From the NCBI GenBank assembly GCA_030840805.1, contig JAVEDU010000038.1:1-64000 (forward strand): DNA of 64,000 nt, read 5' to 3'. The notes beneath the pieces were generated by a model. That model was not told the DNA's origin. It ran no database searches and saw only the letters and a list, made by a program, of their open reading frames with translations. Positions 1-64,000 of the stretch are shown one piece after another (position 1 is the first letter of the stretch; every line of letters starts with the position of its first letter). Origin of the DNA: Actinomycetota bacterium (GTDB lineage: Bacteria > Actinomycetota > Actinomycetes > Mycobacteriales > HKI-0501). Made by a program: the position numbers and the translations under genes.

Positions 1-38
1 GCCGGCGTGTCGTGTTGCAAACCCCATGATCAACGCGG
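1..38. repeat. Nested palindromic 3'-end repeat, copy 1 (cut by window edge)
   Basis: This is the right half of a dispersed palindromic element whose fuller copies lie at 10079-10147, 11001-11063 and 16503-16571. The central GCCGGCGTGT is followed by TGCAAACCCCATGATCAACGCGG. It ends 12 bases beyond the glgB stop codon. The left arm lies outside the window. Confidence 0.8.
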
Positions 39-50
39 GGGTCGTGCGGC

Positions 51-2234
51 TCAGGCCCCCGCGTACCGCAGCCACACCGCGCCGAGCGGCGGCAGCTGGA
101 GCACCGCGGACGCCGGCTGGCCGTGCCAGGGCTGGTCCCCGGCGTCCACGCCGCCGAAGTTGCCCCACCCGGACCCGCAGTAGGTATCCGCGTCGGTGTT
201 CAGGACCTCGTCCCAGCGCCCCTCGAACGGCAACCCGAGGCGGTAGTCCCGGTGCGGCGCGCCGGCGAAGTTGGTCACGCACGCCAGCGCCGAGCCGTCC
301 GAGCCGTACCGCACGAACGAGAACACGTTGCCCGCCGCGTCGTTGGCGTCGATCCACGCGAACCCGGCCGGTGAGGTGTCCTCCGACCACAGCGCCGGCG
401 TCTCCCGATAGACCCGGTTGAGGTCCGAGACCAGCTTCTGCACGCCGCGGTGGTCGGGGTTGTCCAGCAGCCACCAGTCCAGCGAGCGGCCCTCCGACCA
501 CTCCGCCTCCTGGGCGAACTCGGTGCCCATGAACAGCAGCTGCTTGCCGGGGTGGGCCCACATGAAGGCGAGGTACGCGCGCACGTTCGCGAGCTGCTGC
601 CACCGGTCACCCGGCATCTTGCGCAGCAGCGAGCCCTTGCCGTGGACGACCTCGTCGTGGCTGATCGGGAGCACGAAGTTCTCGCTGAACGCGTACATCA
701 TCGAGAACGTGAGCTGGTGGTGGTGGAACTGCCGGTACACCGGCTCGTGGGCGACGTAGTCCAGCGAGTCGTGCATCCAACCCATGTTCCACTTGAAGCC
801 GAACCCGAGGCCGCCGAGATGCGTCGGCCTGGTGACCCCCGGCCAGGACGTCGACTCCTCGGCGATCGTCACGACGCCCGGGTGTCGCTTGTAGACGGTC
901 GCGTTGACCTCCTGCAGGAACGCCACCGCGTCGAGGTTCTCCCGCCCACCGAACTGGTTCGGCAGCCACTCGCCCTCCTTGCGGGAGTAGTCGAGGTAGA
1001 GCATCGAGGCCACCGCGTCGACCCGGAGGCCGTCGATGTGGAACTCCTCCAGCCAGTACAGCGCGTTGGCGACGAGGAAGTTGCGGACCTCGGACCGGCC
1101 GAAGTCGAACACGAGCGTGCCCCAGTCGAGCTGCTCGCCGCGGCGCGGGTCGGCGTGCTCGTACAGCGGGGTGCCGTCGAACTTGGCGAGCGCCCACGCG
1201 TCCTTGGGGAAGTGGGCGGGCACCCAGTCGACGATCACCCCGATGTCGGCCCGGTGCAGCCGGTCGACGAGGTACCGGAACTCGTCGGGGGAGCCGAACC
1301 TCGAGCTGGGCGCGTAGTAGGAGGTGACCTGGTAGCCCCACGAGCCGCCGAACGGGTGCTCGGCCACCGGCAGCAGCTCGACATGCGTGAAGCCGGTCTC
1401 CTGCAGGTACTCCACCAGCTGGTCGGCGAGTTCCACGTAGCCGAGTCCGGCCCGCCAGGAGCCGAGGTGCACCTCGTACGTGCTCATCGGCGCGGCGTGC
1501 CACTGGGTCGCCGCGCGGCGGGCGAGCCACTCGGCGTCGGTCCAGGTGTAGTGCGACGAGGTCACCACGGACGCGGTCGCCGGGGGGTGCTCGGTGGCGA
1601 ACGCCAGCGGGTCCGCCTTCTCGCGCCACACCCCGTCGGCGCCGAGGATGCCGAACTTGTACTTCGTGCCCTCGCCGACGCCGGGGACGAACAGCTCCCA
1701 CACGCCGGACGACCCGAGCGAGCGCATCGGGAACGCGCGCCCGTCCCAGTGGTCGAAGTCGCCGAGCACCCGGATGCCCCGGGCGTTCGGCGCCCACACC
1801 GCGAACGACGTCCCCGTCACGGGGCCGCCGGGGGTGTCGTAGGAGCGCAGGTGGGAGCCGAGCGCCGACCACAGCTGCTCGTGCCGGCCCTCGCCGATCA
1901 GGTGGAGGTCGACCTCGCCCAGCGTGGGCAGCCAGCGGTACGGGTCGTCGACCACGTGCTCGAAGCCGTCGTCGTAGGTGACGCCGACGCGGTAGTCGCC
2001 GACCGGGCCCTCCACGGTGCCCTCGAACACGCCGCCCTCGTGCACCCGCCGCAGGTCGGCCTTGGTGTCACCCGCGCGCAGCACGACGGACGTGGCCCCG
2101 GGACGCAGCGTCCGGACCACGGTCCGGCCGGCCGGTGCGGGATGCGCCCCCAGGATCGAGTGCGGGTTGTGGTGCGCGCCCGAGACCAGCCGGTCCAGCT
2201 CGGCGCGCGGAACGGTCACGGCATGGTCCGTCAC
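51..2234 (-). CDS. glgB: 1,4-alpha-glucan branching enzyme GlgB
   Basis: The enzyme cuts an alpha-1,4-glucan chain and rejoins it through an alpha-1,6 link, branching the polymer made by GlgE. The 727-residue protein has two N-terminal beta-sandwich (CBM48-type) modules, a GH13 barrel and a C-terminal all-beta domain, the usual length of mycobacterial GlgB. The catalytic set is visible: the nucleophile Asp in GLRVDAVAS, the acid Glu in [10 protein letters not shown] and the third Asp in [13 protein letters not shown]. The GTG start overlaps the mak stop by four bases (GTGA), so it is the last gene of the operon glgE-treS-mak-glgB. A palindromic repeat follows 12 bases past its stop. Confidence 0.97.
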
Positions 2235-3645
2235 GGGGTCTCCTCAGCGGCGGCGTCGGCGATCCGGGCGATCGAGGCGAGCGGGATGGGGAGCCAGCTC
2301 GGGCGGTGCCGGGCCTCGTAGGCGACCTCGTACACGGCCTTGTCCAGCTCCAGCGCGCGCAGCAGCAGCGGCTGCCGGCGTGGGTCGGCGGTCACGGAGG
2401 CGTACCCGTCGCAGAACGCGTCGCGGTTGCGTGCCGACCACTCCCCGGCGCGGTACTCCAGCTGCGAGTCCGGCCCCTGCCCGGCGAGCAGGTGGTATCC
2501 GGCGTAGTCGAACGAGCGCAGCATCCCGGCGACATCCCGGAGCGGGGACATCCGCTCGACGCGCAGCGCCATCTCGGTCGCCGGTTCACCCTCGAAGTCG
2601 ATGACGACCCAACCCGCCACGGTGCGCAGCGTCTGGCCGAGGTGCAGGTCGCCGTGGATGCGCTGCACGTCGGTCGCGGTGGCCTCCGCGGCCAGCCGGT
2701 CGAACACCGCGCGCAGGGCGGGCGCGTGCGGCTCCAGCTCCGGCACGTCGGCGACGACCGACACCAGTCGGCGGCGCATGTCCTCCGCCGCCGCGCGCAC
2801 GACGTCGGCGCCCACCGCCTCGGTGCCGAGCGCGCGGGCGAGGTCGGCGTGGACCGCGGCGACAGCCTCCCCGAGCCGGAACGCCTCCGAGGCGAAGTCG
2901 CCCCCGACCTCGTCGGCGTGGAGGTCCGCCTCCGCCATCAGGTCGCGGACGCTCGTGGTGGCCATCTGCCAGCCCTCGGCGGCATTGGGGAGGAACTCCT
3001 GCAGCATCCCGTACGTCACCGGGTCGCCGTCCAGCTCGCCCTCGATCGAGCCGAGCGGCACGGCGATGTGGGTGCAGCCGACCTCCCGCAGCGCGCGGTG
3101 CAGCTCCAGGTCGGGGCTCACGCCGGGGGAGACCTTCCGGAACAGCTTCAGGATGTACTGCTGGCCGAACACGATCGAGGTGTTGCTCTGCTCGGCACCG
3201 ACGGGCCGGCTGGTCAGGCCCGTCTCCAGCTCGACGCCGGGCTCGGCGACGAACCGCAGGCCCTCGGTCTCGGCGTCCGCGTCGATCAGCTCCAGGAGGT
3301 GCCCGCAGAGGTCCGGGTCGAAGGTCGCGTCGTAGGCGACGCGGTCCCCGACCGCGGTCATCCGGCCGTGCTCCAGGTACTCGGGGAGGACCCGGCGGAG
3401 CCCGACGAGGAGCTGGTACCGCTCCTCGCCGCCGTCGTGCTCGACCGCCACGACGAGGTGCAGGAGCTCGGGCTCGCCGTCGTGCAGGACGGTGGACCGG
3501 ATCGCGCGGGTGGCCCGGAGGGTGCGGCCCTTGCCGGCGAACCAGCGCTGGTCGCCGAGCCATTCGGGGAGCCGGGCGACCAGCGCGTCGACGAGCGCAC
3601 GCTCCTCGAGCTGGGTGCTGCCGCCGGTGTCGTGGTGGTCTTCGC

Positions 3646-3649
<4 letters not shown>
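2231..3649 (-). CDS. mak: Maltokinase (Pep2-type)
   Basis: The protein phosphorylates maltose with ATP to maltose-1-phosphate, the donor used by GlgE. It has 472 residues. The N-terminal part carries the family's [12 protein letters not shown] motif. The C-terminal aminoglycoside-phosphotransferase-like lobe has the catalytic [10 protein letters not shown] and the metal-binding VIDFEGEP. The frame stays open far upstream, but the GTG at 3649 fits the family start and overlaps the treS stop in a GTGA. In some relatives mak is fused to treS; here the two are separate but translationally coupled. Confidence 0.95.
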
Positions 3650-7412
<3,763 letters not shown>

Positions 7413-7464
7413 CCCTACCGTAACGATCTAGACCCGGTCCGGGCATCTCGAGAGAGCGTTGCAG

Positions 7465-7481
7465 GAACTTGCGGGAAGTTC
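7465..7481. promoter_or_regulatory. Candidate operator between glgE operon and glgP
   Basis: A perfect inverted repeat, GAACTT-GCGGG-AAGTTC, lies in the 119-base divergent promoter region. It sits inside three near-copies of a 10-base unit (TTGCAGGAAC, TTGCGGGAAG, TTCGCGGG), one helical turn apart. TTGCA-type repeats are known before maltose and amylase genes of Streptomyces controlled by LacI-family regulators, so a glucan-responsive operator is plausible. No regulator gene is nearby. Confidence 0.4.
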
Positions 7482-7531
7482 GCGGGCCAGGTCCGCACCC
7501 GCTCCGTCCCGGGAAGGTAGTGTGCGGCGTC

Positions 7532-10072
7532 GTGAGAGCTTTGCGCCGGTTCACCGTCCGTGCCCGTCTGCCCCAACCGCTCGACCCGCTGGGTGAGCTC
7601 GTGACCAATCTCCGCTGGTCGTGGCATCCGGAGACCACCGATCTCTTCGAATCGGTGGACCCCGTCCTGTGGCGGTCGGTGAGCGGCGATCCGGTCCGTC
7701 TGCTCGGGGAGGTCCCCTCCGAGCGACTGGACGAGCTTGCCGCCGACCCGGTGTTCCTCGACCGGCTGCACGCCGTCCACGACGACCTGCGCCGGTACCT
7801 CACCGAACCGCGCTGGTACCAGTCGCTGAGCGACGTACCGGCCTCGATCGGATACTTCTCGCCCGAGTTCGGCATCACCGAGGTGCTGCCGCAGTACTCC
7901 GGGGGACTCGGTATCCTCGCCGGCGACCACCTCAAGGCGGCCAGCGACCTCGGCGTCCCGATCGTCGGCGTCGGCCTGCTGTACCGGTCGGGATACTTCA
8001 CCCAGGCCCTGTCGCCGGACGGCTGGCAGGAGGAGCAGTACCCCGCGCTCGACCCGAACGGGATGCCGCTCGCGCTGCTCCGCGGGCACGACGGGGAACC
8101 GCTCCAGATCACCATCGACCTGCCCGACGGCGGGGTGCTGCGGGCGCAGGTCTGGAAGGCCCAGGTCGGTCGCGTCCCGCTGCTGCTGCTCGACTCCGAC
8201 ATCGAGGCCAACGGCCCGCTGGAGCGGCACATCACCGACCGGCTCTACGGCGGCGGTGCCGAGCACCGGCTGCTCCAGGAGCTCCTCCTCGGCGTCGGCG
8301 GCGTGCGGGCCATCCGCGCGTACACCGACCTCACGGGCGAGCCGGCCCCCGAGGTCTTCCACACCAACGAGGGCCACGCCGGTTTCCTCGGAGTCGAGCG
8401 CATCCGCGAGCTGGTCGAGAGCGAGGGGCTGACCTTCGACGAGGCACTGGCCGCCGTCCGGGCCGGTACCGTGTTCACCACGCACACGCCGGTGCCCGCC
8501 GGGATCGACCGGTTCCCGCGTGCGCTGATCGAGCGGACCTTCGCCCACTTCGGCGGCCTGCCGGTCGACCGCATCGTCGCCCTCGGCGCCGAGCAGGACC
8601 CCACCGTGTTCAACATGGCCCACATGGGGCTGCGGCTCGGCCAGCGCGCCAACGGCGTGTCGAAGCTGCACGGCCACGTCAGCCGGGAGATGTTCGCCTC
8701 CCTCTGGCCCGGCTTCGACCCGGCCGAGGTGCCGATCACCTCGGTCACCAACGGCGTGCACGCGCCGACCTGGGTGGCCCGGGAGATCTTCGCCCTCGGC
8801 GAGCGGGCGGGCGGCCGCGCGCTGGTCGAGGAGGCCCGCGGCTGGGAGGCCGTGGCGTCGGTGTCCGGCGAGGACATCTGGGCGGTCCGCCGCACGCTCC
8901 GCGAGCAGCTGGTGCACGAGATCCGGCGGCGGGTCCGCGAGTCGATGCTGCACCGGGGGTCCAGCGAGGCCGAGCTGACCTGGGTCGACGACGTGTTCGA
9001 CCCGGACGTGCTGACGATCGGGTTCGCCCGCCGGGTGCCCTCGTACAAGCGGCTCACGCTCATGCTGCGCGACCCGGACCGGCTCCGGGCCATGCTGCTC
9101 GACCCGGAGCGGCCGATCCAGATCGTCATCGCCGGCAAGAGCCACCCCGCCGACGACGGCGGCAAGGCGCTCATCCAGCAGATGGTGCAGTTCGCGGACG
9201 ACCCGCGGGTGCGGCACCGCATCACGTTCCTGCCGGACTACGACATCGGGATGGCGCGGTACCTGTACGCGGGCTCCGACGTCTGGCTGAACAACCCGCT
9301 GCGCCCGCTGGAGGCGTGCGGCACGTCCGGCATGAAGTCGGCGCTGAACGGCGGCCTGAACCTGTCCATCCGCGACGGGTGGTGGGACGAGATGTACGAC
9401 GGCGGCAACGGCTGGGCCATCCCCACCGCGGACGGGGTTCTCGACCCCGACCGCCGGGACGACCTGGAGGCCGCCGCGCTGTACGACCTCATCGAGAAGG
9501 AGGTCAAGTCCCGCTTCTACGACCGCGGTAGCGACGGCGTCCCGCACCGGTGGGTGGACATGGTGCGGCACACGCTCATGTCGCTCGGTCCGCAGGTGCT
9601 GGCCAGCCGGATGGTGCGGGACTACGTGCACCGGCTGTACACCCCCGCGGGCGGGTCGGCGCGGGAGATGGCGGCGGACCACTTCGCCGCGGCGCGGGAG
9701 CTCGCCGCCTGGCGGCAGCGGCTGGCCGGGCAGTGGCTCCAGGTGCGGGTCGCGCATGTCGAGGCCGCCGGGGTGGGGGACACGCCCGAGCTCGGCGCCA
9801 CCCTGCACCTGCGCGCCGAGGTCGCGCTCGGCGGGCTGTCGCCGGAGGACGTGCTCGTGGAGTCCTGCCACGGCCGGGTCGACGACGCCGACCAGCTGCA
9901 CGACTTCACGTGCACGGAGATGGACTACGTCGGCACCGAGGGCGAGACGCACCGGTTCGAGGGGTTCGTGCCGCTGAAGCGGGCGGGCTCGTTCGGGTAC
10001 ACCGTCCGGGTCCTGCCGCGCCACCGGCTGCTGGCCACGCCGGCGGAGCTGGGCCTGGTCATCCCGGCGTAG
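7532..10072 (+). CDS. glgP: Glycogen phosphorylase (actinobacterial GlgP type)
   Basis: The enzyme releases glucose-1-phosphate from non-reducing ends of alpha-1,4-glucan using phosphate and pyridoxal phosphate. The 846-residue protein begins MRALRRFTVRARLP, which fits the remembered mycobacterial start; the frame is open to 7469, but the GTG at 7532 is preferred, with GGGAAGG upstream. The C-terminal half has the PLP-lysine region EACGTSGMKSALNGG. It is divergently transcribed from glgE, so synthesis and breakdown share one control region. The palindromic repeat at 10079-10147 begins seven bases after the stop. Confidence 0.94.
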   Translation: MRALRRFTVRARLPQPLDPLGELVTNLRWSWHPETTDLFESVDPVLWRSVSGDPVRLLGEVPSERLDELAADPVFLDRLHAVHDDLRRYLTEPRWYQSLSDVPASIGYFSPEFGITEVLPQYSGGLGILAGDHLKAASDLGVPIVGVGLLYRSGYFTQALSPDGWQEEQYPALDPNGMPLALLRGHDGEPLQITIDLPDGGVLRAQVWKAQVGRVPLLLLDSDIEANGPLERHITDRLYGGGAEHRLLQELLLGVGGVRAIRAYTDLTGEPAPEVFHTNEGHAGFLGVERIRELVESEGLTFDEALAAVRAGTVFTTHTPVPAGIDRFPRALIERTFAHFGGLPVDRIVALGAEQDPTVFNMAHMGLRLGQRANGVSKLHGHVSREMFASLWPGFDPAEVPITSVTNGVHAPTWVAREIFALGERAGGRALVEEARGWEAVASVSGEDIWAVRRTLREQLVHEIRRRVRESMLHRGSSEAELTWVDDVFDPDVLTIGFARRVPSYKRLTLMLRDPDRLRAMLLDPERPIQIVIAGKSHPADDGGKALIQQMVQFADDPRVRHRITFLPDYDIGMARYLYAGSDVWLNNPLRPLEACGTSGMKSALNGGLNLSIRDGWWDEMYDGGNGWAIPTADGVLDPDRRDDLEAAALYDLIEKEVKSRFYDRGSDGVPHRWVDMVRHTLMSLGPQVLASRMVRDYVHRLYTPAGGSAREMAADHFAAARELAAWRQRLAGQWLQVRVAHVEAAGVGDTPELGATLHLRAEVALGGLSPEDVLVESCHGRVDDADQLHDFTCTEMDYVGTEGETHRFEGFVPLKRAGSFGYTVRVLPRHRLLATPAELGLVIPA

Positions 10073-10078
10073 GTTCTG

Positions 10079-10147
10079 CCGCGTCGATCATGGGGTGTGC
10101 CACAGACACGCCGGCGTGTCGTGTGGCAAACCCCATGATCGACGCGG
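10079..10147. repeat. Nested palindromic 3'-end repeat, copy 2
   Basis: Outer arms 10079-10102 and 10124-10147 (24 bases, one mismatch) flank a perfect inner palindrome ACACGCCGGCGTGT at 10106-10119. It fills the gap between convergent glgP and the MBL-fold gene and could act as a bidirectional terminator, though there is no T-tract. Confidence 0.85.
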
Positions 10148-10159
10148 GGTCTGGGCCGG

Positions 10160-10963
10160 TCAGAACGGGGGCAGCGGCACCCGGTCGCCCCGGTCCACGG
10201 TGCGCACCGGCACGTCCACGTTCTGCCGCTTCAGCTCGGCCAGGAAGTCCGACAGCGGCGACCTGAACACCGTGTAGTCGTCGTAGTGGATCGGGATGCC
10301 GACGCGGGGCGCCAGGCGCCGGAGCCAGGTCGCGCCCTCCTGGCCGTCCATCGTGAGCAGCATCCCGAGGATCTTCGTCCCGCCGAGGTGGATCAGCCCG
10401 ACGTCGATGTCCGGGCACCTCCGCGGGATCTCCTCGAGCTGGTCGACCAGCAGCGTGTCGCCGCTCTGGTACAGCGTGAGCCCGGGCAGGTCCGGCCCGC
10501 TGAACTCCAGCAGGCTCCCGATCACCGGCGGGAACAGCGGCGCGAGCGGTCCGCGGGCATGCGCCCCGGGCAGCGCCGTGACCCGCAGCGTCGTCCGGCC
10601 GCGGGTCATCGTCCGTTGCTCCCAGGGGTCCAGCCCCTCGGCGGACCGGAACCGGCGCTGGTGCAGCCGCCGGGCCGCCGCCTTGGTGGTGAACACCGGG
10701 AGCTGCTTGTCGAGCTCCCGGGTCGCGACCCGGTCCCAGTGGTCCGCGTGCAGGTGCGACAGCATGACGAGGTCGATCGGCGGCAGGTCCGCCGGCTGGA
10801 GCGCGGGCTCGGTCCGGCGGCGGCTCCACAGGCCGTAGCCGAGATAGGCGCGCTGCCCCCGGTGGAGGAAGTTCGGGTCGGTGAGCACGGTGATGTCGCC
10901 GTAGCGGATCACCGTGGTCGCGGTGCCGACGAACAGCAGGTCGCCGGGGGAGTCGTCCGTCAT
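10160..10963 (-). CDS. MBL-fold metal-dependent hydrolase
   Basis: This 267-residue protein belongs to the metallo-beta-lactamase fold. It has the metal-binding SHLHADHWD motif at about residues 71-79, a later Asp in QSGDTL and a C-terminal IHYDDY histidine. The layout resembles the UlaG / N-acyl-phosphatidylethanolamine phospholipase D-like branch rather than beta-lactamases. No signal peptide is visible, so it is probably cytoplasmic. It is a single gene between two palindromic repeats and between glgP and glgX. The substrate cannot be predicted; a link to glucan metabolism would rest only on position. Confidence 0.85.
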   Translation of the reverse strand: MTDDSPGDLLFVGTATTVIRYGDITVLTDPNFLHRGQRAYLGYGLWSRRRTEPALQPADLPPIDLVMLSHLHADHWDRVATRELDKQLPVFTTKAAARRLHQRRFRSAEGLDPWEQRTMTRGRTTLRVTALPGAHARGPLAPLFPPVIGSLLEFSGPDLPGLTLYQSGDTLLVDQLEEIPRRCPDIDVGLIHLGGTKILGMLLTMDGQEGATWLRRLAPRVGIPIHYDDYTVFRSPLSDFLAELKRQNVDVPVRTVDRGDRVPLPPF

Positions 10964-11000
10964 GCCCGGTGGCTACCCCGCCGGCGGCAGATCAGCCCGG

Positions 11001-11063
11001 TGATCATGGACTTTGCAGCACGACACGCCGGCGTGTCTGTTGCATGCCCCATGATCAACGCGG
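11001..11063. repeat. Nested palindromic 3'-end repeat, copy 3
   Basis: The inner palindrome ACACGCCGGCGTGT is at 11023-11036. The outer arms begin TGATCATGG and end CCATGATCA; the inner part of the arms has diverged (ACTTTGCA against TGCATGCC). It lies nine bases past the glgX stop and upstream of the MBL-fold gene. Confidence 0.82.
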
Positions 11064-11072
11064 GGTGGGGGG

Positions 11073-13196
11073 TCAGCGGCGCGCCCGCAGCACCACCACG
11101 CTGCGCCCGGTGAGCCGCCGCGTGGCGCCCCCCGGCACCCGGGCGTCGGCCGCGAACGGGTCCGGCAGCGCGGTGTCCAGCACCACCTCGTACTCGGTGG
11201 CCACCGGCGCACCCGGCAGCTGCGCGTCGGTGTCCGCGGTCCCGGCGTGGAACCACACCAGGTACGAGTCGTCGGCCACCCGCTCGCCGCGCGGGCCGCG
11301 CTGCCGGATCTGCGCCCCGTCCAGGTACATGCCGAGCGTCCGGGTGTCCGGGTCGTTCCACTCGGCGGGCGTCATCCGGCGGCCGTCCGGGCGGAACCAC
11401 GCCATGTCCGAGACCTCATGCCCCGCCCCGGTCGGCGCTCCGGTGAAGAACGACCGCTGGCGGAACGCCGGCGCGCCGGCCCGCAGCGCCAGCAGGCGAC
11501 GGGTGTAGTCGAGCAGTGCCGCACGCTCGGCGTCCAGCCGCCAGTCGACCCACGCGAGCGGGGTGTCCTGGGCGTACGCGTTGTTGTTGCCACCCTGGGT
11601 GCGGCCCAGCTCGTCGCCGTGGGACAGCATCGGCACGCCGGTGGACAGCAGCAGCGTGGCGAGGTGGTTGCGGACCTGCCGGCGCCGCACCGCCCGGATC
11701 TCCGGGTCACCGGTCGGGCCCTCGACACCGTGGTTCGCGGAACGGTTGTGGTCGTCGCCGTCGCGGTTCTGCTCGCCGTTGGCGAGGTTGTGCTTGCGCT
11801 CGTACGCCACCAGGTCGGCGAGCGTGAACCCGTCGTGTGAGGTCACGAAGTTGATCGACGCGTACGGGCGGCGGCCGTCGTCCGCGTACAGGTCCGCCGA
11901 GCCCGACAGCCGGAACCCGAGCTCGCCGGCCGTGCCGCTCGCGCCCCGCCAGAAGTCGCGGACCACGTCGCGGTACCGGCCGTTCCACTCCGTCCACAGT
12001 GGGGGGAACTCGCCCACCTGGTAGCCGCCGTCGCCGACGTCCCACGGCTCGGCGATGAGCTTGACGCGGCTGACGATCGGGTCCTGGTGCACGACGGCCA
12101 TGAACGCGCTGAGCTGGTCCACGTCGTGGAAGGAGCGCATCAGCGCGCTGGCGAGGTCGAACCGGAACCCGTCCACGCCCATCTCGACGACCCAGTACCG
12201 GAGCGAGTCCATCAGCATCTGGAGGACGCCGAACTGCCGGGCGTCGAGGGTGTTGCCGCAGCCGGTGTAGTCCTTGTACCGGGCCGGCTCGGTCGGCTCC
12301 AGCCGGTAGTACGCCCGGTTGTCGATCCCGCGGAACGACAGCGTCGGCCCGTCCGCCCCGCCCTCGGCGGTGTGGTTGTAGACGACGTCCAGGATCACCT
12401 CCATCCCGGCCTCGTGCAGCGCCTGCACCATCGACCGGAACTCGGCCACCTGCTCCCCGCCGTCACCGGACGAGGAGAAGCGGGCGTCCGGGGCGAAGTA
12501 CCCCAGCGTGTTGTAGCCCCAGTAGTTGCCCAGTCCGCGGGCGGCCACCGACGGCTCGGTGACGTGGTGGTGGACCGGCATCAGCTCCACGGTCGTCACG
12601 CCGAGGCTCTTCAGATGGTCGATCGCGGCGGGGTGCGCGAGCCCCGCGTACGTGCCCCGGAGCTCCGCCGGGATGCCCGGGTGCTGCCGGGTGAAGCCGC
12701 CGACGTGCAGCTCGTAGATGACCGCGTCCTCCCACGGCACGTGCGGGCGCTCGTCCTCGGCCACCGCCTCCGACGGTGCGACGACGACCGACCGCGGCAC
12801 CGCCGGGCCGGAGTCGCGGTCGTCCCGCGGGCCCCAGTACGGGTCGCCGCTGTGGCCGGTCAGCGGGCCGGAGTAGTCGACCTCGCCGGCGAACGCGCGG
12901 GCGTACGGGTCGGCGAGCAGCTTCGCCGGGTTGAACCGCAGGCCGCGGGCCGGGTCCCACGGGCCGTGCACCCGGTAGCCGTACCGCCGGCCGGGCCCCA
13001 CGTCCGGCAGGTACCCGTGCCAGACGTGGTACGTGTGCTCCTCCAGCGGAATGCGGTGCTCCGTGCCGTCGGGGTCGAACAGGCACAGCTCGACGGACGT
13101 GGCGCCGGCGCTCCACAGGGCGAAGTTCGTGCCCTGGCCGTCCCAGGTCGAGCCGAGCGGGAACGGCCGGCCGGGCCAGGGCCGGTCAGCGGACAC
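11073..13196 (-). CDS. glgX: Glycogen debranching enzyme GlgX (isoamylase type)
   Basis: The enzyme hydrolyses alpha-1,6 branch points, usually of phosphorylase-limited glucan, and so works after GlgP. The 707-residue protein has an N-terminal CBM48 module (FALWSAGATSVELCLFD), a GH13_11 barrel and a C-terminal beta domain. The catalytic residues are the Asp in GVDGFRFDLASAL, the Glu in LIAEPWDVG and the Asp in FVTSHDGFTL. The start is GTG at 13196. An ABC exporter gene ends only six bases upstream on the same strand, so read-through is possible although the functions look unrelated. Confidence 0.95.
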   Translation of the reverse strand: MSADRPWPGRPFPLGSTWDGQGTNFALWSAGATSVELCLFDPDGTEHRIPLEEHTYHVWHGYLPDVGPGRRYGYRVHGPWDPARGLRFNPAKLLADPYARAFAGEVDYSGPLTGHSGDPYWGPRDDRDSGPAVPRSVVVAPSEAVAEDERPHVPWEDAVIYELHVGGFTRQHPGIPAELRGTYAGLAHPAAIDHLKSLGVTTVELMPVHHHVTEPSVAARGLGNYWGYNTLGYFAPDARFSSSGDGGEQVAEFRSMVQALHEAGMEVILDVVYNHTAEGGADGPTLSFRGIDNRAYYRLEPTEPARYKDYTGCGNTLDARQFGVLQMLMDSLRYWVVEMGVDGFRFDLASALMRSFHDVDQLSAFMAVVHQDPIVSRVKLIAEPWDVGDGGYQVGEFPPLWTEWNGRYRDVVRDFWRGASGTAGELGFRLSGSADLYADDGRRPYASINFVTSHDGFTLADLVAYERKHNLANGEQNRDGDDHNRSANHGVEGPTGDPEIRAVRRRQVRNHLATLLLSTGVPMLSHGDELGRTQGGNNNAYAQDTPLAWVDWRLDAERAALLDYTRRLLALRAGAPAFRQRSFFTGAPTGAGHEVSDMAWFRPDGRRMTPAEWNDPDTRTLGMYLDGAQIRQRGPRGERVADDSYLVWFHAGTADTDAQLPGAPVATEYEVVLDTALPDPFAADARVPGGATRRLTGRSVVVLRARR

Positions 13197-13202
13197 GACG
13201 GG

Positions 13203-14411
13203 TCACGTGACGTCGCGACGCGCGAAGACGATCGCCGCCACCACGGCGAGGACCAGGGCCAGCCCGCCGACGTACGCGCCGCCCTGCCACATGGTGAGGT
13301 CGAGGATCTTCTCGGTGCACCTTCCGGTCGAGTCGCAGTCGGACAGGTAGATCTTTGTCCCGCGGTTCAACCATGCGGTGATGTTCTCCGTCAGGAGCCA
13401 TCGCTGCGACTCCTGGGTGAGCACCCGCAGCCCGATCTCGGCGCCGACGATGTACGCGATGGCGGCGCCGAGCGCGGCGGCGCTGAGCCGGACCGCGTAG
13501 GCGATGGCGAAGCCGCACGCGGCGATCGCCAGCGCCAGCGCGATGCCGCGGACCACGACGAGACCGAGCGAGCCCTGCAGGCCGCGGGTCACGCCGCCCG
13601 CGTCGCCGAGCAGGTCGGCGACGGCCCAGTGGGCGGCGAACCCCACGGCGTAGGTGGTCACCCCCACGGCGATCAGGCCGGCGAACAGGGCGAACAGCTT
13701 GGCGACGTACACCTTCACCCGGCGCGGCTCCCACAGCAGCAGGCCCGCCATCGTGCCGTGCTGCCACTCCGCGCCGACGTAGCTGGCCCCGACGAGGTAC
13801 CCGACGAGCGCGAGCAGCGCCGCGAGGAACGCCGCCCGGGCCGGCATCTCGTCCCGGAACGAGAACGTCCGGTGGTCCATCATGTCGGTCGCGGTGGGGT
13901 ACGTGATCGTCGCGCAGTCCACCCCGTCGAACTCGCCGGGGAGCGGCGGCTCGAGAGAGCCCACCGGCGCCGTTCCGGACCCGGTCGCGGTCGAGGCCGG
14001 GGTGGGGGTGGCGAGCGCGCGGGCCCCCGCCGACGCGGAGGTGGACGGGGTCGCGGTGGTACGCGGGGTGGCGGAGGTGGACGGGGTCGCTGTGGTACGC
14101 GGGGTGGCCGAGACGCGCGGAGCCGCCGAGGCCGACGCCGAGGCCGGAACGGTCGGGCTGGGCGCCGCCGACCGGTCCCGCTGCGGGGTGGCGGCGCCGC
14201 CCGCGTGGGCGGTTTCGCACCGGGCGCGCTGGTCCGACCGCTCCTGGGCCGCGGCCTGCTCGGCGCGGGCCAGGTCGTTCTCGCTGGTCTTCCGCGACCC
14301 GTACCCGGCCGAGACCACCATCGCGGCGACGAGCCCGATCAGCAGCAGCAGCGCGAGCCGCGTGAACCGCCGGCCGAACAGCCGGCGCAGTTCGACCCAC
14401 CACAGCCTCAT
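13203..14411 (-). CDS. ABC transporter permease with low-complexity external loop
   Basis: This 402-residue protein is the membrane partner of the ATPase encoded just upstream (ATGA overlap). It starts MRLWWVELRRLFGRRFTRLAL, with a first membrane helix at about residues 15-37. A segment of about 140 residues follows that is very rich in Ala, Ser, Thr and Pro and contains a 12-residue tandem repeat (ATPRTTATPSTS type). About five or six more hydrophobic segments follow. This is the ABC-2 arrangement, with the long first loop probably outside the cell. The frame is open to 16427, but the ATG at 14411 is clear from the overlap. The substrate is unknown; no antibiotic cluster is nearby. Confidence 0.85.
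   Translation of the reverse strand: MRLWWVELRRLFGRRFTRLALLLLIGLVAAMVVSAGYGSRKTSENDLARAEQAAAQERSDQRARCETAHAGGAATPQRDRSAAPSPTVPASASASAAPRVSATPRTTATPSTSATPRTTATPSTSASAGARALATPTPASTATGSGTAPVGSLEPPLPGEFDGVDCATITYPTATDMMDHRTFSFRDEMPARAAFLAALLALVGYLVGASYVGAEWQHGTMAGLLLWEPRRVKVYVAKLFALFAGLIAVGVTTYAVGFAAHWAVADLLGDAGGVTRGLQGSLGLVVVRGIALALAIAACGFAIAYAVRLSAAALGAAIAYIVGAEIGLRVLTQESQRWLLTENITAWLNRGTKIYLSDCDSTGRCTEKILDLTMWQGGAYVGGLALVLAVVAAIVFARRDVT
14038..14109. repeat. 36-base tandem repeat, two units, inside ABC permease gene
   Basis: Units 14038-14073 and 14074-14109 are nearly identical and encode a 12-residue Ala/Thr/Pro/Ser/Arg repeat in the predicted external loop. It is likely a length-variable, disordered stretch. 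Confidence 0.9.
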
Positions 14412-15541
14412 GCCCGGTCCTGCCCGTCGTTGTCGGCCTCGCGGCGCTGCGGGGTCTCGGCCGGTCCGGCCGTCGCGTGCCGCGGCGGAGGCGGTGGCTT
14501 CCCGTCGGTCCGCGGGGGAGCGCCCAGCCCGGCCGCGAACGGCTCGCCGACCTGGCCGGACCGGCCCGGGACCGGGGTCGTGCCGGTCAGGTCGAGGAAC
14601 ACGCTCTCCAGGTCGGCGCCGATCGGGGTCAGCTCGGAGACGAACAGCCGCCGCCGCGCCAGCACCTGGGTGATCCACGACGGGTCGGCCACGTCGGAGA
14701 CGATCAGGAGCTCGCCGTCCCGGCGTACCGGCAGACCGGCCTCGGTCAGCACGGTGGCCGCGTACTCGGCGTCCTCGACCCGCACCCGGACGTCGCCGCT
14801 GGCGCCCGCGGCGAGCACCTCGGCCACCGGGCCGGTGACGACGTGCCGCCCGCGGGAGACGATCGACACGCTGTCGCAGACCTGCTGTACCTCGGCGAGG
14901 ATGTGCGAGGACAGCAGCACGGTCACGCCGCCGTCGGCGAGCCCCCGCATGAGGTCGCGGACCTCGCGGATCCCGGCCGGGTCGAGCCCGTTGTTCGGCT
15001 CGTCCAGGATCAGCAGGCTCGGCTCCTTGAGCAGGGTGGCCGCGATCGCGAGCCGCTGCCGCATGCCGAGGGAGTAGGCCTTCACCGCGTCCTTGGCGCG
15101 GTCGTGCAGGCCGACGATCTCCAGCACCTCGTCGACCCGGCGGCGCTTCACGCCCGCGGTCTGGGCCAGCAGGCGCAGGTTCCGGCGGCCGGAGAAGTGG
15201 GGGAAGAACTGCGGCGACTCCACCACGGCCCCGATGTGCCGGATCACGTCCGGCAGCGCCTCGGGGACCTGGTGCCCGAACAGCCGCATGGTGCCCTCGT
15301 CGGCGCGGACGAGGCCCAGCAGCGCCCGGATCGTGGTGGTCTTGCCGGAGCCGTTCGGGCCCAGGAAGCCGTGCACCCGACCCGGTTCGACGACCAGGTC
15401 GAGGCCGTCGAGGGCCACGTGCCGGGCCCCCAGACCGCGCCGGAACGTCTTGCGCAGCCCCTGGATCTCGATGGCCGGCGCGGTGGTGCTGGAGGCCGGA
15501 ACAGTGTCCCGGGAGCCGAGTCGTGTTGCCGCGGCCGCCAT
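14408..15541 (-). CDS. ABC transporter ATP-binding protein (CcmA/DrrA-like)
   Basis: This ATPase energises the export system whose permease follows with an ATGA overlap. The 377-residue protein has a complete nucleotide-binding domain: Walker A GPNGSGKTT at about residues 62-70, signature YSLGMRQRLAIA, Walker B LLILDEPNNGLDP, and an H-loop in LSSHILAEV. A C-terminal extension of about 60 Pro/Gly/Arg-rich residues is unusual and probably disordered. The fold is the DrrA/bacitracin-resistance type, with lipid, drug or peptide substrates. It is divergent from another ABC ATPase gene. Confidence 0.9.
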   Translation of the reverse strand: MAAAATRLGSRDTVPASSTTAPAIEIQGLRKTFRRGLGARHVALDGLDLVVEPGRVHGFLGPNGSGKTTTIRALLGLVRADEGTMRLFGHQVPEALPDVIRHIGAVVESPQFFPHFSGRRNLRLLAQTAGVKRRRVDEVLEIVGLHDRAKDAVKAYSLGMRQRLAIAATLLKEPSLLILDEPNNGLDPAGIREVRDLMRGLADGGVTVLLSSHILAEVQQVCDSVSIVSRGRHVVTGPVAEVLAAGASGDVRVRVEDAEYAATVLTEAGLPVRRDGELLIVSDVADPSWITQVLARRRLFVSELTPIGADLESVFLDLTGTTPVPGRSGQVGEPFAAGLGAPPRTDGKPPPPPRHATAGPAETPQRREADNDGQDRA

Positions 15542-15633
15542 GGTCCGCCCCCTTTCTGCGCCTTCGCTGGCTCACCCTACGGGGGAGACGACCACGGGGC
15601 GGGGACGGGACACACCGGCAGCCGTGCTGTTGG

Positions 15634-16494
15634 ATGGTGGTCGTGACGAACGATGCTGCGCCCGGAGCCGACCTGACCCTCGACTCGCCGCCCCACCCGG
15701 ACATCGTCGTCGCCGTCCGGGATGTCACCGTGAGCAGGAACGGAACGAACCTGGTCACGGGCCTGGACTGGCAGGTCGAACTGGACGAGAGATGGGTGGT
15801 CCTGGGGCCGAACGGCGCCGGGAAGACCACCCTGCTGTCGCTGGCCGCGGCGCGCCTGCACCCGACGAGCGGCAGCGTCCACCTGCTGGGGGAGCGGCTC
15901 GGGGCGGTCGACGTCTTTGACCTGCGTCCCCGGATCGGGCTCTCCACGGCCCTGCTCGCCGAGCGGATCCCGCCGGAGGAGACCGTCCACGACGTGGTGG
16001 TCACCGCCGCGTACGCCGTGGTGGGGCGCTTCCGGGAGTCGTACGAGGTGATGGACGAGGTCCGGGCACGGGCGCTGCTGGACCAGCTCGGCGTGGTCCA
16101 TCTCGCGGACCGGAGGTACGGGACGCTGTCGGAGGGTGAGCGCAAGCGCGTGCAGATCGCCCGCGCGCTGATGACCGACCCCGAGCTGCTGCTGCTGGAC
16201 GAGCCGGCGGCCGGGCTGGACCTCGGCGGCCGGGAAGACCTGGTCCGGCGGCTCGGCGAGCTGGCCGACGACCCGGCGTCGCCGACGCTCGTGCTGGTCA
16301 CCCACCACGTCGAGGAGATCCCGCCGGGGTTCACCCACGCGCTGCTGCTGCGGGGCGGGCGGGTCGTCGCGCAGGGGCTGGCGACCGACGTGCTGACCGA
16401 CGACAACCTGTCGCAGACGTTCGGCATCCCGCTGCGGGTCGAGCGCGGCGGCGGCCGGTACTTCGCCCGGGCGGTGGGCTCGGCCCCGGTGTGA
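15634..16494 (+). CDS. ABC transporter ATP-binding protein (Rv3041c-like)
   Basis: This 286-residue ATPase has Walker A GPNGAGKTT, signature LSEGERKRVQIARAL, Walker B LLLLDEPAAGLDL and the switch histidine in LVTHHVEEI. No permease gene lies beside it. The signature without a canonical LSGGQ and the VEEIPPGFTHALLL ending fit the ModF/YlmA-like soluble ABC ATPases. M. tuberculosis Rv3041c, near echA17, is the likely positional counterpart. The start is uncertain among ATG 15634, GTG 15637 and GTG 15643; none has a clear ribosome binding site. A palindromic repeat follows the stop by eight bases. Confidence 0.85.
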   Translation: MVVVTNDAAPGADLTLDSPPHPDIVVAVRDVTVSRNGTNLVTGLDWQVELDERWVVLGPNGAGKTTLLSLAAARLHPTSGSVHLLGERLGAVDVFDLRPRIGLSTALLAERIPPEETVHDVVVTAAYAVVGRFRESYEVMDEVRARALLDQLGVVHLADRRYGTLSEGERKRVQIARALMTDPELLLLDEPAAGLDLGGREDLVRRLGELADDPASPTLVLVTHHVEEIPPGFTHALLLRGGRVVAQGLATDVLTDDNLSQTFGIPLRVERGGGRYFARAVGSAPV

Positions 16495-16502
16495 GCCGTT
16501 TT

Positions 16503-16571
16503 CCGTGTTGATCATGGACTTTGCACCACGACACGCCGGCGTGTCTGTTGCAAAGTCCATGATCAACACGG
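16503..16571. repeat. Nested palindromic 3'-end repeat, copy 4 (most perfect)
   Basis: The arms 16503-16525 and 16549-16571 are perfect 23-base inverted repeats (CCGTGTTGATCATGGACTTTGCA and complement). They enclose the perfect palindrome ACACGCCGGCGTGT at 16531-16544, with unequal spacers of five and four bases. It lies between two co-directional genes, the ABC ATPase and the enoyl-CoA hydratase. Confidence 0.92.
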
Positions 16572-16663
16572 CCAAGGGGGGGCCGGGGCGGGTGCGATCC
16601 CGGTGATCCGGCCCTGAGTACGCTGGCGCCCGCACCGGCACCGGTTATCCGAGGGAGCGTGGC

Positions 16664-17443
16664 GTGGGCGAGTTCGTGCGGCTCGAGGTGGACGGCGGGA
16701 TCGGGACGATCCGGCTGGAACGGCCTCCGATGAACGCGTTGAACCGGCAGATGCAGGAGGAGATCCGCGCGGCGGCCGCCGAGGCCGGCGAGCGGGCCGA
16801 CGTCGCCGCCGTGGTGCTCTACGGCGGGCCGAAGGTCTTCGCCGCGGGCGCCGACATCAAGGAGATGAAGGATCTCTCCTACCCCGACATGGTGGCCCGC
16901 GCCCCGCAGCTGCAGAGCGCGTTCGCGGCCGTCGCCCGCATCCCGAAGCCGGTCGTCGCCGCGATCACCGGGTACGCCCTCGGCGGCGGGTTCGAGCTGG
17001 CCCTGTGCGCCGACTTCCGGGTCTGCGGCGACAACACCAAGGTGGGCCAGCCGGAGATCCTGCTCGGCATCATCCCGGGCGCCGGCGGCACCCAGCGCCT
17101 CGCGCGGCTGGTCGGCCCGGCCAAGGCGAAGGACCTCGTGTTCAGCGGCCGGTTCGTCGACGCCGAGGAGGCGCTGCGGCTCGGCCTGGTGGACGAGGTC
17201 GTCGCGCCGGACGACGTGTACACGGCCGCCGTGGCGCGGGCGAAGCGGTACGTCGGCGGTCCGGCGATCGCGCTCGCCGCCGCGAAGGCCGCGATCGACG
17301 GCGGTCTGGACAACGACCTGGAGTCCGGGCTGCGGCTCGAGACGCACCTGTTCGCCGCGCTGTTCGCCACGGAGGACCGGCGGGTCGGCATGGAGTCGTT
17401 CGTCGAGCACGGCCCGGGCAAGGCCGTCTTCACCGGAAGGTGA
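16664..17443 (+). CDS. Enoyl-CoA hydratase/isomerase family protein (EchA17-like)
   Basis: This crotonase-fold protein of 259 residues probably hydrates a trans-2-enoyl-CoA. The oxyanion-hole region is FAAGADIKEM, and both catalytic glutamates are present (E111 in GGGFELAL and E131 in GQPEILLG), so it is likely an active hydratase. The GTG start has GAGGGAG upstream. The next gene is a methyltransferase five bases downstream, the same pair as M. tuberculosis echA17 (Rv3039c) and Rv3038c as I recall that locus. Exact chain-length preference cannot be read from sequence. Confidence 0.92.
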   Translation: MGEFVRLEVDGGIGTIRLERPPMNALNRQMQEEIRAAAAEAGERADVAAVVLYGGPKVFAAGADIKEMKDLSYPDMVARAPQLQSAFAAVARIPKPVVAAITGYALGGGFELALCADFRVCGDNTKVGQPEILLGIIPGAGGTQRLARLVGPAKAKDLVFSGRFVDAEEALRLGLVDEVVAPDDVYTAAVARAKRYVGGPAIALAAAKAAIDGGLDNDLESGLRLETHLFAALFATEDRRVGMESFVEHGPGKAVFTGR

Positions 17444-17448
17444 CGGGT

Positions 17449-18390
17449 ATGACGCAGCACGCCACCAAGGCCGAGGTCGACGCCGCGCGCAACGACCCCA
17501 AGCAGGCGAACATCCTCTACCACGACTGGGAGGCCTCGACGTACGACGAGAAGTGGTCGATCTCGTACGACGAGCGCTGCCAGACGTACGCCCGGGAGCG
17601 GTTCGAGGCGATCGCGGGCAGCCCGGAGACGCCGTACGGCATCGCGCTGGAGATCGGCAGCGGCACGGGCTTCTTCCTGCTGAACCTCATGCTGACGGGG
17701 CTCGCCGAGAAGGGCGTGGTCACCGACATCTCGCCCGGCATGGTCGACGTGGCCGTGCGGAACGCGCAGAACCTCGGCCTGGACGTGACCGGCGAGGTCG
17801 CCGACGCGGAGACGATCCCGTACCCGGACGACAGCGTGGACCTGGTGATCGGGCACGCGGTGCTGCACCACATCCCGGACGTCGGGCAGGCACTGCGCGA
17901 GTGCATGCGGGTGCTCAAGCCGGGCGGCCGGTTCGTGTTCGCCGGGGAGCCGACCAGGTACGGCGACGTCGTCGCGCGCACGCTGTCCCGGCTCACCTGG
18001 TGGGGTACCACGCACGTCACCAGGCTCCCCGGGCTCACCGGCTGGCGCCGGCCCCAGGCGGAGCTCGACGAGGCGTCCCAGGCGGCGGCGCTGGAGGCGG
18101 TCGTGGACCTGCACACGTTCGCCCCGAACGACCTGCGCCGGCTCGCGATCTCGGCGGGGGCGGTGGACGTCGAGGTGCGCACCGAGGAGCTGACCGCCTC
18201 CTGGTTGGGCTGGCCGGTGCGGACGTTCGAGTGCGCGGTGCCGAAGGAGAAGCTCGGCATGGGGTGGGCGCTGTTCGCCTACAAGAGCTGGCTGGCCCTG
18301 GCCGACGTCGACAAGCGCGTGATGTCGAAGATCATCCCGGAGGGGCTGTTCTACAACGCGCTCGTCACGGGCGTGAAGCCCCGCTACTAG
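17449..18390 (+). CDS. Class I SAM-dependent methyltransferase (Rv3038c-like)
   Basis: This 313-residue protein has a Rossmann methyltransferase domain with motif I ALEIGSGTGFF, DISPGM, the acidic VADAETIP and VLHHIPDV, followed by a C-terminal region rich in Trp and aromatic residues. The N-terminus HATKAEVDAARNDP and the phrase ILYHDWEASTYDEKWSISYD resemble, from memory, mycobacterial Rv3038c. It lies five bases after the enoyl-CoA hydratase gene and is probably co-transcribed. The acceptor is unknown; in mycobacteria this neighbourhood belongs to MGLP synthesis. Its stop directly abuts the stop of the convergent copper-monooxygenase-like gene. Confidence 0.9.
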   Translation: MTQHATKAEVDAARNDPKQANILYHDWEASTYDEKWSISYDERCQTYARERFEAIAGSPETPYGIALEIGSGTGFFLLNLMLTGLAEKGVVTDISPGMVDVAVRNAQNLGLDVTGEVADAETIPYPDDSVDLVIGHAVLHHIPDVGQALRECMRVLKPGGRFVFAGEPTRYGDVVARTLSRLTWWGTTHVTRLPGLTGWRRPQAELDEASQAAALEAVVDLHTFAPNDLRRLAISAGAVDVEVRTEELTASWLGWPVRTFECAVPKEKLGMGWALFAYKSWLALADVDKRVMSKIIPEGLFYNALVTGVKPRY

Positions 18391-19566
18391 TCACGGTCTC
18401 GTCACGGTGAGGATGCCGAGGCACATCTCGTCCGAGGTGCCCTCACCCCACACGACGTAGCGGGGCGGCTGCGACGCCAGCGCCGGCAGCAGCGAGCGCA
18501 GCGCGGCGTCGTGGGTACAGGTGACCCGGACGGTGTCGCCGGTCCGCAGGTGGACCGGGTGCGCGAGCGTCCGGGAGCCCTGGTTGTCGAAGTCGTACGC
18601 CGGGACGTCGATCAGCACGCGCTCGCGGGCCGTGCCGGGATCGACGGTGACCCGGATGGACCGGCCGAGCAGGTGCATGTGCCCGGCCCCCGCGCGCACG
18701 GTCATCGGCGCCGGGATCCGGATGTCGCAGTGCTGGGTGCTGCCGGCGCGCGGCCGGCGGGGGTCTCCTCCGCACAGCCGCTGCAGCCCGGCGGCGACCC
18801 GCCCGGTGTCCGCGCCGAAGCGGGCCGTCACGTCCCGCACCGCCGCGTCGCGGGCGCACAGCGGACCCCGCTCGGCGGGCGTGCACGGCAGCTCGACCGG
18901 CGCCGGGAACAGCGCGGTGGACAGCGGCGTCATCCCGCGCCGCGCCGGGGCCAGCCGGAGCCGGACCCCGGTCCGGTCCGGCGCCGTGCCGGCCAGCAGG
19001 TTGTAGTGCACCTGGAGCACGACGCGGCTGCGGGCCTCGAGCGGTACGCCGAAGCCGTCGGCATAGGTGCTCGGCTTGCCGCCGGGTGCCCAGGCGTCCA
19101 GCCACCCGTCGTTGCCGGACCGGTCCGCCGAGCCGCGCACCGGGATCTGGGTGCCGCCGAAGCAGGTCCAGCCGTCGCCCGGCGTGCGGGCGTCCAGCGC
19201 CTCGGCCGCGGGAACCCGGTCGGCCGGGACCCGGAACAGGATCGCGTGGTGAACCTCCGCGTTGCCGGGGACGAAGCCCATCCCGGTGATGAACGCCGGC
19301 CGGTCCAGGCCCGGGTCGAGGAGGAAGCACCGGTAGTCGTCGGTGCCACCGTGCGGTGCCGCGGGGGAGTACGGGCGGGCCAGGTCCAGCGACAGGACCC
19401 GGTCACCGGCACGGAGCGCGAAGACCGGTTCGGCGGCACCCGCGCCCCTGTGGTGCGGCGCCGCGCCGCCCCGATCCCCCGTGCCGGCGCCGCCCGGGTG
19501 GCAGCCGGCGAGCAGGACCGCCAGCAGGGCGGCCGGTACGGCGGCGCCGCGGCATCTCGGCCTCAT
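18391..19566 (-). CDS. Copper type II monooxygenase-like (PHM/DBM fold) lipoprotein
   Basis: This 391-residue protein starts with a lipoprotein signal (lipobox LLAGC, Cys22). It carries the whole copper ligand set of peptidylglycine monooxygenase and dopamine beta-monooxygenase: H106-H107 in EVHHAILF and H187 in LQVHYN for one copper, then H296/H298 in GHMHLLG and M381 in TSDEMCLGIL for the other. Spacing follows the eukaryotic order (in PHM: 107, 108, 172, 242, 244, 314). It should sit on the outer face of the membrane and hydroxylate an unknown substrate with O2 and a reductant. It interrupts the MGLP-like gene series. Bacterial members are largely uncharacterised. Confidence 0.82.
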   Translation of the reverse strand: MRPRCRGAAVPAALLAVLLAGCHPGGAGTGDRGGAAPHHRGAGAAEPVFALRAGDRVLSLDLARPYSPAAPHGGTDDYRCFLLDPGLDRPAFITGMGFVPGNAEVHHAILFRVPADRVPAAEALDARTPGDGWTCFGGTQIPVRGSADRSGNDGWLDAWAPGGKPSTYADGFGVPLEARSRVVLQVHYNLLAGTAPDRTGVRLRLAPARRGMTPLSTALFPAPVELPCTPAERGPLCARDAAVRDVTARFGADTGRVAAGLQRLCGGDPRRPRAGSTQHCDIRIPAPMTVRAGAGHMHLLGRSIRVTVDPGTARERVLIDVPAYDFDNQGSRTLAHPVHLRTGDTVRVTCTHDAALRSLLPALASQPPRYVVWGEGTSDEMCLGILTVTRP

Positions 19567-19697
19567 CGGGACCCCCTGTGTCCGAGGTCCTGTCTACTCC
19601 CCGGACGGCGGAAGGGGAACGCCGCGAGCACCGCGGTGCCCCGGCGCGGTGCCGCCCCTGACCCGCCGCCCGCCGCGCACCCGGTACGGTCACAGGC

Positions 19698-20429
19698 GTG
19701 TTCGACCAGCTCCGAGGCGGCCCCCGCGACCCCCGCCAAGCCCGGTTCCTGACCCTCGCCTCCCTCCGGTGGATGATCCGGAACCGTGCCTGGACCCCCT
19801 GGTACCTGATCCGGTACTGGCGCTTCCTCGTGTTGCGGGTGACCCGGCCGCACATCGTCACCGAGGGGTTCGTGTTCCTCGGGCCGCGGGTGCAGCTGCA
19901 CGCGCGCCGCGGCTACGGGCGGCTGATCCTCGGCCGGTGGGTGCACATCGGCAGCGGCAACGCGCTGCGGGCGCACGAGGGCACGCTGCGCATCGGGGAC
20001 AAGTGCGTGTTCGGCAAGGACAACACGGTCAACTGCTACCTGGACATCGAGTTCGGCGCGGCGACGATCGTGGCCGACTGGGTGTACGTCTGCGACTTCG
20101 ACCACGTGTACGCGGACGTCGGGGTCCCGATCAAGGACCAGGGCATCGTGAAGTCGCCGGTCCGGGTCGGCCCGGACGTCTGGGTCGGCGTGAAGGTGAC
20201 GATCCTGCGCGGCATCACGGTGGGCCGCGGCAGCGTGCTGGCGGCGCACACGGTGGTGAACAAGGACGTGCCGGACCACTCCGTCGTCGTGGGTGTCCCG
20301 GGCCGCGTGGTGAAGAACCGGGTCGAGGAGTGGGAGCGGGCGCAGGCCACCCGGGAGGCCGTCGCGGACATGGCGCGCAAGCAACACGCCGCCGCACAGC
20401 GGGCCCGGGAAACCGCTACCGACCAGTAG
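19698..20429 (+). CDS. Left-handed beta-helix acyltransferase (Rv3034c-like)
   Basis: This 243-residue hexapeptide-repeat transferase resembles acetyltransferases of the LacA/WbbJ type. The repeats run from about residue 80 (LILGRWVHIGSGNALRAHEG) to 205 (VPDHSVVVGVPGRVV), with the likely catalytic His in VCDFDHVYAD. A basic, aromatic N-terminal part may bind membrane, and a charged helix closes the chain. In M. tuberculosis a homologous transferase, Rv3034c, lies in the MGLP locus and is proposed to acylate that glycolipid. GTG start at 19698; the divergent neighbour is the copper lipoprotein gene. Confidence 0.85.
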   Translation: MFDQLRGGPRDPRQARFLTLASLRWMIRNRAWTPWYLIRYWRFLVLRVTRPHIVTEGFVFLGPRVQLHARRGYGRLILGRWVHIGSGNALRAHEGTLRIGDKCVFGKDNTVNCYLDIEFGAATIVADWVYVCDFDHVYADVGVPIKDQGIVKSPVRVGPDVWVGVKVTILRGITVGRGSVLAAHTVVNKDVPDHSVVVGVPGRVVKNRVEEWERAQATREAVADMARKQHAAAQRARETATDQ

Positions 20430-20440
20430 GGTTCGGTCCC

Positions 20441-22063
20441 ATGGGTCACCGTGTCGAAGGTCACGGCGGGGACCTCGCGCTGGAGGTACTGCGCGGGTTC
20501 GGCGTCGAGGAGATGTTCACGCTGTCCGGCGGGCACGTGTTCCCGCTGTACGACGCCGCGCACCGGACCGGCGTCCGGATCGTCGACGTCCGGCACGAGC
20601 AGACCGCGGTGTTCGCCGCGGAGGGCACCGCGAAGCTGACCCGCCGGCCCGGCCTCGCCGTTCTGACCGCCGGGCCCGGCGTCACGAACGGGGTCTCCGC
20701 GGTCACCAGCGCCTCGTTCAACGGGTCGCCGGTCGTCGTCCTCGGCGGCCGTGCCCCGCAGCTCCGGTGGGGCTCGGGGAGCCTGCAGGAGTTCGACCAC
20801 GTCCCCGTGCTGGCGCCGGTCACGCGCTGGGCCGGGACCTCCACCGACACCGCGGGCATCCCGGCGGACGTGCACACCGCCGTGACGGCGGCCCTGACCG
20901 CGCACCGCGGGCCCGCGTTCCTCGACCTGCCGCTGGACGTGGTGTTCGCCCGGGCGGAGGTGGACCTGCCGGAGACCGCGTTCCCGGCGCCGGTCGCGGC
21001 CGACCCCGACGACGTCGCCCGCGCCGCCGCCCTGATCGCCGGTGCGCACCACCCGGTCGTCGTCGCCGGCTCGGACGTCTACGCGGACTCCGCCGAGCAC
21101 GCGCTGGTGGCGTTCGCGGAGGCGCTGCGGGTACCGGTGTTCACCAACGGCTCCGGCCGGGGCTGCATCCCGGCCGACCACGAGCTGGCGTTCAGCCGCT
21201 CGCGGCGGCTCGCGACCGCCGGTGCGGACGTGGTCGTCGTGATCGGGACGCCGCTGGACTTCCGGCTGTCCTTCGGGGCGTTCGGCGACGCCGCGGTGGT
21301 GCACATCGTCGACTCGCCCGGCCAGCGCGCCGGTCACGTCGAGCCCGCCGCCGCCCCGGCGGGCAGCATCCGGCTCACCCTGGAGACGCTGGCGGACTGG
21401 TCCGGCGACCGCCGCGACCACGAGCCCTGGCTCGCCGAGCTGCGGACCGCCGAGGATGCCGCGCGGGCCGCCGAGGCGGACGCGCTGGGCGCGGACACCG
21501 ACCCGATCAGGCCGTCCCGCATCTACGGCGAGCTCCGCCGGGCCCTCGACCGGGATGCGGTGGTGATCGGCGACGGCGGCGACTTCGTCTCGTACGCGGG
21601 GAAGTACCTCGACTCCTCCACGCCCGGCTGCTGGATGGACCCGGGGCCGTTCGGGTGCCTCGGCACCGGGCCCGGCTACGCGATCGCCGCCCGGCTCGCG
21701 CGCCCGCAGTCCCAGGTGTGCCTGCTGCTCGGCGACGGCGCCGCCGGGTTCTCGCTGATGGACGTCGACACGATGGTCCGGCACAACCTCCCGGTCGTGA
21801 TGGTGGTCGGCAACAACGGCATCTGGGGGCTGGAGAAGCACCCGATGCGGTTCCTGTACGGGTACGACGTGGCCGCGGATCTCCAGCCCGGGCTGCGGTA
21901 CGACGAGATCGTGCGCACGCTCGGCGGGGCGGGGGAGACGGTCACCGCTCCTGGTGAGATCGGCCCGGCGCTGCGGCGGGCGTTCGACGCGGGCGTGCCG
22001 TACCTCGTCAACGTGCTCACCGACCCGGCGGACGCCTACCCGCGCTCGTCCAACCTCGCGTGA
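20441..22063 (+). CDS. Thiamine-diphosphate enzyme, acetolactate synthase-like (IlvG/Rv1820-like)
   Basis: This 540-residue TPP enzyme has the activating Glu in VRHEQTAVFAAEG (about residue 50), the central FAD/ADP domain and the C-terminal TPP-Mg motif GDGAAGFSLMD...VGNNGIWG. The chain ending TDPADAYPRSSNLA and phrases such as VLGGRAPQLRWGSGSLQEFDHV resemble, from memory, M. tuberculosis IlvG (Rv1820), annotated as acetolactate synthase. The true reaction is unproven and could be another 2-oxoacid decarboxylation/ligation. It follows the acyltransferase gene by 11 bases, so the two probably share a message. Its stop lies inside a long hairpin. Confidence 0.85.
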   Translation: MGHRVEGHGGDLALEVLRGFGVEEMFTLSGGHVFPLYDAAHRTGVRIVDVRHEQTAVFAAEGTAKLTRRPGLAVLTAGPGVTNGVSAVTSASFNGSPVVVLGGRAPQLRWGSGSLQEFDHVPVLAPVTRWAGTSTDTAGIPADVHTAVTAALTAHRGPAFLDLPLDVVFARAEVDLPETAFPAPVAADPDDVARAAALIAGAHHPVVVAGSDVYADSAEHALVAFAEALRVPVFTNGSGRGCIPADHELAFSRSRRLATAGADVVVVIGTPLDFRLSFGAFGDAAVVHIVDSPGQRAGHVEPAAAPAGSIRLTLETLADWSGDRRDHEPWLAELRTAEDAARAAEADALGADTDPIRPSRIYGELRRALDRDAVVIGDGGDFVSYAGKYLDSSTPGCWMDPGPFGCLGTGPGYAIAARLARPQSQVCLLLGDGAAGFSLMDVDTMVRHNLPVVMVVGNNGIWGLEKHPMRFLYGYDVAADLQPGLRYDEIVRTLGGAGETVTAPGEIGPALRRAFDAGVPYLVNVLTDPADAYPRSSNLA

Positions 22064-22114
22064 TCACCACCGCTTTCTCGTCGCGATGCCGACGAACAAG
22101 CGGTGGTGATCACG
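22059..22114. terminator. Nested hairpin between convergent genes
   Basis: The arms 22059-22075 and 22098-22114 are a perfect 17-base inverted repeat (CGTGATCACCACCGCTT). The 22-base loop can form a second stem of TCGTCG with CGACGA. The stop codon of the TPP enzyme is inside the left arm. It probably terminates both this gene and the converging EEP gene. Confidence 0.75.
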
Positions 22115-22138
22115 AGCGGGGAGGGTCGGCCCGAGCCG

Positions 22139-23188
22139 TCAGGGGCGGGCCGCGTCGGTGACCGCGAGGTCGGCGACCAGGGCCTTGTGGTCGCTGCCCA
22201 GGCCGGACCGCTCGGAGACGTCGAGGACGACCAGCGCGCGGCTGACCATGATGTGGTCCAGGTCCAGCAGCGCGGGCAGGTAGGGCCGGTCGTCGGGCCA
22301 GGTCCGCACCACGCCGCGGGCGCGGGCCTCGTGCGCGTCGGTCAGCCCGGCCTCGGTGAGCTTCCGCCACACCGGGTGCTGGCGCCCGGAGTTGAAGTCG
22401 CCCGCGAGCACCAGCGCCTCCGGCGTGGTCCGGGCGAGCTTGGCGAGGGCGACGTGCTCGGCCTGCCACCGGCCGACCAGGCCGCCCAGCGGCGGCGCGG
22501 AGTGGACGGCCTGCACCCGGACCGCGACGCCGCCCACGTGCACGGTGGCGCCCGGCATCGTGCTCGTCACGGTCGGCAGCAGGGACGGGTCCTCGATCGG
22601 GATGCGGGAGTAGAGCCCGGCCCCGGCGAGCGGTGCGTCGGCCGGCTTCACGAGCCGGTGCGGGTACGCGCTGGCGAGGCCGCTCTTGTCGAGTGCCGCC
22701 GCGGTGCGCGGCGTCAGCTCCAGCAGCGCCACCACGTCCGGCCGCGCCCGGATGATGAGCCGGTACAGCGCCGCCGCGTCGACCCGGTCACCGCCCGTGT
22801 TGAGCGAGAGCACGGTGAGCGTCGGCGCGCCCCGGCCGACCGCGGCGACCTCGGAGGCCGGCCGGATCGACGGCCAGATGAAGACGAGATGCGCCACGAT
22901 CAGGACCCCCGCCACCAGCGCGAGCCCGCGGCGCCGGGTGAACGCGGCGACCACCACGATGGGGTAGCAGGGCAGCAGGGTCAGTGGCAGCAGCCCGAGC
23001 GCGAGCGCCAGGTACGCCTGCCCGGACGCCCCAGCGAGCCGCAGGAGCACCGTGCCGATCCCGAGCAGGACCAGCGGCCACGCGAGGAACGGCAGTGCCC
23101 GTGAGCTCCCGCGGCCGACCCGGCGCAGGCTCCGGTGCTCGACCCGGACATGTCCCGGCTGCCAGGCGCCGCCGGGCCCACGGCTCAC
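22139..23188 (-). CDS. Membrane-anchored endonuclease/exonuclease/phosphatase family protein
   Basis: This 349-residue protein has about three hydrophobic segments near residues 30-100 (ALPFLAWPLVLLGIGTVL, YLALALGLLPLTLLPCYP, LALVAGVLIVAHLVFIW). An EEP domain follows with LSLNTGG, VVALLELT, LAGDFNSG, LDLDHIMVS and the catalytic GSDHKALVADL. It probably cleaves a phosphodiester or phosphomonoester outside the membrane; the substrate is unknown. The GTG at 23188 overlaps the stop of the upstream glucosyltransferase gene (GTGA), so the two are coupled. I do not recall such a gene next to Rv3032 in mycobacteria. Confidence 0.85.
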   Translation of the reverse strand: MSRGPGGAWQPGHVRVEHRSLRRVGRGSSRALPFLAWPLVLLGIGTVLLRLAGASGQAYLALALGLLPLTLLPCYPIVVVAAFTRRRGLALVAGVLIVAHLVFIWPSIRPASEVAAVGRGAPTLTVLSLNTGGDRVDAAALYRLIIRARPDVVALLELTPRTAAALDKSGLASAYPHRLVKPADAPLAGAGLYSRIPIEDPSLLPTVTSTMPGATVHVGGVAVRVQAVHSAPPLGGLVGRWQAEHVALAKLARTTPEALVLAGDFNSGRQHPVWRKLTEAGLTDAHEARARGVVRTWPDDRPYLPALLDLDHIMVSRALVVLDVSERSGLGSDHKALVADLAVTDAARP

Positions 23189-24441
23189 GGCGTGTCGCCC
23201 GCGAGCAGGTTGCCGTCCCGCACGACCATCCGCAACGGCGCCTGGGTGCGGCGCAGACCGTCGTGCAGGGCGCGTTCCTCGCGGACGGCCCGGCCGTACT
23301 CCGTCACCGTGCGGGCCGCGATCGCCGGCCACGCATAGTCCCGGAGCGCCGTGCGCCCGGCCCGCACCAGCCGCCGGGCGAGGACCTCGTCGCGCAGCAG
23401 CAGCGTGACCGCGTCGGCCAGCCCGGCCACGTCGCCGGAGGCGAACCGCAGCCCGGTGGTGCCGTGCCGGACGAACTCCCGCAGTCCGCCGGTGTCCGCC
23501 ACCACCAGTGGCGTCCCCGCGGCGGCCGCCTCCAGCGCCACCATGCCGAACGGCTCGTAGATGCTGGGCACCAGCGCGCAGTCCGCGGCGGCGCTGAGCG
23601 CGGCGAGCCGGTCCGGCTCCACGAAGCCCAGCCACTCCACCGCCCGCCCGAGGCGCAGGGCCTTGGCCTGGGCCCGCAGGTCGTCGCCCTGCGGGCCCTC
23701 GCCGGCCACCAGGAGCCGCAGCCCGGGGTGGCGCCGCCGCAGCCGCGGCAGGGCCCGGAGCACGTCGTGCAGCCCCTTCTCGTACACGAGCCGCCCGGCG
23801 AACAGCAGCAGCGGGCCGTCGCCGTACCCGGCCCGGATCGCGGCGACCGCGGCATGGTCGACCGGGGCGGGGTCGGTGCCGTTCGGGATCGGGGTGACCT
23901 TGTCCGGCGGCAGGTCGAACAGCCGGGTGACCTCCCAGCGCATGTACTCGCTGCACGTGACGACCCGGCGGGCCTCGTAGGTGAGCCACCACTCGACGGT
24001 GTGGATGCTGCGGTTGAGCGCGCCCGGCAGCCAGCCCTGGTGCCGGCCCGCCTCGGTGGCGTGCACCGTGGCGACCAGCGGGACGCCGAGGTGGTGCTTG
24101 AGGGTCGTCGCCGCATGCGCCACGAGCCAGTCGTGGGCGTGCACGACCTCGGGGTCGGTCTGGTCGGCCACCGCGAGCGCGGCCCGGGTGAGCGCGTGGT
24201 TGAACGCCATCGTCCAGGACAGCAGCGACTGCTCGAGGTCGAACAGCGGCGGGTCCTCCGGCACCCGGACCACCCGGACGTCGTTCACGACCTCGTCGTA
24301 CGCGGCGCCCGGCCGGTGCCGGGTCACGACGGCGACCTCGTGGCCGGCGGCGGCCATCGCCTCGCACAGGGCGTGGACATGACGGCCGAGCCCACCGACG
24401 ACCACCGGCGGGTACTCCCACGACAGCACCATGACACGCAT
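23185..24441 (-). CDS. Alpha-(1->4)-glucosyltransferase, GT4/GT5-like (Rv3032-like)
   Basis: This 418-residue retaining glycosyltransferase opens with SWEYPPVVVGGLGRHVHAL, a near match to what I recall of M. tuberculosis Rv3032, which elongates the alpha-1,4-glucan of MGLP and contributes to glycogen. The N-terminal domain holds HAHDWLVAH and VHATEAGRHQGW. The C-terminal nucleotide-sugar-binding domain holds LLLFAGRLVYEKGLHDVL and the EPFGMVALEAAAAGTPLV loop with the E-x7-E motif. The ATG at 24441 is preferred. With the GH57, methyltransferase and acyltransferase genes nearby it suggests a methylated, acylated alpha-glucan pathway. Confidence 0.92.
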   Translation of the reverse strand: MRVMVLSWEYPPVVVGGLGRHVHALCEAMAAAGHEVAVVTRHRPGAAYDEVVNDVRVVRVPEDPPLFDLEQSLLSWTMAFNHALTRAALAVADQTDPEVVHAHDWLVAHAATTLKHHLGVPLVATVHATEAGRHQGWLPGALNRSIHTVEWWLTYEARRVVTCSEYMRWEVTRLFDLPPDKVTPIPNGTDPAPVDHAAVAAIRAGYGDGPLLLFAGRLVYEKGLHDVLRALPRLRRRHPGLRLLVAGEGPQGDDLRAQAKALRLGRAVEWLGFVEPDRLAALSAAADCALVPSIYEPFGMVALEAAAAGTPLVVADTGGLREFVRHGTTGLRFASGDVAGLADAVTLLLRDEVLARRLVRAGRTALRDYAWPAIAARTVTEYGRAVREERALHDGLRRTQAPLRMVVRDGNLLAGDTP

Positions 24442-24543
24442 CGGCGCACATCGTGCCAGGAGTCGGCCCCCGGTCATGTCCCGGTACGCGCCGGATTCCC
24501 CCGAGCGGGTGACGGCGGCGCCGCGGCAGGTACCGTCCACGCC

Positions 24544-25041
24544 ATGACGGACCCCATCGTTGCGGTGGCGCAGGCTTCGACCGGGAGCGAACGGGCGGTG
24601 CTGGAGTCGTTCCTCGACTTCCAGCGCGTGAGCGTCGTCCGCAAGGTGCTCGGGGTGCCGGACGGCGACGCGCGCCGTCGTCTCGTGCCGTCCGAGACCA
24701 CGCTCGCGGGCCTGCTCGCCCACCTGGCCCTGGTGGAGGACAACTGGTTCCAGCGTGTGCTCACCGGCTCGGCGCCGCCCGGCATCGGTGCCGACGGTGG
24801 CTGGGCGGTGTCCGAGGAGGACACCGTCCGGGGCCTCGTGGCGGCGTACGAGGCCGAGTGCGCGCGGTCCCGGGCGACCGCCGCCCGGTACGCGCTCGAC
24901 GACACCGGCACGCACCCGAGCCTGGGCCCGGTGTCGCTGCGGTGGATCTACGTCCACATGATCGAGGAGACCGGCCGCCACGCCGGGCACGCGGACATCC
25001 TGCGGGAGCTGACCGACGGCGCGACCGGGGCGCTCGGCTAA
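24544..25041 (+). CDS. DinB-family (DUF664) protein
   Basis: This 165-residue helical-bundle protein of the DinB/DUF664 type has SETTLAGLLAHLALVEDNWFQ (His ligand), and the later HMIEETGRHAGHADILRE supplies the usual pair of histidines for a divalent metal. Members act as mycothiol- or bacillithiol-dependent transferases or stay unassigned; a mycothiol-dependent role is plausible in this kind of organism but not shown. The ATG at 24544 is chosen because the in-frame upstream part is the antisense of the glycosyltransferase gene. Its TAA stop overlaps the TAG of the convergent DUF885 gene in the tetramer CTAA. Confidence 0.88.
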   Translation: MTDPIVAVAQASTGSERAVLESFLDFQRVSVVRKVLGVPDGDARRRLVPSETTLAGLLAHLALVEDNWFQRVLTGSAPPGIGADGGWAVSEEDTVRGLVAAYEAECARSRATAARYALDDTGTHPSLGPVSLRWIYVHMIEETGRHAGHADILRELTDGATGALG

Positions 25042-26543
25042 CCCCGCTCGACGGCGGTACGGACCAGGCCGAGCGGCGGGGCACCGAGGTCGAACAGCGC
25101 CGCGTGGAACCGCGGCAGGGAGAACCCGCCGCCCCACGCCGCCCGGGCCTCCTCGCGCACCCGCAGCAGCGCGAGCTTGCCCCAGGTGTAGCGCCCGTAC
25201 GTCGGGTCGAACGTCCCGCGCCGCGCCTCGCCGAGCGCGGCCGGGCCGCGCAGGTACGCGTCCGTCCGGAACCGGGCCGCGGCACCCGCCACGGTCAGCT
25301 CCCCCGTGTGCAGCCCGATCGCGCAGGCGAGCCGGGTGACCCGGATCAGCGCCTCGATCGCGACGCCGGCGACGAACCGGGGGTCCCCGGCGCGGAACCC
25401 CTCCTCGACCGCCATCTCCTCGACGTAGTGCGCCCAGCCCTCGACGAACGCGTCGCTCATCAGTTGCCGGCGCGGCGGCGTGGGCGCGTGCCGCAGCGCC
25501 CGGCCGTGCGAGAAGTGCCCCGGGGCCACCTCGTGGAGAGTGATGCCCGGGAGTGCGGCGCGGCTGAACACCGCGAGCCACTGCTCCTGCTCGGCCGCCG
25601 GCCAGGACGGGTCGGGCGGCGTGACGTGGTACCAGGACGGGCCCTCGGGCTCGCCGGGGGCCGCCGACACCATCATCGCCATCGCCCAGCGCCGGGACTC
25701 CGGTGCGGGGCCGACCAGGCACTCGCCGTCGGAGTACGGGACCAGGTCGCGCTCCGCCGTCCACGCGATGACCTCGGCCGTCAGGGCCCGGGCCTCGTCC
25801 AGCACGCCGTCGGCGTCCGGGTGGTCGGCCATCAGGTCCGCGACCACGGTCGCCACCGGAACGCCGGGGCGCAGCCGGCCGCACGCCGCGGTGAGCAGGG
25901 CGTGGAGCCGGTCCCGCTCGGCGTCGGCCTGCCGCGCGAGCGCCGCGAGGTCGACCTCCACCGACTCGGCGGCGCCGAGCAGGCGCGCGAGCGCCGGCCC
26001 GCCCAGGGCCGCCGACGCGGGCCCGTGCGCGGCGGCGTGCTCGATGTGGGACACGAGCCGGGAGTGGGCCCCGAGCGCCGCGGCCTCCACCGTGGACCGG
26101 TTCGCGTCCAGCCCCGCGGCGAGCCCGCGTACCGCACCGAGGGTGGCCGCGGCGACGGGTGCCGGGACCGCGTCGAGCGAGGCGAGGGCCGCCGCCACGC
26201 CGGCCGGCCAGCGGGCGAGGTGCCGCTCGCGGGCCGCGCGCCGCTCGGCCTCGGGCGCGTAGTCGCGGTCGTAACAGGCCAGGTCCAGGTTTTCCGCGTG
26301 CAGGATCGGGTTGCGCCGATGCAGTTCCAGCTCGCCGAACCGCACGCGCGCGCCGTTCTCGAACGCGGCGACGTGGGCCTCGTCGTGCGGGTCGCCGCGG
26401 GAGCCGCCGCCGAGCGCGGCGAGTCCGGCGGCCACGCCGGCGGGGGACAGGTCCTGGATCTCGCCGTCGTATTCGTGGAGACCGGCGAACTCCCGGCTGC
26501 CGGCCACGGCCAGGTCGGCGAGTGCGCGCAGGCGGGTATCCAT
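25038..26543 (-). CDS. DUF885 family putative metallopeptidase
   Basis: This 501-residue protein belongs to DUF885, whose members are predicted zinc-dependent carboxypeptidases. The family motif appears as LHEVAPGHFSHG (about residue 330) followed by the second signature FVEGWAHYVEEM (about residue 365), both needed for a thermolysin-like site. No signal peptide is present. The ATG at 26543 is taken as start; the frame is open further, but that part overlaps the GH57 gene antisense-free and has no family similarity. It is probably a monocistronic gene 26 bases downstream of the GH57 gene, possibly read through. Confidence 0.87.
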   Translation of the reverse strand: MDTRLRALADLAVAGSREFAGLHEYDGEIQDLSPAGVAAGLAALGGGSRGDPHDEAHVAAFENGARVRFGELELHRRNPILHAENLDLACYDRDYAPEAERRAARERHLARWPAGVAAALASLDAVPAPVAAATLGAVRGLAAGLDANRSTVEAAALGAHSRLVSHIEHAAAHGPASAALGGPALARLLGAAESVEVDLAALARQADAERDRLHALLTAACGRLRPGVPVATVVADLMADHPDADGVLDEARALTAEVIAWTAERDLVPYSDGECLVGPAPESRRWAMAMMVSAAPGEPEGPSWYHVTPPDPSWPAAEQEQWLAVFSRAALPGITLHEVAPGHFSHGRALRHAPTPPRRQLMSDAFVEGWAHYVEEMAVEEGFRAGDPRFVAGVAIEALIRVTRLACAIGLHTGELTVAGAAARFRTDAYLRGPAALGEARRGTFDPTYGRYTWGKLALLRVREEARAAWGGGFSLPRFHAALFDLGAPPLGLVRTAVERG

Positions 26544-26569
26544 GCCCGGCAGGCTAGGGCAGGCGCGCG

Positions 26570-28066
26570 TCAGAGCAACCGAGAATCGAGATGCCCGAAG
26601 GGCCCGTCGATGAGCCGGAGGTGGGCGGCCTCGGCCGCGCCGCCGCCGGACTCGACCAGGTCGGCGAGCCGGTGGAACCGCGCGGTGTGCTCGGCGGCCC
26701 GGCGGCGGGCGTACCCGGCCGCGGAGTCCTTGGTGACCATGAAGGCCCAGTCGCTGCTCGTGACGAGCAACGCCTCCCGGGCGAGCTGGTCGAGCACCGG
26801 GTCGCGGAACGGCCCGCCGAGCTTGTCCACGAGCTGCACGAGCCGGTCCTGCACCTGGCGGGACTCCTCCACCAGATCGGCGACCTGCTCGCCGTCCCAG
26901 ACCCGCCAGTCCTTGCCGGAGCCCCAGGACGAGGCGGGCAGCTCGCGCGGTGCGCCGACGTGCCCGGCCTCGACCGCGCCGGCGAGCGTGGTCACCCGGA
27001 CCCCGGCCTCGGGCAGCCGCCGCAGGACCGCCTCCAGCCACTGTGGTCCCTCGTACCACCAGTGCCCGAACAGCTCGGTGTCGTACGCGGCGACGACGAG
27101 CCCGGGGCGGCCGTCGCGTTCGCGCAGGTCCGCCAGCCGCGCGACCACTGTCTGAACGAAGTCGTCGGCGTGCCGGTCCACGGCGTCCGCGGCGCGGTCC
27201 GGGTCCCACGGCGCCTTGTCCCAGGAGGCCACCTGCTTGCCGGTGACCCGCGCCGGGCGGAACCCGGTGGGATGGTCGAACGTGTGGAAGTCCCGGTACG
27301 CGCCGTCACCCGGGTACCCCGCCTTCGGCGACCAGACCCGGTAGGTGACGTCGAGGTCCCGGCCGAAGGCGAGCACGCCGCTGTCGCCGACCGGGTGGGC
27401 CGCCGCGGTGTCGCCGTGGAGCGTGGGGCCGTCCACCAGGAACCGCCGCACGCCCGCGTCCGCATAGGACGCCTCCAGGCCGGGGGCGTACCCGCACTCC
27501 GGCGCCCAGATGCCGGCCGGGGCGCGGCCGAACCGCACGCGGGCGTCGTCCAGGCCGGTCCTCAGCGCGAACCGCTGCACCCGGCCGTGCAGCAGCGGCT
27601 GGAACGGGTGGGTGGCGGGCCCGCCGAGCAGCTCCACCGCGCCGGAGTCGACCAGCGGCCGGAGCACCGCGGAGCCGCCGCGCAGCCACCGGTCCTCCAG
27701 GTCCGCCAGGCAGGCGGTGGCCTCCCGCCACTCGTGGGCGGCCAGGTCCCGCAGGTGGGGGTGCTGGGCGGCGAGCTGGGCCCGGAGCTGCCAGTTGCCC
27801 GCCCAGGTGTGCAGCTCACCGAGGGAGTACGGGTCGTCCAGCATCGCCGCGACGACCGGGGTCACGCCGAGGGTGAGCACGTCGCGGCGGCCCTCGGCGG
27901 CCAGCCGCTCGACCACCCCGACGACGCGCCGCCAGGAGCCGGTGAAGGCCTGGTACAGCCACTCCTCGCCGACCGGCCAGGTCCCGGCGTGGGGGAGCCA
28001 CGGCAGGTGCGTGTGGAGCACGAGAGCGAAGGAGCCGACCGGTGGGGCTGCCGGGGTGGCGGTCAT
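26570..28066 (-). CDS. GH57 alpha-glucan branching/processing enzyme (Rv3031-like)
   Basis: This 498-residue GH57 protein probably branches or trims short alpha-1,4-glucans. It starts with the family strand FALVLHTHLPWLPHAGTWPVG. The catalytic Glu is in GIWAPECGYAPG and the Asp in VAAYDTELFGHWWYEG, followed by a helical C-terminal domain. M. tuberculosis Rv3031, a slightly longer homolog, works with the Rv3032 glucosyltransferase in MGLP synthesis. The ATG at 28066 overlaps the stop of the upstream methyltransferase (ATGA), which fixes the start although the frame is open to 28879. Confidence 0.92.
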   Translation of the reverse strand: MTATPAAPPVGSFALVLHTHLPWLPHAGTWPVGEEWLYQAFTGSWRRVVGVVERLAAEGRRDVLTLGVTPVVAAMLDDPYSLGELHTWAGNWQLRAQLAAQHPHLRDLAAHEWREATACLADLEDRWLRGGSAVLRPLVDSGAVELLGGPATHPFQPLLHGRVQRFALRTGLDDARVRFGRAPAGIWAPECGYAPGLEASYADAGVRRFLVDGPTLHGDTAAAHPVGDSGVLAFGRDLDVTYRVWSPKAGYPGDGAYRDFHTFDHPTGFRPARVTGKQVASWDKAPWDPDRAADAVDRHADDFVQTVVARLADLRERDGRPGLVVAAYDTELFGHWWYEGPQWLEAVLRRLPEAGVRVTTLAGAVEAGHVGAPRELPASSWGSGKDWRVWDGEQVADLVEESRQVQDRLVQLVDKLGGPFRDPVLDQLAREALLVTSSDWAFMVTKDSAAGYARRRAAEHTARFHRLADLVESGGGAAEAAHLRLIDGPFGHLDSRLL

Positions 28067-28788
28067 CGCCGGGCGGCGAACGCCACGAGGTCGAGCGAGG
28101 CATCGACGTCCTCGGTCCGCAGCTCGAAGTCGGCCGCCCGCACGGCCGCGACATCGGCGTACAGCGCGGCGTCCCAGGACCCGGGCGGCGCGGCGAGCTG
28201 GGCGTCGACCAGGCTGCCGCCCCAGCGCGCGTCGAGCTCCCGCAGGCGCGGGCCGTGGTGCAGGCCGAGCATCCGGGTCACCGTGAAGTGCGGCGCCAGC
28301 AGTTCGGCCAGCTCGGCCGCGTCCAGCTCCCGGGTGTGGAACGGGTTCAGCGTCACGCCGCCGGGGGAGAAGGTCAGCCGGTTCGGGGTCGTCATCACCA
28401 GCGTGCCGCCGGGGCGGAGGATCCGCGCACATTCGGCGACGAAACCGGGCTGGTCCCACAGGTGCTCGACGACCTGGAGGTTCACCACCGCGTCGACCGA
28501 GGCGCCGGCGAGGGGCAGCTCCGCGAGGTTGCCCCGGACGACGGCGACCCCCGGGTAGGTGGCGGCGGCGTGCACGACCGCGTCCCGGTCGTAGTCGAGC
28601 GCGACGACCCGGGCGGCCACGCCGGCCAGCAGGTCCGCGCCGTACCCCTCGCCGGCGCCCGCCTCCAGCACGACGGCGCCGCGCAGCGGAGCCCGCAACG
28701 CGAGGTAGGCGGCCTCGTGCCGCCGGAACCAGTAATTCTCCACCGGGATACCGGGCAGCGTGCGCTCGCCGGTGAGGGTCAGCTCCAC
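28063..28788 (-). CDS. SAM-dependent methyltransferase (Rv3030-like)
   Basis: This 241-residue methyltransferase begins MELTLTGERTLPGIPVENYWFRRHEAAYLA. It has motif I VLEAGAGEGYG, LDYDRDAV, NLQVVEHLWD and a late PGGTLVMTTPNRLTFSP. The LTLTGERT...ENYWFRRH start resembles what I recall of M. tuberculosis Rv3030, proposed as a glucose O-methyltransferase of MGLP. It is coupled to the GH57 gene by ATGA. A GTG at 28839 would add 17 proline/arginine-rich residues; neither start has a good ribosome binding site, so the start is uncertain. Confidence 0.88.
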   Translation of the reverse strand: MELTLTGERTLPGIPVENYWFRRHEAAYLALRAPLRGAVVLEAGAGEGYGADLLAGVAARVVALDYDRDAVVHAAATYPGVAVVRGNLAELPLAGASVDAVVNLQVVEHLWDQPGFVAECARILRPGGTLVMTTPNRLTFSPGGVTLNPFHTRELDAAELAELLAPHFTVTRMLGLHHGPRLRELDARWGGSLVDAQLAAPPGSWDAALYADVAAVRAADFELRTEDVDASLDLVAFAARR

Positions 28789-28888
28789 GGTTGCGGACGG
28801 TACCCGGGGTGGGCGGGGGCGGCCCCGCGCAGGGGGCACCGTACGGTCGGCATGCGCACCAGGGTGACCTGATGCACAATTCCCGCGC

Positions 28889-28916
28889 TTGTGAGTTGGC
28901 TACTGACGGGTAACAT
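28889..28916 (+). promoter_or_regulatory. Candidate promoter of the fixAB genes
   Basis: TTGTGA (28889-28894) and TAACAT (28911-28916) are separated by 16 bases, in the 233-base gap before fixA. The overlapping TACTGACGGGTAAC could also be a TetR-type operator. No further structure was recognised in the rest of the gap. Confidence 0.4.
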
Positions 28917-29021
28917 CGTCCGTGCGCAATCCCACACAGTAGGGCGGTTGACCCGCCCGGAGTCCCACGGGACTCTCACCCACGTCATGAACGCTCGTTC
29001 AGCAGGAGGTCGACCCGGGCC

Positions 29022-29801
29022 ATGAACATTGTCGTATTGGTCAAGCAGGTCCCCGACTCGGGGAGCGAGCGTGCGCTGCGCGACTCGGACAAGACCGTCG
29101 ACCGCGAGTCGGCGTCCCTCGTCATCAACGAGATGGACGAGTACGCGATCGAGGAGGCGCTCCAGCTCCGCGACGCGCAGGGTGGTGAGGTCACCATCCT
29201 GACGATGGGGCCGGACCGCGCCACCGAGACCATCCGCAAGGCCCTCTCGATGGGCCCGGACCGGGCGGTCCACATCAGCGACGAGGCCCTGCACGGCGCG
29301 TGCGCCCCGCAGACCTCGCTGGTGCTGGCGAAGGCCCTCGAGCAGCTGGAGTGGGACCTCGTCATCTCCGGTGCCGAGTCCACCGACGGCCGCGTGTCGG
29401 TCATGCCGGCGATGCTCGCCGAGCGCCTGAACGTTCCGCAGCTCACCGGCGCCCGCAAGCTCACCGTCGACGGTGCCAAGCTCACGATCGAGCGCCAGAC
29501 CGAGGACGGCTACGAGATCGTCGAGGCCGAGGGCAAGGCGATCGTCTCCGTCTGGGACACGATCAACGAGCCGCGGTACCCGTCGTTCAAGGGCATCATG
29601 CAGGCCAAGTCGAAGCCGGTGGAGACGAAGTCCCTCGCGGACCTCGGCATCTCGCCCGACGAGGTCGGCCTCGCGAACGCCACCAGCGAGGTCCTCGAGT
29701 TCTCTCCCCGCCCGCCGAAGGGCGCCGGGGTCAAGGTCACCGACGAGGGCGACGGCGCGCAGAAGCTCGTCGAGTTCCTCGCCAGCCAGAAGATCGTCTG
29801 A
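29022..29801 (+). CDS. fixA: Electron transfer flavoprotein beta subunit
   Basis: This 259-residue subunit forms with FixB the FAD-containing shuttle that takes electrons from acyl-CoA dehydrogenases and similar flavoenzymes. It begins MNIVVLVKQVPDSGSERAL and has the AMP-binding VISGAESTDGRVSVMPAMLAE region, then the recognition-loop area around WDTINEPRYPSFKGIM. A strong AGGAGG lies at 29004-29009. It is collinear with M. tuberculosis Rv3029c. The acyl-CoA dehydrogenase at 43.4-44.5 kb is a possible partner. Confidence 0.97.
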   Translation: MNIVVLVKQVPDSGSERALRDSDKTVDRESASLVINEMDEYAIEEALQLRDAQGGEVTILTMGPDRATETIRKALSMGPDRAVHISDEALHGACAPQTSLVLAKALEQLEWDLVISGAESTDGRVSVMPAMLAERLNVPQLTGARKLTVDGAKLTIERQTEDGYEIVEAEGKAIVSVWDTINEPRYPSFKGIMQAKSKPVETKSLADLGISPDEVGLANATSEVLEFSPRPPKGAGVKVTDEGDGAQKLVEFLASQKIV

Positions 29802-29839
29802 GGCCGACGCCCCACAGTTCCAGAAAGGACAACGTCCCC

Positions 29840-30799
29840 ATGGCAGAAGTACTCGTCGTGGTCGAGCACCTCGAGGGCGCGCCCAAGAAGGTCACCTTCG
29901 AGATGCTCACCGCCGCCCGAGCGCTCGGCGAGCCGTCCGCGGTCGTCTTCGGCGCTCCCGGCACGGCCGACAAGCTGACCGAGAAGCTCGGTGAGTTCGG
30001 CGCCCAGAAGGTGTACGTCGCCGAGTCCGACGACATCACCGGCTACCTGGTCGCGCCGAAGGCCGAGGTGCTCGCCTCGCTGGTCGAGCGCACCCAGCCC
30101 GCCGCCGTCCTCCTGGCGTCCTCGTCCGAGGGCAAGGAGGTCGCCGGCCGGCTCGCCATCAAGATCGGCAGCGGCATCATCACCGGCGCGACCGAGGTGG
30201 CCGCCGACGGCACCGCCACCCAGGTCATCTTCGCGGGTGCGGTCATCGTCAAGTCGAAGGTCCGCACCGGTACGCCGATCATCACGGTCACGCCCAACGC
30301 GGTGACCCCGGTGCCGGCCCCCGCGACGCCGCAGACCGAGGCCGTCGAGGTCGCCGTCTCCGACAACGCCAAGCTGGCCCGGGTCGTCGACCGCAAGGTC
30401 GAGTCCGCCGGCAGCCGGCCGGAGCTCTCCGAGGCCTCGATCGTGGTCTCGGGTGGCCGTGGCGTCGGCAGTGCCGACAACTTCTCGGTCATCGAGGGTC
30501 TCGCCGACTCGCTCGGTGCCGCGGTCGGTGCCTCCCGCGCGGCCACGGACTCGGGTTTCTACCCGCACCAGTTCCAGGTCGGGCAGACCGGCAAGACCGT
30601 GTCGCCGCAGCTGTACATGGCGATCGGCATCTCCGGCGCCATCCAGCACCGGGCCGGCATGCAGACCTCGAAGACGATCGTCGCCGTCAACAAGGACGAA
30701 GAGGCGCCGATCTTCGAGCTCGCCGACTTCGGCGTCGTGGGCGACCTGTTCAAGGTCGTTCCGGACGCCACCGAGCAGATCAAGGCCCGCAAGGGCTGA
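29840..30799 (+). CDS. fixB: Electron transfer flavoprotein alpha subunit
   Basis: This 319-residue alpha subunit binds FAD in its C-terminal domain: [44 protein letters not shown] (SGxxQHxxGM region [13 protein letters not shown]) and [21 protein letters not shown] are standard. The ATG at 29840 follows GAAAGGA; the frame upstream belongs to fixA in another phase. It is 38 bases after fixA and ends in a strong hairpin terminator, so fixAB is a two-gene operon (counterpart of Rv3028c). Confidence 0.97.
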
Positions 30800-30818
30800 G
30801 CGGTCCGCGCCGCGACGA

Positions 30819-30852
30819 CGGCCCGGCCGGTGATCTTCCACCGGCCGGGCCG
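30819..30852 (+). terminator. Rho-independent terminator after fixB
   Basis: A perfect 14-base stem (30819-30832 with 30839-30852, CGGCCCGGCCGGTG and complement), loop ATCTTC, followed by TTTGG. It separates fixAB from the cysteine desulfurase operon. Confidence 0.88.
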
Positions 30853-30887
30853 TTTGGTGTCCCGGACACGCGACTAGGCTGGACGCG

Positions 30888-32060
30888 ATGACCTATCTAG
30901 ACCACGCGGCGACCACGCCGATGCTGCCGGAGGCCGTCGAGGCCTTCACGGCGGCACTCGGCGAGGTCGGCAATCCCTCCTCCCTCCACGCCAGCGGCCG
31001 CCGGGCCCGTCGCGTCGTCGAGGAGGCCCGGGAGCGGATCGCCGCCGCCCTGGGCGCGCGGCCCAGCGAGATCGTGTTCACGGCCGGGGGTACCGAGGCC
31101 GACAACCTCGCGATCAAGGGGCTGTTCTGGGCCCGCCGCGGGGCGGACCCCCGCCGGACCCGCATCCTCGCCGGGGCGGCCGAGCATCACGCCGTGCTCG
31201 ACGCCGCCCATTGGCTCGCGGTGCACGAGCGGGCCGAGGTCACCCTCCTCGACGTCGACGCGGTCGGCCGGGTCCGCCCCGAGACGCTCGCCGCCGCGCT
31301 GGCCGACCAGGCCGACCAGGCCGCGCTGGTCACGGTGATGTGGGCGAACAACGAGGTCGGCACCGTGCAGCCCATCGCCGAGCTGGCCGCGGTCGCCGCG
31401 GAGCACGGCGTCCCCTTCCACACCGACGCGGTGCAGGCCGTCGGCCAGCTGCCGGTCGACTTCGCCGCGTCGGGCGTGGACGCGCTGACCGTGACCGGCC
31501 ACAAGCTCGGCGGCCCGCTCGGCGTCGGCGCCCTCCTGCTGGGCCGCGACCTCCGCCTCACCCCGCTGCTGCACGGCGGCGGGCAGGAGCGGGACGTCCG
31601 CTCGGGGACCTTGGACGCGCCGGGGATCGTGGCGTTCGCGGTGGCCGTCGAGGCGGCCGTGAAGTCCCGGTCCGAGCGCACCGCCGCCCTGGCCGAGCTG
31701 CGCGACGACCTGATCCGCCGCGTCGTGGAGCTGGTCCCGGACGCCGTCCTCAACGGCGACCCGGTGGACCGGCTTCCCGGCAACGCGCACTTCTCGTTCC
31801 CGGGCTGCGAGGGCGACGCCCTGCTCATGCTGCTCGACGCGCGGGGGATCGAGTGCTCGACCGGTTCCGCGTGCTCGGCGGGCGTGGCGCAGCCGAGCCA
31901 CGTCCTGCTCGCGATGGGCGCCGACGAGGAGCGGGCCCGCGGTTCGCTGCGGTTCTCCCTCGGGCACACCTCGACCGCGGCCGACGTCGACGAGCTGATC
32001 GGCGCCCTGGGCCCCGTGGTGGAGCGGGCCCGCCGCGCCGGCGAGGGGTGGCGGTCGTGA
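30888..32060 (+). CDS. iscS: Cysteine desulfurase (IscS/NifS type)
   Basis: The PLP enzyme takes sulfur from cysteine as a persulfide for tRNA thiolation and Fe-S clusters. The 390-residue protein begins [11 protein letters not shown]; the PLP lysine is K206 in [12 protein letters not shown], and the persulfide cysteine is C329 in [10 protein letters not shown], with the His in [11 protein letters not shown] stacking on the cofactor. The stop overlaps the mnmA GTG (GTGA), so sulfur donor and tRNA thiolase are made together, as in the Rv3025c-Rv3024c pair of M. tuberculosis. Confidence 0.96.
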
Positions 32061-33190
32061 CGGTCTCCGCGCGCATGAGGGTCCTGGCCGCGATGAGCGG
32101 CGGAGTGGACTCCGCCGTGGCCGCCGCGCGCGCCGTGGCCGCCGGACACGACGTGACCGGTGTCCACCTCGCTCTCGCCCGGGACCCCGCGTCGCACCGT
32201 ACCGGCGCGCGCGGGTGCTGCACGAAGGAGGACGCCCGGGACGCCCGCCGGGCCGCCGACGTGCTCGGCATCCCGTTCTACGTGTGGGACCTGGCGGAGC
32301 GGTTCCACGACGACGTGATCGACGACTTCGTGGCCGAGTACGCGGCCGGGCGCACCCCGAACCCGTGCCTGCGCTGCAACGAGAAGATCAAGTTCACCGC
32401 CGTGCTGGACCGCGCGCTCGCGCTCGGCTTCGACGCGGTGGTGACCGGGCACCACGCGCGGCTGTCCGTGGCCGACGGCGTGCCCACCCTGCGCCGCAGC
32501 GTCGACGAGGCGAAGGACCAGTCGTACGTCCTCGCCGTGCTGACCCGCGAGCAGCTCGCGCACTCGATGTTCCCGCTCGGCGACTCGACCAAGACCCAGG
32601 TGCGGGCCGAGGCGGCCGCCCGCGGGCTCGCCGTGGCGGAGAAGCCCGACAGCCACGACATCTGCTTCATCGCCGACGGGGACACCGCCGGGTTCCTGCG
32701 CCGCGAGCTGGGCTCCCGGCCGGGCTCGGTGGTCGACTCGGTGACCGGCGACGTGCTCGGGGAGCACGACGGCGCCTACGCGTACACGGTCGGGCAGCGG
32801 CGGGGGCTCCGGCTCGGCCGGCCCGCCGCCGACGGCAGGCCCCGGTACGTGCTCGACATCCAGCCGGTCTCCGGCACGGTCACCGTCGGCCCCGCCGAGG
32901 CGCTCGACGCGGACCTGGTCGACGCCGGTCGTCCGGTGTGGACGGACGGGGTCGCCCGCGACGGCGAGCTCCGGTGCGCCGTCCAGGTGCGGGCCCACGG
33001 CGGCCGGGTCCCCGCGGTCGTCACCGCGACCCCCGACGGAGTCGTGGCGCGACTGGAGACCCCCGTGCGGGGCGTCGCGGCCGGCCAGGCGCTGGTGCTC
33101 TACGACGGCGACCGGGTGCTCGGCTCCGCCACGATCACGGCGACCCGGCCGGTCCCCGCCGCGGGACCGCTCGCGGAGGTCACCGCGTGA
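32057..33190 (+). CDS. mnmA: tRNA-specific 2-thiouridylase MnmA
   Basis: The enzyme thiolates U34 of tRNA (Lys, Glu, Gln) using ATP and the persulfide from the desulfurase. The 377-residue chain has the P-loop [14 protein letters not shown], the first catalytic Cys in [13 protein letters not shown] and the second in [15 protein letters not shown], a central domain with YTVGQRRGL and a C-terminal beta domain. GTG at 32057 has GAGGGG upstream and overlaps the iscS stop; the alternative ATG at 32075 gives the more usual family N-terminus ([10 protein letters not shown]), 371 residues. The downstream gene overlaps by GTGA. Confidence 0.95.
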
Positions 33191-33555
33191 CCGCCGTGGC
33201 GTTCGCCCGCGACGGGCGGCTGCACGTCGTGTTCGCGGGACTGGACGCGGTGTGGGCGTGTCGGCGCCGGGTCGACGTACCGCTGACCGCGGTCACCGGT
33301 GCGCGGGTCCTGTCCCGGGCCGAGGCGCTCGCCGACAAGCCGTCGGTGCGAGCGCCGGGGACGTACCTCCCCGGCGTGATCGTGGCCGGGACGTACCGTG
33401 CTCCGCGTCGTCGCCCGCAGCTCTGGTGCGTCCACACCGCCGAGCAGGTGCTCGTGATCGACCTCACCGAGGAGGCCCGGCTCCAGCGGATCGTGCTGGA
33501 CGTCGCCGACCCGGCCGCGGTCGCCGTGGAGCTCACCGGGCACCTCACCGCGTGA
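33187..33555 (+). CDS. Conserved hypothetical protein, PH-like fold suspected
   Basis: This 122-residue protein has no named function. Its pattern of beta strands with [31 protein letters not shown] and the closing [25 protein letters not shown] resembles a widespread actinobacterial family of small PH-like proteins. It has no signal peptide or membrane segment. It is locked between mnmA and the YchJ-like gene by GTGA overlaps on both sides, so it is certainly co-translated with them. A role near the membrane or in protein scaffolding is only a guess. Confidence 0.75.
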
Positions 33556-33950
33556 CGCCCGACGCCCGCTGCCCCTGTGGCCTCGGGGAGCCCTGTGCCG
33601 ACTGCTGCGGGCGCCTGCACCGCGGCGCGGCGGAGGCGCCCACCGCGGAGCTGCTGATGCGCTCGCGGTACAGCGCCTTCGCGCTGCGCGACGAGGCGTA
33701 CCTGCTCCGGACCTGGCACCCCTCCACCCGGCCGCGCCACGTCGCATTCGACCCCGATCAGGAATGGTCCGGGCTGGACATCCTCGGGACACAGCGCGGT
33801 GGTCTGCTCGATGCGGACGGCACCGTCGAGTTCCGTGCCCACTACCGCCTGCGGGGCCGCTCGGGGACCCTGGACGAGCGCAGCCGCTTCGTCCGGGACG
33901 GCGGCGCCTGGCAGTACGTGGACGCGATCGCGTCGCCGCGACGCGCCTGA
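33552..33950 (+). CDS. YchJ-like protein with SEC-C zinc motif (UPF0225)
   Basis: This 132-residue protein starts with a zinc-binding cysteine cluster, CPCGLGEPCADCCGRLHRG. The family phrase LLMRSRYSAFALRDEAYLLRTWHP follows, then a small NTF2-like domain ending GGAWQYVDA. The SEC-C motif is shared with SecA and often binds zinc; the function of YchJ proteins is unknown. The GTG start overlaps the previous stop. It ends the iscS-mnmA-hypothetical-ychJ operon. Confidence 0.9.
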   Translation: MTPDARCPCGLGEPCADCCGRLHRGAAEAPTAELLMRSRYSAFALRDEAYLLRTWHPSTRPRHVAFDPDQEWSGLDILGTQRGGLLDADGTVEFRAHYRLRGRSGTLDERSRFVRDGGAWQYVDAIASPRRA

Positions 33951-33988
33951 CCGGGTATCACCGCAGCCGCCGAGCCCTCGGTACGACG

Positions 33989-33999
33989 AGGAGGTGATC
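33989..33999 (+). promoter_or_regulatory. Exceptionally strong ribosome binding site
   Basis: AGGAGGTGATC is complementary over its full length to the 3' end of bacterial 16S rRNA and lies four bases before the ATG at 34004. It makes the short following reading frame a convincing gene. Confidence 0.85.
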
Positions 34000-34003
34000 G
34001 ACG

Positions 34004-34204
34004 ATGGACGTCGTCACGTGCCCGGAGTGCGGCGCACCGGCCGAGGCCGAGTCCTGGGGCGAGGCGGACAGCACCGACGGGCCGATCGAGCTGGTCAGGA
34101 CGCGGTGCGCCCGGCGGCACTGCCTGGTCCTCCCGCGGACCTCGCTGGTGGCCACGGAGCGGGCGGCCCGCGACGACCGGGGTGAGCGGACCGGGGGCAG
34201 CTAG
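34004..34204 (+). CDS. Small putative zinc-ribbon protein
   Basis: This 66-residue acidic/basic mixed protein begins MDVVTCPECGAPAEAESWGE and has a second Cys-rich part, RTRCARRHCLVLP, so a CxxC plus C-x4-C pair could bind zinc. Such small proteins are common in actinobacteria and unassigned. The near-perfect Shine-Dalgarno supports high translation. It is separated from ychJ by 53 bases and from the protease gene by 141 bases. Confidence 0.7.
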   Translation: MDVVTCPECGAPAEAESWGEADSTDGPIELVRTRCARRHCLVLPRTSLVATERAARDDRGERTGGS

Positions 34205-34266
34205 CACCCTCGTCCGCGGTCGTGGGCCGGCGCGGTACGGAACCGGACCCGGGATCACGCGAGCGT

Positions 34267-34291
34267 GTTTCGCCCACGGCGAAGCGGGGAT
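34267..34291 (+). promoter_or_regulatory. Weak candidate stress (SigB/SigF-type) promoter
   Basis: GTTT (34267-34270), 15 bases, then GGGGAT (34286-34291) approximates the GTTT-N15-GGGTAT consensus of actinobacterial SigF/SigB-like sigma factors, 55 bases before the protease start. This is a short, degenerate match. Confidence 0.25.
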
Positions 34292-34345
34292 GTCCGCGGC
34301 CGGCGCCGCCGTTGCACCTGGGGCGGCACCCCCCGGGAGGCACCC

Positions 34346-35293
34346 ATGACCACAGACCCCCTCGACGCGTACTCCCGCATCGTCACGACCGTCGCGCGGC
34401 GGCTCCTTCCCTCGGTCGCGAGCCTCGCCGTCCACGGGCAGCGCCCGGGCGGGGAGGGCGTCCTCGGTACCGGTTCGGCGGTGACGTTCACCGGCGACGG
34501 CTTCCTGCTCACCAACGCGCACGTCGTCGGCGGCGCCACCGGGGGGACCGCGGCGTTCTCCGACGGCAGCCGGTCGCCGTTCGAGGTGGTCGGCCGCGAC
34601 CGCCTGTCCGATCTCGCCGTGGTGCGCGTCCACGGGGCCACGCCGGCCCCGGCGGAGCTCGGCAACGCCGACGACCTGGTGGTGGGCCAGCTGGTCGTCG
34701 CGGTCGGCAGCCCGCTCGGCCTCGCCGGCTCGGTGACCGCCGGGGTGGTGAGCGCGCTCGGACGTTCGCTGCCGGCGCGCAGCGGCACCACCGTGCGCGT
34801 CATCGAGGACGTCATCCAGACCGATGCCGCGCTGAACCCCGGCAACTCCGGCGGTGCGCTGGCCGACTCGGTCGGCAGCGTGGTGGGCATCAACACCGCC
34901 GTCGCGGGGATCGGTCTCGGGCTGGCCGTACCGGTGAACCCCACGAGCATGCGGATCGTGGCCGCGCTGATGCGCGACGGGCGGGTCCGGCGCGCATACC
35001 TCGGACTCGCCGCCGCTCCGGCCCCGCTCCCGGCGCCGCTCGCCGCGCGGCTCGGCCGGGACCACGGGGTACGGATCGCGCACGTCGACCCCGGGAGTCC
35101 GGCCGAGCACGCCGGGCTGCGGGCGGGGGACCTGGTGGTCACGGTCGCGGGCGAGCCGGTGGCCGACGCCCAGGCGCTGCAGCGCCGGATGTTCACGGAC
35201 GCGATCGACGTACCGCTGGCGATCACGACCTGGCGACACGGTGCGATGGTGGATGTCATCGCGCAGCCGACCGAGCTCGTGGACCGGCCGTGA
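34346..35293 (+). CDS. HtrA-like S1C serine protease with PDZ domain, no membrane anchor
   Basis: This 315-residue trypsin-fold protease has the triad H59 (LLTNAHVVGG), D89 (LSDLAVVR) and S168 (LNPGNSGGAL), then one PDZ domain (about residues 225-305, IAHVDPGSPAEHAGLRAGDLVV). Actinobacterial HtrA proteins normally have an N-terminal membrane helix; here the catalytic domain begins almost at once, with neither signal peptide nor hydrophobic anchor. The ATG at 34346 follows GGGAGG at a good distance. It is therefore probably a cytoplasmic protease or chaperone. It is a single gene with its own terminator. Confidence 0.9.
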   Translation: MTTDPLDAYSRIVTTVARRLLPSVASLAVHGQRPGGEGVLGTGSAVTFTGDGFLLTNAHVVGGATGGTAAFSDGSRSPFEVVGRDRLSDLAVVRVHGATPAPAELGNADDLVVGQLVVAVGSPLGLAGSVTAGVVSALGRSLPARSGTTVRVIEDVIQTDAALNPGNSGGALADSVGSVVGINTAVAGIGLGLAVPVNPTSMRIVAALMRDGRVRRAYLGLAAAPAPLPAPLAARLGRDHGVRIAHVDPGSPAEHAGLRAGDLVVTVAGEPVADAQALQRRMFTDAIDVPLAITTWRHGAMVDVIAQPTELVDRP

Positions 35294-35300
35294 CGAGACA

Positions 35301-35352
35301 GCGGCACGTGGCGACCGGCGTCCCCCCCAGGCCGCCGGTCGCCACGCGCCGC
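35301..35352 (+). terminator. Terminator hairpin after the HtrA-like gene
   Basis: 35301-35320 pairs with 35333-35352: GCGGC and GTGGCGACCGGCG pair with CGCCGGTCGCCAC and GCCGC around a small AC/GC internal mismatch. The loop holds a run of seven C. No T-tract. Confidence 0.7.
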
Positions 35353-35378
35353 TGGGGTCTTCATCGGCGCTGCCCGCC

Positions 35379-35393
35379 GATATCTGAGATATC
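35379..35393. promoter_or_regulatory. AT-rich palindrome upstream of the F420-type reductase gene
   Basis: GATATC-TGA-GATATC is a perfect 6-3-6 palindrome, strikingly AT-rich for this sequence, 43 bases before the start at 35436. It is a likely binding site for a dimeric regulator. Confidence 0.6.
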
Positions 35394-35435
35394 TCCGCGG
35401 GCGGACAGCGGTGGTTCGGCAGAGGAGGTCGCGAC

Positions 35436-36062
35436 ATGCGGATCGGACTGATCGGAGCAGGAAGCCTCGGCAGCACGCTGGCGAGGCTTGCGGTGGACCA
35501 CGGGCACGAGGTGGTGGTGAGCAACTCCCGCGGGCCGGAGACGCTCACGGACCTGGTGACCGAGCTCGGCGACCCGGCCGCCGCGGGTACCGCCGCCGGG
35601 GCGGCCGCGGCGGGGGACGTGGTCGTGGTGGCGGTCCCGCTGAGGAGCTACCGGGAGGTCCCGGTGGCCGAGCTGGCGGGCAAGGTGGTCATCGACACGA
35701 ACAACTACTACCCGGAGCTGGACGGGCAGTTCCCCGAGCTGGACGACGACAGCACGACGACGAGCGAGCTGCTCGCCGCCCACCTGCCCGGCGCGAGGGT
35801 CGTCAAGGCGTTCAACAACATCTACTCCGCGCACCTGGCGTCGGAGGGCACGCCGGCCGGGACGCCGGGCCGTCGGGCGCTGCCGATCGCGGGCGACGAC
35901 GCCGGGGCGAAACGGACGGTGGCGGACCTGATCGGCGAGTTCGGCTTCGACGTGGTCGACGTCGGCCCGCTCGTGGAGGGCCGGCGCTTCCAGCGGGACA
36001 AGCCCGCGTACGTCGCCGCCTTCGACGAGGCCGGGCTGCGCGAGGCCCTCTCCCGGGGCTGA
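35436..36062 (+). CDS. NADPH-dependent F420 reductase-like oxidoreductase
   Basis: This 208-residue protein has the N-terminal Rossmann motif IGLIGAGSLGSTLARL followed by VVVSNSRGPETL, typical of the F420-dependent NADP oxidoreductase family, and VVVVAVPLRSYREV, DTNNYYPELDG and VVKAFNNIYSAHL. Bacterial members reduce F420 or other acceptors with NADPH, or reduce unrelated substrates; the exact one is unknown here. The AGAGGAGG ribosome binding site precedes the ATG at 35436. A short palindrome upstream suggests its own control. Confidence 0.87.
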   Translation: MRIGLIGAGSLGSTLARLAVDHGHEVVVSNSRGPETLTDLVTELGDPAAAGTAAGAAAAGDVVVVAVPLRSYREVPVAELAGKVVIDTNNYYPELDGQFPELDDDSTTTSELLAAHLPGARVVKAFNNIYSAHLASEGTPAGTPGRRALPIAGDDAGAKRTVADLIGEFGFDVVDVGPLVEGRRFQRDKPAYVAAFDEAGLREALSRG

Positions 36063-36126
36063 CCGCAGGGGCGGCCGGGGCGCCTTTCGTGCTGCGGCCC
36101 GGCACCGCGGTGGGCAGAATCCGGAC

Positions 36127-36618
36127 ATGCCCGATGTCGATGGTGGAACCGCGTCCGAGGTGGCCGCCACCGCCACCGCCCGCGGGCTGACGGTGGCGGT
36201 CGCCGAGTCGCTCACGGCCGGCGCGATCGCAGGTGAGCTGGGGGCGGCGCCGGAGGCGTCCACCTGGTTCCGCGGCGGCGTGGTGGCGTACTCGTCCGAG
36301 GTGAAGTTCGAGGTCCTCGGCGTACCGGTGGGTCCCGTCGTGACCGAGGAGTGTGCCCGGGTGATGGCGCGCGGCGTCGCGTCGCTGCTCGGTGCCGATC
36401 TCGCGGTGAGCGTCACCGGGGTGGGCGGGCCCGGCGAGGAGGAGGGGCATCCGCCCGGCACCGTGTGGTTCGGCGTCGTGTCGCCGGCGGGCGAGCACGC
36501 CGAGCGGCGGAGGTTCGACGGCGAGCCGGCGGTCGTCGTCGCCGCGACGGCCGCCCACGCGCTGAGGCTGCTGCGGGACGCCTGCTCCGCCGGACCGGAT
36601 GGCAGGCTGACGGCATGA
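36127..36618 (+). CDS. CinA C-terminal domain protein, nicotinamide-nucleotide amidase
   Basis: This 163-residue stand-alone CinA-C domain probably deamidates NMN to nicotinate mononucleotide (PncC activity). Family motifs are VAVAESLTAGAIAGELG (the AES-T catalytic loop), FRGGVVAYSSEVKFEVLGV and VTGVGGPGEEEGHPPGTVWFGV. The stop overlaps the ATG of the next gene (ATGA), so it is translated with the DsbA-like protein. Confidence 0.92.
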   Translation: MPDVDGGTASEVAATATARGLTVAVAESLTAGAIAGELGAAPEASTWFRGGVVAYSSEVKFEVLGVPVGPVVTEECARVMARGVASLLGADLAVSVTGVGGPGEEEGHPPGTVWFGVVSPAGEHAERRRFDGEPAVVVAATAAHALRLLRDACSAGPDGRLTA

Positions 36619-37247
36619 CGACCGCCGTGGACTTCTTCTTCGACCCCGTCTGCCCCTGGGCCTGGATCACCTCGCGCTGGGTCGTGGAGGTCGGCACCCA
36701 GCGCGAGATCGACGTGCACTGGCGGTTCATCTCGCTGCGACTGCTCAACGCAGACAAGGACTACGCCATCCATTTCCCGGCCGGGTACCCGGAGGGCCAC
36801 ACCCTGGGCCTGCGCCTGCTCCGGGTGGCGGCCGCGGTCCGCGACGCCGCGGGGAACGACGCGGTCGGGCGGTTCTACACCGAGCTGGGGCAGCGCATCC
36901 ACCGGCCGGGCGCCGGGCTCATGGACCTCCCCGACGGCGGGCTCGCGGCGGCGCTGGCCGCGGCCGGTCTCCCCGCGGAGCTCGTGGCGGCACAGGACGA
37001 CGAGCGGTACGACGCCGTCGTCGCCGAGGAGACCGAGCTGGCCCGCGAGCGTGCGGGCCGGGACGTCGGCACCCCGGTGCTGACGTTCGCCGGTCCGGGC
37101 GGACCGTCCTTCTTCGGGCCGGTGATCAGCCGCATCCCGCGCGGGACGGAGGCCGTCGAGCTGTGGGACGCGACCGAGAAGCTGGCGAGCTTCCCGGGCT
37201 TCGCGGAGCTCAAGCGGGCGGTGCGGGAGACCCCGCAGCTCGCCTGA
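36615..37247 (+). CDS. DsbA-family protein (mycothiol-dependent Rv2466c type) with CPWA site
   Basis: This 210-residue thioredoxin-fold protein resembles, from memory, M. tuberculosis Rv2466c, a mycothiol-dependent oxidoreductase that activates some nitro compounds. Matching phrases include FDPVCPWAWITSRW, the GTPVLTF cis-proline strand, FFGPVISRIPRG and ELKRAVRETPQ. The active-site CPWC of that protein is CPWA here (Cys13, Ala16), so only the nucleophilic Cys remains and a monothiol mechanism with mycothiol is expected. It overlaps the cinA-like gene (ATGA) and converges on the rhodanese gene 16 bases later. Confidence 0.9.
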   Translation: MTTAVDFFFDPVCPWAWITSRWVVEVGTQREIDVHWRFISLRLLNADKDYAIHFPAGYPEGHTLGLRLLRVAAAVRDAAGNDAVGRFYTELGQRIHRPGAGLMDLPDGGLAAALAAAGLPAELVAAQDDERYDAVVAEETELARERAGRDVGTPVLTFAGPGGPSFFGPVISRIPRGTEAVELWDATEKLASFPGFAELKRAVRETPQLA

Positions 37248-37263
37248 GAGCCCTTCCGGAGCG

Positions 37264-37677
37264 TCAGCGCCGCACGTCGGCGGGGCCGGCGGTGAGCGGT
37301 AGCCCGGCCGCCAGCCACGCCTCGATCCCACCGGCCAGGTCGGTCGCGCGCCAGAGCCCGACCTGCCGCAGGCTCGCCGCGGCGAGGCTGGAGCTGTACC
37401 CCTGATGGCACACGACGACGATCTGGACGTCGTGGCCGATCGCCTCGGGGATGCGCGCGTCGCCGGCCGGGTCGAGGCGCCACTCCAGCACGGTGCGGTC
37501 GATGACGAGCGCGCCGGGCAGCTCGCCCTGTTCGGCGCGCTGGGTCTCGGTCCGGGTGTCGACCAGCAGCGCGCCGCCCCGCACCGCCTCGACCGTCTCG
37601 TGCGGGGTCAGACGCCGCACGCCCAGGCGGGACTTCGCCAGCACGGCCTCGATGCCCTCCGCTCCGCTCACCGGCAC
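37264..37677 (-). CDS. Single-domain rhodanese-like sulfurtransferase
   Basis: This 137-residue rhodanese domain has the active-site loop VVVCHQGYSSSLAA and the structural motifs LLVDTRTETQRAEQGELPGALVIDR and DLAGGIEAWLAAGLPL. It could handle persulfide or act as a sulfur relay, in keeping with the nearby thiol enzyme, but no substrate is known. GTG at 37677 (or 37671) is chosen; the frame is open far upstream antisense to the sensor gene. It diverges from the GGDEF-EAL gene. Confidence 0.88.
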   Translation of the reverse strand: MPVSGAEGIEAVLAKSRLGVRRLTPHETVEAVRGGALLVDTRTETQRAEQGELPGALVIDRTVLEWRLDPAGDARIPEAIGHDVQIVVVCHQGYSSSLAAASLRQVGLWRATDLAGGIEAWLAAGLPLTAGPADVRR

Positions 37678-37794
37678 ATCCTGGCGGACACCCGCGGTCG
37701 GTGCAGAACTCGGCGCCGGGGCCTGCCGGAAGGATGCGCTGCACCGGGTCGCGGCCCTAGGCTGAGTGCACCCTCGCGGACGGAGGTGGGCCCG

Positions 37795-40281
37795 GTGGCG
37801 GGCTCCGCCGATCGGATCGAGGCTCTGCGCCGGTTCGGTGCCGGGCTCACGTGGGGAGGGCCGAGGACCGCGGAGGCCGCCCGCGCCGCCGCCCGGCTCC
37901 TGGCCCGGATGTCCGGCGACGCCGCGGCCGTGTGGGAGATGCGCGGCGGCCTGCCGGTGCTGCTCGCCCGCGCCGGGCGGCCCGAGTCCGAGGTGCCGCT
38001 GGCGGATCTGCTGCCGGCGGGCCGGCCGAGCGCGGAGCCGGCCGCCTGGGAGCTGCACGGCGCGGACGAGGTGGGCCCCGGTCTGCTCATCCCGCTGGTC
38101 GTCGCGGGCCGGGTGACCGGTGCGGTCGGGGTCCGGCGGCGGCCGGGCGGGGAGCCGTACGACGAGGACGACCTCGCGTTCGGGGCCGCCGTGGCCGATC
38201 GGCTCGCCGTCGCGGTCGAAGTCGCCCGGCTGGACCGCGAGCTGACCATCTCGCGGACCCGGTCGCACGGGCTGCTGCAGCGGTCCGTCGACGGCGTGCT
38301 CGTGCTGGACGCCGACGGCGTGATCCGGTTCGTCGGGGGAGCGGTGTCCGGGCTGCTCGGCTGGGAGCACCGCGACCTGCTCGGCACCGCGGCGGTCGAC
38401 CTCGTCCACCCCGACGACATCGCGCGGAAGCGACGGCAGATCGCCGCCACCCTCGCCCGGACCGGCGCGCAACTACCGTTCGATGTGCGGGTGCGCCGCG
38501 CCGACGCGACGTGGTGCTGGGTGGAGGACCGGATCACCAACCTCTTGGACGACCCGGAGATCTGCGGCCTGGTGGTGAACTTCCACGATGTGACCGAGCG
38601 CCACGAGGCGCAGGAGGCGCTCCGCCGCAGCGAGACCCGGTACCGGAGCATCGCCGAGACCGCCCAGGAGGGCATCTGGGTCATCGACCCGGGCGGCCAG
38701 ACGGTCTATGCGAACCAGAAGCTCGCCGAGATGCTGGACCGGCCGCTCGACCGGGTGTACGGGTTGAACAGCGTCGACATCGTGCCGGAGGAGTCCAGGC
38801 CCGGCCATCTCGACCGGCTCGCCCGGCGGGAACGCACCGGCCACGAGGTGTACGAGCTGCCGTTCCTCCGCGCCGACGGGGAGGCCCGGGTCGCCCAGGT
38901 CTCGGCGAGCCCGCTGTTCGACGGCGACGGCGGGTACGTCGGCGCGCTCGGGATGTTCACCGACATCACCGACCGCAAGCGTGCCGAGGAGCAACTGGAG
39001 CGGCGGGCGCTGTACGACGGGCTGACCGGGTTGGCCAATCGTGCGCTGCTCACCGACCGGCTCACGCTGGCGCTCGCCGGCCGCGACGAGTCCGGGCCCG
39101 GGGTGGTGGTGCAGTTCCTCGACCTGGACCACTTCAAGTCGGTCAACGACTCGTACGGGCACGCGGCGGGGGACCGGCTCCTCGTCCAGGTGGCAGACCG
39201 CCTGCGTTCGGTGGTGCGGGCGGCCGACACGGTCGCGCGGTTGGGCGGGGACGAGTTCGTCGTGGTGTGCCCGGGCCTGGACGAGCGCGGCGCCAACGCG
39301 CTGGCGGCCCGCACGCTGACCGCGCTCGCGGCGCCGTTCGACCTCGGCGGCGTGGAGGTACAGCTCAGCGCGAGCGTCGGCATCGCCCACGCGAGCGCCG
39401 GGCAGGACTCCGACGCCGTGGTGAGCGCCGCCGACGCCGCGATGCTGGAGGCGAAGCGGCGAGGCCGCGGCAGTCAGGTCACGTTCGACCCTGCCGTCGC
39501 GGCGCGCGCCGCGACGCGGTTGCAGGAGGCGGTCGACCTGCGCCGCGGGATCGCGGCGGAGGAGTTCGTGCTGGAGTACCAGCCGCAGCGGAACCTCGCC
39601 ACGGACCGGGTCGTCGCGGTCGAGGCGCTCGTGCGGTGGCGGCACCCGACCCGGGGGACGCTCTACCCGGCGGACTTCATCCCGTCCGCCGAGCGGAACG
39701 GCCTGATCGTGCCGCTCGGCCGGGTCGTGCTCACCGCGGCCTGCCGGCAGGCGGCCGACTGGGCACGGGGCTGCGCCGAGCCGCCGCGCGTCGCCGTGAA
39801 CATCTCGGCCCGGCAGCTCCACGACGAGCGCCTGGTCGGCCTGCTCCGGGAGCGGCTGCAGGCCGAGGCCATCCCGGCCGAGCTGCTGCGCCTGGAGCTG
39901 ACCGAGGACACCCTGATGGCGGAGCCGCACCGCTCCGTGGAGCTGCTGCACACGCTGCGGGCGCTCGGTGTCGGGCTGTCCGTCGACGACTTCGGCTCCG
40001 GGTACAGCTCGCTGGCGTATCTGACCCGGCTGTCGCTGGCCGAGCTGAAGATCGACCGCGGGTTCGTCGCGGGCCTCCAGCGGGACGGCGACGACCGCGA
40101 GGTGGTCCGCGCCGCCATCGCGATGGGCCACGCGCTGGAGCTGCAGGTGGTTGCCGAGGGCGTGGAGGACGCGGACACGGCCGGCGCGCTGCGTGACCTC
40201 GACTGTGATCTCGGCCAGGGCTACCTGTTCGGGCGGCCCATGCCACCCGCGGACATCTGGCGCCTGCTGAAGCCGGTGTGA
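37795..40281 (+). CDS. GAF-PAS-PAS-GGDEF-EAL cyclic di-GMP turnover protein
   Basis: This 828-residue signalling protein has an N-terminal GAF-like domain (about 1-145), PAS (about 155-275), a second PAS (about 280-400), a GGDEF domain (about 405-565) with intact ARLGGDEFVVVC, and an EAL domain (about 575-820) with VEALVRW, the metal site VDDFGSGYSSLAYL and VVAEGVED. Both catalytic sites look intact, so it may make and degrade cyclic di-GMP. No membrane segment is seen. The GTG at 37795 has GGAGG upstream (37782-37786). No obvious effector gene is adjacent. Confidence 0.93.
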   Translation: MAGSADRIEALRRFGAGLTWGGPRTAEAARAAARLLARMSGDAAAVWEMRGGLPVLLARAGRPESEVPLADLLPAGRPSAEPAAWELHGADEVGPGLLIPLVVAGRVTGAVGVRRRPGGEPYDEDDLAFGAAVADRLAVAVEVARLDRELTISRTRSHGLLQRSVDGVLVLDADGVIRFVGGAVSGLLGWEHRDLLGTAAVDLVHPDDIARKRRQIAATLARTGAQLPFDVRVRRADATWCWVEDRITNLLDDPEICGLVVNFHDVTERHEAQEALRRSETRYRSIAETAQEGIWVIDPGGQTVYANQKLAEMLDRPLDRVYGLNSVDIVPEESRPGHLDRLARRERTGHEVYELPFLRADGEARVAQVSASPLFDGDGGYVGALGMFTDITDRKRAEEQLERRALYDGLTGLANRALLTDRLTLALAGRDESGPGVVVQFLDLDHFKSVNDSYGHAAGDRLLVQVADRLRSVVRAADTVARLGGDEFVVVCPGLDERGANALAARTLTALAAPFDLGGVEVQLSASVGIAHASAGQDSDAVVSAADAAMLEAKRRGRGSQVTFDPAVAARAATRLQEAVDLRRGIAAEEFVLEYQPQRNLATDRVVAVEALVRWRHPTRGTLYPADFIPSAERNGLIVPLGRVVLTAACRQAADWARGCAEPPRVAVNISARQLHDERLVGLLRERLQAEAIPAELLRLELTEDTLMAEPHRSVELLHTLRALGVGLSVDDFGSGYSSLAYLTRLSLAELKIDRGFVAGLQRDGDDREVVRAAIAMGHALELQVVAEGVEDADTAGALRDLDCDLGQGYLFGRPMPPADIWRLLKPV

Positions 40282-40288
40282 GCGGGGG

Positions 40289-40546
40289 TCAGTGGCCGCG
40301 GAGTGCCTCGATCAGCTCGCCCTTGTTCAGCGCGGACCGGCCGTCGATCCCGATCTCGGCCGCACGCTTCATCAGGTCCTTCTTCGTCCAGTCCTCGCAG
40401 GCCGGGCTGTTGCCGCCCTTCCTGCCGGTGGCCGAGCGGGAGCTGTCGGCGGACGCGTCGGCGATCCGGGCGGCCTTCTCCTTGTGCTCGCCCTCGCGGC
40501 GGAGGGCCTGGTACTGCTGCTCGTCCTTGGTCCGCGCGCGCGGCAT
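40289..40546 (-). CDS. Small Rho-N/SAP-like domain protein
   Basis: This 85-residue basic protein has a charged N-terminal half (MPRARTKDEQQYQALRREGE) and a C-terminal DWTKKDLMKRAAEIGIDGRSALNKGELIEALRGH, which is a Rho-termination-factor N-terminal or SAP-like helix pair for nucleic acid binding. Such proteins are common in actinobacteria and unassigned. Its stop is only seven bases from the stop of the convergent GGDEF-EAL gene. Confidence 0.85.
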   Translation of the reverse strand: MPRARTKDEQQYQALRREGEHKEKAARIADASADSSRSATGRKGGNSPACEDWTKKDLMKRAAEIGIDGRSALNKGELIEALRGH

Positions 40547-40638
40547 GGCGGGTCCTCTCCCGACAGACGCGGCGGGCGGTACGTGCCGGTGATTGTCGGG
40601 CGAGCCGTGTCGGTTCGCACCCGACGTACGGTGTGCGG

Positions 40639-41292
40639 GTGGAGCCGGCCGGGACGCAGGACGCGATCCGGGCGCTCCGGGCCGCCGCGGCGGCAGGCCC
40701 GTACTTCGCGGTCGCGGTCGGCCCGGACCCGGCGCCGGGGTGGCGGCCGGCCGGTGACCTGTACGCGGACCCGGCCGTGCTGGCGGCGGTCGTCGAGCGG
40801 GTACGCCGGCGGCTCGCGACGCCGGAGCGCCGAGTCGCGGCCTCGATCTTCTTCCAGGGCTGGGCGGCGCGGCTGTGGTCGGTCGCCCTGGGCGTGCTGC
40901 TCCACAGTGGACGTGTGCCGGTGCTGACGACGCTGCGGTGGCGCGACGAGGGCGGCACGGTGTACCTCGGCGTCGACACCCCCGAGCTCGCTGCCGGGGA
41001 CCTGGCCGGGGTCGTGATCGGACAGCACCTGGAACCCCTCGCCGCCGCCGTCCGGCGTGGCGGCCCGGTGGCGGACCGGGTGCTCTGGGGCAATGCCGCG
41101 TCGGCGCTGCGCGGGGCGGCGCGGGTGCTCGACGGAGCGGCCCCCGGCCCCGCGAGCGCCGCCGCGGACCGGGTGCTGGCGGCCGGCCCGCTGCGGGGCG
41201 AGCTGGACGCGGACGGCTGGCGCCGCAGCTGCTGCCTGTACTACCGGGTGCCCCGTGGCGGGGTCTGCGGTGACTGCGTGCTGGCCCGGTGA
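40639..41292 (+). CDS. FhuF-like (2Fe-2S) ferric reductase family protein
   Basis: This 217-residue protein ends with RSCCLYYRVPRGGVCGDCVL, the CC-x10-C-x2-C cluster that holds a 2Fe-2S centre in FhuF siderophore-iron reductases. The N-terminal part (FFQGWAARLWSVALGVLLHSGRVP) fits the IucA/IucC-FhuF fold. It may reduce ferric siderophores in the cytoplasm. No siderophore uptake genes lie nearby. GTG at 40639 is preferred, 40633 is possible; neither has a good ribosome binding site. Confidence 0.85.
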   Translation: MEPAGTQDAIRALRAAAAAGPYFAVAVGPDPAPGWRPAGDLYADPAVLAAVVERVRRRLATPERRVAASIFFQGWAARLWSVALGVLLHSGRVPVLTTLRWRDEGGTVYLGVDTPELAAGDLAGVVIGQHLEPLAAAVRRGGPVADRVLWGNAASALRGAARVLDGAAPGPASAAADRVLAAGPLRGELDADGWRRSCCLYYRVPRGGVCGDCVLAR

Positions 41293-41308
41293 CGTTACCC
41301 TCGGCGGC

Positions 41309-41683
41309 GTGGAGGAGAACCAGGCCAGGCGTGTGGTGGATGCCCTGCGGGACCGAGGCGTCGAGGCGCAGGTCGCGAAGGCGGGCGTGTACCAGTTCGG
41401 CATCCGGGTGGCGCTGCCCGCCGGGCGCGAGGCGGTGTGGGACTCCGACGGCACCGCCGGGCTGGAGGCGCAGGTCATGGGCAACGGGATGCTGGTCGGG
41501 TTCGTGCCGGTGATCCCGGGTTCCGAGGACTTCGACGACGTGCAGATCGTCGACGCGATCGTGCGTACGGACTACGACCAGCCGATCGCCCGGCAGCGGA
41601 CGACGGCCCCGCCGCCCGCTCCCGCGCTGCCCCGCGCCGGTGGGGTCTTCCGCCGGTTCCTGGACGGCTTCCGGTACCGCTAG
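41309..41683 (+). CDS. Hypothetical protein
   Basis: This 124-residue protein was not recognised. It looks like a small alpha/beta domain (EENQARRVVDALRDRGVEAQVAKAGVYQFGIRVALP), then VMGNGMLVGFVPVIPGSEDFDDVQIVDAIVRTDY, and a Pro/Ala-rich tail ending in a basic aromatic FRRFLDGFRYR. No signal peptide or membrane segment is present. GTG at 41309 lies 17 bases after the FhuF-like gene, probably in the same message. Confidence 0.65.
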   Translation: MEENQARRVVDALRDRGVEAQVAKAGVYQFGIRVALPAGREAVWDSDGTAGLEAQVMGNGMLVGFVPVIPGSEDFDDVQIVDAIVRTDYDQPIARQRTTAPPPAPALPRAGGVFRRFLDGFRYR

Positions 41684-41724
41684 TGCGCGGCGCGGGGCAC
41701 CCCGCGCGCCCCTACGCTGGCGGG

Positions 41725-42528
41725 ATGGAGACCCGGAGCCTCGGCCGTGACCGCGACGCCGTCCCGGTGGTGGGTCTCGGCACCTGGCAGCGGCTGGCGG
41801 CCGCCGCGGCCGAGGGCCGGCACCGCGAGCTCGTCCAGGCCGCGCTGGGCTCGGGCCTCCGGGTGTTCGACTCGTCTCCGATGTACGGCCGCGCCGAGCA
41901 GTTGCTCGCGGACGCCCTCGCCGGACGCCGCGCCGACGCGTTCGTCGCGACCAAGGTCTGGGCCCGGTCGGCCGTCGAGGGCGCCGAGCAGTTGCAGCGC
42001 GCGCTCGCCTGGTTCGGCGGCCGGGTAGAGCTCATGCAGATCCACAACCTGGTGGCCTGGAAGGAACACCTGCCGATGCTGGAGGCGCGGCGCGAGGTCG
42101 GGCAGATCAGGTACCTCGGCGCCACGCACTACTCGGCGAGCGCGTTCGGCGAGCTGGCCGAGGTGATGTCCACCGGGCGCATCGACGCGATCCAGGTGCC
42201 CTACAACCCGCACGAGCGTGAGGTCGAACGCCGGATCCTGCCGCTCGCCGCGGAACTGGGCCTGGGGGTGCTCCTGATGCGCCCGCTCGGCGAGGGTGCG
42301 CTGCTGCGCCGGCGGCCCGACCCCGCCGCACTGGAGCCGCTCCGGCCGTTCGGGGTGCGGACGTGGGCGCAGGCGCTGCTCAAGTGGGGGCTGAGCGACC
42401 CGCGGTGCCACGTCACGATCCCGGCCACCGCGGATCCGCTGCGGGTGGCCGAGAACGCCGGGGCCGGCTCGCCGCCCTGGTTCGGCCCGGCGGAACGGGA
42501 GCTGGTGGCCCGGCTCGCGGACAGCTGA
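41725..42528 (+). CDS. Aldo/keto reductase
   Basis: This 267-residue TIM-barrel oxidoreductase has the complete AKR tetrad: D49 and Y54 in FDSSPMYGRAEQ, K77 in ATKVW and H107 in QIHNL. The start, SLGRDRDAVPVVGLGTW, is the usual first strand. It should reduce a carbonyl with NADPH; the substrate is unknown. The ATG at 41725 is 42 bases after the hypothetical gene and its stop is 28 bases from the convergent thioesterase stop. Confidence 0.9.
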   Translation: METRSLGRDRDAVPVVGLGTWQRLAAAAAEGRHRELVQAALGSGLRVFDSSPMYGRAEQLLADALAGRRADAFVATKVWARSAVEGAEQLQRALAWFGGRVELMQIHNLVAWKEHLPMLEARREVGQIRYLGATHYSASAFGELAEVMSTGRIDAIQVPYNPHEREVERRILPLAAELGLGVLLMRPLGEGALLRRRPDPAALEPLRPFGVRTWAQALLKWGLSDPRCHVTIPATADPLRVAENAGAGSPPWFGPAERELVARLADS

Positions 42529-42556
42529 CCGGCAGCGGCGCCGGTACCCCGGGCGG

Positions 42557-43378
42557 TCACCGGTCTCTGGCGGTCCGCATCAGCCCCTCCTGCACGACCG
42601 CGGCGACGAGGCCGCCGTCGCGGTCGAAGATCCGGCCCTGGGTGAGCGCCCGTCCGAACCCCGCCGACGGCGAGGTCTGGTCGTACAGCAGCCACTCGTC
42701 GGCGCGGAAGGGGCGCAGGAACCACAGCGCGTGGTCGAGCGACGCGCCCTGGGTCTTCGCGTCGGGGTGCGGCACCTTCGCCGCCCCGAGCAGCGTCATG
42801 TCGCTCATGTACGCGAGCGTGCACACGTGGAACACCGGGTCGTCGGGGAGCCGGTGGCGGTACCGGATCCACACCTGCTGCTGGGCGGCCGCGCCCGGGC
42901 GGCGCGCCGTGTCGCCGGGCGGCACCTGGCGGATGTCCCAGTTCGGCCATTCGCGCAGGTACCAGGGCGCCGCTTCGCCGATCGAGTCGGCGCCGTCGGC
43001 CAGCTGCTCGGCGCGGGGCACGGGCGGCATCTCGTCCTGGTGCTCGGGCCCGTCGTCCTGGACGTGGAAGGAGGCGGACATCGAGAAGATCGCCTTGCCG
43101 TGCTGGACCGCCGTGACCCGCCGCGTCGCGAAGGAACGCCCGTCGCGGACCCGCTCCACCCGGTAGACCGGCGGCACCTTCGGCTGTCCCGGCCGGATGA
43201 AGTAGCCGTGCAACGAGTGGACGGTGAGGTCCGCCCCGACGGTGCGCACCGCGGCGACCAGGGCCTGCGCGGCGACCTGGCCGCCGAACGTCCGCTGCAG
43301 CGTCGTGTCCGGCGCGCTGCCGCGGAAGGTGTCGTCCTCGACCCGCTCGATCTGCAGTACCTCGTGGATGCTCGCCAT
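42557..43378 (-). CDS. tesB: Acyl-CoA thioesterase II (TesB type)
   Basis: The enzyme hydrolyses medium- and long-chain acyl-CoA. The 273-residue double-hotdog protein shows the N-terminal FRGSAPDTTLQRTFGGQVAAQALVAA, the linker SLHGYFIRPG and the C-terminal SLDHALWFLRPFRADEWLLYDQTSPSAGFGRALTQGRIFDRDG, all typical of TesB. The ATG at 43378 uses a base of the preceding acyl-CoA dehydrogenase stop (TGATG), so the two proteins are coupled. Confidence 0.94.
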   Translation of the reverse strand: MASIHEVLQIERVEDDTFRGSAPDTTLQRTFGGQVAAQALVAAVRTVGADLTVHSLHGYFIRPGQPKVPPVYRVERVRDGRSFATRRVTAVQHGKAIFSMSASFHVQDDGPEHQDEMPPVPRAEQLADGADSIGEAAPWYLREWPNWDIRQVPPGDTARRPGAAAQQQVWIRYRHRLPDDPVFHVCTLAYMSDMTLLGAAKVPHPDAKTQGASLDHALWFLRPFRADEWLLYDQTSPSAGFGRALTQGRIFDRDGGLVAAVVQEGLMRTARDR

Positions 43379-44526
43379 CACCGCGCGCCGGCGAGCTGCC
43401 GGGCGATGACGAGGCGCTGGATCTGGTTGGTGCCCTCGAAGATCTGCATGATCTTGGCCTCGCGCATGTACCGCTCCAGCGGGAAGTCGCGGGTGTACCC
43501 GTACCCGCCGAGCACCTGGACCGCGTCGGTGGTGACCTTCATGGCGGCGTCGGTGGCGATGAGCTTGGCGACGCTCGCCTGGCGGCTGTACGGGCGGCCG
43601 GCGTCCCGGCGGCGGGCCGCGTCGAGGTAGGTGGCGCGCGCGGAGTCGACGGCCGCGGCCATGTCGGCGAGCAGGAAGCCGAGGCCCTGGTGGTCGATGA
43701 TCCGCTTGCCGAAGGTCCGGCGGTCCCGGGCGTACGCGACGGCGTCGTCGAGCGCGCCCTGCGCGAGCCCGACGGCCACCGCGGCGATGCCGAGCCGGCC
43801 CGAGTCCAGTGCGCCGAACGCGATGGGCAGCCCCTGCCCCTCGGCCCCGATCAGGCGGTCGGTGTCGAGAAGGGCGTTGTCCCAGTGCGCCGAGGTGGTC
43901 GGGATCGCGCGCAGCCCCATCTTGTCCTCGGGCCTGCCGAACGACAGCCCGGCGGTGCCGGCGGGGGCGAGGAAGCAGGAGATGCCGCGGGCGCCGTCCG
44001 GGCTGGTGCGGGCGAACAGCGTGTAGAAGTCGGCGCGGCCACCGTTGGTGATCCACGCCTTGGTGCCGTCGATGCGGTACCCGTCCGGGGTCCGCTCCGC
44101 CTTGCAGGTCAGCGCCGCGGCGTCCGAGCCCGCCTGGGGCTCGGACAGGCTGTACGCCCCGAGCAGCGTGCCGCCGAGCATGTCCGGGAGCCACCGCTCC
44201 CGCTGCTCGGGGGTGCCGTGGTGGGCGAGCGCGTAACAGGACAGCCCGTGCACGCTGACCGCCACCGCCACGGCGGCCCAGCGGGCCCCGAGCTCCTCCA
44301 GGACCTGGAGGTACACCTCGTACGGCTGGCCGCCGCCGCCCTGCTCCTCCGGATAGGGGAGTCCGAGCAGCCCGGCCGCCCCCAGGGTGGGGAACACGCC
44401 GTCCGGGAACCGCTCGGCGGCCTCGTGCTCGGCGACCCGGGGGGCGAGCTCCCGGTCGGCGAGCGTGCGGGTCAGCTCGAGGAGGTCGGCGGCCTCGGCG
44501 GTGGGCAGCATCCGGTCGACGGCCAC
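43378..44526 (-). CDS. Acyl-CoA dehydrogenase
   Basis: This FAD enzyme oxidises acyl-CoA to enoyl-CoA and passes electrons to electron transfer flavoprotein (fixAB, 15 kb away). The 382-residue protein has GAYSLSEPQAGSDAAAL and WITNGGRADFYTLFART (FAD and substrate binding) and the catalytic Glu in IMQIFEGTNQIQRLV. GTG at 44526 is preferred because AGGAG precedes it; ATG 44511 is the alternative. It is divergent from a TetR regulator by 57 bases, which probably controls it. Confidence 0.94.
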   Translation of the reverse strand: MAVDRMLPTAEAADLLELTRTLADRELAPRVAEHEAAERFPDGVFPTLGAAGLLGLPYPEEQGGGGQPYEVYLQVLEELGARWAAVAVAVSVHGLSCYALAHHGTPEQRERWLPDMLGGTLLGAYSLSEPQAGSDAAALTCKAERTPDGYRIDGTKAWITNGGRADFYTLFARTSPDGARGISCFLAPAGTAGLSFGRPEDKMGLRAIPTTSAHWDNALLDTDRLIGAEGQGLPIAFGALDSGRLGIAAVAVGLAQGALDDAVAYARDRRTFGKRIIDHQGLGFLLADMAAAVDSARATYLDAARRRDAGRPYSRQASVAKLIATDAAMKVTTDAVQVLGGYGYTRDFPLERYMREAKIMQIFEGTNQIQRLVIARQLAGAR

Positions 44527-44583
44527 GGGGGCTCCTAGCGGGAGGCGCTGTACTGCGGATGATACGAGAGTACTGTCGCGCGC

Positions 44584-45183
44584 ATGCAGAGTCGAGGCGC
44601 GCTCCGGACCGCGCGTCAGCGCGAGCTGTTCGACGACCTCGTCGCGCTGCTGCTCGCCGAGGGCTTCGAGGAGCTGACGCTCGACGGGATGGCGAGCCGG
44701 CTCCGGTGCTCCAAATCCACCCTGTACGCGCTGGCGGGCAGCAAGGAGCAGCTGGTCCGGGCCGCGGTGGTGCACTTCTTCCGTGGTGCGACCGAGCGGG
44801 TCGAGGCCCGGCTCGCCGAGGCCACCGGGCAGCGGGACCGGATCGAGGCCTACCTCCGCGCCGTGGCGGCCGAGCTGGAACCGGCGTCGGCGGCGTTCTT
44901 CGACGATCTCGCGGCGTTCCCGCCCGGCCGCGAGGTGTACGAGCGCAACACCCGGATCGCCGCCCGGCGGGTCCGGCAGCTCATCGCCGACGGCGTGGCC
45001 GAGGGCGCCTTCCGGGAGGTCCACGCCGCGTTCGTCGCCGATGTCGTGGCCTCGGTTATGGTGCGCATCCAGCAGCGGCAGGTGGCCGGGGCGACGGGGC
45101 TCGCCGACGCCCGGGCGTACACCGAGCTGGCCGCGCTGGTCATGCACGGCATCACCGCATACCCGCGTCGAACGACCCCATGA
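44584..45183 (+). CDS. TetR-family transcriptional regulator
   Basis: This 199-residue regulator has an N-terminal TetR helix-turn-helix (about residues 10-58: LLAEGFEELTLDGMASRLRCSKSTLYALAGSKEQL) and a helical ligand domain. It is divergent from the acyl-CoA dehydrogenase gene; the 57-base gap has GTACT and AGTAC arms around GCGGATGATACGAG and two TACTG direct repeats, possible operators. The last residues (YPRRTTP) and the stop codon are encoded by a shortened copy of the palindromic repeat family, so the C-terminus was probably reset by the repeat. Confidence 0.9.
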   Translation: MQSRGALRTARQRELFDDLVALLLAEGFEELTLDGMASRLRCSKSTLYALAGSKEQLVRAAVVHFFRGATERVEARLAEATGQRDRIEAYLRAVAAELEPASAAFFDDLAAFPPGREVYERNTRIAARRVRQLIADGVAEGAFREVHAAFVADVVASVMVRIQQRQVAGATGLADARAYTELAALVMHGITAYPRRTTP

Positions 45184-45193
45184 TCGACGCGGG
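45162..45193. repeat. Palindromic 3'-end repeat, copy 5 (shortened)
   Basis: CCCGCGTCG (45162-45170) and CGACGCGGG (45185-45193) are the outer ends of copy 2, joined through AACGACCCCATGAT. The inner palindrome and most of the left arm are missing, as if deleted. The stop codon of tetR (45181-45183) lies inside it. Confidence 0.7.
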
Positions 45194-45217
45194 CGGTCGG
45201 CTCCAGCGGGAGGCGCG

Positions 45218-45985
45218 ATGATCGAGGTGAAGGTCCCCGACCAGGTGGCCGCCATGCGCGCGGCCGGCCGGGTCGTGGCGGACGCGCTGGCCGCGGTGCG
45301 GGCCCACTCGGCCGTGGGGGTGTCCCTCCGCGACCTGGACGCGGTGGCGGCCGAGACGATCGCGGCGGCCGGCGCGGAGCCGCTGTTCCTGGACTATCAC
45401 CCGAGGTGGGCGCCGAGCCCGTTCCCCGGCGTGATCTGCGCGAGCGTCAACGACGAGGTCGTGCACGGCATCCCGACGACCCGGCGGCTGGCATCCGGCG
45501 ACCTCGTCAGCATCGACTGCGGTGCGCGCCTGGACGGCTGGTCCGGCGACGCCGCGATCAGCTTCGTCGTGGGGCACGCCGATGCCGCCGACCTGGACCT
45601 CATCGACGCCACCGAGGAGGCGCTCCGGGCCGGGATCGCCGCGGCCCGCCCCGGGAACCGGCTCGGCGACGTGTCCCATGCCATCGCGGCGGTCGCGCAC
45701 GCGCGGGGGTACGGGCTCCTCGCCGACCACGGCGGGCACGGTATCGGCCGGCAGATGCACGAGGACCCGTTCGTGCCCAACGAGGGGCGGCCGGGCCGGG
45801 GGCTGCCGTTGCGGGCTGGGTTTGTGCTGGCGTTGGAGCCGATGCTGCTCGCCGGGGGTGGCCGCGACTATCGGACCGGCGCCGACGGCTGGACGCTGGC
45901 CACGGCGGACGGCAGCCGGGCCGCGCATGTCGAGCACACCGTCGCCGTCACCGAGGGCGGGCCGGCGATCCTCACCCTGCCGTGA
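45218..45985 (+). CDS. map: Type I methionine aminopeptidase
   Basis: The enzyme removes the initiator Met from nascent proteins. All metal ligands and the catalytic histidines are present in this 255-residue protein: H83 in NDEVVHGIP, D100 (VSIDCGA), D111 (WSGDAAIS), H174 (GGHGIG), H181 (MHEDP), E207 (ALEPML) and E239 (HVEHTV). There is no N-terminal SH3-binding extension as in some mycobacterial MetAPs. The ATG at 45218 has GGGAGG upstream. Other copies may exist elsewhere in the genome. Confidence 0.95.
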   Translation: MIEVKVPDQVAAMRAAGRVVADALAAVRAHSAVGVSLRDLDAVAAETIAAAGAEPLFLDYHPRWAPSPFPGVICASVNDEVVHGIPTTRRLASGDLVSIDCGARLDGWSGDAAISFVVGHADAADLDLIDATEEALRAGIAAARPGNRLGDVSHAIAAVAHARGYGLLADHGGHGIGRQMHEDPFVPNEGRPGRGLPLRAGFVLALEPMLLAGGGRDYRTGADGWTLATADGSRAAHVEHTVAVTEGGPAILTLP

Positions 45986-46027
45986 GCCGTGCCTTGCTCC
46001 GCGGCCCGCGGGGCGGTAGGGAGGTGC

Positions 46028-46993
46028 GTGGAACCGTTCCCCGCCCTGCCGCTCGAGTCGTGGGCCGACTCGAAGGAGACGCTGCACCGGTTCGCCCAGA
46101 TCGTCGGCAAGATCAGGCTGGCCGCCAGCCCCCGCCGCAACCACTGGTGGAACGTGCCGCTGCACCTGACCGGCCGGGGCCTCACCACCCGGCCGATGGG
46201 CGGTACGGACGGCAACCCGATCTTCGCCATCGACTTCGACCTCGTCGACCACCGGCTGTTCGTCACCTCGGAGGCCGGGCGGACGGTGTCCTTCCCGTTG
46301 GCCGGGCAGTCGGTGGCCTCGTTCTACCGGCAGGTCTTCGAGGCACTGCGCATCCTCGGTATCGAGGTGAGCATCCGGCCGGTGCCGTTCGACCTGCCCG
46401 GCCCGCCGTTCGCCGAGGACACCGGCCACGCCTCCTACGACCCGCAGGCGGTCAACCGCTACTGGCAGGTGCTCGGCCGGGTGAACCTGCTGCTGGAGGA
46501 GCACGCCGCGCAGTTCGCCGGCAAGACCAGCCCGGTGCACCACTTCTGGCACACGCTGGACATCGCGGTGACCCGGTTCTCCGACCGCGTGGTGGAGCAG
46601 CCGCCGTCGGCGGACCCGGTGACCCGGGAGGCGTACTCCCGGGAGGTGATCAGTTCGGGATTCTGGTTCGGCGACGCGAGCGTCCCGGAGCCCGCGTTCT
46701 ACTCCTACACCGCGCCGGAGCCGGACGGGCTGGCCGACGAGCCGCTGCGGCCCGCGACGGCGACGTGGATGCCGAGCCGCGGCAGCCACCTCGCCGTCCT
46801 GCGGTACGACGACGCGCGCGCCACCGCCGACCCCCGGGCCACGGCGCTGGACTTCTTGGCGAGCGCCTACGAGGCCGGGGCCCGGCGGGCCCGCTGGGAC
46901 ACGGCCGCCCTCGCGTGCCCGGACGGGGTGACCGACCCGCTCGCGCGGCCCCGCCGGGCCGCGACGGACGTCGGCGGTCCGCCGGCGGGGTAG
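46028..46993 (+). CDS. DUF5996 family protein
   Basis: This 321-residue protein matches the DUF5996 family as I remember it: LPLESWADSKETLHRFAQIVGKIRLAASPRRNHWWNVPLHLTGRGLTT at the start and later HFWHTLDIAVTRFSDR and EVISSGFWFGD. The function is unknown; it lacks a signal peptide and membrane segments. The family is widespread in bacteria as a stand-alone gene. The GTG at 46028 has GGGAGG just upstream. It follows the aminopeptidase gene by 42 bases. Confidence 0.85.
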   Translation: MEPFPALPLESWADSKETLHRFAQIVGKIRLAASPRRNHWWNVPLHLTGRGLTTRPMGGTDGNPIFAIDFDLVDHRLFVTSEAGRTVSFPLAGQSVASFYRQVFEALRILGIEVSIRPVPFDLPGPPFAEDTGHASYDPQAVNRYWQVLGRVNLLLEEHAAQFAGKTSPVHHFWHTLDIAVTRFSDRVVEQPPSADPVTREAYSREVISSGFWFGDASVPEPAFYSYTAPEPDGLADEPLRPATATWMPSRGSHLAVLRYDDARATADPRATALDFLASAYEAGARRARWDTAALACPDGVTDPLARPRRAATDVGGPPAG

Positions 46994-46997
46994 CTCC

Positions 46998-47093
46998 TCA
47001 GGTCCCGGTCCGGTCGAGGAACGGCAGCAGCGCCGCCGGCAGATCTGTCGCGTGGTCCACCCGAGTCGGGAATGACGCAACGGAGGGCCGGTG
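46998..47093 (-). pseudogene. Possible C-terminal remnant of an alpha/beta hydrolase
   Basis: Read on the minus strand, this stretch gives [22 protein letters not shown] and a TGA stop, the kind of tail found at the end of alpha/beta-hydrolase proteins. No catalytic part is present upstream, where betA begins on the other strand. It looks like a gene fragment, but it is short and may be chance. Confidence 0.3.
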
Positions 47094-47162
47094 ATCCCCG
47101 TGTACCGGGTCGAGGAGCTGCCGTCGGGCCGGGCCGTCCGGTCGGACGGCGACGTCCCGTGA
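47091..47162 (+). CDS. Candidate 23-residue leader ORF coupled to betA
   Basis: GTG at 47091 follows GGAGG (47082-47086) by four bases. It encodes 23 residues ([20 protein letters not shown] and three more) and stops in a GTGA that contains the betA start. betA itself has no good ribosome binding site, so its translation may depend on this ORF. It could instead be the tail of a lost gene. Confidence 0.4.
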
Positions 47163-48858
47163 GCACCGAGCGGTACGACGTGGTCGTGGTCGGCGGCGGG
47201 TCGGCGGGCAGCGCGCTCGCCAACCGGCTCACCGCCGACCCCGGCATGGGCGTGCTGGTGCTGGAGGCGGGCCGGCCGGACTACCGCTGGGACGTCTTCC
47301 TGCACATGCCCGCGGCGCTCACGATCCCCATCGGCAACCGCTTCTACGACTGGCGGTACACCTCCGAGCCCGAGCCGCACCTGGCCGGCCGCCGGATCTA
47401 CCACGCCAGGGGCAAGGTGCTCGGCGGGTCCAGCAGCATCAACGGGATGATCTTCCAGCGCGGTAACCCGCTGGACTACGAGCGCTGGGCCGCCGACCCC
47501 GGCATGGGCGACTGGGATTTCGCCCACTGCCTGCCGTACTTCAAGCGGATGGAGACCTGCCTCGCCGCGGCCGGCGACGAGTTCCGGGGCGAGGAGGGCC
47601 CGCTCGTGCTGGAGCGCGGTCCCGTCACGAACCCGCTGTTCGGCGCGTTCTTCGCCGCCCCCAGCAGGCCGGGTACCCGCTCACCGCGGACGTGAACTCC
47701 TATCGCCAGGAGGGCTTCGCCGCATTCGACCGCACCCTGCGCCGCGGCCGCCGGCTCAGCGCCGCGCGCGCGTATCTCCACCCGGTACTGCGGCGGAAGA
47801 ACCTCACCGTGCGGTGTCGGGCGTTCGTGACCCGGGTGTTGTTCCGGGGAAACCGCGCGGTCGGGGTGGAGTACTCGCTCGCCGGGGGGCGGGTGCGCCG
47901 GGTGCACGCGGGCGAGGTGGTCCTGTCCGGCGGGGCGATCAACTCCCCGCAGCTCCTCCAGCTGTCGGGGATCGGCGACGCCGCAGTGCTCTCTCCCCTC
48001 GGCATCGACGTCGTCGCGGACCTCCCCGGGGTCGGGCAGAACCTGCAGGACCACCTCGAGGCGTACATCCAGTACGCCTGCACGCAGCCGGTCTCGATCG
48101 CGCCCGGGATGCGCTGGTACAACCAGCCCCGGATCGGCGCGGAGTGGCTGTTCCTGCGCCGGGGGCTCGGCGCGACGAACCACTTCGAGGCGGGCGGGTT
48201 CGTCCGCAGCAACGACGAGGTGGCCTATCCGAACCTGATGTTCCACTTCCTGCCGGTCGCGGTGCGGTACGACGGCACCCGGCCGACCGGCAACCACGGC
48301 TACCAGGTCCACATCGGACCGATGTACTCCGACGCGCGGGGGAGCGTGACGCTGCGGTCCGCCGACCCGCGGGTGCACCCGGAGCTGCGCTTCAACTACC
48401 TGTCGACGCGGCAGGACCGTCGCGAGTGGGTGGAGGCGGTGCGGATCGCGCGGGACATCCTCAGCCAGCCGGCGTTCGACGCGTACAACGGCGGAGAGCT
48501 GTCGCCCGGACCCGGAGCCCGGACGGACGACGAGATACTGGCCTGGGTCGCCCGCGACGCGGAGACGGCCCTGCATCCCTCCTGCACGGCCACGATGGGG
48601 ACCGGCCCGATGGCGGTCACCGACCCGGCGAGCCTGCGCGTCCACGGCGTGGCGGGGCTGCGCGTCGTGGACGCGTCCGTGCTGCCGTACGTCACCAACG
48701 GCAACATCTACGCACCGGTGATGATGCTCGCCGAGAAGGGAGCCGACCTGATCCTCGGCAACACGCCGCTCGCCCCCCTCCACCTGCCGTTCTACCGGCA
48801 CGGTGACCCCGACCGTCCACCGAGCACACCGGGAGCGCCCCGCACCGGCCGATCTTGA
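47159..48858 (+). pseudogene. betA: Choline dehydrogenase, GMC oxidoreductase, with a one-base frameshift
   Basis: Intact, this enzyme would oxidise choline to betaine aldehyde with FAD. The first part (GTG 47159 to stop 47695) has the FAD motif [16 protein letters not shown] and [28 protein letters not shown]. The second part, in another frame, continues with [37 protein letters not shown] and the catalytic HPSCTATMG, ending at 48858. The break lies in GCCGCCCCCAGCAGG (47655-47669): one missing base, most simply a lost G, would restore a 566-residue protein of normal BetA length. The C-run suggests a sequencing slip or a recent mutation. Residues beyond the break look fully conserved. Confidence 0.85.
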
Positions 48859-48948
48859 CTCCGGATGGTGGCGGCGACCATGCTGGTCCACCACCAGCAG
48901 ATACGTGCGGCCTGCGCAACACCCGGCTCGTGGCGACAGGGGGCGCAG

Positions 48949-50445
48949 GTGGGACAGCTCTATATCGACGGCCGGTGGGTCGCGGCGGTCGACGGTGGCC
49001 TGCGGGAGATCCGGTGCCCCGCCGACGGGACGCTCGTCGGCACGGTCGCCGAGGGCAGCCGCGCGGACACCGAGGCGGCGATCCGGGCCGCGCGTACCGC
49101 CTTCGACGACGGGCCGTGGCGCGCCACGGTCGCACGGGACCGCGGCGCGGTGCTGCTGCGCGTCGCCGACCTGCTGGAGCGGGACAAGAACGAGTACGCC
49201 CGCGCCGAGTCGCTGGACACCGGCAAGCGGCTGGTCGAGGCCGGGTACGACGTCGACGATGTCGCCGCGTGCTTCCGGTACTTCGGGGGCGTCGCCGGGT
49301 CCGACGCCGGCCGGGTGGTCGACACCGGGCGCGCCGACGCGATCAGCCGGGTGGTCCACGAGCCGATCGGTGTGTGCGGGCTGATCACGCCGTGGAACTA
49401 CCCGCTGCTCCAGACGGCGTGGAAGGTGGCGCCCGCGCTCGCCGCCGGGAACACGTTCGTCCTCAAGCCGAGCGAGCTGACCCCGTCCACCGCGATCCTG
49501 CTGATGCGGACACTGGCGGAGGCCGGGGTGCCCGCCGGGGTCGCGAACCTCGTGCTCGGCCCCGGACCGGAGGCCGGCGCGGTGCTGGCCGAGCACCCGG
49601 AGGTGGACCTGGTGTCGTTCACCGGCAGCGGACCGGTGGGCCGGCGCCTGATGGCCGCCGCCGCGGCCACGGTGAAGCGGGTCGCGCTGGAGCTCGGCGG
49701 CAAGAACCCCAACATCGTGTTCGCGGATGCCGACTTCGACACGGCGCTGGACTTCGCCCTCACCGCGGTGTTCCTCCACTCCGGACAGGTGTGCTCGGCC
49801 GGCGCCCGGCTGCTGGTCGAGGACTCGCTGCACGACCGGTTCGTCGACGAGCTGGTCCGCCGGGCGGAACGGATCCGGCTCGGCGGTCCGTTCGACCCGG
49901 ACGCCGAGACGGGGCCGCTCATCTCCGCGCGGCACCTCGCCACGATCGAGGCGTACGTGGCGGCGGGGGTGGCCGAGGGCGCGGTGCTGCGGTGCGGCGG
50001 CGGCCGGCCGGCGGACCCCGGGCTCGCGGGCGGCCATTACTACCTGCCGACCGTGCTGGACGAGTGCCACACCGGCATGCGGGTGGTGCGGGAGGAGTCG
50101 TTCGGCCCGGTGCTGACCGTGGAGCGGTTCACCGGCGAGGAGGAGGCCGTACGGCTCGCCAACGACACCACGTACGGTTTGGCGGGCGCGGTGTGGACCT
50201 CCGACGCCGGGCGGGGGCAGCGCGTGGCCGGGCGGCTCCGGCACGGCACCGTCTGGATCAACGACTACCACCCGTACGTGCCGCAGGCCGAGTGGGGCGG
50301 TTACAAACAGTCCGGCAACGGCCGGGAGCTGGGCCCGGCAGGGCTGGACGAGTACCGCGAGACCAAGCACATCTGGCAGAACATCGAGCCCCGGCCGCGG
50401 TACTGGTTCGATCCACAGGTGACTATCGGCAGAGGTGGGCCATGA
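48949..50445 (+). CDS. betB: Betaine aldehyde dehydrogenase
   Basis: The enzyme oxidises betaine aldehyde to glycine betaine with NAD(P). The 498-residue ALDH has the fold motifs [32 protein letters not shown], the general-base Glu in [13 protein letters not shown] and the catalytic Cys in [13 protein letters not shown]. Its length matches BetB of other bacteria when started at GTG 48949 (AGGGGGC upstream); the longer start at 48865 adds 28 residues without family similarity. The stop overlaps the start of the transporter ATPase (ATGA), linking choline oxidation and betaine uptake. Confidence 0.93.
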
Positions 50446-51554
50446 CGCTCCGCACGACACCGACCGAACCGGTCGCCCGGCCCAGCCCCGTCGACGCCCC
50501 GGACCCGATGATCTCGGTGCGCGAGCTCTGGAAGGTGTTCGGGCCACGGGCGGCCGAGGTCCCCGGCTCCGCCGAGCTGTGCGGGCTCAGCCGGCGCGAG
50601 CTGCTGGACCGTACCGGCTGTACCGCCGCGGTCCGGGACGTGAGCTTCGACGTCGCGCCCGGCGAGGTGTTCGTCGTGATGGGACTGTCCGGTTCGGGCA
50701 AGTCCACGCTCGCGCGCTGCCTCACCCGGCTGGTCGAGCCGACCGCGGGTTCGGTGCGGTTCGACGGGCAGGACATCCTGCGCGCCGACGCGCGGGAGCT
50801 CCGTGCGCTGCGGCGGCGGAAGTTCTCGATGGTGTTCCAGCACTTCGGGCTGCTGCCGCACCGCCGAGTGCTCGACAACGTGGCGTACGGCCTGGAGATC
50901 CGCGGCACCGGCAAGGCCGAGCGGCTGCGGCGGGCGGGTGAGGTGGTCGACCTCGTCGGGCTGTCCGGGTACGAGCGGTCCTATCCGAACCAGCTCTCCG
51001 GCGGGATGCAGCAGCGCGTGGGACTGGCCAGGGCGCTCGCGGGCGACCCGGACGTCCTGATCTTCGACGAGCCGTTCTCCGCGCTGGACCCGCTGATCCG
51101 GCGCGAGATGCAGAACGAGGTCATCCGGCTGCACCGCGAGGTCGGCAAGACGATGGTCTTCATCACCCACGACCTGTCCGAGGCCCTGAAGCTCGGCGAC
51201 CGCATCCTGATCATGCGCGACGGCGCGATGGTCCAGATCGGACGCGGTGCCGAGCTGGTGGCCGCCCCCGCCGACGACTATGTCGCCGACTTCGTCCGCG
51301 ACATTCCCCGCTCGCATGTGCTGACCCTGCGGTGGGTGCTGCGCCCGCCCCGGCCCGGCGACCCGCTCGACGGTCCCGAGCTGGGCCCCGACGTGGTGGT
51401 GCGCGAGGCGACGCGGGCCGTGCTGGCCTCGGACCGGCCGGTGAAGGTGGTCGAGGACGGCCGGCTCCTCGGCCTCGTCGGCCACGACGAGATCCTCGCG
51501 GTGGTGGCGGGGATCGGGCTCGCCGGGGAAGCGCACGGCGGGCAGGCTCCGTGA
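50442..51554 (+). CDS. proV: Glycine betaine/proline ABC transporter ATP-binding protein
   Basis: This 370-residue ATPase drives compatible-solute import. It has Walker [10 protein letters not shown], signature [15 protein letters not shown], Walker [14 protein letters not shown] and [15 protein letters not shown], as in OpuAA/ProV. The N-terminal [38 protein letters not shown] insertion is characteristic of that subfamily. A C-terminal CBS-like tail (about residues 305-365) may sense ionic strength. It overlaps betB and the permease gene by ATGA/GTGA. Confidence 0.95.
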
Positions 51555-53521
51555 CGACCCTCGCGACCGCCCGGCGCCTGACGCCGCGCCGCCCGGACCG
51601 CCGCGTCCTCGTCGCCGGCATCCTGGCGGTCTGGGTCCTCCTGTGGGTGGTCCTGCGCGGGCGCGACACGCTGGTACTCGCCCCGGCCGACCTGACCGGG
51701 CTGCACCGGTTCCTCACCGACGCGGCCGACTCCATCGGCGCCGCGCGCGGTGGCAACCCGGTGTTCCGCTACGTCCTCGACCCGATCCGGGTCGGCATCG
51801 ACCACGTGGTCACGTTCCTGCAGGGCGTGCTCGCCCAGCCGGCGTTCGGCCGGCCCGTCCCGGCGATCGGCTGGTTCGGGGTCGTCGCGCTCGCGGGCTT
51901 CTCCGCCGCGGTGTTCGCGAACCTCCGGGTCGCGCTGCTCGCGGTCGCGGGGCTGGTGTTCCTCGGCCTGCAGGGGCTGTGGCAGGAGAGCATGGACACG
52001 CTCGCCCTCACGCTCGCCGCGGTGCTGCTGGCGCTGCTCCTCGGCATCCCGCTCGGGATCTGGGCAGGGCTGTCCGACCGGTTCCACCGGATCGTCACGC
52101 CCGTCCTGGACCTCATGCAGATCATGCCGACGTTCGTGTACCTGGCACCGCTGGCCCTGTTCTTCCTGATCGGCCCGGCCTCCGCGACGATCGCCACGCT
52201 CGTCTACGCGATGCCGCCGGCGGTCCGGCTGACCGCGCACGCCATCCGTGGCGTACCGGAGACGACCGTCGAGGCCACCGCCTCGCTCGGCGCGACGCGG
52301 CGGCAGACGCTGCTCAAGGTCCAGCTGCCGATGGCGCGGCGGACGATCGTCCTCGGCATCAACCAGACGATGATGGCGGCGCTCGCGATGGTGACCGTCG
52401 CCGCGCTGATCGACGCACCGGGGCTCGGCAAGACGGTGATCAAGGCGCTGGAGACGCTCGACGTGGGCACCGCGTTCAATGCCGGGCTGGCGATCGTGGT
52501 GCTCGCGATCGTGCTCGACCGGGTCACCACGGCCGCGAGCGTCCGCGCCGCGGGCGCCCGGCGTGGCCCGGCGGGCGCGTGGCGGCGGCCGCTCGTGCTC
52601 GCCGGTGGGCTGGTGACCGCGGGGTGCGTCTGGCTGTCCGCCACGTACGTGTGGGCGTCCCGCTTCCCGTCCGACGTGGACCTCGGCGGGACGCTCGCGC
52701 GGTCGGCCGACACCGCCACCGGCTGGGCGCAGGACCATCTGTCCGGCGTCACCACGGCGTTCAAGGACCTCGTCACCACGCTGCTGCTCAACCCGTTCCA
52801 GTCGCTGCTCACCGAGTCGCCGTGGTGGCTGGTCGCGCTCGTGGTCGTCGCGCTCGCGCTGGTGGTCGGCGGGGTGGGGGCGGCCGTGACGTCGGCCGGC
52901 TGTCTCGTGCTGATCGTCGGCTCCGGTCTGTGGGGCGACAGCATGACCACGCTCGCCGCGACGCTCGTCGCGACCGTCCTGGTGATGGCGCTCGGGATCA
53001 CGGTGGGGGTGTGGATCGGCCGGAGCCCCCGGGCGGACCGACTGATCCGGCCCGTCCTCGACGCGGCCCAGACGATGCCGGCGTTCGTGTACCTGGTGCC
53101 GTTCCTCGCGTTCTTCGCCGCGAGCCGGTTCACGGCCATCGCCGCCGCGGTGGTGTTCGCGGCCCCGGTGGCCATCAAGATCGTCGCGGACGGCATCCGG
53201 GCGGTCTCGCCGACCACGGTGGAGGCCGCCACGGCCGCCGGATCCAGCACCTGGCAGGTGATCACCAAGGTCCAGCTGCCGATGGCGCGGCGGGCGCTGG
53301 CGCTCGCGACCAACCAGGGCCTGATCTACGTCCTGGCGATGGTGGTCGTCGGCGGGCTCGTCGGCGCCGGGGCGCTCGGCTACGACGTCGTCGCCGGCTT
53401 CTCGCAGGGCCAGCTGTACGGCAAGGGCCTGGCGGCCGGCCTCGCGATCGTGCTGCTGGGCGTCCTGCTCGATCGGATCACCCAGGCGGCGGCCCGCCGC
53501 GACGAGCCGGGGAGGAGGTGA
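51551..53521 (+). CDS. proW: Glycine betaine/proline ABC transporter, fused double permease
   Basis: This 656-residue membrane protein contains two ProW-like permease domains in tandem. Each has a run of transmembrane helices and the EAA-type loop contacting the ATPase ([25 protein letters not shown] in the first and [25 protein letters not shown] in the second). A normal importer uses two copies of one permease; here both halves are one chain, as found in some actinobacteria. GTG start overlaps proV. Hydrophobic segments number about 12 or more. Confidence 0.93.
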
Positions 53522-53525
53522 CCCG

Positions 53526-54482
53526 ATGCGACTGCGCGAGATGACGATCCTGGCCCTCACGGCGGTGATGCTGGCCGGCTGTGGCTGGCAGAAGGTCTCC
53601 GACCTGCCCGCCGTGGCCGGTGGCGCGAACGACTGCGGCACGGTGAACCTCGCCGTCAACCCGTGGGTCGGCTACGAGGCGAACGCCGCCGTCGTCGGCT
53701 ACGTCGCCGAGCACGACCTCGGCTGCACCGTCGTGAAGAAGGACCTCAAGGAGGAGGTCTCGTGGCAGGGGTTCGGCACCGGCGAGGTCGACGCCGTGCT
53801 GGAGAACTGGGGTCACGACGACCTGCGGAAGAAGTACGTGCAGGGCCAGCGGACCGCGGTCGAGCTCGGTCCGACCGGCAACATCGGCGTGATCGGCTGG
53901 TGGGTCCCGCCGTGGCTGGTGAAGCAGCACCCGGACATCACCGACTGGCGGAACCTCGACAGGTACGCGCGGCTGTTCCGCACGTCGGAGTCGGGAGGCA
54001 AGGGCCAGCTGCTCGACGGCGACCCGGCCTTCGTCACGAACGACGGCGCGCTGGTGAAGAACCTCCGCCTCGACTACGAGGTGGTGTACGCGGGGAGCGA
54101 GGCCGCGCTGATCCAGGCGTTCCGGCAGGCCGAGTCCCGGCGCACGCCGGTGATCGGCTACTTCTACGCGCCGCAGTGGTTCCTCGCGGAGCTGCCGCTG
54201 GCGAAGGTCACGCTCCCGCCGTACCGCCCGGGTTGTGACGCCGATCCCGAGAAGGTCGCCTGCGACTACCCCGAGTACACATTGGACAAGATCGTGAGCC
54301 GGCGGTTCGCCGACGCGGGCGGGCCGGCGTACGAGCTCATCAAGAACTTCCGGTGGACGAACGAGGACCAGAACCTGGTGGCGAGGTACATCGCCCAGGA
54401 CAAGCTGTCCCCGGAGGCCGCCGCCCGCAAGTGGGTGGAGGCGAACCGCGCGAAGGTGGAGGCGTGGCTTCCCGAGGGGTGA
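53526..54482 (+). CDS. proX: Glycine betaine-binding lipoprotein (OpuAC/ProX type)
   Basis: This substrate receptor captures betaine outside the membrane and delivers it to the permease. The 318-residue protein has a lipoprotein signal ending LAGC (Cys19) and an OpuAC domain with the aromatic residues expected for the quaternary ammonium cage: VNPWVGYEAN, ENWGHDD and GWWVPPWL. A GGAGGAGG site precedes the ATG at 53526, four bases after the permease stop. It closes the choline/betaine operon. Confidence 0.94.
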   Translation: MRLREMTILALTAVMLAGCGWQKVSDLPAVAGGANDCGTVNLAVNPWVGYEANAAVVGYVAEHDLGCTVVKKDLKEEVSWQGFGTGEVDAVLENWGHDDLRKKYVQGQRTAVELGPTGNIGVIGWWVPPWLVKQHPDITDWRNLDRYARLFRTSESGGKGQLLDGDPAFVTNDGALVKNLRLDYEVVYAGSEAALIQAFRQAESRRTPVIGYFYAPQWFLAELPLAKVTLPPYRPGCDADPEKVACDYPEYTLDKIVSRRFADAGGPAYELIKNFRWTNEDQNLVARYIAQDKLSPEAAARKWVEANRAKVEAWLPEG

Positions 54483-54519
54483 TCCGGTGCGACCGCGCAC
54501 GCCGTCCTACGGTGGGCGC

Positions 54520-55542
54520 ATGAGAGCCGTCGTGTACTCCCAGACCGGTGACCCGGACGTCCTGCGCGTGGTCGAGCGGCCCGTGCCCGAGCCCGGCCCC
54601 GGCGAGGTCCGGGTGCGGCTCGTGCTGTCCGGCGTGAACCCGACCGACTGGAAGTCCCGGCGGGGCAGCGGCCCCGGCCGGCCCCTGCCGTTCCCGGAGA
54701 AGGTGCCGGACCAGGACGGCGCCGGCGTGGTCGACGCGGTCGGCCCGGGCGTCGAGGGGGTGCGCCCCGGCCAGCGGGTGTGGGTGTGGGAGGCCGCGTA
54801 CCAGCGCGCCGACGGCACCGCCCAGGAGTACGTCGTCCTGCCCGCGGACCAGGTCGTCCCGCTGCCCGACGACGCCTCGTTCGAGCTCGGCGCGAGCCTG
54901 GGCATCCCGGCCCTCACCGCGCACCGCTGCCTGACCGTCGCCGACGGCGGACCCGACCGGCTGGCCCCCGGCACGCTGGACGGCCGCACGGTGCTGGTGC
55001 AGGGCGGCGCGGGCGCGGTCGGCCATTTCGCGATCCAGCTCGCCCGCTGGGCGGGCGCCCGCGTGCTCACCACGGTCAGCAGCCCGGAGAAGGCCGAGCT
55101 GGCGCGGCGGGCCGGGGCCGACCACGTGATCAACTACCGCGACTCCGATGCCGCCGAGGCGATCCGGGCCATCGCGCCGGACGGCGTGGACCTCGTCGCC
55201 GAGGTGGCGCCCGCGGTGAACGCGGAGCTGGACGGGGCGGTCGTCGGCAACGACGCCACCGTGGCGAGCTACGCCGACAACGGCGGTGACACCATGACGG
55301 TCGCGATCCGGCCGAACATGGTGCTGAACACCCGGTTCCAGTTCGTGCTCGTCTACACGGTGCCGGACCGGGCGAAGCGGAACGCGGTCGAGGACGTGAC
55401 CGCCGCCGTCGCCGCGGGCGTCCTCGGCGTGGGGGAGGAGCACGGGCTGCCGCTGCACCGGTTCCCGCTGGAGAAGACCGGCGCCGCACATGCCGCGGTG
55501 GAGGACGGGGTCACCGGGAAGGTGCTCGTCGACATCGGCTGA
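54520..55542 (+). CDS. Zinc-free alcohol dehydrogenase, NADPH:quinone reductase type
   Basis: This 340-residue MDR-family protein begins MRAVVYSQTGDPDVLRVVERPVPEP. It has the quinone-reductase features VNPTDWKSRRG, the nucleotide-binding VLVQGGAGAVGHFAIQLA and a long VNAELDGA loop, without zinc ligands. It should reduce quinones or enones with NADPH. The ATG at 54520 is preferred over an in-frame ATG 33 bases upstream. It has its own start 38 bases after proX and may be transcribed separately. Confidence 0.9.
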   Translation: MRAVVYSQTGDPDVLRVVERPVPEPGPGEVRVRLVLSGVNPTDWKSRRGSGPGRPLPFPEKVPDQDGAGVVDAVGPGVEGVRPGQRVWVWEAAYQRADGTAQEYVVLPADQVVPLPDDASFELGASLGIPALTAHRCLTVADGGPDRLAPGTLDGRTVLVQGGAGAVGHFAIQLARWAGARVLTTVSSPEKAELARRAGADHVINYRDSDAAEAIRAIAPDGVDLVAEVAPAVNAELDGAVVGNDATVASYADNGGDTMTVAIRPNMVLNTRFQFVLVYTVPDRAKRNAVEDVTAAVAAGVLGVGEEHGLPLHRFPLEKTGAAHAAVEDGVTGKVLVDIG

Positions 55543-55548
55543 GAGGCC

Positions 55549-55998
55549 GTGAGTCATACTCCGACCATGCGGGTCAACGACGACGGCATCGAGCCGTGGA
55601 GCGCGGGTACGCGCCTGGAGACGGCACGACGTGCGCACTGTGTGGTCGCGACGGTGACCGGTGGGATCGAGCTCGGCAGCGTCACGGCGCTGCGGGAACG
55701 GCTCCACGGGCAGGTGTACGCGGGGGCGCCGCAGCTCGTGCTCGACCTGTCCGGGGTGACGTTCCTCGACTCCGCGGGCCTGTCGATGCTCGTCGGGCTG
55801 CGCCGCATCCTGGCGGCGCGCGGCGGGACGCTGCGCCTCGCCGCCTGCTCGCCGGCCGTCGTGGGTGTGCTGCACCTGACCGGCCTGGTCCGGTCGTTTG
55901 CCGTGCACGAGAGCCTGGCCGCCGCGGAGGCCGCGGCCGAGGCCGACTCCGCACCCGAGGCCGACTCCGCACCCGAGGCCGACGCCGGGTCCGGCTAG
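55549..55998 (+). CDS. STAS-domain anti-sigma factor antagonist
   Basis: This 149-residue protein resembles SpoIIAA/RsbV antagonists. The phosphorylatable Ser is S75 in VTFLDSAGLSMLVGL. After the STAS fold (about residues 25-125) comes an acidic Ala/Glu tail with two copies of EADSAP. It would release a sigma factor when dephosphorylated; no partner anti-sigma gene is nearby. GTG 55549 is used, ATG 55567 is the alternative. Its TAG stop overlaps that of the convergent carboxylase gene within CTAG. Confidence 0.9.
   Translation: MSHTPTMRVNDDGIEPWSAGTRLETARRAHCVVATVTGGIELGSVTALRERLHGQVYAGAPQLVLDLSGVTFLDSAGLSMLVGLRRILAARGGTLRLAACSPAVVGVLHLTGLVRSFAVHESLAAAEAAAEADSAPEADSAPEADAGSG
55939..55974. 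repeat. 18-base tandem repeat at the end of the STAS gene
   Basis: Two identical units, 55939-55956 and 55957-55974 (GAGGCCGACTCCGCACCC), encode EADSAP twice in the acidic tail. Confidence 0.9.
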
Positions 55999-57758
55999 GT
56001 GCGGTCGCGGCCCGCCCGGGTGCGGGTGAGCCACGCCCGGGTGTCGGCCGGGTCGATGACCGCGTCGATCTCCAGCAGCCGGGCCACGGCGATCGCCTTG
56101 CCGCGCTGGTGGAGGTCGCCCACGCGGGCGTCCAGGACGGCCTGCCGCGCCTCGTCGTCGGGCTGCGCGTCCAGCTCGGCCCGGAAGACGATCCGCGCCG
56201 CGCCCTCCAGCCCCATCGCGCCGAACTCCCCGGTCGGCCAGGACACGGTGGCCAGCGGCCGGCGGAAGCTGCCCCCGCCCATCGCCATCGCCCCGATCCC
56301 GTACCCCTTGCGCAGGCAGACGAGCACCAGCGGCACGGTCAGCGACGCACCGGCGGTCACCATCCGCGCCGCGGCGGCCATCGTGCCGTGCCGCTCACTC
56401 TCCGGCCCCACCATGAAGCCGGGCGTGTCACACAGCGACACGATCGGGAGCCCGAAGCGCTCGCACAGCCCGAGGAAGGCGGCGGCCTTGTCGGCCGCCG
56501 CCGCGTCGATCGCCCCGCCCAGGTGCCGGGGGTCGTTCGCCAGCAGGCCCCAGGAGCGCCCCTCGACCCGGATCAGCGCGGTCACCAGGCCGGGCGCGTA
56601 CTCCCGGCGCAGCTCCAGGACCGAGCCGGTGTCGGCGATCAGCTCGACCGCGGCCCGGACGTCGTACCCCCGCTTGCGGTCGGCGGGCACGACCTCCCGG
56701 AGTCCCGCCTGGTCGCCGGCCGTCCAGTCCGTGACCGTGCCCCCGAGGTGGCCGAGCGCCTGCCGGGCCAGCGCCGTCGCGTGCGCCTCGTCGTCGGCGA
56801 GGAGGTCGACGGCGCCGTTCGCGGCGTGCATCGCGGCGGGGCCGACCTCCTCCGGCCGGCAGGCGCCGAGGCCGCCGGCCTCGATCATCACGGGACCGGC
56901 GAGGCCGAGCGAGCTGCCGTGGGTGGCGATCCGGAGGTCCGCGCAGCCGAACAGCAGGGCGTTGCCGGCGAAGCAGTACCCGGAGTTCACCGCGATCCGT
57001 GGTGCCCGGACCGCGGCGAAGCTCGCGAACGTGTCGAGGTCGAGCGAGGAGAACGCGGCGTCGAGGAAGTCGGTGTCCCCGGGGCGCCCGCCGCCGCCCT
57101 CGGTGTAGAGGACCACCGGCAGGTCCTCGGCGTGGGCGAGCGCGAGGACGCGGTCGGTCTTCTTGTGGTTGAACAGCCCCTGGGTGCCCGCGAGCACCGT
57201 GTAGTCGTACGCGAGGACGGCGGTCCGCGCTCCGTGCACCGAGCCGAACCCGGCGATCAGGCCGTCGGCGGGGGTGGCGGTGACCAGCTCGGCGAGGGGG
57301 CGGATCCGGCGCTGCCCGGCGACGACGAGCTGGCCGTACTCCAGGAACGTGTCCTCGTCGCAGAGGTCGGCGACGTTCTCCCGGGCCGTGCGCAGGCCGC
57401 GGCCGTGGCGCCTGGCGACGGCGGCCGGCCGGTTCGCGTCCAGGGTGGGGGCGAGCGCGGCGTCGAGTTCGGCCAGATCGGTACGCGGCTCCGGGGCGGT
57501 GGCCCCGGGGGCATCCGCCGGTGGGGCAGCACCGTCCGGGGTGCCGTCGAGGTACAGCAGCGGTTCGCCGGCCGCGACGACGCTGCCGGGACGCACCGGC
57601 AACGGTCCGACGACGACCCCGCCCCGCTCCGCGACGACGACGTGCTCCATCTTCATCGACTCCAGCACGGCGAGCTCCTGACCGGCCCGCACGGTGTCAC
57701 CCGCGGCGACGTGGAGGGTGACGACGGTCCCGCGCATCGGTGCGCCGACGTGGATCAT
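55995..57758 (-). CDS. Biotinyl domain fused to acyl-CoA carboxyltransferase
   Basis: This 587-residue protein begins with a biotinyl carrier domain, MIHVGAPMRGTVVTLHVAAGD...LESMKMEHV (biotin Lys K36). From about residue 95 it continues as a carboxyltransferase with both crotonase-like halves (VLYTEGGGGRPGD, GGLGACRPEE, then VSLCDTPGFMVGPESE and VPLVLVCLRKGYGIGAMAM). Usual actinobacterial acyl-CoA carboxylases put the biotinyl domain with the biotin carboxylase; here it is on the carboxyltransferase, and no biotin carboxylase is in the window. The acyl-CoA substrate is unknown. It is transcribed toward the STAS gene and lies next to the IclR gene. Confidence 0.88.
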   Translation of the reverse strand: MIHVGAPMRGTVVTLHVAAGDTVRAGQELAVLESMKMEHVVVAERGGVVVGPLPVRPGSVVAAGEPLLYLDGTPDGAAPPADAPGATAPEPRTDLAELDAALAPTLDANRPAAVARRHGRGLRTARENVADLCDEDTFLEYGQLVVAGQRRIRPLAELVTATPADGLIAGFGSVHGARTAVLAYDYTVLAGTQGLFNHKKTDRVLALAHAEDLPVVLYTEGGGGRPGDTDFLDAAFSSLDLDTFASFAAVRAPRIAVNSGYCFAGNALLFGCADLRIATHGSSLGLAGPVMIEAGGLGACRPEEVGPAAMHAANGAVDLLADDEAHATALARQALGHLGGTVTDWTAGDQAGLREVVPADRKRGYDVRAAVELIADTGSVLELRREYAPGLVTALIRVEGRSWGLLANDPRHLGGAIDAAAADKAAAFLGLCERFGLPIVSLCDTPGFMVGPESERHGTMAAAARMVTAGASLTVPLVLVCLRKGYGIGAMAMGGGSFRRPLATVSWPTGEFGAMGLEGAARIVFRAELDAQPDDEARQAVLDARVGDLHQRGKAIAVARLLEIDAVIDPADTRAWLTRTRAGRDRT

Positions 57759-57787
57759 GCGGTGCACTCTAGGGAGCCGCGCCGATC

Positions 57788-58558
57788 TCAGCCGCGGTGG
57801 CCGAGCTCCGCGCCGATCTGGTCGGCGGCCTTGCGCAGCAGCGGGACGACGTCGGCCCGCAGGGACTCCGCGTTCGAGCGGCCCGAGGAGGTCGAGGAGG
57901 CGAGCGCGGCGACGACCTGACCGCTGCGGTCGCGGATCGGGACGGAGGCGGAGATCAGCCCGTTCTCCAGCTCCTGGTCCACGATGGCGTACCCGGCGGC
58001 GCGGACCTCGGCGAGTGCCTGGCGCAGCCCCTCGCGCGTGGTGATCGTGTGGTCGGTGAACCGGGTCAGCTCGGTGCCCGCGAGGTGACCCTCCACGGCG
58101 GACTCGGCCGACCAGGCCAGCAGCACCTGGCCCATCGAGGTCGCGTGGACGGGCACCCGCGTACCGACCGCAACGTTGATACTCATGATCCGGCGCACGG
58201 GCACCCGGGCGATGTAGACGACCTCGCCGCCGTCGAGCGCCGCGAGGGAGGCGGATTCCTGGGTCTCCTCGGCCAGCGCGAGCAGGTGCGGCTGGGCGAG
58301 CTCCACCAGCGCGTTCGAGGCGAAGTACCGCTGGCCGATCTGCAGGACACGGGGGGTCAGCGCCCACCGGCCCCCCTCGGACCGCACGTAGCCGAGCCGC
58401 TGCAGCGTCAGCAGGATCCGCCGGACCGCGGGCCGGGACAGGCTCGTCTCGGCGGCCAGCTCGGCCAGGGTGGGGTGGGGGTGCCGGTCGTCGAACGCGA
58501 GCAGTACGGCCAGGCCCCGCTCGAGGCTCTGGATGAAATCGCGGTCGTTCTCGCTCAC
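57788..58558 (-). CDS. IclR-family regulator of the phenol/catechol genes
   Basis: This 256-residue regulator has an N-terminal winged helix (DFIQSLERGLAVLLAF, then LAELAAETSLSRPAVRRILLTLQRLGYV) and a C-terminal effector domain (INVAVGTRVPVHATSMGQVLLAW). The FIQSLERG start is typical of the PcaR/PobR/CatR group controlling aromatic-compound genes. It diverges from the phenol/catechol operon, and the gap contains a 15-base palindrome. GTG at 58558 (GAGGGCGGGAG upstream) is preferred; ATG 58582 is the alternative. Inducer unknown, probably a muconate or aromatic acid. Confidence 0.92.
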   Translation of the reverse strand: MSENDRDFIQSLERGLAVLLAFDDRHPHPTLAELAAETSLSRPAVRRILLTLQRLGYVRSEGGRWALTPRVLQIGQRYFASNALVELAQPHLLALAEETQESASLAALDGGEVVYIARVPVRRIMSINVAVGTRVPVHATSMGQVLLAWSAESAVEGHLAGTELTRFTDHTITTREGLRQALAEVRAAGYAIVDQELENGLISASVPIRDRSGQVVAALASSTSSGRSNAESLRADVVPLLRKAADQIGAELGHRG

Positions 58559-58575
58559 ACTCCCGCCCTCGTCTC

Positions 58576-58604
58576 TTGACATCGGTTGTGACCCACTGCA
58601 CAGT
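58576..58604 (+). promoter_or_regulatory. Candidate promoter of the phenol/catechol operon
   Basis: A perfect TTGACA (58576-58581) is followed after 17 bases by CACAGT (58599-58604), a poor -10. The palindrome at 58633-58647 would lie about 20 bases downstream of the start point. Confidence 0.35.
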
Positions 58605-58632
58605 CGGGACCCGAACGCAATGCGGGCGGCTC

Positions 58633-58647
58633 GTACGCACAGCGTAC
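58633..58647. promoter_or_regulatory. Palindromic operator candidate for the IclR regulator
   Basis: GTACGC-ACA-GCGTAC is a perfect 6-3-6 palindrome between the IclR gene and the operon, 16 bases before the flavin reductase start. It has the same 15-base geometry as PcaR/PobR-type sites of IclR regulators. Confidence 0.6.
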
Positions 58648-58662
58648 ACCTGGAGGCGTGCT

Positions 58663-59235
58663 GTGGCACTCGATCCGAACGAACTCCGAGCCTGTTTCGG
58701 ACGCTTCGCCACCGGCGTCACCGTCGTGACGTGCGCCGGTGACGCCGGTCGCCCGCACGGCGCGACCGTCAACGCGTTCACCGCGGTGTCGCTGGATCCG
58801 GCCCTGTGCCAGGTCACGCTCACCCGATCGTCCCGGGCGGCTCGGTACCTCGACGGCGCCCCGTTCACCGTCAACATCCTGGCGGCGGACCAGCTCGGTG
58901 TCGCCGTGCACTTCGCGGGGCGGCCGAGGGAGACCGAACCGGTGTGGGCGCCCGGCGCCGCCGCACCGGTGCTCGCCGGCACGGCCGCCACGATCTCGTG
59001 CGCGCCGTGGCGCAGGTACGACGGCGGAGACCACCTCCTCGTGCTCGGTGAGGTCACCGGCATCACGGTCACCGACCGGCCGCCGCTGCTGTTCTTTGGT
59101 GGACAGTTCCACCAGCTCGGCGAGCGTTCACACGGTTCGCCGTGGCTGGGTTCGCTCGACTGCCCGTCCAGCGGCTGGTTCCAGCCGGAGACGACCTTCA
59201 CACCGCGGCGGCGTTCCGCGCCGCTCGCGGGCTGA
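58663..59235 (+). CDS. Flavin reductase component of the phenol monooxygenase
   Basis: This 190-residue protein belongs to the FMN-binding split-barrel flavin reductases (HpaC/PheA2 type): [36 protein letters not shown] and the later [16 protein letters not shown] are family features. It would supply reduced FAD to the next gene's oxygenase. GTG 58663 is chosen, with GGAGG at 58652-58656. It is the first gene of the operon, directly after the palindrome. Confidence 0.9.
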
Positions 59236-59266
59236 CCCGTACCTCCCACTCGAAGAAGGTGCACGG

Positions 59267-61709
<2,443 letters not shown>

Positions 61710-61716
61710 GTGATCG

Positions 61717-61750
61717 GCCGGCCGGTGCGGGACCTCCCGTACCGGCCGGC
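61717..61750 (+). promoter_or_regulatory. Intercistronic hairpin between catA and catB
   Basis: 61717-61732 pairs with 61735-61750 (GCCGGCCGGTGCGGGA with its complement, one G-U pair). There is no T-run. It could stabilise the upstream message or partly terminate transcription, changing the ratio of catA to catBC. Confidence 0.7.
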
Positions 61751-61771
61751 GCCACGAGACGGAGACTGCAC

Positions 61772-62893
61772 ATGAGCGACAAGCGCGTCGAGCGCCTCGA
61801 GACCACGATCCTGGACGTGCCGCTGCGCCGTCCGCACCGCTTCGCCCGGGCGAGCATGGACGCGCAGCCCATGCTCCTCGTCCGGGTCCACACCGCGGGC
61901 GGCGTGACCGGGATCGGCGAGGGCGTCGTGCCCGGCGGCCCGTGGTGGGGCGGCGAGTCGGTCGAGACGATGAAGGCGATCGTCGACACCTACCTGGCGC
62001 CGGTCGTGGTGGGCCAGGAGGTGGACCGGATCGCCGACATCCAGCAGCGGATGCACGACGTGTCCGCGGAGAACCTGTTCGCCAAGGCGGCCGTCGAGGT
62101 CGCCCTGCACGACGCCTGGGGCCGGACGCTCGGCGTACCGGTGCACACGCTGCTCGGCGGCCTCGCCCGCGACTCGATCGCGGTCACCTGGGCGCTCGGC
62201 ACCGAGGAGGCCGGTGTCGTCGTCGACGAGGCGCTGGAGAAGCTGGACTCCGGGCAGCACCACAGCTTCAAGCTGAAGATGGGCGCGCAGTCCCCGGAGG
62301 ACGACACCCGGCGCATCGTCGAGATCGCCTCGAAACTCGCCTGCCGGGCCGGTGTACGCGTCGACCTCAACGCCCGCTGGGACCGCCTCACCTCGCTGAG
62401 GTACCTGCCCCGGCTCGTGGAGGCGGGCGTCGAGCTGATCGAGCAACCCGTGCCGGCCGAGGACATCGAGGGGATGGTCGCGATCAACGCCGCCCTGCCG
62501 ATCCCGGTGATGGCGGACGAGAGCCTGCGCACGCCGCGGGACGCGTACCGGCTCGCCCGGCTGGGGGCCGCGGACGTCTACTCGCTGAAGACCACCAAGT
62601 CCGGCGGGCTGCGCAACACCCGGATGATCGCCGACGTCGCCGCGGCGGCCGCGATCCCGTGTCACGGGGGCACGGCGATCGAGGGGCCGATCGGCACGGC
62701 CGGCTCCCTGCACCTCGCCTGCGCGCTGCCGAACGTCACGTTCGGCAGCGAGCTGTTCGGACCGCTGCTCATGCGCGAGGAGCTGCTCACCACGCCGCTG
62801 GAGTACCGCGACGGCCACCTGCACCTCCCGTCCGGACCCGGCCTGGGCGTGGAGCTGGACCCCGACGCGGTCGCGAAGTTCACGAGGAGCTGA
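61772..62893 (+). CDS. catB: Muconate cycloisomerase
   Basis: The enzyme turns cis,cis-muconate into muconolactone. The 373-residue enolase-superfamily protein has the catalytic K167 and K169 (FKLKMG), the metal ligands D198 (VDLNARW), E224 (LIEQPV) and D249 (VMADES), and K273 (SLKTTKSGG), at the same numbers as in the Pseudomonas enzyme. The ATG at 61772 follows GACGGAGACT. catC begins four bases past its stop. Confidence 0.96.
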   Translation: MSDKRVERLETTILDVPLRRPHRFARASMDAQPMLLVRVHTAGGVTGIGEGVVPGGPWWGGESVETMKAIVDTYLAPVVVGQEVDRIADIQQRMHDVSAENLFAKAAVEVALHDAWGRTLGVPVHTLLGGLARDSIAVTWALGTEEAGVVVDEALEKLDSGQHHSFKLKMGAQSPEDDTRRIVEIASKLACRAGVRVDLNARWDRLTSLRYLPRLVEAGVELIEQPVPAEDIEGMVAINAALPIPVMADESLRTPRDAYRLARLGAADVYSLKTTKSGGLRNTRMIADVAAAAAIPCHGGTAIEGPIGTAGSLHLACALPNVTFGSELFGPLLMREELLTTPLEYRDGHLHLPSGPGLGVELDPDAVAKFTRS

Positions 62894-62897
62894 GCCG

Positions 62898-63173
62898 ATG
62901 CTGTTCCTGGTCAAGATGGACGTGGCCATCCCGTACGACCTCGATCCCGCCGAGCGCACGCGCCTGCTGGCGGAGGAGAAGGCGCGCGCCCGGCAGCTCC
63001 AGCGGGACGGCGTCTGGGTGCACCTGTGGCGGGTCGCCGGGCAGTACGCCAACTACAGCGTGCTGGACGTGGCGTCGCCCGACGAGCTCCACGAGGTCCT
63101 GTGGAGCCTGCCGCTGTTCCCGTTCATGACCATCGAGGTGACGGCGCTGGCACGGCACCCGTCGGCGATCTGA
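62898..63173 (+). CDS. catC: Muconolactone delta-isomerase
   Basis: The enzyme converts muconolactone to 3-oxoadipate enol-lactone, the end point of the catechol branch here. The 91-residue protein has the family start MLFLVKMDVAIPYDL and LWRVAGQYANYSVLDVASPDELHEVLWSLPLFPFM; it forms a decamer in known cases. GAGGAG lies upstream of the ATG. The following pcaD step is not in the window. It ends three bases before the stop of the convergent SDR gene. Confidence 0.95.
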   Translation: MLFLVKMDVAIPYDLDPAERTRLLAEEKARARQLQRDGVWVHLWRVAGQYANYSVLDVASPDELHEVLWSLPLFPFMTIEVTALARHPSAI

Positions 63174-63176
63174 GCC

Positions 63177-64000
63177 TCACCAGGCGGCGGGCGCGTAGTC
63201 CTTCAGGAAGCAGCCGTACAGATCCTCGCCCGCCTCGCCGCGGACGATCGGGTCGTACACCCGCGCCGCCCCGTCGACGAGGTCCAGCGGGGCGTGGAAG
63301 CCCTCCTCGGCGAGCCGCACCTTCGTCGGGTGCGGCCGTTCGTCGGTGATCCAGCCGGTGTCCACACTGGTCATGAGGATGCCGTCGGACAGCATCTCCT
63401 CGGCGCTCGTGCGGGTGAGCATGTTCAGCGCGGCCTTGGCCATGTTGGTGTGCGGGTGCCCGGGTCCCTTGTACGCGCGGCTGAACTGACCCTCCATCGC
63501 GGACACGTTCACAATGTATTTCCGGCGCGCCCGCGCCGCGGCCATGGCCGGGCGGAGGCGGCTCACCAGGATGAACGGCGCGGTCTGGTTGCAGAGCTGG
63601 ACCTCCAGCAGCTCCATCGCGTCGACCTCGTCCACGCGCTGGACCCAGCTGTTGACCTCGTGCAGGTCCGGGACCAGGCCGCCCGCGTCGATGGCGGTCC
63701 GGGCCGCGATCCGTTCCAGGGACGCCGATCCCGCGGTGAGCGCCAGGCCGGTCAGCGCGGCCGGGGTCAGCGCATCGGGGGACGGGTGCTCGGACAGCGA
63801 CCGGGTCAGCGCCGCCGGATGGGCGTCGCTGGTGTGCCCGAACGTCAGCATCTCCGGCAGTGGACCGGACGGGAGCGGCGCGGACTCCGCCTCGGCGAGC
63901 GGCGCGTAGGAGCCGGGGGAGCGGCGGACGGTCTGCGCGGCGTTGTTGACCAGGATGTCCAGCGGTCCCTGCTCGGCCACCGCGTCGGCCAGGCCCACGA
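63177..64000 (-). CDS. Short-chain dehydrogenase/reductase-like protein (N-terminus beyond window)
   Basis: The 274 residues seen are the C-terminal part; the nucleotide-binding start lies beyond the right edge. The NNAA motif of SDRs is present (LDILVNNAAQ). A long loop follows before the active-site region. The catalytic Tyr of the usual YxxxK is Thr here: GPGHPHTNMAKAALNMLTRT, with the Ser in VNVSAMEG. So either Thr substitutes or the enzyme is inactive or unusual. It converges on catC and is probably not part of the catechol operon. Confidence 0.8.
   Translation of the reverse strand, partial: VGLADAVAEQGPLDILVNNAAQTVRRSPGSYAPLAEAESAPLPSGPLPEMLTFGHTSDAHPAALTRSLSEHPSPDALTPAALTGLALTAGSASLERIAARTAIDAGGLVPDLHEVNSWVQRVDEVDAMELLEVQLCNQTAPFILVSRLRPAMAAARARRKYIVNVSAMEGQFSRAYKGPGHPHTNMAKAALNMLTRTSAEEMLSDGILMTSVDTGWITDERPHPTKVRLAEEGFHAPLDLVDGAARVYDPIVRGEAGEDLYGCFLKDYAPAAW

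Follow-up and report, generated by a model that had tools for sequence, protein, structure and literature searches.

PHM and DBM are textbook copper enzymes of animals, in which they finish peptide hormones and noradrenaline. A gene for a predicted lipoprotein of the same type was found in the window (the whole stretch of 64,000 nucleotides of Actinomycetota DNA that was analysed), inside a locus resembling the mycobacterial MGLP cluster, and it raises the questions of whether the product belongs to this enzyme superfamily, what it would oxidise, where its electrons would come from and whether the surrounding genes bear on its function. A 2020 metalloproteome review lists PHM/DBM under eukaryotes only (PMC7435645), and neither a study of this bacterial family nor a link between YceI and PHM was found in the literature searched, in agreement with the remark of an earlier note, made from the sequence alone, that bacterial members are little studied. 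The best explanation as a whole, to which a probability of about 0.6 is given, is a secreted, lipid-anchored dicopper monooxygenase that acts on a substrate other than a glycine-extended peptide with electrons from the respiratory chain and whose place in the MGLP locus is incidental.

The Gene and Its Predicted Lipoprotein Product

The open reading frame (ORF) starts with ATG, encodes 391 aa on the minus strand and was also chosen independently by a gene caller that works from codons and had been trained with these genomes. Rfam gave no match within positions 15,000–23,000 of the window. The features of the gene and of the N-terminal part of its product are the following:

18391–19566, minus strand: whole ORF, PHM/DBM-type dicopper monooxygenase lipoprotein, 391 aa (ORF and translation, Pfam, predicted structure with Foldseek, homologues)
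19501–19566, minus strand: predicted signal peptide and lipobox, MRPRCRGAAVPAALLAVLLAGC (sequence; lipobox likewise placed in most actinomycete homologues)
19501–19503, minus strand: codon of the predicted lipidated Cys22 (sequence)
19411–19500, minus strand: disordered, His-containing linker, residues 23–52 (mostly low pLDDT)

The lipobox noticed earlier is indeed present, the N-terminus ending in VLLAG followed by C22, so that a signal peptide with a lipobox cysteine (L-A-G-C22), as in bacterial lipoproteins, can be recognised. The same pattern recurs across the actinomycete homologues and was not found in the small-genome homologues in a pattern scan. From its sequence, the copper enzyme is predicted to be a membrane-anchored, extracytoplasmic lipoprotein. 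Histidine is frequent in the linkers that follow the anchor (5.2%, compared with about 1.05% for non-ligand histidine in the domains, in 40 proteins), with HxH and HxxH motifs recurring among homologues, and it may be speculated that such a linker might aid copper loading.

Copper Domains, Ligands and Predicted Structure

The two copper domains and their six predicted ligands were located as follows:

19000–19257, minus strand: N-terminal copper domain PF01082, residues 104–189 (Pfam, below the curated cut-off for the single protein; PHM alignment with the family profile)
19246–19251, minus strand: CuH ligand codons, H106 at 19249–19251 and H107 at 19246–19248 (translation, conservation)
19006–19008, minus strand: CuH ligand codon H187, in VLQVHY, where Q185 corresponds to PHM Q170 (translation, PHM alignment)
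18418–18735, minus strand: C-terminal copper domain PF03712, residues 278–383, with the CuM ligands H296, H298 and M381 (Pfam, above cut-off)
18673–18681, minus strand: CuM ligand codons, H296 at 18679–18681 and H298 at 18673–18675, motif GHMHLLG (translation, conservation)
18424–18426, minus strand: CuM ligand codon M381, motif GTSDEMC (translation, conservation)

In the window protein, PF03712 scored 26.9 bits against a cut-off of 23, and PF01082 scored 21.2 bits (E = 3.4e-4), under its cut-off of 30; among the homologues, the two families were matched by 41/47 and 40/47 proteins, respectively (E ≤ 0.01). A single-sequence phmmer search with the window protein gave no match in PDB or NCBIfam. 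The family profile, run against PDB sequences, retrieved DBH (E = 2.7e-8) and PHM (E = 2.7e-7), and a profile of the C-terminal part only found DBH yet missed the DEMC region.

The six copper-site residues named in the earlier note stand in order at exactly the positions given there, and they are identical in every one of the 139 homologues with coverage of the six sites. Part of this conservation set was seeded on GHMHLLG and DEMC, by which H296, H298 and M381 were partly preselected there; the sets obtained by whole-protein or profile search are unbiased for the C-terminal motifs, as are the N-terminal ligands everywhere. Eight cysteines are kept in 139/143 homologues, and Q185 and Q329, the equivalents of PHM Q170 and Q272, in 142/143.

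The AlphaFold2 model of the window protein, built from a 47-sequence alignment, reached a pLDDT of 87.0 and a pTM of 0.82. The first 31 Foldseek matches in the PDB were all PHM or DBH chains, with E values from 7e-16 to 1.8e-12, and the next match after this block had an E value of only 1.3e-5; overall TM-scores to PHM and DBH were moderate (0.41–0.54 by query length). PHM and DBH are thus the only convincing PDB matches of a confident model. With both Pfam domains (PF01082 below cut-off), six ordered ligands and a double beta-sandwich fold, membership of the type-II (PHM/DBM) copper monooxygenase superfamily is well supported by sequence and predicted structure, and the assignment made earlier holds, with Pfam, the ligands and the model in agreement.

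The likeness to PHM (PDB 1phm, 1sdw) comprises the two-domain copper fold, the six ligands, the TS.DEMC motif and the Q170 and Q272 equivalents, and there are cysteines that align with those of PHM, which is also among the best Foldseek matches; in contrast to PHM, to which it is 17–20% identical, the window protein is a predicted bacterial lipoprotein with the substrate residues replaced and no lyase partner seen. DBH (PDB 4zel), the best PDB match of the profile, shares the same two Pfam domains and the ligands. The window protein differs from it in being lipid-anchored, as predicted, and in the lack of the N-terminal DOMON domain, Pfam finding the two copper domains only.

Distribution of Homologues and Their Gene Contexts

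In whole-protein searches, homologues with 39–59% identity were found in 16/299 genomes of the same order and 37/346 of the same class, counts that include the window's own genome and, for the class, two or three short or weak matches. Scanning named genomes by pattern yielded at least 587 relatives; all of the 80 retained belong, as far as they are named, to Actinomycetota, among them Nocardioides, Microbispora, Nonomuraea, Actinoplanes and Candidatus Nanopelagicales. A homologue is retained even in eight genomes of a single family (f40, probably Nanopelagicaceae) with sizes of just 1.3–1.6 Mb. Some genomes have two or three paralogues (G009, G035, G044), arranged as a tandem pair in G009. 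A search for plasmids returned one chromosome-sized Nonomuraea record and no sign of plasmid carriage.

At 113 unique homologue loci the orientations of the neighbours were mixed and there was no conserved partner; none of the loci read has a conserved neighbour that points to a substrate. In Nocardioides the copper gene lies between HIT and PhoH genes, and in freshwater lineages its recurrent neighbours are an rRNA methylase and a phosphoglycerate mutase, all of which look like housekeeping neighbours.

Cytochrome and YceI Fusions and the Proposed Electron Donor

Relatives were also sought by Pfam over the phylum and then by a profile over one other class of Actinomycetota, probably Acidimicrobiia, in which 22/198 genomes were found to have relatives, many of them long open frames of at least 560 aa. 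In fifteen distinct homologues a single CxxCH, with MPPW or MPPS after it, stands directly upstream of the oxygenase part. Pfam recognised YceI in seven of the eight heme-bearing fused proteins scanned (E values from 9e-11 to 2e-23), together with the copper domains and with cytochrome matches that were weak and below the curated cut-off. When the fusion profile was run against the PDB, E. coli YceI (1y0g) was the sole match. One fusion was modelled with AlphaFold2 (pLDDT 72, pTM 0.56), too uncertainly for domain placement; the order suggested, at low-to-moderate confidence, runs from an N-terminal helix through a YceI-like strand block and then a helical segment to the double sandwich. The fused proteins separate from the stand-alone ones in a 62-sequence tree, which is unrooted and so does not give the older state, and the fusion may be confined to its clade.

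Most simply, by analogy, the fused module would be an electron-delivery arm. In Cellvibrio japonicus, LPMOs are reduced by the cytochrome domain of a protein that also contains YceI, and crystals of YceI domains with ubiquinone-8 have been obtained (PMC8981238, PMC10154616). The module of the fused relatives matches that of Cbp2D and CjX183 of this organism (PMC8981238), where YceI and a c-type cytochrome likewise serve a copper monooxygenase; there, the oxygenase served is an LPMO, a protein of its own with a different fold, whereas the fused relatives carry the dicopper oxygenase on one chain with the module, which the window protein itself lacks.

Since the window protein itself has neither a cytochrome nor a YceI domain (Pfam finds copper domains only), its donor can be proposed only from its relatives. 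In its own genome, which is 95% complete and was searched for the Cytochrome_CBB3 family alone, the only protein found was a diheme ORF with CtaE, a Rieske protein and QcrB as its neighbours, which identifies it as QcrC of the bc1 complex; among candidate donors, QcrC or quinol therefore comes first. As a partner, stand-alone YceI is uninformative, being nearly universal in actinobacteria with or without the enzyme, and it was missing from 6/35 enzyme-positive genomes. By analogy with the fusions, which argue against ascorbate as donor, the respiratory chain is the most likely source of the electrons, through a c-type cytochrome or quinol, a proposal held with moderate confidence.

The YceI part could also be read in another way, with an isoprenoid or other membrane lipid as the substrate and YceI delivering this substrate, and not electrons, in the fused relatives. 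Polyisoprenoids and quinones are ligands of YceI proteins, the enzyme is predicted to be membrane-anchored and two small-genome homologues adjoin a UbiA-like gene, though convergently. This reading is nevertheless doubtful, given that YceI precedes the cytochrome in the fusions, an order for which a role in electron delivery has been proposed before, that some fusions have the cytochrome without YceI (L205) and that several genomes have the stand-alone enzyme without YceI.

The cytochrome fusions bear as well on whether the protein is an enzyme at all, for they imply redox turnover, and the entire catalytic apparatus is conserved, the Q170 and Q272 equivalents included. Together with the lack of a general linkage to copper genes, this makes it improbable that the family consists of non-catalytic lipoproteins that retain the PHM fold and bind copper for storage or sensing, a role with which the His-rich linkers would agree, as would a possible CopD/CtaG-like gene, recognised by eye only, two genes away in several Microbispora loci.

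Peptide Amidation

With PHM among the best structural and sequence matches and with the same copper sites, the window protein might be taken for a true peptidylglycine hydroxylase, the first half of a bacterial peptide-amidation pathway. In PHM, the peptide carboxylate is held by R240, N316 and Y318. By the PHM alignment and the shared TS.DEMC motif, these align to A294, L383 and I385 in the window protein; the commonest patterns at these positions among the homologues are ALI, ALL, ALV and ALM, with LFT in the fused branch, and no arginine occurs at the R240 position in the patterns listed. Because the carboxylate-holding residues are replaced, a glycine-extended peptide is an unlikely substrate, and peptide amidation by the window protein is, as judged from its sequence, unlikely. 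Moreover, Pfam shows no lyase domain in the window protein, and no lyase was recognised by eye beside the gene in the loci read. The peptidylglycine hydroxylase reading is highly improbable.

The MGLP-Like Locus

The earlier note had taken the position of the gene as a hint at the extracytoplasmic oxidation of a cell-envelope component. The two flanking genes are the following:

17449–18390, plus strand: SAM methyltransferase of the MGLP-like backbone, convergent with the copper gene and outside the copper enzyme system
19698–20429, plus strand: hexapeptide acyltransferase of the MGLP-like backbone, divergent from the copper gene and outside the copper enzyme system

In order, the window holds GlgB/Mak/TreS/GlgE/GlgP-like genes, GlgX, an enoyl-CoA hydratase and the methyltransferase, followed by the copper gene; beyond it come the hexapeptide acyltransferase, a TPP enzyme, a GT4, a DUF885 protein, a GH57 and a second methyltransferase. 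The names GlgB to GlgP come from reading the sequences, and only GlgX passes an NCBIfam equivalog cut-off. The alpha-glucan genes (GlgB/Mak/TreS/GlgE/GlgP/GlgX-like, window 51–13196) directly adjoin the MGLP-like backbone. Farther along (window 47159–48858), a GMC oxidoreductase is present as two overlapping ORFs, 47159–47695 and 47692–48858, possibly through a frameshift or fission, and these adjoin an aldehyde-dehydrogenase-like gene and betaine-type ABC transport genes.

The MGLP-like backbone noticed earlier is real, its gene content matching the mycobacterial cluster Rv3030-Rv3037c (PMC2674218) in the methyltransferases, GH57 branching enzyme, GT4 and acyltransferase. Unlike the window, the mycobacterial cluster as described there is without a copper monooxygenase, which is an isolated insertion in the window. 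The flanking methyltransferase and acyltransferase co-occur in exactly the same 48 of 121 genomes of the order. The neighbourhood check that the earlier note had called for went against its suggestion: in twelve homologous MGLP-like regions read, the copper gene was absent from the locus in all 12, and in the 11 relatives in which the methyltransferase–acyltransferase gap was spanned it was empty or held unrelated genes (by reading, for example, acyltransferase-like, cold-shock, HAD phosphatase, nucleoside hydrolase and cupin-like genes). Across MGLP-like loci this interval (window 17449–20429) acts as an insertion slot whose content varies. In five further genomes that possess all three genes (G009, G022, G035, G057, G064), the copper gene lies on a separate contig, and its association with the gene pair was not significant (6/9 vs 42/112, p = 0.15). 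In the literature, MGLPs are placed in the cytoplasm (PMC2674218) or, more generally, inside the cell (PMC4555173).

The link to MGLPs is rejected because the slot is variable, the copper gene lies on other contigs elsewhere, the association is not significant and MGLPs are cytoplasmic or intracellular; the place of the gene in this locus is an accident of location. That the surrounding locus makes the substrate of the enzyme, a polymethylated glucan or an envelope lipid, would be supported by the position of the gene between two real backbone genes in this one genome; this reading can hence be dismissed as barely credible, the gene also lying on the strand opposite to both neighbours and a lipoprotein being separated by the membrane from a cytoplasmic MGLP.

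Proposed Function and Significance

According to the preferred reading, that of a respiratory-chain-driven dicopper monooxygenase, the signal peptide and lipobox would lead to secretion of the enzyme and its lipid anchoring outside the membrane, with complete predicted CuH (H106/H107/H187) and CuM (H296/H298/M381) sites in two beta-sandwich domains. By the established chemistry of PHM and DBM, CuH would take up electrons, O2 would bind at CuM and a C–H bond of the substrate would be hydroxylated, the electrons reaching CuH from a c-type cytochrome or quinol, with QcrC as the candidate to be considered first. More tentatively, Actinomycetota may hold a respiratory-chain-driven branch of PHM-type enzymes, with a quinone–heme c–dicopper path on one chain (YceI, cytochrome c and oxygenase) in one class, and with electrons supplied in trans in the lipoprotein branch, for instance by QcrC of the bcc-aa3 supercomplex, for an extracytoplasmic substrate.

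The window enzyme is a bacterial variant, little studied so far, of a kind of enzyme already known, and the cytochrome/YceI fusion branch is, as far as the literature searched shows, newly noted. In this actinobacterial family, retained even in small genomes, the catalytic apparatus is intact, the substrate-binding residues are different and the likely electron source is attached in relatives. With it, two questions become testable in bacteria, namely how a PHM-type enzyme is driven when ascorbate is not the donor and which substrate it oxidises.
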